DNA of 64,000 nucleotides. It comes from Gigantopelta aegis (Eukaryota > Mollusca > Gastropoda > Neomphalida > Peltospiridae). Shown here piece by piece: positions 1 through 64,000 of the stretch (position 1 is its first letter; every line of letters starts with the position of its first letter). The stretch covers positions 111,143,014 through 111,207,013 of the forward strand of contig NC_054702.1 of NCBI RefSeq assembly GCF_016097555.1. The letters run 5' to 3'. The translations under genes and the position numbers were made by a program. The notes below the pieces were generated by a model, which worked only from the letters and a program-made list of their open reading frames with translations, was not told the origin of the DNA and searched no databases.

Positions 1-872
1 ATGGATCCTGGCTTAACTGTTTCTCCATGTGTCTAAACCTGGATTCTTGTTGATCAAACCTGGTATTCAGCTGGTTAATCATACCTTTGATGTCAGCTAA
101 GGCATCCAAAGATTCAACAGGAGAATTTACGGTTGCCATCTTACCCGGGACAGGTTTTCTCTGTGGAGGCTTATATCGCTCCTGGCGATCCTGTTCAATA
201 CTGCGGATCTCAGTGACTAAATTGTCAAAGGTATGCACAGTGTCAAACTTATGTCCAGAACAATCCTTCAAGTCGTGTCGAAGTCCATGCCAAAACCTGG
301 AACGTAGCATACGATCTGTGTCACTTGCATGCACTTCACCCTGGGACAAAGCTTGACCCATGAGGTTATCAAGTCGACAACTCCATGCTGATACAGTTTC
401 ACCTTCCTCTTGCCTGGCATTATAAAACTGCGCCATCAGAGTTTCACTGGAAGCTACAATACCATAAATACTCTTTAGCTTGTCTATCAGCTGATACACA
501 TTAGCTAAAGGACCCAGTCGCATCGCCACTCGAGCAGCATCACCCTTCAGAGATTGTCGAACAGCTTGTGTAATTGCGTCATATGAAAACGACTTTGCTT
601 TCAAAAGACACTCCACCTCATATAACCACACATCAAAATCTACATGACCCTTTGCAGAAGGGTCACCAGAAAAGTAAGAAATTTTGAGCGGTGGTATATA
701 TGAAGTGGTAGAAGACCTTCACTTCCTCCTTTGGCTGTTTGTTCTGTGATTCCACATACTGCTGCATCCATTCAAATAAAGCCTGAGGACTATCAGCTTT
801 AGGTTTTAAGTTCATCTCAGCAAGAGTCTGAGCCAAATCTTCTATCTCCTCAACACTCATAGCTTCTGCCAT
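1..872 (-). pseudogene. Retrotransposon Gag remnant, frameshifted and cut by window edge
   Basis: Gag proteins form the particle that packages retroelement RNA. Read on the minus strand, a Met at 872-870 opens an acidic N-terminal segment (begins MAEAMSVEEIEDLAQ) to about 710. The frame then shifts by one base and a second frame runs without a stop from about 709 to position 1. It contains the retrotransposon-gag signature FSGDPSAKGHVDFDVWLYEV, then KSFSYDAITQAVRQSL, a QFYNARQEEGETVSAW helix and a FWHGLRHDLKD segment, as in Ty3/gypsy-type and PNMA-like capsids. The end is a Gln/Arg-rich coiled-coil-like tail (NQLNTRFDQQESRFRHMEKQ). No CCHC zinc knuckle, protease or reverse transcriptase lies inside the window; they would be to the left. 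No LTR could be delimited on the right. The single frameshift makes a dead copy likely. Class is inferred from the capsid motif; clade is not assigned. Confidence 0.75.
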
Positions 873-2430
873 TTTGACAAACAACTATGACACTAATCAA
901 ATATTCAATATACTACTAATAACACAGCTAACTGCTGCAATAAATACAAACTGGTGAGTAAATGGCCTGCAATACAACAAAATACAATTTAATAACACTT
1001 GCTGAGATCTGAAATAAATGCAAGCTGTGAACTAATAACCTGCAATTATACCAAATTTGATTATTTCATCAAACAATCTATGTGCATAAAATATCAAACA
1101 TCATTGCAATCATAACTATTCACATGTATGCATTCACAACACAACAAGAACAGACACTAGTTGTGTTATTTCTAATGTACTAATATCTGAAAAGTAAAGC
1201 CAGCAATTCTATCAAATCACTGTAACATGAATAACAAATCAATGAATATAATCAATGTTCAGTGCATGTGCCAAGTGCAAGTGCTGCAAGTACAATTCTA
1301 ACCTAACACCAACCCAAATGACAGTCCATCAGTATTTGGTCGTCAAATGTCAAAGGGTTTATAAATGAATAATGTCACATCAAGAAAATCAAGACAAAGG
1401 ATGGAAGAAGAAAATTAAAATCTGTGCAAATGGTTAATACATATACTAATTAATAACTATTTATTTTATTTATTTATTTATTTAAATACTATATTAAAAT
1501 TAAATAGTTCAATCAAATTTACTAAATAAACAAGCAAATTAATTAAATAAACTAGATGCAATTTCCAAATTAAATTATCTAACTAAATTAACTAAATTAA
1601 GTAACAAAATTAAATTTGTTTACCTAAGTTTACCAAAAATGAACAAAACCAAACTAAATATTAAATCCAAACTAAAATAACTAAACAAATCAATCAAATC
1701 AAATAATTAAATCAGGTTAACCAACTAAATAAAATAATGAAGTAAAAAAAAAAAATATTCAATCAAGTTAACCAAATTAAACAACAAAGTCAACCAAATA
1801 AATCAACAAACTAAATAATGACAATCAAATTAAATTATTCAAGCAAGTTAACTAGTTAATAAAAATAAATGGAATTAATATGAAACTATGCTAAAAAAAA
1901 CAAAAACAGAATTTAAACTTTTGTTATAGAAAAAAACTTTAAACTGCAGAGTTTCCAAATAATTAACAAAACATTTAATCAAAACCAAAACACATGGAAA
2001 AATTAAATATGTAAACAAAGACAGATGATCAACAACAAAATCAAATATGTAAAATATGTACCTTTTTTCTAAAAGTACATGAACAAAATTAATTAAAGAT
2101 GTAAACAAAAAAACAAAGCAATTAAATTTGTAAACAGTAATCGACAAAACAAACTAAAAAAATTTTTTTTTTATTTAAACATGTAAGCAACAACAAAAAA
2201 TATTTAGAACAATAAAGTCTAATTAATTATTAAACTAGCAAAGAAAACAAAAATCAAATTAAATATAAACCATCCAAAATCTTTAAAAATAAAATGTGTT
2301 ACTCACGTCATCACAAACTTGCATCAACATATCACAATATTTAGCACATAAAAATAAAAATGTTCACAAATTTTCTGTTCACATCAGTTAATGTCAAATC
2401 ACATTATCCACGAAACATCCAACGATGAAC
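873..2430. other. AT-rich low-complexity stretch
   Basis: No coding region is supported. From about 1430 to 2280 the sequence is very AT-rich and made of loose, degenerate AAATTAA/CAAATTAA-like words with no clear period. It may include the untranslated leader of the Gag element to its left, but no primer-binding site or LTR border can be recognised. Confidence 0.5.
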
Positions 2431-2683
2431 CGAAGGTACAGCAGCCTTGACCTCCAATCCCGAGGATGTCCGATGGGTTCCCGAAGTTGACTGGTTCCGG
2501 CAACAAACGAAGACTCCCGATGTTAGACGATATTCACGTTCACCGGCAAGTACAGACGATTCCCGATGTCAGACGACTATCTCCCCATCTCCAGAAACTG
2601 AAACGTCGGCTCCATTGTTACTTCCCCGAAAAGACAACTGGACTCGGTGAAGATATTTTAACAGGGTTCTTTATTCCGGAGAG
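2431..2683. other. GC-richer island, unassigned
   Basis: This stretch is clearly GC-richer than its surroundings and holds loosely repeated words around CCCGATGT and CAGACGA. Short open frames exist in two phases but show no recognisable domain and no splice context. Not called as a gene. Confidence 0.3.
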
Positions 2684-2755
2684 ACCGGTCTCGGTGGCGT
2701 CGTGGCAGGCCATCGGTCTACAGGCTGGTAAGATCCCAAGGCATGGATACCGGTG
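2684..2755 (+). mobile_element. SINE 5' head fragment (tRNA-like)
   Basis: The segment carries the CGGTGGCGTCGTGGCAGGCC head and the GGTCTACAGGCTGGTA block also present, on the opposite strand, in the complete SINE copy at 38238-38620. Only the tRNA-like head is present; the body is missing. Confidence 0.6.
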
Positions 2756-4180
2756 AAAGATATTTTGCAACCCTTTAAACCGTGAAAATAAGGTTATTCA
2801 AAAAACAAACCCTATATAACAAAAAAACACTAGGAGAATAAGGATATATAGTCAAACAAACCCTATAAGCAAAAATAGCATTATTAAAATACATTCACAC
2901 TATACATAAACAGTCTTAAAACACCATATTAAAACGCATTAAAATATATATAAATACTCTGCTGCAGTCTAGTTATTATCTACAAATAATAGCAAATCGC
3001 TTGAACAAAAGAAAGAACGATACACTGAGCAATAGTTAACATCGCCACAGTAAACATCAAATATAGACATAATACACATACAGAATTACCGTACGTTAAA
3101 CAACTGAACATTAATCAATCGCCGATAATCTTAAATCATTATTTACAGCAAACAATTACACATATGGCGATATACAGTATAATAAAATAAAGGTAAGCTA
3201 CACAAAACATTATCTCCACAGGTGATACGGTTTACCTAGACCCATTGAAATACCAATACCTTTAGCTGTGGGCTTTAGGGCGGTAACATGATGAAAAAGC
3301 GTCAAACGTCTACAAGAAACAAGTAAACTAAAACGAATACATTTCTAATTTAATATACACACATACACACTATTCACATACATTTCTAAAACAATAATAA
3401 CGACTCATTTAATTATGGCTTGGCTATAGGAATATCCATTATTGTTACAGCGTAAGTGCCACGCCCAAATTCTAATACTTACATTAATTCAGTTTATTCC
3501 TTTATCAAAGTAAATGTTAATTGAAGTAGTTATTTATTTAAACCTTATTTGTAATTTATAAACTGTACTTTATATGTTAGTAAAATAGTAAAGTGAATTA
3601 GAAAAGTAGAAATATAACTCACCAATTATTCCAGTGTAAGATTGAAAGCAGATGAGTGCGTGGCCTGTGCAGCTCGTGATGTGTCAAGAAATGTCAGGTG
3701 AGTGACAGTGAATAGCCACCAACTGGGTCAAACACAGCTGGCCAGTCTATTGGTTGATCGTCACTGTCCCTGGTCAGAGGTCAGATGTAAAGACAGGTAA
3801 ATGCATGTCCCTACAGCTCCTAGCCAAAAGTTTAGGTGCATGTGCGTTGTGCATAATAAAATCATTAAAACAATAAAACCTACATGGTTACAAAAATACA
3901 CGTGTTCCACTTCCATGTAAAATGACCGAAAGGCTGCGAATGTTATGCCGGTTAGCGCGTCAGGGGGTCACGCGACTTGACTCTTGGAGTTCAGAGGCTT
4001 TTTGGCAAGTGATGGGAAAAACGCGACTTTTTATTGCGAATATATTAAAAACGGGTAACTTTTTTAAAATTGATTTTATTGATACCTCATATATATTGTA
4101 AATGGTATACGTAGATACCAAACAATAGTGAATTACGTTTTTGATAAATGTAGACCTTTAAGGCTCGCATACACAATATC
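2756..4180. other. Intergenic, no feature seen
   Basis: AT-rich unique-looking DNA with no supported coding region, RNA gene or tandem repeat. Short terminator-like and splice-like words occur but are not supported by any neighbouring exon. Confidence 0.5.
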
Positions 4181-4456
4181 TTAAGTAAGTAATTAAACAC
4201 TAATTACGGTTTAAACGGCGTGCGGTCACCGACCATCTGGCACGAGGGTAATCAGGGTCAGATGAGAACCAGCCAATCAGATGCCGGGTGCATGGCGGGA
4301 AGCTGCGATGTCCTGGCATTGGTAACATCTTGGACACTGTAGACGCAGCCAATCGGAGGCCTGGTATACGGCGTGGTAACTACATGTAAGATAGCACGAC
4401 TGCCGCGCTTAGTCTTGTGGTATTTAGCGCTAGCATAGAATGAAGAATATTTAATC
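4181..4456 (+). repeat. Split direct repeat A1
   Basis: 276-bp direct repeat, near-identical to 4764-5039. It begins TTAAGTAAGTAATTAAACAC and ends GAAGAATATTTAATC. The only clear difference seen by eye is one C/T change inside the CAGATG(C/T)CGGGTG word. Confidence 0.9.
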
Positions 4457-4469
4457 CCTGTGTGCGGTA

Positions 4470-4670
4470 TCTGCCCTGATGCGAGCCTTCTCTTTGGCCA
4501 ACGTACCAAACAGTCATGCTCCAGCTTTCTTAAGCCACACGTCCACTAGAATTAGCCCGTTACTATATAGTTCCTTCTTGGGCAAACTTAGGAAGGTATT
4601 AACGGATATTGGATATCCAGGGGATCAGTACACCGGGCATTCATTTCGCAGGGGTGGGGCAACTTGGGCA
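4470..4670 (+). pseudogene. Tyrosine recombinase C-terminal fragment
   Basis: The frame through the ATG at 4479 reads a recombinase segment: an AFSLANVPNSHAPAF stretch, a SSFLGKLRKVLTDIGYP helix and then the catalytic-box motif YTGHSFRRGGATWA. The H-x-x-R pair of this box (His and Arg of GHSFRR) is typical of DIRS/Ngaro-type and other eukaryotic tyrosine recombinases. The upstream catalytic Arg/Lys region and the downstream tyrosine are absent. After GGATWA the frame enters the B1 repeat, loses similarity and ends at 4703. A non-functional leftover of the element's integrase. Confidence 0.7.
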
Positions 4671-4763
4671 GTATCATGCTATGGGCTTTTATGCCGGGAA
4701 TAAAGCAACCAGTTTACCCATGAACATCTTGTTGTTGTTATTACTGCATTAGACAAACATAGT
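4666..4763 (+). repeat. Split direct repeat B1
   Basis: About 98 bp, starting GGGCAGTAT and ending GCATTAGACAAACATAG, matching 5221-5318 with a few substitutions. It lies directly against A2, as expected for a B1-A2 junction. Confidence 0.8.
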
Positions 4764-5039
4764 TTAAGTAAGTAATTAAACACTAATTACGGTTTAAACG
4801 GCGTGCGGTCACCGACCATCTGGCACGAGGGTAATCAGGGTCAGATGAGAACCAGCCAATCAGATGTCGGGTGCATGGCGGGAAGCTGCGATGTCCTGGC
4901 ATTGGTAACATCTTGGACACTGTAGACGCAGCCAATCGGAGGCCTGGTATACGGCGTGGTAACTACATGTAAGATAGCACGACTGCCGCGCTTAGTCTTG
5001 TGGTATTTAGCGCTAGCATAGAATGAAGAATATTTAATC
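4764..5039 (+). repeat. Split direct repeat A2
   Basis: Second 276-bp copy of the A repeat, near-identical to 4181-4456. The very low divergence suggests recent activity or recent gene conversion. Confidence 0.9.
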
Positions 5040-5220
5040 TCCCACCCACCCACACCATATTATTATTATTAGTATATATATATATATATATATTTGTACT
5101 TCTCTATGTTTAATTATGTATGTTATGAAAAAAAATTTTTTAGTAAAGATTAGTCTTAGGAATATAGATATACATGTAGTAGATAGATGGGAGCTTAGAT
5201 TCCTACGGCATCTTTTTGAT

Positions 5221-5318
5221 GGGCAGTATAATGCAATGGGCTTTTATGCCGGGAATAAAGCAATCAGTTTACCCATGAACATCTTGTTGTTGTTATTACT
5301 GCATTAGACAAACATAGT
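5221..5318 (+). repeat. Split direct repeat B2
   Basis: Second copy of the B repeat. It ends where integrase-pseudogene homology begins, a few bases downstream, so this end looks like the right border of the retroelement. Confidence 0.75.
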
Positions 5319-5322
5319 TTAA

Positions 5323-5796
5323 ATGAGAGAAATGGTGCAAGTTCCTCCCAGATGACTCAGGCTGAGCGTATAGTCAAGAGGAGTAGACTGCATGGAGCTA
5401 ACAAGTGCACACGTGGGAAACAACGTAGCTATACCTATCCCTCTTGTGGACAGGGGACGCGATGACCCACGAAATATTCCCTGAATAATCATAGACCATG
5501 ATGAGATCGATATGTACGCAATTTGTGTGAAAGCAGGGATTCTAAAAGGGAAGTTTACAGGCAATCAGTTTGATTTGTGCCCCCAGCGTTTACTTACTGA
5601 TGCTGATGTAAACCGTACAAAGTCAGTGACCTTACGCCAAGCTGTTAATCACGAATCCAACTGTGGTTGACAAGGATATGTTAGGTGTAACTGTGCTGGT
5701 CCTAAAAGATGCGAGTCCAATCGATGCAAATGTTTCAAAACCAAAATCCAATGTTCCAGTCGTTGTCATGGTAGCCTTGTGTGCAAAAACAAGTGA
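5323..5796 (+). pseudogene. KRBA2/SCAND3-like integrase gene, broken 3' end
   Basis: This is the C-terminal part of an integrase-derived gene of the KRBA2/SCAND3-like kind, common as transposon copies in invertebrates. It first reads MTQAERIVKRSRLHGANK. After a frameshift near 5425 it reads VAIPIPLVDRGRDDPRNIP, then GKFTGNQFDLCPQRLL. It finishes with a Cys-rich module (CNCAGPKRCESNRCKCF, then CSSRC and CKNK) and a TGA at 5794-5796. At least two in-frame TGA codons (near 5480 and 5667) and the frameshift show it is dead. The catalytic integrase core is missing. The 5' border coincides with repeat B2, so the Ngaro-like element may have inserted into, or replaced, the upstream part. Family is recognised from the VPxVDRGRxDxRNI and Cys-rich motifs. 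Confidence 0.75.
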
Positions 5797-5974
5797 CCTT
5801 TCTATACCAATATGTTACTTTCATGATTTGACACTGACTACTTGGTAACATTCAACTTCATCTTTATGTACAACTTCTGAAATGGTTTGATTTGAGTTTA
5901 AATAAAGCGTTACACTGGGACTTGAGTGGTGTGGTATTATAGATAGTACTTTAGTAATTTTGTGTTATGGCTGG

Positions 5975-6100
5975 CCATGATTTTCAGTCATTTCGTGAAA
6001 TGCCTGGAATTTTCAGTCATTTCGCGTATTGCCTGATGGTCACAGGCACTTCGCGAAATGACTGATTTGTTTAGACATTACGCGTAATGACTAGTTTCAC
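5975..6100. repeat. Cluster of CG-containing palindromes
   Basis: Repeated inverted words built on CAGTCATTTCGCGAAATG. The largest is a ~53-bp imperfect hairpin at 6013-6065 whose arms read CAGTCATTTCGCG and CGCGAAATGACTG. Further partial palindromes occur at about 5985-6005 and 6073-6092. May be the remains of a small MITE. Confidence 0.6.
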
Positions 6101-6110
6101 AGATTGACTG

Positions 6111-6112
<2 letters not shown>

Positions 6113-6199
<87 letters not shown>

Positions 6200-6297
6200 A
6201 TGTATGTATGTATGTATGTATGTATGTATGTATGTATGTATGTATGTATGTATGTGTATGTATGTATGTTATGTGTGTTTGTGTGTGTGTGTGTGTG
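6113..6297. repeat. Compound microsatellite (TA)n-(TATG)n-(GT)n
   Basis: About 84 bp of TA dinucleotide, then about 15 TATG units, then GT dinucleotide. It adjoins a fragment of the GGAGGGGACTAT repeat family on its right. Confidence 0.95.
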
Positions 6298-7339
6298 ACA
6301 GACAGAACGACGGAGACGAAACCTATAGTCCCCTCCGATGTAAAGCTATTTAACGTCAACCATATGAATCTTTGACTACCGTTCAGGCAGATATTGCGCA
6401 ATATAGATATATAGATTGTTCCCTAACGGTAAGAGAGCGTAATAACTGTCTAGCCCTCTTACCGTCAGAGTACTAGGGCTGTGTGCTCTATTGACGTCGT
6501 TAAACAAAACAAACTTTTTAAACATTATGTTTTATTGTTTCGAATAACCATTTCCATACATCCGAAGTGTTTATGGTCAGCCTACTGCGAAATGATATTT
6601 TTTTAATGATTCTAAAAACGGTTATAAAAACGAGCTCGTTTATTTTTGGAAGGTATTTCCCCGTTTCAACGCCATATATTCTTTTTTCACTCTATTGAAA
6701 CTTTATTATTTGTATATCAATCAAACTTAATAACTGTTTTCAAACTCGGTTCTACGACTTTAATGTAGTGACCAACCCACGGATGATGAAATTAGACTTG
6801 GCTCGCAGTGATAAAACCATATTTCGTACGGCGGTTATCACCCGATCGGTTTTTGAGGTAGATATGTCACGCCTTCTTGACACAAATGGGGTACCTGACG
6901 TCACTGGTTGGTTGATTTACCCACGAGATCTCGCGTGCCCATGCATGTGTTTCGCTAAACAAGCCAGTTAGTAAATACTCGGTATTTTCTTGCAGGAAAT
7001 GTGTAGTGGGAACAATACGACACTGGTATATGCGGTAAGTTTGTAAAAGATAACGAATAACGTTAACGGCTATCAATTTATCGTTGTTTCAATGTGCGTA
7101 TCTTCCTACTTTCTGCGGGGAAGGCGGTCCTTAGGAACGATAGTGTGTGTGTGTGTTTGTGTGTGTTTTTTTTTTGGGGGGGGTGGGGGGGGGTGGTGGT
7201 AGTCATACTCTCTAGCGGGGGGGGGGGCACAGTCACTAGTAGAGGGTAAGCTCTACATTTTATCATTATTTATATACTAATATAGAGTATGAAAAAAAGA
7301 ATCCGCCCAAAAATCCATACATTTATGTCTTTAATGGGA
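6298..7339. other. Intergenic with repeat fragment and homopolymer runs
   Basis: 6300-6345 is a minus-strand end fragment of the interspersed family whose other copies start at 25356 and 34758 (shared word GGAGGGGACTATAGGTTTCG on the minus strand). 7141-7230 holds GT, T and G runs. No coding region is supported. Confidence 0.5.
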
Positions 7340-7640
7340 AAGATCGGTCAGGGATCGATCCCTAGCTGTCTCAGTGTCTGTGGGCCCACTGGGCTATTTC
7401 TCGTTCCAGCCAGTGCACCACGACTGGTATATCAAGGGCCGTGGTATGCACTACCCAGTATGTGGGATGGTGCATATAAAAGACCCCTTGTGCTAATCGA
7501 AAAGAATAGCTTATGAAGTGACGACAGCGGGTTTCTTCTCTCAATATCTCTGTGATCCGTAACCATATGTCCAATGCCATATAACCGAGATTAAAATGTT
7601 TTGAGTGCGTCGTTAAATAAAACATGTCCTTCCTTGAAGG
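7340..7640 (+). mobile_element. tRNA-derived SINE copy, 5'-truncated
   Basis: Begins near a box-B-like GGGATCGATCCC and continues through the shared SINE body: GGGCCCACTGGGCTATTTCT, GTGGGATGGTGCATATAAAA, CTAATCGAAAAGAATAGC, GCGGGTTTCTTCTCTCAATA, CATATAACC and GAGTGCGTCGTTAAATAAAA. It ends in a CCTTCCTT tail. The box A half of the tRNA head is not recognisable. Confidence 0.8.
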
Positions 7641-7689
7641 GAAGGACACAGCCCATCCCTTCGCCGCTTTTAAAAGGCCTGCTATAGAG

Positions 7690-7815
7690 GTATAATATCC
7701 GCCCGGTCCCCTCCATTATTATTTTTAGTTAGGGGTTAGGGGTTAGGGTTAGGGTTGGGGTTGGGTTTGGGGTTGGAGTTAGAGTTAGGGGGGGGGGGCG
7801 GGCGGATATTTTTCC
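7690..7815 (+). mobile_element. Short inverted-repeat element with GGGTTA core
   Basis: Ends are inverted (ATATCCGCCCGG at the left, GGGCGGGCGGATAT at the right). The inside is a G-rich run of GGGTTAGGGTTA-like words. Confidence 0.5.
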
Positions 7816-7867
7816 GTGTTTCTATTCATTCTGTTAATGTCTTAGAGCAGTTTCACAACTTACATTC

Positions 7868-7955
7868 ATTTACCTTAGTTTGACACCCATTAGCCTATGT
7901 ATATGTTTCGTGCTTGGGTGTCGTTAAACATTCATTCATTGATTCATTCACAGAC
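7868..7955 (+). mobile_element. SINE 3' tail fragment
   Basis: TTTGACACCCATTAGCC followed by GGTGTCGTTAAACATTCATT and a CATT-rich tail, the 3' end type also seen at 23530-23595 and 45670-45727. Confidence 0.65.
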
Positions 7956-9094
7956 CTCTGACAAACTCCATTTCACCTCGTTTACTCATAACCTGACTGA
8001 ACAGTGTTATTATTATCTGACACCAAACTTCCACACTCAGGGCATGAAATAACATCTTATGCAACCCCTGCAATCAAGAAAATATCCATGGTAAAAACAC
8101 TTGGCAATTGAAAACCCTCAGAATGTAGTCCAAGGCAAAGAAATACCTTGAAGAATTAAAACATTCCATGCCATTGCAGTTGGCCTTGTGCATTGCAGAG
8201 GTTGTTGTGAACAGTGAAAAACAGTCCATTATTTACACTTGGTGGGTGAAATAAAAATTCCCCTGCTTCCCCCAAAACAATCTTAGATTTGTTTTCAACA
8301 GACAGATGTTTGTTATATAGCTTGTGTTTCTGTTACATTTTAATTGCATAATGCTCTAAAATACATCACAGAGGTCCTAATGTTTCAGAGGTCCCAAATT
8401 CATCTCTTACCTCATAATGTTTTATTTCCAGCAAACCATTTTTATCTTAGCATGACGTATTTCCTTCAATCTAATTCAAATTATCTCCACTGGTTAATTA
8501 CTATTACCTGTGGATCTAACAGCACCCCGTTGGAGCTTATGTCCAATTGACCTTTCATGCGACCAATCAAAACCTTACTTGCAAAATCATGCCAGTGATT
8601 TGAAAAGAATTTGATAACATTCGGGATTATGCTGAGGGTATACGAAATGATTCGGGTGAATTACTAAGTATGCCGGAAACTAATTGCAATATAAAATTTT
8701 ATATAAAATTTGTTTCAAGACGAAAAAAAACCCCTGTGATGGTATAGCCATAAAATCTGTTTATACTAGTATACATTCCAGAGTTTATTACTGCACTTTT
8801 CCCCCTGTTTTCCATGTTGAAATAGACCAACAAGTTCGCCTATTGCATAAATAGTCTCACCCGATATTTTTAGAATTTGTATGCTCCCGAATAACGCTAT
8901 GAAAGGTGAAGTGTAATTGGTTAATATTTATTTTGTTATTTATAGATCAGTAGACCAGTAGAGCTCATTTTAATCAGATTGTATTTCTTTTGTCCTGTTA
9001 TATATAAGAAATAACAGATAATCCAAAAATGAGGGGTCAGGGCTTGCCCAGTGTATTGCCAAATTAGCCGATTTCATTTCAACTTATTTTCATG
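7956..9094. other. Intergenic, no feature seen
   Basis: Unique-looking DNA. No supported coding region, tandem repeat or recognisable transposon. Confidence 0.45.
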
Positions 9095-9337
9095 CTAATA
9101 TCCAATTAAGGTTCAAGCACGCTGTCCTGGGCACACACCTCAACTATCTGGGCTGTCAGTCCAGGACAGTGGGTTAGTTGGTTAGTGGTTAGTGAGAGAG
9201 AAGAGTGTGTAGTGGCCTTACAACTACCCATTGCACCCTTAAGAACTTGGTCTGGGTTGAAGCCGCTACCGGGATGCAAACCCTGTACCTACCAGCATGT
9301 AGTCCGATGGTTTAACCACTGCGCCACCGAGGCCAGT
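9095..9337 (-). mobile_element. tRNA-derived SINE copy (second head type)
   Basis: On the minus strand it starts GGCCTCGGTGGCGCAGTGGT (box A-like) and carries GGGTTTGCATCCCGG (box B-like), then a body ending in CCTTAATTGG. The same 3' body occurs on the minus strand near 44910-45020. Confidence 0.75.
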
Positions 9338-10562
9338 CCATTAGCCAATTGTTAATTTCTATACGTAGTGGCAACAGCATTTAGTATTTGGCTAATTAAA
9401 TAGTCCTTACAGTGATAGAAGTAAGCAAAATTGTTCACTATAGTCCACCGGTCAAGTACATCTAGAAATACTTGTCTGCCAGTATTTTCACTTATTCAAA
9501 TAAATGGTTTGTTTCATTCAAGTGCAAGGACAATGTTTTTTACTGCTCAAAATGAAACTGCATTTAACATTTTTACTTGTCCATAGGACAACTATTAAGG
9601 TAAAATATGTTTACAAGTCCAAATACATTTTCACTTGCCAGGACAAACGGACAAGTGCTTGTTTCGAACACTGCCATAAAACCCCCCACATTTTAATAAT
9701 TTTCAAGGAAATACTCTATATATATTTTAAAATTGGCTAAGCCAAAATTTGTTCCAGTCTCACCCCAGGGGATGTTCCCAATGTTTGTAATAATATATGG
9801 CTCATATAGTATTGAAACAGCTGTATTTCTTCTTCTTGTTTTGTTTTGTCAAGGGTTTCAAGAAATACTGAATTCTAGGCAGCTAGTGACAACCACATAG
9901 TCACCTACTTTTCATATGCTCAATAAATACAGCTGCCAACATTTCTCAAAGAAAAAGAACCTTGTTGTCCAGTGGTTGGGAAACTCTAATCAAGAACTAA
10001 CTGCTTCATTGTTGTATCGTGACTTTTGAATATTGATCAAATTTAATTTGTGTAACTAGAACTCGATGATAGGAGGCCAATTCAAGGTAAACAAAAACTG
10101 CACCAGTGAAGGTTCTTTTTGTGTATTTACTGAACTTGCCTCGGGTATATATCATTGTTCACCGAATGTCGTCACGATTTCTGTTTTCAAACGTCTTGGT
10201 CTGTCGAATTTGTTTGTGTGGTATTTCTGTGTTGATAGACATGGTTCAGTGAACATATTGTCAAGTAAGTATAATGCCTACCCCCCCCCCCCCCCCCCCC
10301 CCCCATAAGAGTTGTACATGTTTATCAAGCAAAAAGTAACCCTATTGATGTGAATTTTCTGGCGAGAAAGCAGCTTACACATGCAGGTAAAGAGAGAGTA
10401 ATTAAAGTACAATAATCAATTAGCTGCGAGTTATGATCTGATCAAACTTAGGCTATGTAGTTATTGTGTTTTGTCTTTTATGTTCCTTTCCTATTATCTC
10501 ACTCTGTGTCACTGCTCGCACTTACACTGTTTTATTCCATCTGTTTTACTTTCTCACTTCAT
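9338..10562. other. Intergenic, no gene seen
   Basis: Contains a C homopolymer at about 10281-10304. Short open frames here have no recognisable domain. Confidence 0.45.
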
Positions 10563-10570
10563 TTAATACC

Positions 10571-10743
10571 CACTGGCGTAGCCAGGATTTTAGATTGTGG
10601 GTGGGGGTGGGGACAACCCACATTATTAAAGTATGTATATATGTTTATATGATTTTATAAAGTTTAATAGGTTTTATTTTTTTTAGGGGGGGGGGGGGGT
10701 GCAGGGATGATGGCCCCTGTGTGCACATCTCTCTATGCCACTG
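10571..10743. mobile_element. hAT-like MITE with 8-bp target duplication
   Basis: Left end CACTGGCGTAGCC and right end TATGCCACTG form short imperfect terminal inverted repeats. The flanks 10563-10570 and 10744-10751 are both TTAATACC, an 8-bp duplication as hAT transposases make. The interior is non-coding and has a long G run. Confidence 0.75.
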
Positions 10744-10751
10744 TTAATACC

Positions 10752-11091
10752 CTATCAATAATTTAATTTTCCAGTTTTGTCTAGCTCAGTCTTACACAAC
10801 ACATATGCACACACAACATATACACACATATTTATAAACTGTAAATTTAATCGGTCTATAGCATAATAAGCAAAGCTGTTAAAGCCATTTGAACAGTTTC
10901 CCATCGTTCTGACTGCTTCTCTTCTTGTGATTTGTACTGCCGATTGCCTTCTTTGTACTTGCCCGGTGCCACATTTTGCAAGGATCTGTGTGCACTTGTG
11001 TCAGGTTTTGAATACAAAGATGAATTTCATAACTACAGCTGTAATGGAGGTCGCCATATTTGTTACTTAACACAGCAGTGGCTATATATAC
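10752..11091. other. Upstream flank of the convertase gene
   Basis: No exon can be placed with confidence. A TATA-like word (GGCTATATATACA) lies at about 11080-11092, just before a 28-bp tandem array. The polypyrimidine tract and AG at 11549-11550 just before the start codon suggest that a non-coding first exon lies somewhere upstream. Confidence 0.3.
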
Positions 11092-11378
11092 ACAACGGCC
11101 ATGTATATAGTCCTGGCTAACAACGGCCATGTATATCGTCCTGGCTAACAACGGCCATGTATATAGTCCTGGCTAACAACGGCCATGTATATAGTCCTGG
11201 CTAACAACGGCCATGTATATAGTCCTGGCTAACAACGGCCATGTATATAGTCCTGGCTAACAACGGCCATGTATATAGTCCTGGCTAACAACGGCCATGT
11301 ATATAGTCCTGGCTAACAACGGCCATGTATATAGTCCTGGCTAACAACGGCCATGTATATAGTCCTGGCTAACAACAG
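11092..11378. repeat. 28-bp minisatellite, about 10 copies
   Basis: Nearly perfect units containing ACGGCCATGTATATAGTCCT. It ends about 180 bp before the first coding exon of the convertase gene. Confidence 0.95.
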
Positions 11379-11560
11379 TCATATTTTAGGGGAAAAGCCC
11401 ACTGTAAGACCACCATATCCTGTCTAAACTTTACTGTGCGTATCGCACGTTACATCTGGTATAAATATATTTAAATTCAGCCTAGACTAGCTTCTTGTAT
11501 TTTCTATTCTATTTTGTTCTCTGTTTCTACTTTTCTCTCTTTCTTTTTAGATTTTAAGAA

Positions 11561-11734
11561 ATGAAAATTCTCCAGCTGTTCACTATAGTTGTGTTGTCCA
11601 TCTGGCTCTGTGTTTCCACTGAGGACGGGCACTTCGTTAACAAGTTTGCCATTTCTCTGAGGGCTGATGTACGTGATGCGGATAATGTGGTTCAAGATAT
11701 CGCCACCAGCTTGGGATTCACCGTAGAACACAAG
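11561..11734 (+). CDS. PCSK1: PCSK1-like exon 1: signal peptide and prodomain start
   Basis: Encodes residues 1-58. [19 protein letters not shown] is a signal peptide, followed by prodomain sequence ([24 protein letters not shown]). The ATG at 11561 is the only start that places a signal peptide at the N-terminus. It lies 10 bp after a strong acceptor (long pyrimidine tract, AG at 11549-11550), so the mRNA probably has an upstream non-coding exon. Donor AAG/GTAGGC at 11735. Confidence 0.9.
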
Positions 11735-14700
11735 GTAGGCCAAATGGTAGCCTAAAGCTCAATACATACTTTGATGGCCGACCTCATGTGAAACTGAAAT
11801 TTAGTTTTTTTATTAGGTAAATGAAAAATGGTTAAATGTATGTATGTCAAAGTTTAACATGAACTGTGTTAAAACCACAATGACTTCACTGAAAAATGGT
11901 TAAATGTATGTATGTCAAAGTTTAACATGAACTGTGTTAAAACCACAATGTCTTCACTGAAAAATGGTTAAATGTATGTATGTCAAAGTTTAACATGAAC
12001 TGTGTTAAAACCACAATGACTTCACTGAAAACTGGTTAAATGTATGTATGTCAAAGTTTAACATGAACTGTGTTAAAACCACAATGACTTCACTGAAAAA
12101 TGAGGATTAGGTTTGAACAGAGGCAGGGTGAGTCAACTATTGGCCGACCAGAGTCGGCGGTGAAGTATGAATCTAGCTTAACAGCATTATGACTCACCTG
12201 TATACATCTTAGGTTATTCAGTGAAATGATGTGTTCTTCAGTTACTCAACTTCCAACCTGCCTGTGTTCTGTCAGCTTAGGCTGTATTTTTAACACATAT
12301 GTTTTAATTAATCTAAGGATTTATTCACACCTCAGTCTTATATGGTTTTGTTTTCTCTTATCAGTCCACCAACTGTCCAGTCATCCCTCCCCCAGGCAGG
12401 GATGCACAAATGTGAAATTGTGATGGTTGTCCGGTGGGCAACCAGTAGCTGAAGTTTGGTTGCCCAACATCATCTCTTGGTTGCCCACATACAATGTATT
12501 TCACAAACATTTTATGAATATAATTTTGAACTGTCATTAAAATGAAACTGAAATTTAAATTAAAATGTTTCTATTATTATCATTACTTATCAGTTTAGTT
12601 TTATTCCTTTTTTAACATTATTTATCTACAGCTCATCTTCGCTTGGTCTGTCACAGTCATAATACTTAGATGAAATGGATGGTTGTTGGTGTAGTTTGTG
12701 GCCTTTCACATGTCTTGTGCCCTTTGCCGATAGCCACCATTCTGAAACGTATCTGTCTGCATTGATCTCATCATGTGGAGGGCCGTCACACGCTATTTTC
12801 ATTAAGTTAACTCTAAAATTATGTAATACTCGTTTCAAAGGCTGCATCATCCATTCCCAAAGATTGTGATATACTTTAGCCAACATTATTCAGCGCAAAT
12901 TTTTAACGACTACTTAACCCCTGTGTAGGATTACAAAATATTGTTTTGTAAAGGATACATAATTTGTAACAAACAAGCCCCACTATTGAATAACGTGTAC
13001 AATTCCAATGACGCAAAATGCCGCAGGAATTGCTTAATTGTTGAATGGCTTCTTAAGAGTGAGAAAGTGCAGGAATACTTTGTAAAACAGTGTACACGTG
13101 ACGATCCAGATTATTTCGCCACCAAATACATATTTTATATTGACGATATTACTAAACCATTTAACAAAAATACGATTTAAATTATGAAAATACGAAGAAC
13201 TTAAAACATGAAAAACACGTTTTACAAAATGCAGAACTCGTAAGAAATATTTCATTATTAATTAGACTAAAGCTTTCCAGATGGTGTCTAAAAAATTAAA
13301 TTGGTAAGCACAAGTCGTCAGTATTGGGATGCGTTAACAAGGTATTTAGTGTGAATAGGAAATATTTTGTAGCGAGAATTGGTAGGAACCAGCTAGTTTG
13401 GGGACGAAATATCTGGCATATGACTTTTCCAAATGCCTCCTGCCAAAATCATGCACAATGGGCGCTGAGTGGATGGCAGTGTTAGGTTTGTCATGAAGTT
13501 TTGTTTTTCATTTTATTTGTTTTATGATTTTCTTGGTTGCTCGTTGTCCAACTGTTTGACAAAGTATGATTGCCCGCTACATATTTTGGTTGTCCTAGGG
13601 CGCCCAGACAACCAATTTGTGCACCCCTGCCCAGGCCTCTGAAATTTGTGAGAACAATCGTTTCATTCACACGTCACTCAAATTAAAATTTGTGTAACCT
13701 ATTTTTCATTTGTGCATTAAAATAAGGATATCTTATGCCAAAAGGAAATAAGTTTTCTAAATTTAATTTTGCATAACTGATAAATGGGTTACACACATTT
13801 TTAATAGTCAGAAGCCAGCTCCCTCCCTCCATGCCTGCCTCCATCCATCCATCCATCCATCCACCATCCATCAATCCATCCATCTGTCAATTTTTTCACC
13901 CATCTTTACAACTACCCTTGCATCCATCCATCCATCCATCCATCCATTCATCCACCATCCATCAATCCATCCATCCATTTTTTTCACCCATCTTTACAAC
14001 TACCCTTGCATCCATCCATCCATCCATCCATCCATCCACCCCCAACTGTCCATCCCATTATGTTTGATTGTTTATCCTATTGTCCATCCATCATCACTCA
14101 TCCATCTCATCTGTCCATCCATGCTTCAGTCTATCCATTCATCTATTTATTCATCAATAAACCCATCTAACAACCACCCTTCTATCCGTCCGACTGACAT
14201 GCAATAAACTGTGTCTTTATTGAATCATTTTTATGAGACACAGGGAATTTGCTAGCTAAATTAGACAAACAACTAACAAAAACCGGATGTGATTAATATT
14301 TATATGACCAAGGCTTCTAGATTTGGTAGCCCCACTCCCATGGCTAATGATACTCCTTGTTGGGCTAGTAAAAAACTACTATTGCCATGCCTGATGGCTA
14401 GTGAACAAAAAAGAAGTCAAATGTTGCAGTTAAGTCAATTTTGTAAATATGAATATCCTGCATCCACCCCAACCCTCCAGTGTTAGTGTTTTTAAGCTCT
14501 ATCTCCCCCTTTAGATGACATATCTGATTATTACTATTATTTAGTAAAATTTTATTAACTTTAAATAAAATAGGGCTAATGAATTTTTAATCATGGCTAG
14601 TACCTTTTTAAAATCACTGATCCCATGGCTAGTGTATTTTATAAAACTTCTAGAAGCCCTGATGACAGTACTAAAATGGTCATTAGCTCATGAAATCAGC

Positions 14701-17700
14701 AAGGTGTATTAATTTTGTTTACTTTCAGTTGGAGAGTATCAATGTTTACGTGTTATCTCACCCCAGAGTTAGTCACAGGTCGAGGAGGAGTGCTGACCAC
14801 CATGTGAACAGTCTCAAGACTCACCCCAAGGTAATATTCTAATAGCTTATGTCCAAATATACTTAACTTGATCAAAATATAATCAACTTGTGCAAATGAA
14901 CAACACAGATTGAGTAATTGAGAATGCTTGTTATATTATTATGTGGAGCTGTTGCTTATTTCAGTCTACAGGTAACACTGTGATAAGTAGCATCTGACCT
15001 AGTCAAAGTTAACAATGCTCCTAACTTTAAATGGAACCAGTCATGCTTACCAGTGGTAGTCATGTAGTCATGCCATTTGGTTTTAACGGGTATCAGTGTA
15101 CTGGGAACTATTGAGGATGCCACTAAGATGACCATGTCAATATGTATGCTAAACTAGGTTAGTCGGGGATGCTTCCGGAGATACTCGAAGTGAACAATAT
15201 TACAGGGTCCTGTTTTGCTCTATATATTTGAAAGGTGAGGTGTAAATAACAACTTACAGATTGCATCTTTAGTCATGGATGCAGGACATTACAGCATCAA
15301 AGTCAAGGCAATAAAGGCTGTGTCCAAAATAATTGTGCCCAAAATAAGCAAGTCCAAATTAATTCCAAACATGCTGACTTCAAAACATTTCACATCAAAA
15401 CTACCGAAATATACTTAGATTAATAAAACAGAAAAATTAACAACTCTTTACCGGCTGTTAATAATATTACTGTACTAAAAGGTGCTCACTGTGTTCAGAA
15501 CAGGCCAAAAACTTGTTTGCCCAAATGAGTGAAATTTGAAAGCATGATATGTTGGGTTTATCATCTGTGGGATTTGATTTGGTGCATCTTGCAGTCTAGT
15601 AAGGTTTTGACAAGACAGTTATAATAAAATATCTACACTTTTCTTTGTTCAGTCTTTATAAAATATCTACACTTTTCTTTGTTCAGTCTTTATAAAATAT
15701 CTACACTTTTCTTTGTTCAGTCTTTATAAAATATCTATACTTTTCTTTGTTCAGTCTAATAAATTCAGGGTTCGTACGCACCTGGAAAACCCATGAAAAC
15801 CCTTAAAAATAAACTAATGTATTCCAGTGCTTGAATACCCTTGAAAATCATCTTGCGGTCTGGAAAACCCTTGAAAATTATAATTTGATGTCAAATAAAA
15901 TATAAACGCCTAAAACGGAGGCTTTATTTACTTTATTTAACATGTAATTAAATTATTTGTTTCATTTCCGTGGCACAATCAAATGCCAATCGTCCAGCCA
16001 ATCGATGTTTACCGGCTCAGTTGACGTGTGAATGTTTGTTGTTGTTTTTTATCTTGCGATGCGAGGATCACGCGGCCACGATATCCAAGCGACAGCGTCG
16101 CCATATTGGAAAAGAAAGTTTGTCACTTTTTGCTGCTGGGTATTTAGCAAGTTCAGGGAGCGTGTCAAGTTAATGAATCTATTGTAAACCCACACAGATG
16201 GTTGGCACTTGCATGTTTAACGACCTGTGGAAACTCGGTAAGGTCCTGGAATTTTGGTAAAGTTGACCTGGAAAGTGCTTGAAAAACCCTTGAATTTTGA
16301 CTTCCTTTAAGTGTATGAACCCTGTAAATTACTAATTATAGTATCATATCTCAGGCAGCTGAAATATTGATTATGGTATTTCTCTCAGATTCTTCATGCC
16401 CAGCAAGAAATTGAGTTAATTCGTGAGAAAAGGGAGATAATCTATGACAAACAGCTGGAACTTCCTATCCGAGAAATCAGTGATCCCTCAGTGTATCACC
16501 GTATTGCGGCACCACGACTGACTCTGAAGGATGAAATTCCTAGAACGGTGGTGGAGTTCAGGGACCCATTCTACAAGGACCAGTGGTATATTGTAAGTAC
16601 TGACTCCTGCTCTACGGACCAACTTTAGTTTATATGTTCCGACCTGTTCTATAGGGACCAGTGATATACTTAATGTATGACACACTCTTTCTATAATGCC
16701 CAATGATAATACTGTGAAAACTCTCTAAACGAAACCTTATGTAAAATGGAAAACTGAAAAACTCATTTGTTTTTCACTGTCCTGTTTTAACTACCAGTAC
16801 AGAACACAATCTTTCTAAACTAGATATCCCTTCAAACTGGACTTTTTACTTGGTCTTGTGTCCGATTTAGAAGGGTTTCACTGTATATATTGTAAATAAG
16901 TAAAGAAATAGAAAAAAAGTAAGCTTTTAATACTGGCAGTATTTTAATCACTATTGAAATAATTTAACTGCCATTTTGTAACTCTATGCTATGTGTATGT
17001 TTTATGATTTACAACTATATTGACCTGGCTTAAAATGTTCTCTGATATTTACCTCCGATTGTTGCCATTTACTAATGAAACAGTTCAGTATTACAGTAGG
17101 TGAGTATCTATTTTATGTGGTTAGTATATGATTTCAGAACAACGTTGGTCAGAGTGGTGGCAAGGTAGGACTAGATCTGAATGTAATGATTGCCTGGCAG
17201 AACAACATCAACGGCACAGGTGTTGTCGTCTGTATCCTTGACGACGGGGTGGATCATGGTCATCTCGATCTGGTTGATAACTATGTGAGTTATAGCATTT
17301 TGGTCATCTTTCAGCCTTTATATTTTTATTAATTACTGATTGTGTTTCTTGTCCAAACTTTTTTTTTTTTTACAGAAAACTGAAAGAATGTGTGAAATAA
17401 AAAATTAATTATTTTGTCAAATATTTTGGAATTTATTGAAGTTACTGATTTAAATATGTTTTAATGATGTTGTTTTAATGATGTTGTTTTAGTGATGTTG
17501 TTTTAATGATGTTGTTTTTATGATGTTGTTTTTGTGATGTTGTTTGAATGATGTTGTTTTTATGATGTTGTTTTTGTGATGTTGTTTTAGTGATGTTGTT
17601 TTAGTGATGTTGTTTTTATGATGTTGTTTTTATGATGTTGTTTTAATGATGTTGTTTTAATGATGTTGTTTTAGTGATGTTTGAATGATGTTGTTTCTAT

Positions 17701-20700
17701 GATGTTGTTTGAATGATGTTGTTTGAATGATGTTGTTTGAATGATGTTGTTTTTGTGATGTTGTTTTAGTGATGTTGTTTTTGGAATGTTGTTTTTGTGA
17801 TGTTGTTTTAGTGATGTTGTTTTTGTGATGTTGTTTTAATGATGTTGTTTGAGTGATGTTGTTTTTGTGATGTTGTTTTTGTGATGTTGTTTTAGTGATG
17901 TTGTTTTTGTGATGTTGTTTTAGTGATGTTTGTTTTAGTGATGTTTGATGTTGTTTCAGTGATGTTGTTTCTGTGATGTTGTTTCAGTGATGTTGTTTCA
18001 GTGATGTTGTTTCAGTGATGTTGTTTTTGTGATGTTGTTTTAGTGATGTTGTTTTAATGATGATGTTGTTTTAATGATGATGTTGTTTTAATGATGATGT
18101 TGTTTTAGTGATGTTGTTTTTGTGATGTTGTTTTAGTGATGTTGTTTTAGTGATGTTGTTTTTGTGATGTTGTTTTTATGATGTTGTTTCTATGATGTTG
18201 TTTCTATGATGATGTTGTTTGAATGATGTTGTTTCTATGATGTTGTTTCTGTGATGTTGTTTTTGTGATGTTGTTTTTGTGATGTTTTAGTGATGTTGTT
18301 TTAGTGATGTTGTTTTAGTGATGTTGTTTGAATGATGTTGTTTCTATGATGTTGTTTCTATGATGTTGTTTCAATGATGTTGTTTGAATGATGTTGTTTT
18401 AGTGATGTTGTTTTTGTGATGTTGTTTTTGTGATGTTGTTTTAGTGATGTTGTTTTAATGATGTTGTTTGAGTGATGTTGTTTTAGTGATGTTGTTTTTG
18501 TGATGTTGTTTTTGTGATGTTGTTTTAGTGATGTTTGTTTTTGTGATGTTGTTTCAGTGATGTTGTTTGAGTGATGTTGTTTTTGTGATGTTGTTTTTGT
18601 GATGTTGTTTGAGTGATGTTGTTTTTGTGATGTTGTTTTTGTGATGTTGTTTTAGTGATGTTGTTTTTGTGATGTTTGTTTTTGTGATGTTGTTTTTGTG
18701 ATGTTGTTTTAGTGATGTTGTTTTTGTGATGTTGTTTTAATGATGATGTTGTTTAAATGATGTTGTTTTAGTGATGTTGTTTTTGTGATGTTTTTGTGAT
18801 GTTGTTTTAGTGATGTTGTTTTTGTGATGTTGTTTTAGTGATGTTGTTTTTATGATGTTGTTTTTATGATGTTGTTTTAGTGATGTTGTTTTAGTGATGT
18901 TGTTTTTGTGATGTTGTTTTAATGATGATGTTGTTTTAATGATGTTGTTTTAGTGATGTTGTTTTTGTGATGTTTTTGTGATGTTGTTTTAGTGATGTTG
19001 TTTTAGTGATGTTGTTTTTGTGATGTTGTTTTAGTGATGTTGTTTTTGTGATGTTGTTTTTATGATGTTGTTTTTATGATGTTGTTTCTATGATGATGTT
19101 GTTTCTATGATGTTGTTTGAATGATGTTGTTTGAATGATGTTGTTTCTATGATGTTGTTTCTATGATGTTGTTTCAATGATGTTGTTTGAATGATGTTGT
19201 TTTAGTGATGTTGTTTTTGTGATGTTGTTTTTGTGATGTTGTTTTAGTGATGTTGTTTTAATGATGTTGTTTGAGTGATGTTGTTTTAGTGATGTTGTTT
19301 TTGTGATGTTGTTTTTGTGATGTTGTTTTAGTGATGTTTGTTTTTGTGATGTTGTTTCAGTGATGTTGTTTGAGTGATGTTGTTTTTGTGATGTTGTTTT
19401 TGTGATGTTGTTTGAGTGATGTTGTTTTTGTGATGTTGTTTTTGTGATGTTGTTTTAGTGATGTTGTTTTTGTGATGTTGTTTTTGTGATGTTTGTTTTT
19501 GTGATGTTGTTTTTGTGATGTTGTTTTAGTGATGTTGTTTTTGTGATGTTGTTTTAATGATGATGTTGTTTTAGTGATGTTGTTTTTGTGATGTTTTTGT
19601 GATGTTGTTTTAGTGATGTTGTTTTTGTGATGTTGTTTTAGTGATGTTGTTTTTATGATGTTGTTTTTATGATGTTGTTTTAGTGATGTTGTTTTAGTGA
19701 TGTTGTTTTTGTGATGTTGTTTTTGTGATGTTGTTTTAATGATGATGTTGTTTTAATGATGTTGTTTTAGTGATGTTGTTTTTGTGATGTTTTTGTGATG
19801 TTGTTTTAGTGATGTTGTTTTAGTGATGTTGTTTTTGTGATGTTGTTTTAGTGATGTTGTTTTTGTGATGTTGTTTTTATGATGTTGTTTCTATGATGAT
19901 GTTGTTTCTATGATGTTGTTTGAATGATGTTGTTTGAATGATGTTTGAATGATGTTGTTTTTGTGATGTTGTTTTAGTGATGTTGTTTTAGTGATGTTGT
20001 TTTAGTAATGTTGTTTGAATGATGTTGTTTCTATGATGTTGTTTCTATGATGTTGTTTGAATGATGTTGTTTTAGTGATGTTGTTTTAATGATGTTGTTT
20101 CTATGATGTTGTTTCAATGATGTTGTTTGAATGATGTTGTTTTAGTGATGTTGTTTTTGTGATGTTGTTTTTGTGATGTTGTTTTAGTGATGTTGTTTTA
20201 ATGATGTTGTTTGAGTGATGTTGTTTTAGTGATGTTGTTTTTGTGATGTTGTTTTTGTGATGTTGTTTTAGTGATGTTTGTTTTTGTGATGTTGTTTCAG
20301 TGATGTTGTTTGAGTGATGTTGTTTTTGTGATGTTGTTTGAGTGATGTTGTTTTTGTGATGTTGTTTTTATGATGTTGTTTCTATGATGATGTTGTTTCT
20401 ATGATGTTGTTTGAATGATGTTGTTTGAATGATGTTGTTTCTATGATGTTGTTTCAATGATGTTGTTTGAATGATGTTGTTTTAGTGATGTTGTTTTTGT
20501 GATGTTGTTTTTGTGATGTTGTTTTAGTGATGTTGTTTTAATGATGTTGTTTGAGTGATGTTGTTTTAGTGATGTTGTTTTTGTGATGTTGTTTTTGTGA
20601 TGTTGTTTTAGTGATGTTTGTTTTTGTGATGTTGTTTCAGTGATGTTGTTTGAGTGATGTTGTTTTTGTGATGTTGTTTTTGTGATGTTGTTTGAGTGAT

Positions 20701-23700
20701 GTTGTTTTTGTGATGTTGTTTTTGTGATGTTGTTTTAGTGATGTTGTTTTTGTGATGTTGTTTTTGTGATGTTTGTTTTTGTGATGTTGTTTTTGTGATG
20801 TTGTTTTAGTGATGTTGTTTTTGTGATGTTGTTTTAATGATGATGTTGTTTAAATGATGTTGTTTTAGTGATGTTGTTTTTGTGATGTTTTTGTGATGTT
20901 GTTTTTGTGATGTTGTTTTAGTGATGTTGTTTTTATGATGTTGTTTTTATGATGTTGTTTTAGTGATGTTGTTTTAGTGATGTTGTTTTTGTGATGTTGT
21001 TTTTGTGATGTTGTTTTAATGATGATGTTGTTTTAATGATGTTGTTTTAGTGATGTTGTTTTTGTGATGTTTTTGTGATGTTGTTTTAGTGATGTTGTTT
21101 TAGTGATGTTGTTTTTGTGATGTTGTTTTAGTGATGTTGTTTTTGTGATGTTGTTTTTATGATGTTGTTTTTATGATGTTGTTTCTATGATGATGTTGTT
21201 TCTATGATGTTGTTTGAATGATGTTGTTTGAATGATGTTTGAATGATGTTGTTTTTGTGATGTTTTTGTGATGTTGTTTTAGTGATGTTGTTTTTGTGAT
21301 GTTGTTTTAGTGATGTTGTTTTTATGATGTTGTTTTTATGATGTTGTTTTAGTGATGTTGTTTTAGTGATGTTGTTTTTGTGATGTTGTTTTTGTGATGT
21401 TGTTTTAATGATGATGTTGTTTTAATGATGTTGTTTTAGTGATGTTGTTTTAGTGATGTTGTTTTTGTGATGTTGTTTTAGTGATGTTGTTTTAGTGATG
21501 TTGTTTTTGTGATGTTGTTTTAGTGATGTTGTTTTTGTGATGTTGTTTTTATGATGTTGTTTTTATGATGTTGTTTCTATGATGATGTTGTTTCTATGAT
21601 GTTGTTTGAATGATGTTGTTTGAATGATGTTTGAATGATGTTGTTTTTGTGATGTTGTTTTAGTGATGTTGTTTTAGTGATGTTGTTTTAGTAATGTTGT
21701 TTGAATGATGTTGTTTCTATGATGTTGTTTCTATGATGTTGTTTGAATGATGTTGTTTTAGTGATGTTGTTTTAATGATGTTGTTTCTATGATGTTGTTT
21801 CTATGATGTTGTTTCAATGATGTTGTTTTTGTGATGTTGTTTTAATGATGTTGTTTTTATGATGTTGTTTTAATGATGTTGTTTTAAGATAACAGTCATC
21901 AATGCCTGGATTTATTGAAAATGTTAACAGAAATAAAAGCAACACTCAGCTGTTTGTTGAGTGTGTCTGATCGATTCTACGTATATTTTCAGGACCCCAA
22001 GGCAAGTATGGACTTCAATGATTTGACAGACAAGAAGAAAGATCCAATGCCAAATAAAATGGATCCGCACAACAGGTAATGAACTAAACTGAGAACGATT
22101 TGTTAAAACACAGTATTCATCGTCTGGAGGTTACTTTCATGTAAGGCACGCTTTCCATTAACGTGATTCCGTGGTGCGCATTTCCGTGCACAGAAATGTG
22201 TTTTACCATATCTGTGTTTTTGCAAGTAGATTACTATACAAAATCTTACATTGTCAGAATGTACTTTAAGCCAAAAGCAAATGCTTCATGATATTGACAT
22301 CATTGAAAAACTCACGCAAAAAAATTGCTGAACGATCAACTTTTTTTTATCATTGCTCTGAATCGTGTATATGGAAAAGGCACTTTGTAAATGCATTGTA
22401 TGGATAAACTCGCACGTGGTTTTGTACACAAAATCACGTTAATGGAAAGTGGGCCTAAACGTGGTGATGCTCATTGCAATAACCAAGCAGATGTTATAGT
22501 GATGTAGGTTTATCAGTATTATATTTGTTAAGGAATGATAGTAACATTACACAAGTATGATTATTTCTCTTAATTTTTTTAACACTTAAAGGGACATATC
22601 CTTGTTTCAATCCGTGAAAATTAACACAAAGTTTAGATAATCTACAAACCTGAAACACATTTGGATAAAGTTACAATTGAGTGAAACATAAGTCTGTGAA
22701 ATCTAAGTAAAGTATGATTTCAGTTATCAAAAACAGCTATAATAGTCAAAAATATACCTTAATGTTTAAAAACTAGGTTATGTCCCTTTAATCATAAAAG
22801 GTATTTTTCTTAATGTATTATTTTCTCCTTTCTTTCTGAAATGAAAGTATTGGGAGCTATGATTAATTTAGTAACCACACTTATAAAGGTTTTAATGATT
22901 TAAATTTTAAACTGATTTGAACTTATTTTTACCTCATAGGAGTTGACTACAGGTAAGATTGTGGTAAACTGTTCATGTTGGGTTGGATTAAAATAGGTTT
23001 CAAACTGGATGTTTTTTCTATCTGTTGCATGTTTGTTTATTTGACAGGCATATTGTGGTTGGGTTTATTTTATTTGACAGGCATATTGTGGTTGGGTTTA
23101 TTTGTCTGTTGTTTGTTGTGGCTGATTTTCAGTTGTTTTTGCTTTTTCTTTTATAGTATATTGTGATGCGCTTAAGTATAAATAAAATCTTTATGATGTT
23201 ATTAAACCTATCTGTAAAAGCCAGTGAAGGAATCTACTAAAAATGGCCTTCTGAACAGTTGATCTTTATACTAAGATAAATATCGTTTATGGACTGATGT
23301 TTCTTATATGAGGCACCTGTGTGTGTACAACTGTTATAACAAAATATTTTATTCTTTGTTGTTATTTCTGTGTGCTAATATAGTGAATATTTTCGCATGC
23401 ATGGCATGTACATATATGTCTGGTAGTTGCATCTTGTTGGAAGTTATCAGCATATTTTGTTTATCTCCATGGTATGTGCCTTTCTATCTGAGAAGGTTGT
23501 TCATCGATTCATTTGTATAAATTTACGTTTGTTTGACACCCAATAGCCAATGTACTTTTTGTGCTGAGTCCTGTTAAACATTCAGTCTTTCATTCCTATC
23601 TGAGAAAAAAATTAAGGTTGTTTGCTGATATATTTTAAATTTGTGGGTTTTGTTTTAATCAACCTGCCCCCATTCCTTTCTCTCCTTTTAATTCCAACTC

Positions 23701-26700
23701 ATTTCTTCCCGGTCTGCCAACTCCTCATATTTTTCAACTTCTTTTGCTGTCCATCTTGACATCGTGTACTCTTTTCTGATGAGAGCAGGTTCCAGTTATT
23801 CAGAGCTGATGGCAGGACTTGGATATACCGACGTGCAGGAGAGAGAACAGCTCTGTGCTATGTTCAGGAGACTGAACCATTTGGTGGTGGATCTGTGATG
23901 GTTTGGGGCGGTATCTGTGGCCAATAGCGGACAGACCTTATTGTCATTGACGGAAATCTGTCCGACGTTGGGTCCATGCTTGCATACTTGCACATGGTGG
24001 ACATACACGCTATTGAAACATGTTCTTTGTGGTCAAATTTATTCACCTTCGTTATGAGTGGTCCTTTATGAAATCGCACATTTCACCCCTAGCGCTGTTG
24101 TGAACTGTGATATTATCATTTTATGGGTTTTATTGAGTATACTCGTGTTTATTTATCGCCAAATTATTATACTTTCAAAATATAACATTTGCATCAACTT
24201 GTGTTTTGTGTTGTTTTTAATACTTTGAAAAAATAATTGGTATACTTTCTTTTGATCGTCAGTTTATGTGCATAATAATAATTATTACCATGTGTTAGGT
24301 ACCAAACAGCCAAAGTTTAAAATGTGGTCAACATTCTATTCCTTTTCTTCATTGTCTCTATTTCAAGTAGTTTGGTGTGGTGAAGGAATTTTAAATGTAG
24401 ATATAAATAATTGTTTTTGCTTTTTTATTTCCATTATGTTTTATCTGTAGTCTCTTGTTGTCCTGTTCATGAAGTTCTTCATTATTCATTATAATATTTT
24501 GTTTTATTTATTGCTGTATATTTGTCTTTTGTAAGATCTATTCCAGAAATGATCATACCCTCCATCTGTAAAATAAAATAAGTGTACACCATATCTATAA
24601 TTTAGGTATTTTAAAATCCTATATTATTAGATTTACCAGTATGTATTTCAGGTAGTAAAAATAAATATGTTTAGTTTCATTATAATATACTTGATACTGG
24701 TATATATATGAGCCAAAAATACATGTTGTTGGTACATGAACAAATTGAATTAATCTGCATTTAACATTTAAATATATTGAAAAATAAAAGCAAGAGAGGA
24801 TTTTGTAACATGTTCTTTTATCGTATATTAATACATTCCTGAATATAAATCTAACATGTAGATATAAACAAAATTAAGATTTTATGGAGGCTGACAACAT
24901 AAAAGCCAAGAAACAATTTACCAAACTTGAAAGTGTGAAGGTAATACCTAGGAAGTCTAGTTAAATAGCACATTCTGAATAACTGAGGAAAAACATATCA
25001 CCATAGGTTTAAGATATCACTGGTCATTGTAAAATGTATTATATCAGCATTATATAACTGTAAGTGGTTAATTAACATTAGGGGAACAACCTGGTAAGTC
25101 CAGATATGTGTAACACAATGTTGACTAAAACTCGTGACTTGCTTGGTTTTGCCATTATAGGATGGAAATGTACTGAAATCTATATTAAAAAGTGGACCAT
25201 TTTGTAATTGCATTTAGATAATCTAGTACTTACAAAACATTTGTTAATTACTTGTAGTCCAGAGCTTACAAAATCTTTTTGTTATTATTTTATAATCTAT
25301 TGCTAATAAAACCTTTAGCAATTACTTATATTACTTATTATATTACTTATATTACTTATTAGTCCTCTACCAGTCCAACTGGAGGGGACTATAGGTTTCG
25401 TCTCTGCCTGTCTGTCTGTCTGTCTGTCCATCCATCTGTTCCACATATAGTTTTCCTTACGTTTTTTTTAATTTTTAAAAATGTCTTGATATAGTTAAAA
25501 GTTTGTGTATAGTGTTACCATGTACTGTTACAAATCAAGTTTGACTTTCATGGCAATTTACTTATCTTTGACAGAGTTATGGCCCTTGAACTTAGGAGAT
25601 ACTAAACAATAGGTTTCTGAATTTGTTCTTTGCAATGCCTCAAGATATTGAGTTGACATTTTGTGTATAGCTTTATCAAATTCTGTTACAGGTCAAGTTT
25701 CACTTTCAAGCCAATATATCCATATTTCACAGTTATGGTCCTTGAACTTGGGAGATATGAAATGTTTTTGTCCCAACTCTTTTTTATTGCAATGTATTAA
25801 GATACTGAGATGGCATTTTGTATGTAGCTTTATCATGTACTGTTACAGATTAATTATAACTTTTATGGTGATTTACTCATTTTAAACAGAGATGACCCTT
25901 AAACTTAGTATATACAGAAATTTGTTTGTAGGTGACATGTATTGCTTTAGCAGTACTATCAGAATGCTTGTTGTAAGTGGGTGTTTAGTGTGATTTATTA
26001 CTGTGATATTGCTTCCTAGTCATGGAACTCGCTGTGCTGGGGAGATTGCGTCCAAGGCCGGTAACAATGTGTGTGGAGTCGGTGTGGCATTTGGAGCCAG
26101 GATTGGAGGTAAGCAGAAGGTTACAGATTTTTAGTGATTTCCCATTTCTGACTCCAGTGTTCAGACAAAATGTTTTGTTTCAGTCACTACAGTTAGAGAT
26201 ATACATTATGTTGTCTCTGATCAGTCATGTTTATTGTGTTCTTCAAATAATATTTGAGAAACACCAAAATCGATGATAGTCAAAATAATAATTACTTTAC
26301 CCCTCAAATATGTCAATAAAAATAGCCCTTTCAAATAAAAGTTTGGATGTATATCAATGACTGGTATTTGCTGTTCTCTTTGTGGGAAATGCATATAAAA
26401 GATCCTTTGTTACTAATTGAAAAATGAAGCAGGTTTCTTCTAAGACCACCCAGTGTTTGACATCCAATAGCTGATTAACAAATCAATGTGCTGTAAAGTC
26501 ATTCCCATCCTCCATAAACATTGCTTTTTATAAATCATTTCTGTAAGAAGAAAAGTAAAAGTGTTTTGGAAATAACAAAACCCCCGCCATTTTTACATGG
26601 AAATTAGAAAACAATCAGCTCAAAAATCAGTAAATACCACAGTAAAAGAAACGCGATGTTCCCTTATGGGAAGTTGTGTTTTTATACAAAGCAAAGCTTA

Positions 26701-29700
26701 AGTTTAATGTTTCCTGTTTGTTCAAGGGGTGAGGATTCTTGATGGTACTGTCACAGACTCTCTGGAGGCTGCCTCTTTGAACTTCAACATCAACTACATT
26801 GACATCTTCAGCGCGTCGTGGGGTCCGACGGATGATGGGAAGACGATGGACGCCCCGAAACACTTTGCTGCTCTCGCTCTCGAGCACGGAGCCAAATTTG
26901 TGAGTGGACCCCGGTCTTGATCACCCCAGTCATTTCTCTTGTCATTTTGTGAAGCAATAACACTACAGTGGACTGACATGTTAGAGGTTATGGAATGTGT
27001 GAATACATCTTTATCAGTCCCTCCCCGCCATTATGAGCACCAACAGAATCTCCCCGGAACCTGGATTACATAGTTCTAAAATTGTTTGTTTAGTAGCTAT
27101 TTCTTATATCATCACTTTAGAAAGTTTGGAAAACCATGCACTGAGAAATAAAATTTTGTTTTATGTTTAAAATATCGGTTTCATGTAAACAAGAAGTTGT
27201 AACCCATACAAGACCTGACTTATCGTTCTTGATTTATTTCAAGGGCTGCTGTTTAGTCCACTATTGGATAATTGGATTATAGGATTCATCTCCATCCTTC
27301 TATCTGTCTGTCCGTCTGTCCCACATACAGTTTTCCAGACCTTTTTTATACGCCCATATATGGGTCGTATTATGGTATGGCATTGTCTGTCTGTACGTCT
27401 ATCCGTCCGTCCGTACATATGTATGTCTTGTCTGTTAACCTTATCTTGTCTGGACTATATCTTGCATACAGATGCATACAGGACCTTCAAACCTAAAATG
27501 TAGGAACAACTTGGGATGGAGGTGTGTGTCGTACTATTACTTGGTCACTGTGACCTGCTTTTCACGGTCTAGTGCACATGACAGTAAATCCTTATCTGGA
27601 TCATATCTTGCATACAGATGCATACAGGACCATCAAACCTCACATGTAGGAACAACTTGGGATGATGGTGTGTTGCGTACTATTACTAGGTCACTGTAAC
27701 CTACTTTTCACGGTCTACTGCACATAACAGTAAATCCTTGTCCAGACCATATTTTGCATACAGATGCATACAGGACCATCAAACCTCACATGTAGGAACA
27801 ACTTGGGATGGTGGTTGGTCCAAAACAAATTGTTCATCCATCCCATTGCAAAATGTTCACATAATTAGAATTGAATCATACCTGTAACATATTCATTAAT
27901 ATAGATATGGTTTTCCATCAAACTCCTGATGGGCGTATCATGTACCTCACCGATACTCTTGTTTTGTTTTAGTTTTTTTCACAAGGCCTAAAGATTTTGG
28001 GCTGAAATTTTGCATATAGCTTTATCATTTACTGTTACAGAACAATGTTGACCTTTCATGGCAATTTACACATTATCCACAGAGTTATGGCCCTTGAACT
28101 TAGGAGATACAAACATTTTGGAGACATGTGTTGTGAGAATGCTTATTTATATCAGGGAAGAGGCGGTAAAGGAACTCTCTATGCATGGGCGACAGGGAAT
28201 GGAGGTCACAACCATGATGACTGTGGAGCGGATGGCTATGTGTCCAGTATTTATACGATGTCTTTTGGCTCCAGCACCGACATGGGACGGCGGCCATACT
28301 TCATGGAGAACTGCACGTCAACGCTGGCAGTGGTGCCCTGTGGTGGGGAGGAAGTGAAAGGAGAAGAGAAGTTAAATAGCAGGATCAAACTCAAAGTGGT
28401 TTGTTTTCTACACTTTATTAGATATAGAGTGTGGGATGTAGTTCAGTGGTAGAGCGCTCACCTGAGGTGTTATTGTTTGTAAGATTGATTGACCTCGTTA
28501 GACCCATATGACCAAGTTTTCGTGCTTCAGTTATCAGTAGGTCATGAAAATGTACAGGTTACCCTTGGGTTATCCCATGGGTTGTTTGCATTGCATGTGC
28601 ACAGGTTTCAGTAACTTAAGGCTAACACCAGATTACAATTGGACTGCCCGATAAACCTAGGAGTTTGTCTTTCCCAACTAGTGAACTACAACTAGGATGT
28701 AAAGGTGATTGCATGAACTGTCCTGTCTGTGGAAAAGTGCATATAAAGGTCCATTTAACAATGATGCAATGGACTGTATAATGATCAGCCCCACTATAAA
28801 GTTATGTAATGCTCATCGGCCACTTCACCCTCTCTTTTTCCATGAGTGTTAATCGAGGTTTGTATGTTTCAGGTGACCACCGATGTGGACAACAAGTGTA
28901 TCGAGAACTTCCAGGGAACATCCAGTGCTGCACCTCTCGCTGCAGGCTGTCTCGCTCTCATACTGCAAGCCAAGTAAGTAAACTCAGTGTCTCACTGTCA
29001 TACTGCAGGCCAAGTAAGTAGACTCAGTGTATCGCTGTCATACTGCAGGCCAAGTAAGTAGACTTGGTGTATCGCTGTCATACTGCAGGCCAAGTAAGTA
29101 GACTCAGTGTCTCGCTGTCATACTACAGGTCAAGTAAGTAGACTCGGTGTCTCGCTGTCATACTGCAGGCGAACTAAGTAGACTCGGTGTCTCGCTGTCA
29201 TACTGCAGGCCAAGTAAGTAGACTCAGTGTCTCACTGTCATACTGCAGGCCAAGTAAGTAGACTCAGTGTCTCACTGTCATACTGCAGGCTAAGTAAGTA
29301 GACTCGGTGTCTTGCAGGCCAAGTAAGTAGACTTAATGTCTCACTGTCATACTGCAAGCCAAGTAAGTAGACTCAATGTCTCACTGTCATACTGCAGGCC
29401 AAGTAAGTAGACTCAGTGTGTTGCTGTCATACTGCAGGCCAAGTAAGTAGACTCAGTGTCTCACTGTCATACTGCAGGCCAAGTAAGTAGACTGTGTCTC
29501 ACTGTCGTACTGCAAGCCAAGTAAGTAGACTCAGTGTTCCTCTGTCATACTGCAGGCCAAGTAAGTAGACTCAGTGTCTCACTGTCGTACTGCAGGCCAA
29601 GTAAGTAGACTCAGTGTCTCACTGTCGTACTGCAAGCGAAGTAAGTAGACTTAGTGTCTCACTGTCGTACTGCAGGCCAAGTAAGTAGACTCATTTGATA

Positions 29701-32700
29701 AACCTTCTGACTACTGCAGGTGAGATATTTCACCAAACATCACACACGTCTGACACATTATATACCACATGCAGTACATTCACTCATTCATATTTCCTGC
29801 CGTTTTGCATGTGAATGTCCAAAAATGATAAAACAACATTAAATAGTTTTGATCGAGACTAAAATGGCTGCTTTTACTTCTTAGTTATGAAAAATAGATA
29901 TACCTGGAAATTTTGAGTTGAAAAGATAGTTTTTGGAGAGTATTTTTGCTTCACAAGAATGTCATTTTGATGAATTGATTGCTGATTGTGACAGCTAATT
30001 TCATAATTTGACAGTTTTACCAACAACAAAAATCACGAAATATTGGGATATAAATTATAGTTTATTTAAAAAAAAAAATTATGGTCAGTAAAATGCCTTG
30101 ATTGGGAAAAATGGATGTAAATATTGGACAAGTGGCCAAAACATTTTATTTGAAAATATATGAGTAAAAGTGATAAACTTGTGCCAACTCAACTTGGTTT
30201 TTGTAAAAAAATTATTCGGTAGGTTACTAAATGTTTTCTGCGTCTATAAATATTTTCAATGTTTATAAATACTTTCTGTTTGGTAAATATTTTCTGTGAC
30301 AATACAGTTACCATACATCCTTGAATAGAGGCCAGGTCTCGGAGAATCACGAAAAAAATTGAGGCCCACCTTGAATAGAAGCCTGCCTTCTATAAAGGTG
30401 AACTTCTGCTATTGTAGCTTTATTATGTGAATGGCCACATTATACTCTTCACTCTCGTTGCCTGACATCAAAAAGCTAATATAAAAACATAGTGAGAATA
30501 ACAGGAAATAAGAAGCTAGGTGTGCAAGCCTACATTAGAAGATCTTACAACATGGCTGTTTGAAAAGTTTGCATGAAAAAAATAGAAGCTTGCCTTGTAT
30601 AGAGAGATCTGCCTTGAAAAGAGGCCTGGTCTTGAAGTGACATAAAAACAAAAAAATAGAAGCTTGCCTTGTATAGAGAGATCTGCCTTGAAAAGAGCCC
30701 TGGTCTTGAAGTGACATAAAAACAAAAAAATAGAAGCTTGCCTTGTATAGAGAGATCTGCCTTGAAAAGAGCCCTGGTCTTGAAGTGACATGAAAAAAAT
30801 AGAGAAAAGCCTAGGCTTCTATTCAAGGATTTACAATATTTCTTGAGTGTATAAATATCTTATGTGTGTATAAATATTTTCTGTGTTTGTAAATATATTC
30901 AGATTCTGGGTTTATTAAAATTTTCTATGTTTATAAATATTTTTGAGGTTTATAAATATTTTCATATTCTGTGTTTATTAATATTACCATTTTCTATTTT
31001 TATAAATATGTTTTGTGTTTATAAATATATTTTGCTTTTATAAATGTTTTCTGTGTTTATAAATGTTTTCTCTTTATAAATACGCTGTGTGTTTCAGTGC
31101 GGCCCTGACATGGCGCGACATGCAGCACATCGTAGTGCGCGGATCTCGCATCCCAAGCGTGGACACGTCGTGGGTCATCAATGGCGCCCACCTGCACGTT
31201 AGTCACTCATTTGGCTTCGGAGTCATGGACTGCGGCGAGATGGTGCGACTCGCCCTCGACTGGCAAATGGTGCCACAGCAGCACATGTGTTACTACACTC
31301 GGCAGGGCATTTATAAGTAAGTATGTAGAAACATAAAGATGTCGTTTCTAAAATGTGATATGTGCCAATTTCCTAAATTTGAATGTATATTGCTGTTAGG
31401 GTAACTCTAGTTATAGTTTCTATGCCCATAGATTAGGAATTTAAAAGTGTGATTCCGGTAATATGTAATATATGTTATATACAGGGTTTCTGCCAGAAAG
31501 AAATGTTTGGGAATGGTGCTGTGGAATTTAATATTTATATGTGTGTGCTGAATGCAATAGTAGTCGACAGGGGGTATTGGGGGCCTGCCTCCGAAAGAAA
31601 ATTGGTCTAGGTTAGGGTTAGGGTTAGGGTTAAGATCTGCAAAAGAATTTGAGTATGGTGCCATACCTGTTTTACCATGTGGTAGAAACCCTGATATGTG
31701 ATATATGTTATATTAAAGCAAAATGACGTTTTTCTCAAAATGATGTAAATAGATCTATTGCTTTTTGAAAATTAACTCTTTATTTTAAGATCAAATTTAC
31801 TATAATGTACTTGTAAATTTATTATAACACAGTCATGTAATATGTTGATCGTGTTGTATATAAGCATAATGCTAAATGCTATTTTGTTCTCTTGTGGGGG
31901 GGGGGGGGGGGGTACTCACATGTTGGTTGGTGGTAGAGCACCCATTTGTCATGTGATGAGTTGTTGCATTGTACAAGTGATCACTCAAGGTGGTCCCAGA
32001 GTTTTTCTCTTCCCAGCCAGTGGCATCATTGGATTACAGGTAAAGTCTTCAATCATGAGGCTAGTAGGTACAAGGTTTATACTTCCAAGGCTTCTAGATT
32101 ATGGTAGCCCCACTCCCATGGCTAGTGATATTCAATGTTGGGCTAGTAAATAACTACTGTTGCCATGCCCGATGGCAGGTGTAAAAAATTTGTCAAATGT
32201 TGCAGTTAAGTCTTATTTTGTAAATATGAATATCCTGGCCTTGTCCCCACCCCATCCCCCAGTGTTAGTGTTTTTAAGCTTTATCTCCCTCCTTAGGTAA
32301 CATATCTGATTAATAGAGGATATTTCATGTTTTTTGTCAAATATGATTTATATCTCATCTCGTGAAGTTTGCAATCATATCACACTCGTCGTGCTCACAA
32401 GATGAGATATAAATCATATTTGACAAAAAACATGACTTTTACCGTTTATTATATAACTTTTGGCAATTTACCTTTATTTTTAAAATGCCAACAGCAAAAT
32501 AGTTCTGGCTTTCTTACAGTGAAAATAACATTTTCTACAGTGTTGATAACACATTTTAGAGTGAAACAGTGAAATTTTCACTCTAAAACGTGTTATTGTC
32601 ACTGAGTGACTGATAACACTTTGATTTCACAAATATTTTAAGATATTTCACTAAATGTTATATAATAATTACTATTATTTAGTAAAATTATTTAGTAAAA

Positions 32701-34031
32701 TTATTTAGTAAAATTATTTAGTAGGGCTAGTAAATTTTTAATAAAGACTAGTAAATTTTAAAAATCACTGATCCCATGGTTAGTGGATTTTATATTAATT
32801 CTAAAAGTCCTGATGCCTCAGTGCTGACTCCCACTATATCAACTTCTAGCTCACTAACATCTAATAACTAACAATTAACCTACTATCCTAGACATACAGC
32901 CCACATAACTAAGAACAGCATGCTTCATCCTTAATTGGACCCAAGCAGCATGGAAATGTAAATTAAATTGAATTGTATAGTGACTAATATTAAACTGTTA
33001 TTGCATATACTTTCAGAGAAATTCCCGGCCAGGGTTATACCGAAGACTACATATATGTTTACGATGGCTGTGTTAATGATGCACACTCTGGTATTGACCG
33101 TCTGGAACATGTGCAGATATCCATCAAGGTGGACCATCATCGTCGTGGCGATATCCAAATCTTCCTCACATCGCCATCTGGAACGCGCTCAGAGATGCTG
33201 TCCCCACGGTCGAACGACGCCAGCACCGCCGGCCTTGACTTCACCTTCATGACTGTCCATTGCTGGATGGAGCAGCCTCGCGGGGTCTGGAGGCTCGAGG
33301 TCCACAGCAACTCGGGCTCGTCCGAGCGCCACATCTCCGGAACTCTCATACAGTGGAAGCTGGTGCTGTACGGAACCATGGGCTACACGTTCAATGAGGT
33401 GTCGGCACGCCACGTACCGAAGCAGGTGTCGGCAGAGTCACTTACAGACCAGCTGACTAAACTGATGGTACAGGAGGAACAGAGGTCAAGGCTGATCACG
33501 CTGAGGAGATCCAGTGATGCGTCCTTTCAGAAGAAAGCATTGCACAGTGATCGGCCTCAGGGCTTGGGAAATGTTGATAGAGGATTACAAGATTTGGCTA
33601 GTGACTTGTCAGTTGTTCATGGCAAACTGACAAAGCGTCTGTTTGGTAATAAGGGAGCAGAAGGCAATGGTGTTGAGAGTTCTGACAATACACTGTCTAA
33701 CCGTAACCAGTATGTTGAAGAGGAGTCTTTATCAAATAGAGATTTAGATGGTGTCAGTGACGATGAACTGATTGAGGCCTTGTTGAGAGTTTTAGATGAT
33801 GACAGTAAAGTAGAAGATAAACATGTCACAGATGATAGCATTAAAGTTAAAGATAAACACATAAGAAATATCAAGACATTACTGAAAAAACAAACACAGT
33901 ATTCAAGAAAATCTACCAGCAATTCTGTTTCAGAAAATCAGCACAGTTATTTGAATACCAAACATAAACAGACTGACAGTGTAAAGAAATCACTTGAGAA
34001 GCTCATGGAGTTTCTTAAAACACAAACGTGA
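11561..34031 (+). CDS. PCSK1: Proprotein convertase PC1/3-like, complete 11-exon gene
   Basis: Serine endoprotease that cuts prohormones and neuropeptide precursors after paired basic residues in secretory granules. Eleven exons join in phase: 11561-11734, 14729-14830, 16389-16592, 17138-17284, 21993-22075, 26020-26108, 26727-26899, 28156-28395, 28873-28973, 31098-31316, 33017-34031 (848 codons). Order: signal peptide (~1-20), prodomain with internal RSRR and final REKR sites, subtilisin domain with Asp195 (LDDG), His238 (SHGTRC), oxyanion Asn339 (ATGNGG) and Ser421 (GTSSAAP), P domain (~540-631) with RRGD at 553-556, and a long tail with amphipathic helices. An oxyanion Asn rules out PC2 (Asp there). 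The tail lacks furin's transmembrane segment, and its [14 protein letters not shown] helix (~759-772) resembles the PC1/3 granule-sorting C-terminus. PC1/3 is the best call; a divergent furin-like paralogue is less likely. Confidence 0.92.
11823..12094. repeat. 68-bp minisatellite, 4 copies, intron 1
   Basis: Four near-identical 68-bp units each starting GAAAAATGGTTAAATGTATG (the last has ACTGG), beginning about 90 bp after the exon 1 donor. Confidence 0.95.
12396..13630. mobile_element. DNA-transposon-like insertion with terminal inverted repeats
   Basis: Left end GCAGGGATGCACAAAT and right end ATTTGTGCACCCCTGC are inverted copies, flanked by CCAG on both sides. The inside is AT-rich. A minus-strand open stretch at 12626-12886 (contains [18 protein letters not shown]) may be a decayed transposase end, possibly of a hAT/ZNF862-like protein; that identification is weak. 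Confidence 0.55.
13832..14115. repeat. CATC-rich repeat with ~100-bp duplication
   Basis: Runs of CATC/CATT alternate with a unique spacer containing CACCCATCTTTACAACTACC, which appears twice. Confidence 0.9.
14309..14661. mobile_element. MITE with CAAGGCTTCTAG ends, copy 1 (intron 1)
   Basis: Starts CAAGGCTTCTAGA and ends CTTCTAGAAGCCCTG, forming inverted ends. Strongly similar to 32086-32812 (shared GGTAGCCCCACTCCCATGGC). Non-coding. Confidence 0.7.
14729..14830 (+). CDS. PCSK1: PCSK1-like exon 2: prodomain, internal cleavage site
   Basis: Encodes residues 59-92 in phase 0 at both ends ([13 protein letters not shown], then [10 protein letters not shown]). RSRR followed by Ser, with His on both sides, corresponds to the secondary prodomain cleavage site of convertases. 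Acceptor TTTCAG at 14728, donor AAG/GTAATA. Confidence 0.9.
15625..15757. repeat. 34-bp minisatellite, 4 copies, intron 2
   Basis: Units contain CTACACTTTTCTTTGTTCAG; four copies, the last ending close to the MITE at 15766. Confidence 0.95.
15766..16324. mobile_element. hAT-like non-autonomous element, intron 2
   Basis: Starts CAGGGTTCGTACGCACCTGG and ends AGTGTATGAACCCTG, imperfect inverted ends. Both flanks carry TAAATT (15760-15765 and 16325-16330). Subterminal ACCTGGAAAACCC-like words recur. The inner open frame (15970-16173) shows no transposase motif. Confidence 0.7.
16389..16592 (+). CDS. PCSK1: PCSK1-like exon 3: prodomain end and primary cleavage site
   Basis: Encodes residues 93-160. 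[15 protein letters not shown] holds the R-E-K-R motif expected at the primary autocatalytic site, and [12 protein letters not shown] begins the catalytic domain (family consensus DPxxxxQWYL). The stretch between them is rather long and lacks a second basic motif. Acceptor at 16388, donor ATT/GTAAGT. Phase 0 at both ends. Confidence 0.92.
17138..17284 (+). CDS. PCSK1: PCSK1-like exon 4: catalytic Asp
   Basis: Encodes residues 161-209, including [18 protein letters not shown]. The first Asp of DDG (Asp195) is the catalytic aspartate, and the next Asp matches the acidic substrate-pocket residue of furin. An N-glycosylation sequon (NGT) lies just before. Donor TAT/GTGAGT. Confidence 0.93.
17456..21887. 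repeat. 4.4-kb GATGTTGTTT minisatellite with higher-order units, intron 4
   Basis: Hundreds of ~12-bp units GATGTTGTTTTN with variable middle bases, plus occasional shortened (GATGTTTG) and lengthened (GATGATGTTG) units. Long blocks recur, for example a block starting TTGTTTCAATGATGTTGTTT near 18370, 19170, 20113 and 20455. It starts about 170 bp after the exon 4 donor and fills most of the intron. Confidence 0.95.
21993..22075 (+). CDS. PCSK1: PCSK1-like exon 5
   Basis: Encodes residues 210-236 plus two bases ([17 protein letters not shown]). It matches the DPxASxDxND stretch between Asp and His in convertases. It ends two bases into the Ser codon (AG/T) completed in exon 6. His235 takes the place of an acidic residue three positions before the catalytic His. 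Confidence 0.92.
22142..22457. mobile_element. MITE with ~25-bp inverted ends, intron 5
   Basis: Left arm TAAGGCACGCTTTCCATTAA continuing to CGTGATT, right arm AATCACGTTAATGGAAAGTG continuing to GGCCTA. About 316 bp, non-coding. Confidence 0.75.
22586..22791. mobile_element. MITE with TTAAAGGGACATA ends, intron 5
   Basis: Left TTAAAGGGACATATCC and right GGTTATGTCCCTTTAA form inverted ends of a ~206-bp non-coding element. Confidence 0.75.
23788..23965 (+). pseudogene. Tc1-like transposase fragment, intron 5
   Basis: Encodes [20 protein letters not shown], then [15 protein letters not shown] and LIVIDGNLS, the middle of a Tc1 transposase catalytic domain. One in-frame TAG (near 23926) interrupts it, and both ends are missing. 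It is clearly diverged from the nearly intact Tc1 element at about 41228-42810 (which has [13 protein letters not shown]), so it is a different, older family. Confidence 0.8.
23966..25355. other. Intron 5, AT-rich, no feature seen
   Basis: No further transposon ends or exons could be recognised between the Tc1 fragment and the next repeat. Confidence 0.5.
25356..25975 (+). mobile_element. Interspersed repeat, GGAGGGGACTAT family, copy 1
   Basis: Opens with a short hairpin (AGTCCTCTACCAGTCCAACT then GGAGGGGACT), a TCTG-rich run, and then degenerate internal repeats around GTTATGGCCCTTGAACTTAG. Ends near GACATGTATTGCTTTAGCAG and AATGCTTGTT. Sister copies: 27250-28146 and 34758-35655. No coding capacity. 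Confidence 0.75.
26020..26108 (+). CDS. PCSK1: PCSK1-like exon 6: catalytic His
   Basis: Residues 237-266 plus one base. [20 protein letters not shown] contains catalytic His238 and the first of the conserved cysteines. Acceptor CTTCCTAG at 26019; donor G/GTAAGC. Confidence 0.95.
26355..26510 (+). mobile_element. SINE 3' fragment, intron 6
   Basis: Carries the SINE body words GGAAATGCATATAAAAGATC and GAAGCAGGTTTCTTCTAAGA, then TTTGACATCCAATAGCTGAT, the alternative 3' end also found at 36364-36668. Confidence 0.7.
26727..26899 (+). CDS. PCSK1: PCSK1-like exon 7: substrate-pocket segment
   Basis: Residues 267-324. [20 protein letters not shown] and [18 protein letters not shown] are highly conserved convertase blocks. 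Glu280 and the SWGP segment form substrate subsites. Donor TTT/GTGAGT, phase 0. Confidence 0.95.
27250..28146 (+). mobile_element. Interspersed repeat, GGAGGGGACTAT family, copy 3, with nested element
   Basis: Starts near GTCCACTATTGGATAATTGG with the TCTG-rich run and resumes at about 27965 with the GCCTAAAGATTTTGGGCTGA and GTTATGGCCCTTGAACTTAG words. It ends near GAGAATGCTT, about 10 bp before the exon 8 acceptor. It is split by the nested element at 27340-27960. Confidence 0.7.
27340..27960 (+). mobile_element. Nested TATACGCCCATATATGGG element with ~135-bp internal repeats
   Basis: Begins TATACGCCCATATATGGGTC and ends around GATGGGCGTATCATGTACC. The inside holds about three tandem copies of a unit containing TTGCATACAGATGCATACAG and GTAGGAACAACTTGGGATG. 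Confidence 0.65.
28156..28395 (+). CDS. PCSK1: PCSK1-like exon 8: oxyanion-hole Asn
   Basis: Residues 325-404. [20 protein letters not shown] holds oxyanion Asn339. [14 protein letters not shown] and CTSTLAV keep two of the family cysteines, while the CxC pair of furin is reduced to CGA. Acceptor ATATCAG at 28155. The donor was placed at 28396 (AAA/GTGGTT) because this alone joins in phase 0 to the VTTD block; it is a weak donor. The region before it ([20 protein letters not shown]) replaces the usual YSSG-containing loop. Confidence 0.88.
28432..28795 (+). mobile_element. tRNA-derived SINE copy, intron 8
   Basis: Head GGGATGTAGTTCAGTGGTAG (box A-like) followed by AAGATTGATTGACC (box B-like), with the GGAAAAGTGCATATAAAGGT body word further on. 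Confidence 0.65.
28873..28973 (+). CDS. PCSK1: PCSK1-like exon 9: catalytic Ser
   Basis: Residues 405-437 plus two bases. [20 protein letters not shown] carries catalytic Ser421 in GTSS. It ends CTGCAAGCCAA and is followed by GTAAGT. Splicing here completes Asn438 with exon 10. The last ~25 bases and the donor are the seed of the tandem array that follows. Confidence 0.95.
28945..29697 (+). repeat. 40-bp array of exon 9 end plus 5' splice site, ~18 copies
   Basis: Each 40-bp unit repeats the exon 9 terminus (TGTCATACTGCAGGCCAA) plus GTAAGTAGACTCAGTGTCTC, the start of intron 9. Most units keep a full GTAAGT donor. The unit near 29171 has CTAAGT, and the one starting near 29291 is shortened. 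In the coding frame the first donor read-through meets TAA at once (AAG TAA). The units therefore cannot extend the protein; using a later donor would truncate it after the catalytic domain. Confidence 0.95.
29698..30316. other. Intron 9, no feature seen
   Basis: AT-rich unique-looking intron between the splice-site array and the next MITE. Confidence 0.5.
30317..30830. mobile_element. MITE with ATCCTTGAATAGAGGCC ends and internal 74-bp repeats, intron 9
   Basis: Left ATCCTTGAATAGAGGCC and right AGGCTTCTATTCAAGGAT are inverted. Three 74-bp tandem units starting AATAGAAGCTTGCCTTGTAT lie at 30581-30800 and are variants of the terminal sequence itself. The open minus-strand frames here are repeat artefacts. 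Confidence 0.75.
30836..31092. repeat. Degenerate ~20-bp TTTATAAATATTTTCTGTG array
   Basis: AT-rich array running up to the exon 10 acceptor; it supplies that acceptor's upstream sequence. Related words also appear from about 30232. Confidence 0.8.
31098..31316 (+). CDS. PCSK1: PCSK1-like exon 10
   Basis: Residues 438-510 plus two bases. [19 protein letters not shown] and [20 protein letters not shown] close the catalytic domain and lead into the P domain. Donor AA/GTAAGT. Confidence 0.95.
31482..31693. mobile_element. MITE with CAGGGTTTCTGCC ends and TTAGGG core, intron 10
   Basis: Left CAGGGTTTCTGCCAGAAAG and right GGTAGAAACCCTG are inverted. Four GGGTTA units sit near 31613-31632. Confidence 0.65.
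32086..32812. mobile_element. MITE with CAAGGCTTCTAG ends, copy 2, with nested foldback
   Basis: Same family as 14309-14661 but enlarged by an insertion (about 32316-32645). That insertion contains a perfect 35-bp inverted repeat (arms 32326-32360 and 32400-32434) and a second imperfect one (about 32537-32566 and 32575-32604). Confidence 0.7.
33017..34031 (+). CDS. PCSK1: PCSK1-like exon 11: P domain and C-terminal tail
   Basis: Residues 511-848. [20 protein letters not shown] to WKLVLYGT (about 540-631) is the P domain, which stabilises the fold and sets calcium and pH dependence. RRGD (553-556) is the conserved integrin-like motif. The tail is acidic/basic and Ser-rich, with KR at 717-718, a [14 protein letters not shown] helix (about 759-772) and a final [12 protein letters not shown] helix. 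No transmembrane segment is seen. Stop TGA at 34029-34031. Confidence 0.93.
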
Positions 34032-34757
34032 TACTGTTGAGTAAACTAACAACTTGACTGCATTGTGACTGACTACAATCATTTTTACTGATGCTAATAG
34101 TATCGGTTGAGTTTATTCAAATGTCTTTAATAATGGGAGTACAGTTCATTGTATATTTAGCTCAGTCAAAGTGCTAAATAATCTCAGTTATTAATGAGAG
34201 ATGAAAAATGTTTTGAATTTTGCAGGAAATCCAGATTTTAACACTGCCTATAAACTGTTCTGGTTGAAGCTCTGATGGACAGTGCACGGTATCCCTGGCC
34301 CATACTGTTTTAACACCAGGCAAAGTTTTTCAAGATGTTTTTTGTCACTGGTTAATTTTAGCCTTGTATTGTTTTCTGACCTATGTAAATAATTCCATAT
34401 ACTGTACCCATGGTAACAGAGTTGTAGCACATATGATGGTTGTCACAACACATCATAAAGTTCAGATAGACCCTATTCAATTATATTTAATAGCATTATA
34501 AGTTAATCAAAATATATTACTTGAACCTTTAGTTTTGCTGTTTTTGTGTAATTTAGGGGAATTAGCATTCCGTTTTACAACATAATAAAGTATAAAACTT
34601 TACCTAAGTGTACTACAATGGCTTAAAGAACTTCAGTCTACACTCGGTCTTTACTGACATAACATTCATGCAATTTGTATAGCAGTGCCATGACGTCAGA
34701 GTCTGAGGCACTTAAGACTCAACTTTAAACATTTTATATGTATTTTAAATGCTTATT
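34032..34757 (+). other. PCSK1: 3' UTR of the convertase gene
   Basis: AT-rich sequence directly after the stop codon. AATAAA occurs at 34584-34589 and again at 35813-35818, so the transcript could end near 34610 or extend through the repeats. The true end cannot be chosen from sequence. Confidence 0.5.
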
Positions 34758-35655
34758 AGTCCCTACCGGTCCAACCGGAGGGGACTATTAGTTTCATCTC
34801 CATCCTTCTGTCTGTCTGTCTGTCCATCCATCTGTCCCACATGTTTTCCAGATGTTGTTTTCAGGCTTTGAGATATTGAGCTGAAAGTTTGTGTATAGCT
34901 TCATCATGACTTTGACTTTCATGACGATTTACCCATTTGTGATGGAGTTATGGCCCTTGAACTTAGGAGATGTGAAAATTTGTTTTTCAGACTTTTTTCT
35001 TCAGAAGTCCTTTAGATATTGAGCTGAAATTTGGTTATATATTTTTCATATACTGTTACATATAAAGTTTGACTTTCATGGCGATTTACCCATTTTTAAT
35101 GGAGTTATGGCCCTTGAACATAGGAAAAAAGGAAAGAAATAAATGTTTTAGTTAAAAACACGCTCAACACATTTTATTTAAGGTTATATGGTGTCGGACA
35201 TATGGTTATGGATCACACAGATATTGAAAGAGAAAACCCGCTGTCGCCACTTCATGGGCTATTCTTTTCGATTAGCATCAAGGGATCTTTTATATGCACC
35301 ATCCCACGCCAGGATAATACATACCACAGCCTTTGTTACACCAGTTATGGAGCACTGGCTGGAACGAAAAATAGCCCAATGGGCCCACCAACAGGAATTG
35401 ATCATAGATCGATCGCGCATCAGGGAGCACTGTACCACTGAGCTACATCCCGCCCCTTGAACTTAGGAGATGTGAAAATATTTTTTCCAGATTTTTGCAA
35501 TGCCTGGAGATATCTTTATCATTTGTATATAGCTTTACAGATCAAATTGAAGTTTCATGGTGATTTACCCACATTTTAGAGTTATGACCCTTGAATTTAG
35601 GAGATACGAAAAAAATCTTGAGCACGTTAGGGGACATGTATTGCTTTAGCAGCAC
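34758..35655 (+). mobile_element. Interspersed repeat, GGAGGGGACTAT family, copy 2, with SINE inside
   Basis: Starts AGTCCCTACCGGTCCAACCG then GGAGGGGACTAT, followed by the TCTG run and repeated GTTATGGCCCTTGAAC words. It ends near GCTTTAGCAGCACTCTC. Interrupted by the SINE at 35126-35453. Confidence 0.8.
35126..35453 (-). mobile_element. tRNA-derived SINE with target duplication
   Basis: On the minus strand it starts GCGGGATGTAGCTCAGTGGT (box A) and has a GATCGATC box B region, then the shared body, ending in a CTTTCC tail. The flanks are CCCTTGAACATAGGA (35111-35125) and CCCTTGAACTTAGGA (35454-35468), a 15-bp duplication with one difference, as expected for LINE-mobilised insertion. Confidence 0.85.
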
Positions 35656-36363
35656 TCTCAAAATGCTTGTTTTGATTATTATGCTATAATTATTTGCAAA
35701 TAATGCTGTTGTCTTGCCTCTTGTTAAGCAGGAATTTCATTGGGCATTATGAGTTTGTTTGATGGTGAATAGATGTTTTCACCACTTAGCTGTTTATGGT
35801 TTTTGAAATGTGAATAAATTATGCTGACATTTCCATTTGAAGAATATTTACTAAATATGAATCTCTTGATCTGTATGTTGTTGTACATTGTTGTGTGTTC
35901 AGTTTAGAGTGATTTAATTTGTTATTTATATTTTTGCACAAATTATATTTATGTTATTGTTTTGCAATATTTTCATTATTTATGAAATATTTAAGTTTTA
36001 AATATTTAATTTTTGTGTTCCATTTTCTGGCAAGAGAGACTTGCCTCAGGTTAGACAAATCATGTGTTAATGTTTGTTAGTAACTTGGTCAAATTCTATG
36101 AAATATGTTGCATAAATGTATTTGTAATTATTTCAGTTCTGTAAATAGACATGTTTATATGTAAGTAAATACATCATTATGTACTGAAAAATGTAATTCA
36201 GTATACAGGAATCAAAATATGCATATGCATCTGGTAACCTGTAGGTTGTGACACATGTATCAAGTGTACAATTCCCATTAGTACTGCTATAAAAGCCTTT
36301 ATACATCCACTGAGACTTTGCAGTTAACTGATTGATACTTGAATGTGCATTTTATATTTCAAG
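35656..36363. other. 3' flank, AT-rich, no gene seen
   Basis: Possibly extended 3' UTR of the convertase gene. AATAAA at 35813-35818. No coding region. Confidence 0.4.
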
Positions 36364-36668
36364 TGGAGTGGGACGTAGCCCAGTGGTAAAGCAGTTTATT
36401 GATGCTCGGTCAGTCTTGGATTGATCCCCATCAGTGGGCCTATTGGGCTATTTATCGTTCTAGCCAATGCACCATAACTGGTATATCAAAGGCCATGGTA
36501 TGTGTTGTCCTGTCTGTTGGATGGTGCATATAAAAGATCACTTGCTACTAATAGAAAAATGAAGAGGGCTTCCTCACTGAGACGATGTCAAAATTACAAA
36601 TTGACATCCAATAGCCGATGATTCATAAACCAATGTTCTCTAATGGTGTCATTAAACGAAACAAACTG
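36364..36668 (+). mobile_element. Full-length tRNA-derived SINE
   Basis: Starts GTGGGACGTAGCCCAGTGGT (box A), with GGATTGATCCCC (box B), GTTGGATGGTGCATATAAAA, and the alternative 3' end TTGACATCCAATAGCCGATG then GGTGTCATTAAACGAAACAA. Confidence 0.85.
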
Positions 36669-37924
36669 TAAATTTAACGTATATTTCAGTAGCACATAAC
36701 TGTTACAAATTTAGGTGGTGTTTCTATTGTTTAATAAGATTTGTAGATATCGAAGTACCTTTTGACTTGTTTACACGAGGTCACCTAGTAGCCTGAACAA
36801 CTGTTCTTAAATTACTTTGATGCCTGAATACAGATAATATTTTTGTAGACAATATGAAAACATTGTTATTGAGAATTTTGAAATCTTCATGTGTATTGCA
36901 GGACACATTTCTTTATAACTTGAAATAACAAGAGAACTATATTTCTGCCTCTGGGTGTTTTTTTTCTAAAGATTTAGAAATACAAGTATTTAACTTTGTA
37001 TCTTTCAAAAAGTGCTATCATATTTAAATAAACGTTAAAAAATATATATATATATATTTATACTGTGTATATATTGTTTCAGTTATTAAAGTTAATTTAT
37101 ATTTTAAAATTCGTTTTATTGTCCATTATGATCCACTTCATTGAAACTGACCCATTGATTGAGACTGTATATTTAATGCTGTGATACATTTTCAACTTTT
37201 TAAGTTATTAATCTGCAAATTTTGACATTCTAGTTGAATATTTACTTTGAGAGTATTAGTTACTTGTTTATTTTTTGAAAATATATATTATAATTATTAT
37301 TGTTTTTGTGACCTAATTTGTGTATTAAATCGAATTATTACAGCATATTGAAATGTGAGCATTTTGTTGATAAATATTAAAATTATGACTAATTGCCTTT
37401 TAAATTAATTTACTAAAATGGGATGTTATATTGATGATGTCATAGGCAGCTGCTACAAATGCTCATAGTATCTACATGTTCACACTAATAACTACAAATC
37501 ACTTGTTTACTTCAGTATTGTTTTCATACAGATGCTGATAACTGTGTATTTCTTAAATATGCTAATGAGATGTACTGATGTAAATAAATAAAGAGGACAC
37601 ATGTAATTGTAGACCAAATTTAAACCACTACTAGCGTATTTCATACAACGTTGTAATGTGGAATTGAATGTCAGTAGTGATGAATTGACTGCCAGTAACA
37701 CAGTAAACTCCTTACACTGTAGCTTGAGGGTTTTGGTTGCAATACTCGTTTTCTGTTACTATTTGTGCCATACTTTATTTCTTTCCATCAGGATATTTTA
37801 ACTTATGCATTGCTTGATCACAGAACTTGAATTATTGTAAAAGTCTCTTTCCTTATTATTTGGCATTTTCTGCTATGATTTAATAAATTTTGTTCAGACG
37901 GGGTTTTATAAACATAGAAGCAAG
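36669..37924. other. Intergenic, AT-rich, no gene seen
   Basis: No supported feature except a short TA run near 37040-37060. Confidence 0.45.
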
Positions 37925-39838
37925 TGGAAACTGTTTAATCTCTGGGGGTTGTGTGTTATGTTCACTATAGCTTAGGAATAAAGATGGTTAATCTCTGGGG
38001 TTTGTGTGTAATGTTCACTATGGCTCAGGAATAAAGATGTTTAATCTCGGGGGGTTGTGTAATGTTCACTATAGCTCAAGAATAAAGAAGTTTAATCTCT
38101 GGGGGTTGTGTAATGTTCACTATAACTCAGGAATAAATATGTTTGATCGCTGGTTGTATGTATGTAATGTTCACTATAGCTCGGGAATAAAGATGTTTAA
38201 TCTCTGGGGGTTGTGTAATGTTCACTATAACTCGGGAAAGAAAGAAGTGTTTTATTTAACGACGCACTCAACACATTTTATTTACGGTTATATGGCGTCA
38301 GACATATGGTTCAGGACCACACAGGTTTTGAGAGGAAACCCGCTGTCGCCACTATATGGGCTACTCTTCCGATAGGCAGCAAGGGATCTTTTATTTGCGC
38401 TTCCCACAGGCAGGATAGCACAAACCATGGCCTTTGTTGAACCAGTTATGGATCACTGGTCGGTGCAAGTGGTTTACACCTACCCATTGAGCCTTGCGGA
38501 GCACTCACTCAGGATTTGGAGTCGGTATCTGGATTAAAAATCCCATGCCTCGACTGGGATCCGAACCCAGTACCTACCAGCCTGTAGACCTATGGCCTGC
38601 CACGACGCCACCGAGGCCGGTATATAACTCAGGAATAAATATGTTTGATCGCTGGTTGTATTTGTGTAATGTTCACTATAGCTCGGGAATAAAGATGTTT
38701 AATCTTTGGGGGTTGTGTAATGTTCACTATAGCTAAAGAATAAAGCTGTTTAATCTCTGGGGGTTGTGTAATGTTCACTATAACTCAGGAATAAATATGT
38801 TTGATCGCTGGTTGTATGTGTGTAATGTTCACTATAGCTCGGGAATAAAGATGTTTAATCTTTGGGGGTTGTGTAATGTTCACTATAGCTAAAGAATAAA
38901 GATGTTTAATCTCTGGGGGTTGTGTGTAATGTTCACTATAGCTGAGGAATAAAGATGGTTAATCTCTGGGGGTTGTGTGTAATGTTCGCTGTAACTCAGG
39001 ATTAAAGATGTTTAATCTCTGGGGGTTGTTTAATGTTGGCTATAGCTAAGTAATAAAGATGTTTAATCTCTGGTGGTTGTGTAATGTTCACTATAACTCA
39101 GGAATAAATATGTTTGATCGCTGGTTGTAGGTGTGTAATGTTCACTATAGCTCGGGAATAAAGATTTTTAATCTCTGGGGGTTGTGTAATGTTCACTATA
39201 GCTCAAGAATAAAGATGTTTAATCTCTGGGGGTTGTGTGTAATGTTCACTATGGCTCAGGAATAAAGATGTTTAATCTCTGGGGGGTTGTGTGTAATGTT
39301 CACTATAGCTCAGGAATAAAGATGTTTAATCTCTGGGGGTTGTGTGTAATGTTCGCTATAACTCAGGAATAAAGATGTTTAATCTCTGGGGGTTGTTTAA
39401 TGTTGGCTATAGCTAAGGAATAAAGATGTTTAATCTCTGGGGGTTGTGTGTAATGTTCACTATAGCTCAGGAATAAAGATGTTTAATCTCTGGGGATTGT
39501 GTGTAATGTTCGCTATAACTCAGAAATAAAGATGTTTAATCTCTGGGGGTTGTGTAATGTTCACTATAACTCAGGAATAAATATGATCGCTGGTTGTATG
39601 TGTGTAATGTTCACTATAGCTCAGGAATAAAGATGTTTAATCTCTGGGGGTTGTGTGTAATGTTCGCTATAACTCAGTAATAAAGATGTTTAATCTCTGG
39701 AGGTTGTGTGTAATGTTCCCTATAGCTAAGGAATAAAGATGTTTAATGTCAAGGGGTTGTGTGTAATGTTCGCTATAGCTCAGGAATAAAGATGTTTAAT
39801 CTCTGCTGGTTGTGTTTAATATTCACATAATAAAGATG
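37925..39838. repeat. ~50-bp minisatellite, split by a SINE
   Basis: Units contain GATGTTTAATCTCTGGGGGT and TGTAATGTTCACTATAGCTC and vary in length. About 1.5 kb of array remains once the SINE at 38238-38620 is removed, so about 30 copies. A minority of units carry the variant ATGTTTGATCGCTGGTTGTA. Confidence 0.95.
38238..38620 (-). mobile_element. Full-length SINE inside the minisatellite
   Basis: On the minus strand it begins GGCCTCGGTGGCGTCGTGGC, has GGGTTCGGATCCC (box B), the shared body, and ends GTCGTTAAATAAAACACTTC with a CTTTCTTT tail. Flanks TATAACTCGGGAA and TATAACTCAGGAA show the insertion duplicated its minisatellite target. Confidence 0.85.
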
Positions 39839-40100
39839 ATCTCATTCAGTTGTATCTGTGAATGTTTATTTTTCTGTCTCCAACCACCATTCCGGCGCCA
39901 TTTTTCAGTTGCCCCCACTCCCATATTAAGGCCTACCCTCCTCCACGTTTGGGTCCACCCACTCTTCCCACTCCGACAGCAACACCTACCTCGCAACTGT
40001 ACATCCAATCCTTCCCTGTCCAAGTGTGACATGGGAGAAAGATGTCTAGTATAACTCTGGTGCCACACTCCTGCAATTCCCCCATCAGCTTTATGGTCTG

Positions 40101-40187
40101 ATTAGACTGGTCACTTCGGAACTGAATGAATGCATGTTTAACAAACCCCAGCACAAAAGACATTCATTTCGAAGTGGTCAGTCTAAT
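40101..40187. repeat. Short inverted-repeat element
   Basis: Arms ATTAGACTGGTCACTTCGGA and CGAAGTGGTCAGTCTAAT flank an ~45-bp loop. Confidence 0.7.
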
Positions 40188-40343
40188 CGAACAACACAGT
40201 TGTGGGGGCACTGCTGGATTGTGATTTCACCCGGAGACCGTCCAGTTGTTGCTTCTGACTGGTCTTGTCAATATCTTGTCTTACCATTCCAACTAATGAC
40301 AGTCATTAGTTCTTTAGTGCAACAAACATTTTAAAAACTTCAT

Positions 40344-40450
40344 GGCACGGTTCCACGAAGCAATCTTAGCACTAAGATCACCGTAAGTGCATAACTACCT
40401 TATGCACTTAGGTGATATTGGCGCTAAGATCGCATCGTGGAATGGGGCCC
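40344..40450. mobile_element. Palindromic MITE
   Basis: Left GGTTCCACGAAGCAATCTTA and right TAAGATCGCATCGTGGAATG form long imperfect arms. The centre is itself palindromic (GTGCATAACT, TTATGCAC). Confidence 0.75.
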
Positions 40451-41227
40451 CCCAAAAAATTCTGAAATCTAAAGGTTTTGTTAGTATCTTATTGTTTATA
40501 TATAGTGTTTGAAATAAATTACATACTCTCAAATCATAAGCTTTGGTTCGTATTAAAATAACAGTAATATAATTTACTCTCTTAGATAAAGGTACTTTCT
40601 TCTCAAAATACATCGTGTTCAACTTCTGGTCGACTAGTCATTTGTCACCAGTATTGGATGGTACCCTAAAAACGTAATTTCTTTTCTTTGACGTTATGCC
40701 ATAATGGGTACCCTCTACATTTTGTGCACCAAGATACCACACATGCCAGTGGCATGAATAATATATCAAATCAAAGCTTATGATCTACTGGTTAACATGG
40801 CATGCATTAATGTAGGATAACCACTAAAACATCTACCATTAGGTCATCATTAGGCTAAGTAACCACACTTCACTTCCCTTTGTAACATCCCATAAAATAT
40901 CCCAGTTTCTATAATAGTGTCTTTTTCACAAGAACACATCGGATGTCAATCACCTGCTTTCTAGTTCCTTATATTCTGCACGATGGTAGATTTCATTTGA
41001 CATTAAAATAAAAATTGTGGTATTTTGAACAGGATAGGGGTTTGGGCTCTAGGGAAATAGTGTTCAATTTATGTATTCATTTTATGTTCAATTTGATTCT
41101 AAATGCATTTTTATCCAAAGAATCTGACGTTGGCAACCAATTTTTGATACAATGTGCCCCCCCCTGCCATTAATCGTTTTTTGCTGGGTGGGTGTGGGGT
41201 GAAGGGTGAGCCTAAAAACCTAATTAT
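40451..41227. other. Intergenic, no feature seen
   Basis: No coding region or recognisable repeat. Confidence 0.45.
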
Positions 41228-42810
41228 ATATACTACTCAAAAGAATTTAAGGGTCAAAAATTTATAACCAACTAAGTTTCAGAGTGTATTAGATTGATGA
41301 TGTAAACTACACCAAATTTTTTATTTATTGTTCCATATTTACAAAAAACCACAAATAAACGTCACTGTATACAAGAAAGTCACATGACATGCTGTCAAAG
41401 TTGAAGGTTGTCAAACATGGATTTTACACATTAGAACATTCGTTTAATAGTGTGTGAATCCACCCCTGGCGCGAATACACTCGACACATCGTTGCCTCAT
41501 GCTGTTGATCAGACGTCTGAAGAACTCTTGGGGAATGGCCTGCCACTCTGCCATAAGAAGTTGACCCAGATCATGAAGGTTGGCCGGAGGGGCATGGTTA
41601 TCCCGAACTCTCCTGCCTAATTCGTCCCAGGCGATCTCTATTGGGGCCAAGTCAGGCGAATATGCTGGCCAATCCATCCTGGCGATACCTTGTTGTCTGA
41701 GAAAGTCCGTTACCACCCTGGCGCGGTGGGGTCTGGCATTGTCATCCTGCAGAACTGCCCCGCCGCCAATCTGCTGAAGGCCTGGGAGAACCAACGGCCG
41801 GATAATCTCATTCAGATAACGGATTCCATTCAGATTGCCATCCACCACATAGAGGGGGGGCCTGTGGTGGATAGAGATGCCGCCCCACACCATGACGCTG
41901 CCACCACCGAACCGGTGACGTTGTCTAACGTTAACGTCAGCGAAGCGCTCCCCAGGACGTCTGTAGACACGAACCCGACCGTCGTTGAACTGGAGACTAA
42001 ACCTGGACTCATCAGTGAACATCACTCGACCCCACTGAACACGTTGCCACCGCAGATGAAGCGTGCACCAGTGACGTCTGGCCGTTCTGTGACGTGGTAG
42101 GAGTGGTGGTCGAACAGCCTGGCGACGGCAGCGTAGATTATTGGCTCTCAGACGATTGCGTATGGTTTGATCAGACACTCGAGTTCCAGTCGCAGTCTGC
42201 AGATTAACACGTAATCGGCGTGCTGTGGCTGTGCGTTGACGTAGAGCCATGTTAGTGATGTAGCGGTCCTCTCTATTTGTAGTGCTTCGGGGTCTTCCCG
42301 AACGTGGACGATTTCGAACAGAATTCGTTGCTTGGTACCGTTGCCACAGTCGGCCAACGACACTGACTGACACGAAGTCTCAGAGCAACATTTCTTTGCG
42401 TATTGCCATCCTGAAGCCAAGCAATAGCCCTTCCTCGATCTTCGATAGTCAGTTGAAGTCGTACCATTATCGAATTTGGAGTGTGCACTGTACACGAACG
42501 CAAGCTCCAATTATACTGAAATTCAGCATTGGGAACATGGAATACACGTGCAAAGCGTGCAAATGAAGCACTTAGCAGACCTTTCGCTTTCGCCCTAATT
42601 TACGTGCAAATGTAAGCATGTTTTCGCCATTAGAACTAGTCGACAGTGTCAATGACAGTGGATTTTAATTCATTTATGGGTTGCTTAGACCCACTTTCGT
42701 CAAAATGGAACAATACCATGAGTGACATTATGGTCTAGCTAATATAATTGACATTCAGAAAATAATGTCGAAAATATCGTCTGACCCTTAAATTCTTTTG
42801 AGTAGTATAT
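41228..42810 (-). mobile_element. Nearly intact Tc1-like DNA transposon
   Basis: About 1.58 kb bounded by inverted repeats: left ATATACTACTCAAAAGAATT then TAAGGGTCA, right TGACCCTTAAATTCTTTTGA then GTAGTATAT. The arms match over about 29 bp, and the flanks are rich in TA as needed for Tc1 insertion at TA. It encodes a single transposase on the minus strand. Confidence 0.9.
41444..42465 (-). pseudogene. Tc1-like transposase, one frameshift
   Basis: Cut-and-paste transposase. The N-terminal part (MVRLQLTIEDRGRAIAWLQD, a helix-turn-helix start) is read from about 42465. The frame shifts in the first helix-turn-helix near 42370. The rest (from VVGRLWQRYQATNSVRNRP) runs uninterrupted to the stop at 41444. 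It has the GRPRST linker, catalytic Asp in MFTDESRF, second Asp in QDDNARPH and Glu in SPDLAPIEIAWDEL. The second Asp (DNARPH) and the Glu are 34 residues apart (DD34E), diagnostic for Tc1. It is nearly full length for the family; the single shift could be a sequencing error or a recent inactivation. Confidence 0.88.
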
Positions 42811-43165
42811 GTAAATGTTGGTCGATTTCAGAATCCAAGATTGAAAATGTCCGCCACAATGGTGAAATTTTTATATATTAAAGACCCTTTGCTACTAATC
42901 GGAATCAACGACGACAGTTAATTTCCCACTGACATAAGTACTGAAAAAATCTTCAACTTCGACCATAAATGATAGAGGCATTCGGGCAAAATGAGCTGGC
43001 CTGAAACCTTTTCATTCATCCTGACAGTATAAGTAAAAATGCCTAGTGATTCTTTTGGAACCCTGTATAGCTGTTTGGTAGTAATGCAAATATGAATAGA
43101 CGTTGCTATCCACATTCGGGTATTTTTGTTTAAATTCGGGGGGAAAATTAGCCTGTCACCTTACA
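42811..43165. other. Intergenic with a SINE scrap
   Basis: A short SINE body fragment (TTAAAGACCCTTTGCTACTA) at about 42878-42903; nothing else is recognisable. Confidence 0.4.
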
Positions 43166-43303
43166 GAAATGGGCTACTCTTTTCGATTAGCAGCAAGGAA
43201 AAAAAAGCCCAATTGGTCCACCGACGCGGATCGAGCCTAGACCGACTGCGCGCCAAGCGAACGCTTTACCACTGGGCTACGTCCCCCCCCCCCCCCCCCC
43301 CCG
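43166..43303 (-). mobile_element. SINE with internal deletion, minus strand
   Basis: Head (minus-strand GACGTAGCCCAGTGGTAAAG) after a C/G homopolymer, then box B and GGACCAATTGGGC, then a jump to CTTGCTGCTAATCGAAAAGA. The middle of the body is lost. Confidence 0.75.
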
Positions 43304-43794
43304 CAGAAATGGGAGCAAGTACGTCTATGCCCACTCAGTTTTACAAACATTAATCTCTACCCACGGCAGATGGATTCGAACAAAGCATGACTGACGTCTG
43401 TAGTAGGTTATTCACACCAATACACTGCTAACAGTTCAACTCAAATTATTCTTCTCGCAGTATGAAATAAAGGCTAGAGAAAAAGAAAAGAGAAAAAAAA
43501 AGAAACGAAAAGAAAAGAAAGACCATCAACTAAAAGAACACTATTTCGTATCTTTTCGGGGGTGCTAGGATTCGAGGGATTAGCTCCTATCTCCTATTTA
43601 TGTCTATAGTCGCTGCAGACTGGATTCAGTAAATAATAACATGGCGAAATTGACCCAACAATTACTATTCAGACGAACGGTTAATTAAAAACACAGTTTA
43701 TTGCATTTAAAATCAATTGATTGTTTTCCTCAGTAACACTAGCAACAATGACACATTTATGAAACGGCCTACTACTCAAATTTTGCTAGGATTA

Positions 43795-44018
43795 TTCTAA
43801 AAAACATGACAAGTAAAGCAGGTCTGCATGTATTGTGTTCGATGACATTTCTAAAAAACATGACGAGTAAAGCAGGTCTGCATGTATTGTGTTCGATGAC
43901 ATTTCTAAAAAACATGACAAGTAAAGCAGGTCTGCATGTATTGTGTTGATGACATTTCTGAAAAACATGACAAGTAAAGCAGGTCTGCATGTATTGTGTT
44001 GATGACATTTCTAAAGTT
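43795..44018. repeat. 54-bp minisatellite, about 4 copies
   Basis: Units contain AAAACATGACAAGTAAAGCA and GGTCTGCATGTATTGTGTT. Confidence 0.95.
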
Positions 44019-44640
44019 TGTAGTCATCAGCCTCGTAGGAACAGACGGAGCAAATGTTTTTCTGTTCTACTCTATATGAATAAAGATAAAACTAGCTTGT
44101 GCCCCCCCCCCCCCCCCCTCCCCTCCCCACACACGATATCGTTCCTACGGGCCTGGCCATATAGTCATATGGCCATATGGAGTAGTATATTAATTTTACA
44201 GTCTGAAATAAGAACAGAATGGAACATTCTAGATCGAAGAAGGAAAGTAAAAATGTTCCGAGTCTGGTAATCTGAAAGCATTCATCAACTGCAAATCAAT
44301 CGGCTTGTACAAAGTGTACACAGAAAATAACAGAAGAACATGAATTACATTTAATACTAGTACATTTGAAAGAAAAAATGTGGATTTTTTTTTTTTTTTT
44401 TTTTGGGGGGGGGGGGGGGGGTACCTATAACAATGTAGTGAAACACAAGGAACATTAAATGATATTTTGACAATTTTTAATTGCTCGTCTAAGTTATTAC
44501 AATGCTTAATTGTCGAATGGATAAGGATTAAAGTTAACGTTTATGTAACAAAACTAGATCACATTGATGTATTAATCATCGACTATTGAATGTCAAACGT
44601 GATAATAGTGATGTAGGCTATAGTCGTATATGAAAAACCG
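44019..44640. other. Intergenic with homopolymer runs
   Basis: C run at about 44102-44118 and T then G runs at about 44387-44421. No gene seen. Confidence 0.5.
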
Positions 44641-45020
44641 GGTACATTTTCCCATTAGTACCAAGGGATCTATAACATGCACCATTCCACAGACAGGATA
44701 GTGGTGTGTTCTTGCGCAAAATAAAATTTTCTTTTTGGACCAAATGCTACGGGACATCCTATATTTGTGTAGCTGAACCCGTTTTCTAATACCAAGACTT
44801 TCTTGACGGAACGTTTGGCAGACTTGTAATTCGTCTCGACGATCTTGCTGCCTAAGTTGAACTTTGTCACGTTTTTCTTCATGCATTTCACTCATAAATA
44901 CGGGTTTTGGTGCTTATATCCAATTAAGGTTCAAGCACGCTACTGTCCTAAGCACGCACCTCAGCTACCCGGACTGGCTGTCCTGGACAATGGATTAATG
45001 GTTAGTTGTTAATGCTCAGT
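44641..45020 (-). mobile_element. SINE fragments on minus strand
   Basis: 44655-44702 matches the SINE body (AGGGATCT, CATGCACC, CAGACAGGATAG). 44905-45020 matches the 3' part of the 9095-9337 copy (CCAATTAAGGTTCAAGCACG). The sequence between them (44706-44895, minus) is open in two frames but not recognised. Confidence 0.5.
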
Positions 45021-45493
45021 GTCTGGAGGTACGAAAGATACCCTTTTCAAAGAAGGATGCATTTGTATTTTGTACTGAAGTTTTTTATGGAGCGGTTTGT
45101 TCAAAGTAAGGCTGCTGTATTTGGCGCCCGTCTCAGTGAATGGGCCGGAGTGTACGAACCGTAGCTGCACCTGCGCCCATCTAGAAGGGACGTCTGGATT
45201 AAAATATCTAATAACATATATAATGAGATGTATTAAAACTATTAGTAGACCTATATCATAAAATACCTATTACAAGATAATCTACAATACATAAGCCAAT
45301 ATGAAACCTATTCCAATATGTCTACAGATAGCATGGATCTATAATACATGGGCCAATGGTGGAAACTATTCCAATATCACACAGATTTGTGTTCCTCTGT
45401 AGGATGTTTTACTTCCAATTCCACGTTGACTACCTAGAACAAAACAAATAAAACATTCAGAAATATCATCAAATCATTTTTGTTACACATCAG

Positions 45494-45560
<67 letters not shown>
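45494..45560. repeat. (GA)n microsatellite
   Basis: About 33 GA units followed by GGGA variants. Confidence 0.98.
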
Positions 45561-45566
<6 letters not shown>

Positions 45567-45669
45567 AGGGAGGGAGGGAGAGAGAGATACACGAACACGC
45601 ACAGAAAGATACAGCGAGAGAGATATGGAGAAATATATTTTTTTTACACGTTTTGAATATTTTCCTAAT

Positions 45670-45727
45670 AGCCGATGTTTTTTGTGTTAGGGTGTCGTTA
45701 AACATTCATTCATTAATTCATTCATCG
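45670..45727 (+). mobile_element. SINE 3' tail fragment
   Basis: CTAATAGCCGATG, then GGTGTCGTTAAACATTCATT and a CATT-rich tail. Confidence 0.6.
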
Positions 45728-45860
45728 TAAATGTTTCTATTATAAAAGTGTGAGTGACCTATGACAAATGTAATTGATATAACTGGTGTCATTTAAATAC
45801 AATTGACTTGTCAAATTATTGTGAGTATGGAATGGATTGGTATTAAATTTTGGATTCGTT

Positions 45861-45922
45861 TTAGAAACAAATATACACCTCTTTTTCAGCTTTTTGTCTT
45901 CTGTAATCCGCTGGAATAATCC
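45861..45922 (-). CDS. FLVCR-like last coding exon
   Basis: Acceptor TTCAG then GG completes a Gly codon begun in the previous exon. It reads [19 protein letters not shown] and stops with TAA at 45863-45861. The IPxDxRRQ stretch after the last helix matches the end of FLVCR proteins. 3' UTR continues leftwards; no confident poly(A) signal was found. Confidence 0.8.
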
Positions 45923-48900
45923 CTGAAGTATAAAACATAACACAATATATATGGCATTTTAAACAACATTATGTATGCATTTCAACGTTCTGTTGAAAGC
46001 ACAACACTACAATACGCTGTAGATATTGTAGTGGAGAATATACGATGATATGTGAATTTGTTACAAACAATTCACGAGGCCCTTATACTAGACGAATTAA
46101 TTAGTTTAATGAATCGACACTTTAATGAATAAATACCTATGTTCTACTAGTTAATTATTTTTCAAGAATCTACACCTGTGAAACAATGCAATTAAATTTT
46201 GAACTTGTCCATTCAGGTTAAGGATTCGAAACGCATGTCCCATTACTAACAGAACTTGTACCTTGTAAACAACTACAGCGCTTTAGCCCAAGAGTACAAA
46301 CACGATCGAATAAATTTGTGCTAGCCAAGGTATGCAGTTTCACCTGCATTGCTTATAGTGATCGATAATGCAGTACAGAGACTTATCAGATTAAAAATAA
46401 GATTTAGTATATACAATTTGATTGTAATTTGTAAAGAAACTTCGTTTTATTTACAATGAGATTTTAACGTTTGTGGTAGTTAGTAACTTAATAATATGTT
46501 TTTACATAAATTTTAGTTTTATTAATTATATAGTTACATGCCAATTCATTGGTTCTCATTTGACGCAAACGGATAATATTTGTGACGTTTGTCATGCAAC
46601 AACCGGGTTTCTTCTCGTCCGATGTTAACAAACCGATTTCTACACAATTTAATCCTACGTTCAACTCGTGGTAGCTTTTTATTTTCCCCCGATACTATGC
46701 CAGATTTAGAACATAAAAGTAGAAAGGAGAAAACCCACCTATCATAATGGATGATTATGAGTAGAAAGTAGAGTTATGGATGATGTTCAGAGTAGAAAGT
46801 AGAGTTATAAATGATGTTCAGAGTAGAAAGTAGAGTTATAAATGATGTTCTGAGTAGAAAGTAGAGTTATAAATGATGTTCAGAGTAAAAAGTAGAGTTA
46901 TAAATGATGTTCAGAGTAGAAAGTAGAGTTATAAATGATGTACTGAGTAGAAAGTAGAGTTATAAATGATATTCAGAATAGAAAGTAAATTTATAAATGA
47001 TGTTCAGAGTAGAAAGTATATAGTTATGGGTGATGTGCTCAGTAAAAAATAGAGTTATGGATGATGTTCAGAGTAGAAAGTAATTATGGTTGATGTTCTG
47101 AGTAGAAATAGAATTATTAATGATGTTCAGAAGTAGAGTTATGGGTGACGTTCTGAGTAAAAAATAGTTATGGATGATGTTTTGAGTAGAACATAGTTAT
47201 GGATGATGTTTTGAGTTGAAGTAGAGTTTAGTGTGATGTTCTGAGTTGAACATAGAGTTATTAATGTTTTGAGTAGAAAAAAGAGTTACCCACCTGTCAT
47301 GACAGTCCCGATGAAAAGCGCCGAGAAAACGACGACGTTTGCCCACATGACGTTCACCTTGTTCATCATAGCTCGCATACCAAGCGTCATAATGATGCCG
47401 AATGTCTGAAACACAGCAACAAATAGACCGTTTATATAATGATATTATTTTAAATCTGTGTTTGAACATGTAGATCACTACAATACCTAATGGCATATGT
47501 TATAATTAATATATTATTAGAAGCGCAAATCAGTGTAGGTCTCTAAATATAAAGACGAAGACAGTTTAATGAATATTTAATCAGATCAGTATTACAACAC
47601 TGGGTAGAACGCCGGTTTGTCTACATGCCTCCTTTTAAAATAACTTTATAAGTTGAATTCTAAAGTCAATTTTAAATGTTGTTTTTGATTTTTTTGATTT
47701 TTTTTTGTTTTTATAAATGTCAGTTTCTTGATGGATTTTCTGTTTGATTGCATAAGGATTTATTCTACAAATTCAACAGTACATAAATGATTCATTCACA
47801 GGGAACTACCAGTATGTACAAATGCTGGTTTGAAAACATGAACAGATAAAATTATATCCCAGGCACTTTACACACCTGAGCTGACGCATTAAGTAATCCA
47901 GAAGAAATTCCTTCATTTTCGGGAAACGTTAGCTCCGCAGCAAATTCAAAACCAACAGGAAGATATCCAGTCATGAAAAGCCTGCAAAGACACACAATAT
48001 CCTTATACATTTGCTTAAAAACAAACATAATTTCATTATTCATTTGGTTCAAAACAAACTCCGTAACGACACCAGGACCATACAACACATCGCCCCAGCA
48101 TACCCAAGAGCTCCAGCAGTGATGAAGACAACCCCCCCACAACATATAACATACCCAAGAGCTCCAGCAGTGATGAAGACAACCCCCCACAACATATAAC
48201 ATACCCATAAGCTCCAGCAGTGATGAAGACAACCCCCCCACAACATACCCAAGAGCTCCAGCAGTGATGAAGACATCCCCCCCCCACAACATACCCAAGA
48301 GCTCCAGCAGTGATGAAGACAACCCACCACAGCATACCCAAGAACTCCAGCAGTGATGAAGACAACCCCCCCCCCACAACATACCCAAGAGCTCCAGCAG
48401 TAATGAAGACACCCCCCCCCACAACATACCCAAGAGCTCCAGCAGTGATGAAGACACCCCCCCACAACATACCCAAGAGCTCCAGCAGTGATAAAGACAA
48501 CCCCCCACAACATACCCAAGAGCTCCAGCAGTGATGAAGACATCCCCCCCCCACAACATACCCAAGAGCTCCAGCAGTGATGAAGACATCCCCCCCCCAC
48601 AACATACCCAAGAGCTCCAGCAGTGATGAAGACAACCCCCCCACAACATACCCAAGAGCTCCAGCAGTGATGAAGACAACCCCCCCACAACATACCCAAG
48701 AGCTCCAGCAGTGATGAAGACAACCCCCCAACAACATACCCAAGAGCTCCAGCAGTGATGAAGACACCCCCCCACAACATACCCAAGAGCTCCAGCAGTG
48801 ATGAAGACGACCCCCCCCCATATATAACATACCCAAGAGCTCCAGCAGTGATGAAGACAATCCCCCACAACATATCCAAGAGCTCCAGCAGTGATGAAGA

Positions 48901-51900
48901 CAACCCCCCACAACATACCCAAGAGCTCCAGCAGTGATGAAGACAACCCCCCACAGCATAACCAAGAACTCCAGCAGTGATGAAGACGCCACCCCCCCCC
49001 CCACCATATATAACATACCCAAGAGCTCCAGCAGTGATGAAGACGACCCCTCCACCATATATAACATACCCAAGAGCTCCAGCACAGAAGAAGACAACCC
49101 CCCCCCCCCACACACATACCCAAGAGCTGCAGCAGTGATGAAGACAACCCCCACAACATACCCAAGAGCTCCAGCAGTGATGAAGAGACACCCCCTCCCC
49201 CCACAACATACCCAAGAGCTCCAGCAGTGATGGAGACAACCCCCCACAACATACCCAAGAGCTCCAGCAGTGATGAAGAGAACCCCCCCCCCCACAACAT
49301 ACCCAAGAGCTCCAGCAGTGATGAAGACGACCCCTCCACCATATATAACATACCCAAGAGCTCCAGCACTGAAGAAGACAACCCCCCCCACACACACATA
49401 CCCAAGAGCTCCAGCAGTGATGAAGACACCCCCCCACAACATACCCAAGAGCTCCAGCAGTGATGAAGACGACCCCCCCCATATATAACATACCCAAGAG
49501 CTCCAGCAGTGATGAAGACAATCCCCCACAACATATCCAAGAGCTCCAGCAGTGATGAAGACAACCCCCCACAACATACCCAAGAGCTCCAGCAGTGATG
49601 AAGACAACCCCCCACAGCATAACCAAGAACTCCAGCAGTGATGAAGACGCCCCCCCCCCACCATATATAACATACCCAAGAGCTCCAGCAGTGATGAAGA
49701 CGACCCCTCCACCATATATAACATACCCAAGAGCTCCAGCACTGAAGAAGACAACCCCCCCCCCCACACACATACCCAAGAGCTGCAGCAGTGATGAAGA
49801 CAACCCCCACAACATACCCAAGAGCTCCAGCAGTGATGAAGAGACACCCCCTCCCCCACAACATACCCAAGAGCTCCAGCAGTGATGGAGACAACCCCCC
49901 ACAACATACCCAAGAGCTCCAGCAGTGATGAAGAGAACCCCCCCCCCCACAACATACCCAAGAGCTCCAGCAGTGATGAAGACAACCCCCACAACATACC
50001 CAAGAGCTCCAGCAGTGATAAAGACAACCCCCCACAACATACCCAAGAGCTCCAGCAGTGATGGAGACAACCCCCCACAACATACCCAAGAGCTCCAGCA
50101 GTGATGAAGACAACCCCCCACAACATACGCAAGAGCTCCATCAGTGATGGAGACAACCCCCCACAACATACCCAAGAGCTCCAGCAGTGATGAAGACCCC
50201 CCCCCCCAACATACCCAAGAGCTCCAGCAGTGATGAAGACAACCCCCACAACATACCCAAGAGCTCCAGCAGTGATGAAGACAACCCCCCACAACATACC
50301 CAAGAGCTCCAGCAGTGGTGAAGACAACCCCCACAACATACCCAAGAGCTCCAGCAGTGGTGAAGAGAACCCCCCCCCCCCCACAACATACCCAAGAGCT
50401 CCAGCAGTGATGAAGACAACCCCCACAACATACCCAAGAGCTCCAGCAGTGATGAAGACAACCCCCCACAACATACCCAAGAGCTCCAGCACTGATGAAG
50501 AGAACCCCCACAACATACCCAAGAGCTCCAGCAGTGATGAAGAGAACCCCCCCCCCACAACATACCCAAGAGCTCCAGCAGTGATGAAGACAACCCCCAC
50601 AACATACCCAAGAGCTCCAGCAGTGATGAAGACAACCCCCCACAACATACCCAAGAGCTCCAGCAGTGATGAAGACAACCCCCCACAACATACCCAAGAG
50701 CTCCAGCAGTGATGAAGACCCCCCCCCCCCCCCAACATAACCAAGAGCTCCAGCAGTGATGAAGACAACCCCCACAACATACCCAAGAGCTCCAGCAGTG
50801 ATGAAGACACCCCCCCACAGCATACCCAAGAACTCCAGCAGTGATGAAGACAACCCCCCACAGCATACCCAAGAGCTCCAGCAGTGATGAAGACCCCCCC
50901 CCCCAACATACCCAAGAGCTCCAGCAGTGGTGAAGACACCCCCCCCACAACATACCCAAGAGCTCCAGCAGTGATGAAGACACCCCCCCACAACATACCC
51001 AAGAGCTCCAGCAGTGATAAAGACAACCCCCCACAACATACCCAAGAGCTCCAGCAGTGATGAAGACAACCCCCCCCACAACATACCCAAGAGCTCCAGC
51101 AGTGATGAAGACATCCCCCCCCCCACAACATACCCAAGAGCTCCAGCAGTGATGAAGACGACCCCTCCACCATATATAACATACCCAAGAGCTCCAGCAC
51201 TGAAGAAGACAACCCCCCCCCCCACACACATACCCAAGAGCTGCAGCAGTGATGAAGACAACCCCCACAACATACCCAAGAGCTCCAGCAGTGATGAAGA
51301 GACACCCCCTCCCCCCACAACATACCCAAGAGCTCCAGCAGTGATGGAGACAACCCCCCACAACATACCCAAGAGCTCCAGCAGTGATGAAGAGAACCCC
51401 CCCCCCCACAACATACCCAAGAGCTCCAGCAGTGATGAAGACAACCCCCACAACATACCCAAGAGCTCCAGCAGTGATAAAGACAACCCCCCACAACATA
51501 CCCAAGAGCTCCAGCAGTGATGGAGACAACCCCCCACAACATACCCAAGAGCTCCAGCAGTGATGAAGACAACCCCCCACAACATACGCAAGAGCTCCAT
51601 CAGTGATGAGACAACCCCCCACAACATACCCAAGAGCTCCAGCAGTGATGAAGACCCCCCCCCCCCCAACATACCCAAGAGCTCCAGCAGTGATGAAGAC
51701 AACCCCCACAACATACCCAAGAGCTCCAGCAGTGATGAAGACAACCCCCCACAACATACCCAAGAGCTCCAGCAGTGGTGAAGACAACCCCCACAACATA
51801 CCCAAGAGCTCCAGCAGTGGTGAAGAGAACCCCCCCCCCCCCCACAACATACCCAAGAGCTCCAGCAGTGATGAAGACAACCCCCACAACATACCCAAGA

Positions 51901-54900
51901 GCTCCAGCAGTGATGAAGACAACCCCCCACAACATACCCAAGAGCTCCAGCAGTGATGAAGACAACCCCCCCACAACATACCCAAGAGCTCCAGCAGTGA
52001 TGAAGACAACCCCCCCAACATACCCAAGAGCTCCAGCAGTGATGAAGACAACCCCCCCCCCACAACATACCCAAGAGCTCCAGCAGTGATGAAGACACCC
52101 CCCCACAACATACCCAAGAGCTCCAGCAGTGATGAAGACGACCCCCCCCATATATAACATACCCAAGAGCTCCAGCAGTGATGAAGACAATCCCCCACAA
52201 CATATCCAAGAGCTCCAGCAGTGATGAAGACAACCCCCCACAACATACCCAAGAGCTCCAGCAGTGATGAAGACAACCCCCCACAGCATAACCAAGAACT
52301 CCAGCAGTGATGAAGACACCCCCCCCCCACAACATACCCAAGAGCTCCAGCAGTGATGAAGAGAACCCCCACAACATACCCAAGAGCTCCAGCAGTGATG
52401 AAGAGAACCCCCCCCCCACAACATACCCAAGAGCTCCAGCAGTGATGAAGACACCCCCCCCCCCCACAACATACCCAAGAGCTCCAGCAGTGATGAAGAG
52501 AACCCCCACAACATACCCAAGAGCTCCAGCAGTGGTGAAGACAACCCCCCACAACATACCCAAGAGCTCCAGCAGTGGTGAAGACAACCCACACAACATA
52601 CCCAAGAGCTCCAGCAGTGATGAAGAGACCCCCCCCCCCACAACATACCCAAGAGCTCCAGCAGTGGTGAAGACAACCCACACAACATACCCAAGAGCTC
52701 CAGCAGTGATGAAGACAACCCCCCACAACATACCCAAGAGCTCCAGCAGTGATGAAGACCCCCCCCCCCCCCACAACATACCCAAGAGCTCCGGCAGTGA
52801 TGAAGACAACCCCTCACAACATACCCAAGAGCTCCAGCAGTGATGAAGAGAACCCCCACAACATACCCAAGAGCTCCAGCAGTGATGAAGACACCCCCCC
52901 CCACAACATACCCAAGAGCTCCAGCAGTGATGAAGACAACCCCCCACAGCATACCCAAGAACTCCAGCAGTGATGAAGACAACCCCCCACAGCATACCCA
53001 AGAGCTCCAGCCGTGATGAAGACAACCCCCCACAACATACCCAAGAGCTCCAGCAGTGATGAAGAGAACCCCCCCCACAACATACCCAAGAGCTCCAGCA
53101 GTGATGAAGACACCCCCCCCCCACAACATACCCAAGAGCTCCAGCAGTGATGAAGACAACCCCCACAACATACCCAAGAACTCCAGCAGTGATGAAGAGA
53201 ACCCCCCCCACAACATACCCAAGAGCTCCAGCAGTGATGAAGAGACTGCCCCCCCCCCCCCACAACATACCCAAGAGCTCCGGCAGTGATGAAGACAACC
53301 CCCACAACATACCCAAGAGCTCCAGCAGTGATGAAGACCCCCCCCACCAACATACCCAAGAGCTCCAGCAGTGATGAAGACAACCCCCCCACAACATACC
53401 CAAGAGCTCTAGCAGTGATGAAGACCCCCCCCACCAACATACCCAAGAGCTCCAGCAGTGATGAAGACAACCCCCCACAACATACCCAAGAGCTCCAGCA
53501 GTGATGAAGAGAACCCCTCCCACAACATACCCAAGAGCTCCAGCAGTGATGAAGACACCCCCCCCCACAACATACCCAAGAGCTCCAGCAGTGATGAAGA
53601 CAACCCCCACAACATACCCAAGAACTCCAGCAGTGATGAAGAGAACCCCCCCCCCCCCCCAACCATATATAACATACCCAAGAGCTCCAGCAGTGATGAA
53701 GACAACCCCTCACAACATACCCAAGAGCTCCAGCAGTGATGAAGACAACCCCCCCCCCCCCCAACACACACACCATATATAACATACCCAAGAGCTCCAA
53801 GAGTGGAGACAACCCCCCACAACATACCCAAGAGCTCCAGCAGTGATGAAGACGACCCAAATTCGATCCAGTTCGAGCGTGAACGTGAAGACCACCATAC
53901 CGATCATGGATAGAACATAGATACCAAGAGATGTCCCCCTAAAATAAAAACACGGTGTAGTGGGTATTGTTAAAACCTGTGCCAATAAACTGACACCACT
54001 AGAGCACAATGATTTATTAATCATCGGATATTGGATGTTAAACATTTAGTACTTTTAACATATAATCTTAGAGAGGAAACCCGATCTTTTATGTGCACTA
54101 TCCTACAGACAGAATAGCACATACCATGTTATTTGGTATACCAGTCTGGCGGGCGTTTTACCACTGGGCTACGGTACGCCTTCCACAACCCTTATGGGGC
54201 GAGACGTAGCCCAGTGGTAAAGCGTTCGCTTGATACGCGGTCGGTTTAGGATCGATCCCCGTCGGTTGACCCATGGGGCTATTTCTCGTTCCAGCCAGTG
54301 CTCTACAAGTGGTGTAACAAAGGCCGTGATATGTACTATCCTGTCTGTGGGATGGTGCACATATAAGTTCCCTTGCTGCTAATCGAAAAGAGTAGGCCAT
54401 GAAGTGGCGACAGCGGGTTTCCTCTCTCAATATTTGTGTGGTGCTTAACCATATGTCTGACGCCATATAACCATAAATGAAATGTAATGAGTGCGCCGCT
54501 AAATGAAACATTTCCTTCCTTCCTTCCCACAACTCTAATAAAAAAAATACGATTCTGTATGGCAGTACATGTACCATCGTAAACATACATCCCTCTACAA
54601 CACAACTGTTTTAAACAAGACAGTAATGAAGTATTATGTTTTTGTGGTTTCAGGGTTGTTTCAGAGTTTGTTATTGCAAGCTAGATCAATACAGCAAGTA
54701 TTTCAGTTAATAATGAACTTATTTTGTGTTTGTTGATTTTGTATCCACAATTCACAACTCAAAATATTTGAAAAAATATATGACTATATGTTGAGCCTTC
54801 TCTTGTATAACTATAAGCCAGTTATAGCATAAATGTTTCAAGGTTTCTAGTTTGTCTGGCTACCAGCCAACCACAACACGTCTTACTTGAATGTTCTGGT

Positions 54901-57133
54901 CTTGTCCAGCCAGATTCCCGCCAGAATAGCACCGACGATTCCAACGAGGACGATGGTCAACCCTATCTGACCAGCTTCCTTCTCAGCGTTCTGGAAAAAG
55001 ATTTAACTTAATCATCTTTCAGAATAATGGAAACAATATAAGCACATCATTTAATTATCATTTAATTAGATCATCAGACGCGTGTGCGGAGGTGCGAGTA
55101 GGGGGTTTGTGCTGACACCTGACTTAGGTCTCACTACACAGCTGACCTCCGGTGAGAGTTCATTAATGACGATCCACTATAATTCCTAATTGTAACACAA
55201 GTTATGGTTCACATATTCACTTCCAGGAAATGGTGAAGAATTAAAACAATATGTGTGTTTAATGGTAAGCCTTCTGGCTGTATTTTGCCCATGTTATTTT
55301 GTAATATTGTGCACCGACCTTTTGGAACATGGGTGTATAGCGCAAGAGACAGCCGGAGTGAATCGGTTAATGAACCACCTGTTCGGACCCGTACTACAGC
55401 CAGATGCGGTCATATCATGGGCGTACAAGGGGGTGGGGGGTGGGGGATGGGGGGTTGGTGTTTCCGATGGGTTCGACCGAATCCCCCCTGAAATCGCTTT
55501 TTTAATAATTTAATATATCTGACATTATTATATTTACTCAACATAGAAATATATGCCCAATATCTCTGCAATCTATTTTGGAACCCCCCATTTTGCATAT
55601 AGCAAAAAACTGAGACGAAAATGTTCTCAATTTTGGAGTGAAAATAAATGCTTATATAATGTATGTTCGCAATGATGTATGTTGTTAGCGCCAACGAGAA
55701 CCCATTTTATTGGCAATCTTCATTTGAAGTTGGGCAGTTTAACATGGGTTTTAATGGCGAATGACATCTGTGTAGTGAGACCATAATGTAAAACATGAAA
55801 TTTATGTTTATCCCCAAAAATATAAGTTTAGCCAGCCAAAATGAGAATATACTAGTGTAGCATCCTTATAAAAAGGTCATTTCATCAATTCGGTTTTTAG
55901 CCAAACTAATGGGGCCCTCTTTGGGCAAATATTGCAAACAAGTCAATTTTATTTATTTTTATTATATTTTTTTTTATTTTTTTTTATTTTATGGGGAGGG
56001 GTCAAGCAATGCTATGCTAGTGTTCTTACATGTAATATATAAATTGATCTGAGTGTCTAACATTGAGTTTCTCATTGTAAAAGGTCAAAATTCAAGGTCA
56101 CAAGGTAAATATCCAAATTCAGCCTAATTTCTGTGATTTTGTGCATAATGAGTTTTTTCGAATGTACAGTCAGAGTGACAAACAGTTTTGATGGTATTAT
56201 GAATATATAACATAGTATTCTACTATCAAATTATAATTTGTATCCACCATTAATAATGTGTGGATCTTCATGCTGAAATATGCAGAAAAAGCCAAGATTT
56301 CAACACTTAACTATGAAATGATTATTGCCCTTGGGAACCATTGATCAAAACTAATATTTTTAATGAACTAACCAGATAATTAGTTTCTTTGTATGTTACT
56401 TATATCAGAACTACCTAAAAGGTCATACATTGCCATGTACTGGCTGGCTGTTTGATGGACATCTATTGTGTAGATGACCAAGGAGTAACAATGTGATATG
56501 AAGTTTTATTGGATGGTATGGTGCATCTATCTTTTGGTGTATTGTTTAGAGTTCATAAGTTATACTGGTCTTGTATGGCTTGTCGTGGTGTAAATGACCC
56601 AAATTATCAAACTTACTTCAAACCAAGTTTGACAAAATCTGTTAATAGACTTTAAGGTCTCACTAAACAGTTGACTTGTTTTAAACATATTTAAACAAAT
56701 TAATATTTTCAACTTTATATTTATTGTTAAGTTTTTGCATTTTTATGTCATTTCATATGTTGGACTATATTTTTCAGCGTACGATTAAATGAGTTTTATT
56801 GTTTGTAGATGAAATGTTTACGAATCGTTCTACAATAAACAAACCGTACGTAGCTTACAAAATTAATGTTTTGTTACTGTAATTAAATTAGCAAGAAAAA
56901 CCTCGGCTCTCACAAAACAACATTTTGGACCCTCGGATTGGAATTGCCTACTATTGCCTATTAGTCCAGTGGGCAAGAAAAATTTATTCCGCATGAGCTG
57001 ACGTCATGGAATGGGTCTGTCTTGTATGGCTAGGGATGGGAGAAATATCGATATTGCACCCTTACCTTGAAATAATTGAGAACTTCTATGTTTAGTAACG
57101 TGGCTATGGCGTAGTAACATCCAGTGTTGATAC
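45861..57133 (-). CDS. FLVCR-like membrane transporter (SLC49 family), C-terminal half
   Basis: Major-facilitator carrier related to FLVCR1/FLVCR2, which are linked to choline/ethanolamine and heme transport. Six minus-strand exons join in phase: 57133-57066, 54990-54887, 53938-53828, 47981-47876, 47405-47294, 45922-45861. They give 186 codons and a stop; the 5' half lies right of the window. Six hydrophobic segments, probably helices 7-12, are visible: [38 protein letters not shown] followed by the MFS loop [66 protein letters not shown]; and [39 protein letters not shown] is the signature FLVCR block. The short basic tail is [20 protein letters not shown]1 and FLVCR2 cannot be separated on this half. 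The intron cutting helix 10 is filled by a tandem array of the exon's own end. Confidence 0.88.
46755..47289. repeat. ~31-bp minisatellite starting just inside an FLVCR donor
   Basis: About 17 units containing GTAGAGTTATAAATGATGTT and CAGAGTAGAAA on the plus strand. Read on the gene strand, the first degenerate unit begins 4 to 6 bp inside the intron after exon 47405-47294 (ATGACAG/GTGGGTAACTC). Confidence 0.92.
47294..47405 (-). CDS. FLVCR-like exon: helices 11 (end) and 12
   Basis: Acceptor TTTCAG; reads [20 protein letters not shown] and [17 protein letters not shown]; donor ACAG/GTGGGT one base into the next codon. Phase fits both neighbours. Confidence 0.88.
47406..47875. other. Intron, no feature seen
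   Basis: Intron between the FLVCR exons 47981-47876 and 47405-47294. AT-rich, no repeat recognised. Confidence 0.6.
47876..47981 (-). CDS. FLVCR-like exon: signature block
   Basis: Acceptor TTTGCAG then G completes the Gly of ALG. It reads [20 protein letters not shown] and [15 protein letters not shown], the best conserved FLVCR stretch. Donor CAG/GTGTGT, phase 0. Confidence 0.95.
48092..53835 (-). repeat. 5.75-kb array of FLVCR exon end plus 5' splice site, ~130 copies
   Basis: Read on the gene strand, each ~40-48-bp unit is GTCTTCATCACTGCTGGAGC, then TCTTGG, then GTATGTTGTGGGGG with a G run of varying length. The first ~30 bases are the end of exon 53938-53828 (VFITAGALG), and the rest is its GTATGT donor plus the first intron bases. 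The rightmost unit is the functional exon end. Variants include units ending GTTATATATGGTGG and units with GCTGCAGCTCTTGG or TTCAGTGCTGG. Larger blocks are duplicated inside the array (compare about 48755-49260, 49424-49900 and 51125-51540). It occupies almost the entire intron to 110 bp before the next acceptor. Copy number is estimated from length. Confidence 0.95.
53828..53938 (-). CDS. FLVCR-like exon that seeds the array: helices 9 and 10 (start)
   Basis: Acceptor ATTTTAG; first base completes Lys. It reads [27 protein letters not shown] and [10 protein letters not shown], with two bases of the last Gly before donor CTTGG/GTATGT. Matches FLVCR helix 9 and the first half of helix 10. Every unit of the neighbouring array copies its final ~30 bases. 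Confidence 0.92.
54015..54182 (-). mobile_element. SINE, minus strand, internally deleted
   Basis: Head on the minus strand (CGTAGCCCAGTGGTAAAACG), followed by GGTATACCAAATAACATGG, CTGTCTGTAGGATAGTGCAC and GGGTTTCCTCT. It stands head to head with the next copy. Confidence 0.75.
54190..54535 (+). mobile_element. Full-length tRNA-derived SINE
   Basis: Starts TATGGGGCGAGACGTAGCCC with box A (TAGCCCAGTGGTAAAG) and box B (GGATCGATCCCC), and the complete body: GTGGGATGGTGCACATATAA, AGCGGGTTTCCTCTCTCAAT, CTGACGCCATATAACC. Ends in a TTCCTTCCTTCC tail. The most complete copy in the window. Confidence 0.9.
54536..54886. other. Intron, no feature seen
   Basis: AT-rich intron sequence next to exon 54990-54887. 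Confidence 0.5.
54887..54990 (-). CDS. FLVCR-like exon: helix 8 and MFS loop
   Basis: Acceptor TTTTTCCAG; reads [20 protein letters not shown] and [14 protein letters not shown], two bases into Lys, donor CAA/GTAAGA. The G-x-W-L-D-K-T loop is the family's cytosolic MFS motif after helix 8. Confidence 0.92.
54994..57065. other. Intron, mostly featureless
   Basis: About 2 kb intron. A G-rich stretch lies at 55425-55465. The part from about 56000 rightwards is the parent of the eroded copy at 60090-61500. Confidence 0.6.
57066..57133 (-). CDS. FLVCR-like exon: helix 7
   Basis: Acceptor TTTAAAG (poor pyrimidine tract). Two bases complete a Gly codon, then [20 protein letters not shown] and FK; donor AAG/GTAAGG. 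Matches the GINxGxxYAIxTLLN block of FLVCR proteins. The preceding exons are outside the window. Confidence 0.88.
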
Positions 57134-57734
57134 CTTTAAACAGATAATAATTACAATTGCAGCACAGCACAATCAATTTCATACTCATTATACTTTACAG
57201 AGGGATGGAATAATACGAAACTGACATACCTGATCGTCAACAGAAAATAAACTAGATAGACACGTATCACATTTAAAAGTAAATAACGAGGCACCCGATG
57301 TTGATACCTTTAAACAGATAACAATTCAAATTGCAGCAGAACATAATCGATTCCATACTCACTATACATGTAACTATCATTATAGAGAAATGGAATAATA
57401 CGAAACTGATATACCTGATTGCCAGTAAATTAGATCGATGATATGACATACATGTAGGCCTATCACATGTAGAAGTAGATAATGAGACTTTTTTATATAC
57501 ATATTAGACGTTAGTTTCAGCATGCCTTTAAACATGTATAAATAATATTAGATCACTTATATCAAAACACTCTATTAAAATGCATCTCATCAATTAACAT
57601 TCATAGGATAGTATAGTGGCCATCTTGAATATGGCTGCCATATCGAATTTTCAAGGGGTTAATTAATTGTTCATCAGTTTATAAATACTAAATGTCGAGG
57701 TATATTCTTTGAAATTTATTTAAGAAGTACAGAA

Positions 57735-60075
57735 TGATGCATCAAGGCTTTGATATGAAGACACACTACCTTATGATATGAAGATACACTGCCGTATGAT
57801 AAAAAAAACCCCACTACTGTGTGCTACGAAGACACACTACCTTAAGATATAAAGACACACTACCTTATGATATGAAGACACACTACCTTATGATATGAAG
57901 ACACACTACCGTGTGATATAAAGACACACTACCGTAAGATATAAAGACACAATACCTTATGATATGAAGACACACTACCGTGTGATATAAAGACACACTA
58001 CCGTATGATATAAAGACACACTACCGTATGATATAAAGACACACTACCTTATGATATGAAGACACACTACCGTGTGATATAAAGACACACTACCGTGTGA
58101 TATAAACACACACTACCTTATGATATGAAGACACACTACCGTGTGATATAAAGACACACTACATTATGATATGAAGACACACTACCTTATGATATGAAGA
58201 CACACTACCTTATGATATGAAGACACACTACCTTATGATATGAAGACACACTACCTTATGATATGAAGACACACTGCCTTATGTTATGAAGACACACTAC
58301 CTTATGATATGAAGACACACTACCGTGTGATATGAAGACACACTACCGTATGATATAAAGACACACTACCGTATATGATATGAAGACACACTACCTTATG
58401 ATATAAACACACCCTACCTTATGATATGAAGACACACTACCTTATGATATGAAGAGACACTACCGTGTGTTATGAAGACACACTACCGTATGATATAAAG
58501 ACACACTACCGTATGATATGAAGACACACTACCTTATGATATGAAGACACACTACCGTGTGATATGAAGACACAATACTGTATGATATAAAGACACACTA
58601 CCGTATGATATGAAGACACACTACCTTATGATATGAAGACACACTACTGTGTGATATGAAGACACACTACCGATATGAAGACACACTGCCTTATGATATG
58701 AAGACACACTACCGTATGTTATGAAGACACACTACCGTGTGATATAAAGACACACTACCGTATGATATGAACATACAACCGTATGATATGAAGACACTCT
58801 ACCTTATGATATGAAGACACACTACCTTATGATATGAAGACACACTACCTTATGATATGAAGACACACTACCTTATGTTATGAAGACACACTACCTTATG
58901 ATATGAACACACACAACCGTATGATATGAAGACACACTACCTTATGATATGAAGACACACAACCGTATGATATGAATACACACTACCTTATGATATGAAG
59001 ACACACTACCGTGTGATATGAAGACACAATACCGTATGATATAAAGACACACTACCGTATGATATGAAGACACACTACCTTATGATATGAAGACACACTA
59101 CCGTGTGATATGAAGACACACTACCGATATGAAGACACACTGCCTTATGATATGAAGACACACTACCATATGTTATGAAGACACACTACCGTGTGATATA
59201 AAGACACACTACCGTATGATATGAACATACTACCTTATGATATGAAGACACACTACCTTATGATATGAAGACACACTGCCTTATGTTATGAAGACACACT
59301 ACCTTATGATATGAAGACACACTACCTTATGATATGAAGACACACTACCTTATGTTATGAAGACACACTACCGTATGATATGAACACACACAACCGTATG
59401 ATATGAAGACACACTACCTTATGATATAAAGACACACAACCGTATGATATGAAGACACACTACCTTATGATATGAAGACACACTACCGTATGATATGAAG
59501 ACACACTACCTTATGATATGAAGACACACTACCTTATGATATGAAGACACACTACCTTATGTGATGAAGACACCACACTATGATGAGACACACTACCGTA
59601 TGAGATGAAGACACACTATGATATGAATGACACACTACCTTATGATATGAAGACACACTACCTTATGATATGAAGACACACTACCGTATGATATGAAGAC
59701 ACACTACCTTATGATATGAACACACACTACCTACTGTATGAAGACACACAACCTTATGATATGAAGACACACTACCGTATGATATGAAGACACACTACCT
59801 TATGATATGAACACACACTACCTTATGATATGAATGACACACATGATACCACTACCGTATGATATGATACCGTATGATATGAAGACACACTACCTTATGA
59901 TATGAAGATATGAACACACAACCGTATGATACCTTATGATATGAAGACACACCTTATGATATGAACACACACTACCTTATGATATGAACACACACTACCT
60001 TATGATATGAACACACACTACCTTATGATATGAACACACTACCTTATGAAGACACACTACCTATGAACACACACT
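57735..60075. repeat. 23-bp satellite, first block
   Basis: Units of 23 bp built on ATGATATGAAGACACACTAC followed by CTT, CGT or similar, with TATAAAG and GTGTGAT variants. About 100 units estimated from length. It lies in the intron upstream of the FLVCR-like exon 57133-57066. Confidence 0.95.
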
Positions 60076-60089
60076 ACCTTTTGGGCATA

Positions 60090-61500
60090 TTGATATGAGG
60101 GGTCAAGCAATGCTACCTTATGTTCTTACATGTAATATATAAATTGATCTGAGTGTCACACTACCTTATGATATGAAGACACACAACACAAGGTAAATAT
60201 CCAAATTCATGATATGAAGACACACTACCGTATGATGTACAGTCAGAGTGACAAACAGTTTTGATGGTATTATGAATATACATAGTATTCTACTATCAAA
60301 TTATGATTTGTATCCACCATTAATAATGTGTGGATCTTCATGCTGAAATATGCAGAAAAATGAAGATTTCAACACTTAACTATGAAATGATTAGCCCTTG
60401 GGACCACATCAAAACTAATATTTTTAATGAACTAACCAGATAATTAGTTTCTTTGATGTTACTTATATCAGACTACAAAAGGTCACATTGCCATGTACTG
60501 GCTGGCTGTTTGATGGACATCTATTGTGTAGATGACCAAGGAGTAACAATGTGATATGAAGTTTTATTGGACACTATCTTTTGGTGTATTGTTTAGAGTT
60601 CATAAGTTATACTGGTCTTGTATGGCTTGTCGTGGTGTATGACCCAAATTATCAAACTTACTTCAAACCAAGTTTGACAAAATCTGTTAATAGACTTTAA
60701 GGTCTCACTAAACAGTTGACTTGTTTTAAACATATTTAAACAAATTAATATTTTCACACTACCGTTATGATATGAATATGTTGGACACACGTACGATTAA
60801 ATGAGTTTTATTGTTTGTAGATGAAATGTTTACGAATCGTTCTATGATAAACAAACCGTACACTTACAAAATACCTTATGTATATTAGCAAGACCTCACT
60901 ACCTTTTGGACCCTGGATTGGAATTGCCTACTATTGCCTATTAGTCCAGTGGGCAAGAAAAATTTATTCCGCATGACACACGTCATGGAATGGGTCTGTC
61001 TTGTATACCTATCGATATTGCACCCTTACCTTGAAATATGAAACTTCTATGTTTAGTAACGTGGCTATGGCGTAGTAACATCCAGTATACCTTTAAACAG
61101 ATAATAATTACAATTGCAGCACAGCACAATCACATACTCTTATGATATAAACGACACACCTGATCCAACAGAAAATTAGATAGACACGTATCACATTTAA
61201 AAGAAGACACCCGATGTTGATACCTTTACCTTATGAGCAGAACATAATCGATTCCATACTCACTATACATGTAACTATCATTATAGAGAAATGGAATAAT
61301 ACAAACTGACCCAGTAAATAGATCGATGATATGAATACACATCACTACCATATTAGACGTGATGCCTTTATGAAGATCACTTATATCAAAACACTCTATT
61401 AAAATGCATCTCATCAATTAACATTCTAGTGGCCATCTTGAATATGGCTGCCATATCGAATGATATGAAGACACATACTACCGAGGTATATTCTTTGATT
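60090..61500. repeat. Eroded duplicate of 56000-57770, mixed with satellite
   Basis: Follows 56000-57770 in order (for example CAGTCAGAGTGACAAACAGT, TGCCATGTACTGGCTGGCTG, GGCCATCTTGAATATGGCTG) but is about 300 bp shorter. It has many small deletions, and pieces of the 23-bp satellite stand where unique sequence should be. Confidence 0.9.
61026..61093 (-). pseudogene. Broken duplicate of the FLVCR helix-7 exon
   Basis: Minus-strand copy of exon 57133-57066 inside the eroded duplicate. Splice sites are still visible (TTTAAAG/GTAT and TTTCAAG/GTAAGG), but seven bases are missing near the 5' end and the 3' part is altered (TAGAAGTTTCATATTTC), so the frame is lost. Confidence 0.8.
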
Positions 61501-61504
61501 TATT

Positions 61505-64000
61505 TAAGAAGTACAGAATATGCATCAAGGCTTTGATATGAAGACACACTACCTTATGATATGAAGATACACTTATGATATGAAGACCCACTACTGTGTG
61601 CTACGAAGACACACTACCTTAAGATATAAAGACACACTACCTTATGATATGAAGACACACTACCTTATGATATGAAGACACACTACCGTGTGATATAAAG
61701 ACACACTACCGTAAGATATAAAGACACAATACCTTATGATATGAAGACACACTACCGTATGATATAAAGACACACTACCGTATGATATAAAGACACACTA
61801 CCGTATGATATAAAGACACACTACCTTATGATATGAAGACACACTACCGTGTGATATAAAGACACACTACCGTGTGATATAAACACACACTACCTTATGA
61901 TATGAAGACACACTACCGTATGATATAAAGACACACTACCTTATGATATGAAGACACACTACCTTATGATATGAAGACACACTACCTTATGATATGAAGA
62001 CACACTACCTTATGATATGAAGACACACTACCTTATGATATGAAGACACACTACCTTATGTTATGAAGACACACTACCTTATGATATGAAGACACACTAC
62101 CGTATGATATGAAGACACACTACCTTATGATATAAAGACACACTACCGTTATGATATGAAGACACACTACCTTATGATATAAACACACCCTACCTTATGA
62201 TATGAAGACACACTACCTTATGATATGAAGAGACACTACCGTGTGTTATGAAGACACACTACCGTATGATATAAAGACACACTACCGTATGATATGAAGA
62301 CACACTACCTTATGATATGAAGACACACTACCGTGTGATATGAAGACACAATACTGTATGATATAAAGACACACTACCGTATGATATGAAGACACACTAC
62401 CTTATGATATGAAGACACACTACTGTGTGATATGAAGACACACTACCGATATGAAGACACACTGCCTTATGATATGAAGACACACTACCGTATGTTATGA
62501 AGACACACTACCGTGTGATATAAAGACACACTACCGTATATATGAACATACAACCGTATGATATGACACACTACCTTATGATATGAAGACACACTACCTT
62601 ATGATATGAAGACACACTACCTTATGATATGAAGACACACTACCTTATGATATGAAGACACACTACCTTATGATATGAAGACACACTACCGTATGATATG
62701 AAGACACACTACCTTATGATATAAAGACACACTACCGTATGATATGAAGACACACTACCTTATGATATGAAGACACACTACCGTGTGATATGAAGACACA
62801 ATACCGTATGATATAAAGACACACTACCGTATGATATGAAGACACACTACCTTATGATATGAAGACACACTACCGTGTGATATGAAGACACACTACCGAT
62901 ATGAAGACACTACCGTATGATATAAAGACACACTACCGTATGATATGAAGACACACTACCGTATGATATAAAGACACACTACCGTATGATATGAAGACAC
63001 ACTACCTTATGATATGAAGACACACTACCTTATGATATGAAGACACACTACCTTATGATATGAAGACACACTACCTTATGATATGAAGACACACTACCTT
63101 ATGATATGAAGACACACTACCTTATGATGAAGACACACTACCGTATGATATGAACACACACAACCGTATGATATGAAGACACACTACCTTATGATATGAA
63201 GACACACCGTATGATATGAAGACACACTACCTTATGATATGAAGACACACTACCGTATGATATGAAGACACACTACCTTATGATATGAACACACACTACC
63301 TTATGATATGAAGACACACTACCTTATGTTATGAAGACACACTACCTGTTATGAAGACACACTACTGTATGATATGAAGACACACTACCGTATGATATGA
63401 AGACACACTACCTTATGATATGAACACACACTACCTTATGATATGAAGACACACAACCGTATGATATGAAGACACACAACCGTATGATATGAAGACACAC
63501 TACCTTATGATATGAACACACACTACCTTATGATATGAACACACACTACCTTATGATATGAACACACTACCTTATGATATGAAGACACACTACCTTATGA
63601 TATGAACACACTACCTTATGATATGAACACACACTACCTTATGATATGAAGACACACTACCGTATGATATGAAGACACACTACCGTATGATATGAAGACA
63701 CACTACCTTATGATATGAACACACACTACCTTATGATATGAAGACACACTACCTTATGATATGAAGACACACTACCTTATGATATGAACACACACTACCT
63801 TATGATATGAAGACACACTACCGTATGATATGAAGACACACTACCGTATGATATGAAGACACACTACCTTATGATATGAAGACACACTACCTTATGATAT
63901 GAAGACACACTACCGTATGATATGAAGACACACAACTGTATGATATGAACACACTACCTTATGATATGAAGACACACTACCTTATGATATGAAGACACAC
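61505..64000. repeat. 23-bp satellite, second block, runs off window
   Basis: Same unit as 57735-60075, and unit variants follow in the same order at first (for example CACTACTGTGTGCTACGAAG at 57809 and 61589), so the satellite was duplicated together with the neighbouring region. Confidence 0.95.

Follow-up and report, generated by a model that had tools for sequence, protein, structure and literature searches.

The stretch of DNA analysed here, 64,000 nucleotides from Gigantopelta aegis (hereafter the window), contains part of an FLVCR-like gene on the minus strand (54990-45879). Five exons, joined with exon A spliced at its first donor, encode 159 residues that align without gaps to residues 366-522 of FLVCR2 (E=1.9e-55), and exons A and B alone still match this protein (E=1.2e-29), which bears out the identification proposed from the letters alone. 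The intron between exons A and B is largely occupied by a tandem array. The features of this region are the following, with the basis of each given in brackets:

54887..54990, minus strand: FLVCR-like coding exon 5' of exon A (sequence; joined-exon match to FLVCR2)
53828..53938, minus strand: exon A, ending GCTCTTGG/GTATGT; the array was seeded by its 3' end and donor (sequence; FLVCR2 match)
48085..53858, minus strand: tandem array of 128 units, mostly 42-43 bp, extending 31 nt into the 3' end of exon A (TRF, wraparound parse, match profile)
53710..53712, minus strand: TGA in unit 4, at which the exon A frame ends if the intron is retained or any of the 116 more distal decoys is used (decoy translation; position read from the sequence)
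47982..48084, minus strand: non-repeat rest of the intron, including the acceptor TTTGCAG (sequence; wraparound parse)
47876..47981, minus strand: exon B, in frame with exon A via the first donor (FLVCR2 match)
47294..47405, minus strand: FLVCR-like exon C (joined-exon match to FLVCR2)
45879..45922, minus strand: FLVCR-like exon D (joined-exon match to FLVCR2)

The array at the end of exon A is real. TRF places it at 48198-53651, with a period of 43, 123 copies and a score of 6840, and makes a second call at the exon edge (53569-53858). A wraparound alignment parse divides it into 128 units running from 53851 to 48085, in line with the ~130 copies originally estimated; the first unit is the real exon end. 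The parse returned 131 rows, from which we removed the exon lead-in, the overflow row of the long spacer of unit 2 and the last row, consisting of unique intron sequence. Given such a high TRF repeat score, a chance origin is not credible. In a typical unit, ~26-31 nt from the end of the exon are joined to the 5' splice site and a G run; 49 units are 43 bp long and 24 are 42 bp long, the two most frequent lengths. The sequence-only reading had stated that every unit equals the exon tail plus the donor. This holds for the exact 29-nt core of exon tail and donor in 80 of the 128 units, but as a statement about every unit it was too strong. Nine units have lost GGTATG; the motif is intact in the other 119, namely the true donor and 118 decoys. 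About 100 bp separate the end of the array (48085) from the acceptor, close to the ~110 bp reported earlier, and the acceptor used is located in unique sequence adjoining exon B. With head-to-tail units in the range of ~10-100 bp and recurring unit variants, the array is a minisatellite. It also spans an authentic, pre-existing donor, which its unit crosses, and carries a donor-like site within its units (GGTATG in 119/128), as do donor-spanning intronic VNTRs of the ABCA7 and IFI6 kind.

The anatomy of the units points to their origin. The 118 decoys are homologous to the exon as far as position -31, beyond which similarity falls to background level, and they share a near-fixed mismatch at -27. 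This agrees with the earlier proposal that the array was seeded at the exon-intron border. A TTATATA spacer insert occurs in 11 of the 128 units. All nine units that have C at -27, as in the exon, carry it, so that these nine may keep the founding form of the array. The 128 units fall into 66 distinct types, and identical runs of three to five units reappear at offsets of 14, 33, 47, 60 and 74 units. These repeated runs argue for slippage and unequal exchange, the mode of growth that had been suggested. We consider it likely that the array is a minisatellite seeded across the 5' splice site of exon A, tolerated because its copies lie 3' of the true donor, and removed with the intron. In this reading it is no adaptation but a by-product that recurs in a genome rich in minisatellites.

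The array had been treated as a single oddity; the same build, however, recurs at four other exons. The 361 kb read contain five cases, in FLVCR-like, proprotein-convertase, phosphatase-like, Ig-like and Hint-like genes, the last being tentative. The second case in the window is the convertase one:

28873..28973, plus strand: proprotein-convertase exon, ending CAAGCCAA/GTAAGT (furin and Peptidase_S8 matches)
28948..29693, plus strand: convertase array of 40-bp units, each with exon tail and GTAAGT donor (TRF; match profile)

Together with the next exon, the convertase exon matches furin (E=4e-28) and Peptidase_S8 (6.5e-13), and its array holds 18 GTAAGT sites, the real donor among them. The receptor-phosphatase-like exon (L008; RPTP epsilon, E=4.2e-7; Pfam, 3e-4) is followed by ten further 39-bp copies, six with an intact GT; use of the first, second or third decoy would keep the reading frame and insert 13, 26 or 39 residues. 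At the start of contig C1, an Ig-like exon (Ig_3, 2.1e-9) has 12 donor sites including the real one, in units of ~90 bp. The fifth exon (L005) has four donor sites including the real one, ~53 bp apart; its gene name is tentative because the Hint match (E=0.043) misses Pfam's cut-off. According to the match profiles, the units overlap their exons by ~31, 26, 27, 51 and 20 nt in the FLVCR, convertase, phosphatase-like, Ig-like and Hint-like cases, respectively. The number of decoys per locus ranges from 3 to 118, and their use would lead to an early stop at four of the five loci. In the convertase and Ig-like cases, the stop is met at once if a decoy is used, and in the Hint-like case it lies 47 nt on, ahead of the first decoy.

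Outside the window, 297 kb were read, and the three further cases found there are all on C1, the most-sampled contig (107 of the 297 kb); the 190 kb read on other contigs contained no case. One locus (L022) was sampled because another (L001) already resembled a case. In the donor scan, 101 arrays (321 kb) were examined, followed by five arrays in a further 40 kb, the last to be sampled (L028-L031), which yielded no case. Further rows of the 321-kb scan were set aside by eye as non-exons. Within the FLVCR-like gene, an array at 46750-47288 begins just 3' of the donor of exon C and has a donor-like copy at its far end; it was left out of the count because 64 of 500 shuffles match equally well. 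Tandem repeats account on average for 22% of bases in the 13 sampled loci located less than 5 Mb from a contig end and for 5% in the 16 loci further in, and they make up 33% of the window. Human VNTRs are described as enriched in subtelomeres (PMC7608644).

Random placement of the 20 founder units listed for the window, among which the FLVCR array appears twice, predicts ~0.20 covered donors among the ~14 there (P(>=2)=0.017), a rough estimate in that exons were called by eye from open frames and the flagged FLVCR case is included. As for the exons called, Pfam matched only three of the six further convertase pieces, one of these just below the cut-off. The two cases found exceed the expected 0.20, so 5' splice sites are possibly favoured, a counterpoint to the by-product reading. 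Without the flagged FLVCR case, a single one is left and the excess is not significant (P(>=1)=0.18).

A stronger version of this idea holds that 5' splice sites are active seeding points, where transcription-linked processes (R-loops, a stalled spliceosome or U1-bound nascent RNA) cause short duplications, so that arrays are over-produced there and do not merely survive. Five cases in 361 kb, the window excess and the similar dimensions of three of the five arrays (units of 39-43 bp with ~26-31 nt of exon) speak in its favour. Its weight is reduced by the roughness of the estimate and by the lack of any case in the 190 kb off C1. Moreover, GTRAGT occurs in 6 of 68 arrays compared to 3.8 +/- 1.9 in shuffles, so donor motifs are not generally enriched in minisatellite units. 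An array touching an acceptor is also present: the acceptor-side control (101 arrays, 321 kb) returned many rows, one of which, L019 5640-5823, was judged by eye to involve an exon, with which the array has ~5 nt in common (AMP-binding, E=4.4e-4, below Pfam's cut-off). Finally, better survival of arrays at junctions than of arrays within exons would give a similar picture. On this evidence, active seeding appears unlikely.

The units can also be asked for signs of constraint, as the array might have been selected as a regulator of splicing or transcription. In such a role, a series of donors that bind U1, together with G runs acting as enhancers, would delay splicing, block premature polyadenylation or tune FLVCR output; a U1 landing array had in fact been suggested by the sequence-only reading. 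On the transcript strand, the array does offer 128 runs of at least four G, besides GGTATG sites that are intact in 119 units. However, the donor G is altered in 7 of the 128 units and the -1 G in two, the exon-tail parts, which would be of no use in this role, are equally kept, as recent copying predicts, and unrelated genes carry similar arrays. The exon-derived columns show 5 synonymous and 12 nonsynonymous change types, for an opportunity of 21 and 45, and the exon-tail changes look neutral. These observations tell against a selected U1-landing function, with the conservation of the next donor positions as weak counter-evidence. Positions +2 to +5 (TATG) are invariant in 128/128 units, which could hint at constraint, and constraint could account for it as well as the by-product reading does; invariant columns exist elsewhere in the unit too. 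All in all, we give the regulatory explanation little credence.

We computed the outcome of joining exon A to exon B via each of the 118 decoys, and a stop was encountered in all 118. It falls after 75 residues for 117 of them (116 at the TGA in unit 4, and the decoy at 53721 through a frameshift in exon B) and after 61 residues for the other one. Intron retention also ends after 75 residues, as do most decoys. The homologous protein is obtained from the first donor only, in agreement with what had been anticipated. As regards the suggested choice among equivalent donors, decoy outcomes are not equivalent to that of the first donor. This leaves hardly any room for an array that adds coding sequence, with decoy use or intron retention yielding FLVCR forms that contain a repeated peptide. 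In its favour, the longest open frame across the array extends over 1886 codons (53709-48052), a consensus-rebuilt array is stop-free in all sense frames, and the phosphatase-like gene has its three in-frame decoys. The exon A frame nevertheless closes in unit 4 of the FLVCR array, and every decoy there fails. Stop-making changes represent 3 of the 29 distinct changes, compared to 3.64 expected from the base-change spectrum, and are not clearly scarce. On this count, we rejected the idea that the lack of stops on the sense strand reflects selection for coding. The long open frames follow from unit composition and are a by-product, because the consensus itself is stop-free and changes that create a stop occur roughly as often as predicted.

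Assembling long arrays of near-identical units is difficult and the copy number may be wrong, but 66 distinct unit types in non-random order, an unbroken join to the matching exon and the presence of similarly built arrays at four other loci make an assembly artefact that inflated or misplaced the repeat scarcely credible.

A minisatellite seeded across the donor and tolerated within the intron is thus the reading we favour, and support comes from the independent occurrence of this build at four other exons. The founding step, as the unit anatomy shows, was a tandem duplication across the exon A 5' splice site, and the identical runs at fixed offsets show that expansion proceeded through slippage and unequal exchange. 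New copies, being located 3' of the true donor and therefore inside the intron, would escape the selection that purges copies within exons. The homology of the encoded protein suggests that the first donor is the one used in vivo, with most pre-mRNA being spliced there to give an exon of normal size. Occasional use of a nearby decoy would produce the computed early-stop transcripts, probably degraded by nonsense-mediated decay. The long array may also increase skipping of the next exon, as its counterpart does in ABCA7.

How the spliceosome chooses among nearby identical donors has mostly been studied with artificial duplications. The five loci, each with its true donor and between 3 and 118 decoys, constitute natural tests of this choice. 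Exon-tail arrays also suggest a route of intron growth in minisatellite-rich genomes, and one by which genes acquire splicing liabilities like that of ABCA7. As a speculative and rather doubtful extension, a mutational process in this genome may preferentially seed minisatellites across 5' splice sites, leaving a sizeable fraction of coding exons with 3 to more than 100 decoy donors, in a natural library where decoy number, spacing and frame vary while donor strength stays nearly constant. The FLVCR structure itself is real, striking and explicable; its interest lies in its recurrence and in this natural test of donor choice.

The closest known case, as far as the source describes it, is the human ABCA7 intron-18 VNTR, which begins at the authentic donor and is made of 25-bp units starting at GT, with copy numbers between ~12 and 427 and a length of up to 10.7 kb (PMC5954066). 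Its first decoy, one unit in, is used in 2 +/- 1% of transcripts, which are frame-shifted and subject to nonsense-mediated decay, and exon 19 skipping increases with VNTR length (PMC5954066). Both are intronic arrays that start from the true donor, with a donor GT in each unit. The ABCA7 units, as described, are without exon sequence, whereas the FLVCR units, of 42-43 bp, include ~26-31 nt of coding exon. Length variation and splicing have been measured in ABCA7, and the FLVCR array is known from the sequence of one assembly. Human IFI6 (6-16/G1P3) reportedly has ~26 copies of a 12-bp donor-like unit that give rise to small in-frame insertions, unlike the FLVCR decoys, every one of which would lead to a stop. 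Both genes have a tandem repeat at an exon end that could supply several usable donors, and for the IFI6 minisatellite, with its multiple splice donors (Turri 1995, cited in PMC4526556), the use of two units further downstream is described (PMC4526556). In ATP2A1, and with 24-bp repeats in fission yeast, tandem duplication of an exonic AGGT is described as creating a new intron (PMC4974935). There too a tandem duplication bears splice signals, but the FLVCR duplication crosses a donor that was already present and makes the intron longer without creating a new one. Among the literature matches listed, judged by title and the start of the abstract, none deals with recurrent exon-tail donor arrays. 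What sets the FLVCR array and its relatives apart from the known cases is the coding tail in every unit and the recurrence in several genes.

The array behind the FLVCR-like exon is accompanied within the window by a second exon-tail/donor array, located in a proprotein-convertase gene, and arrays of exon tails and donors, or of donors, were also found at loci sampled elsewhere in the genome (denoted by L numbers):

Window 28873-29693: exon-tail/donor array behind a proprotein-convertase exon, 40-bp unit
L008 3680-4211: receptor-phosphatase-like exon, then exon-tail/donor units of 39 bp
L001 and L022, minus strand, ~2700-1413 of contig C1: donor array following an Ig-like exon
L005, minus strand, 3010-2640: donor array at a Hint-like exon whose Pfam match is weak

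At the receptor-phosphatase-like exon, use of decoys 1-3, that is, donor copies inside the array, was computed to add 13, 26 or 39 residues in frame. Counting the real one, the Ig-like array holds 12 donor sites in units of ~90 bp, and the Hint-like exon has four, spaced by ~53 bp.

Three tandem arrays and an open frame were also recorded in the window:

17457-21886: 14-bp minisatellite, consensus TGTTTTAGTGATGT, ~315 copies, between convertase exons
41447-42379, minus strand: open frame of 311 codons
46750-47288: 31-bp array starting just past the donor of FLVCR exon C
57751-64000: 23-bp minisatellite, >6 kb long, lying upstream of those FLVCR exons that were identified

The 14-bp consensus includes an acceptor-like TTTTAG, and that of the 23-bp minisatellite, whose upstream border lies outside the view because the array continues past the window edge, contains GGTAGTG on the minus strand. 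A donor-like copy at the far end of the 31-bp array was not significant when compared with shuffles. Judged by eye, the open frame resembles a Tc1/mariner-type transposase.

Among the sampled loci of the genome, mean tandem-repeat coverage was 22% at less than 5 Mb from contig ends (n=13 loci), versus 5% further in (n=16).

One further array lies on the acceptor side:

L019 5640-5823: array with decoy acceptors TTTTACAG/TTACC, units of ~41 bp

This array runs up to an AMP-binding-like exon, ending at its acceptor, and is the mirror image of the donor-array cases, with an exon share of only ~5 nt.
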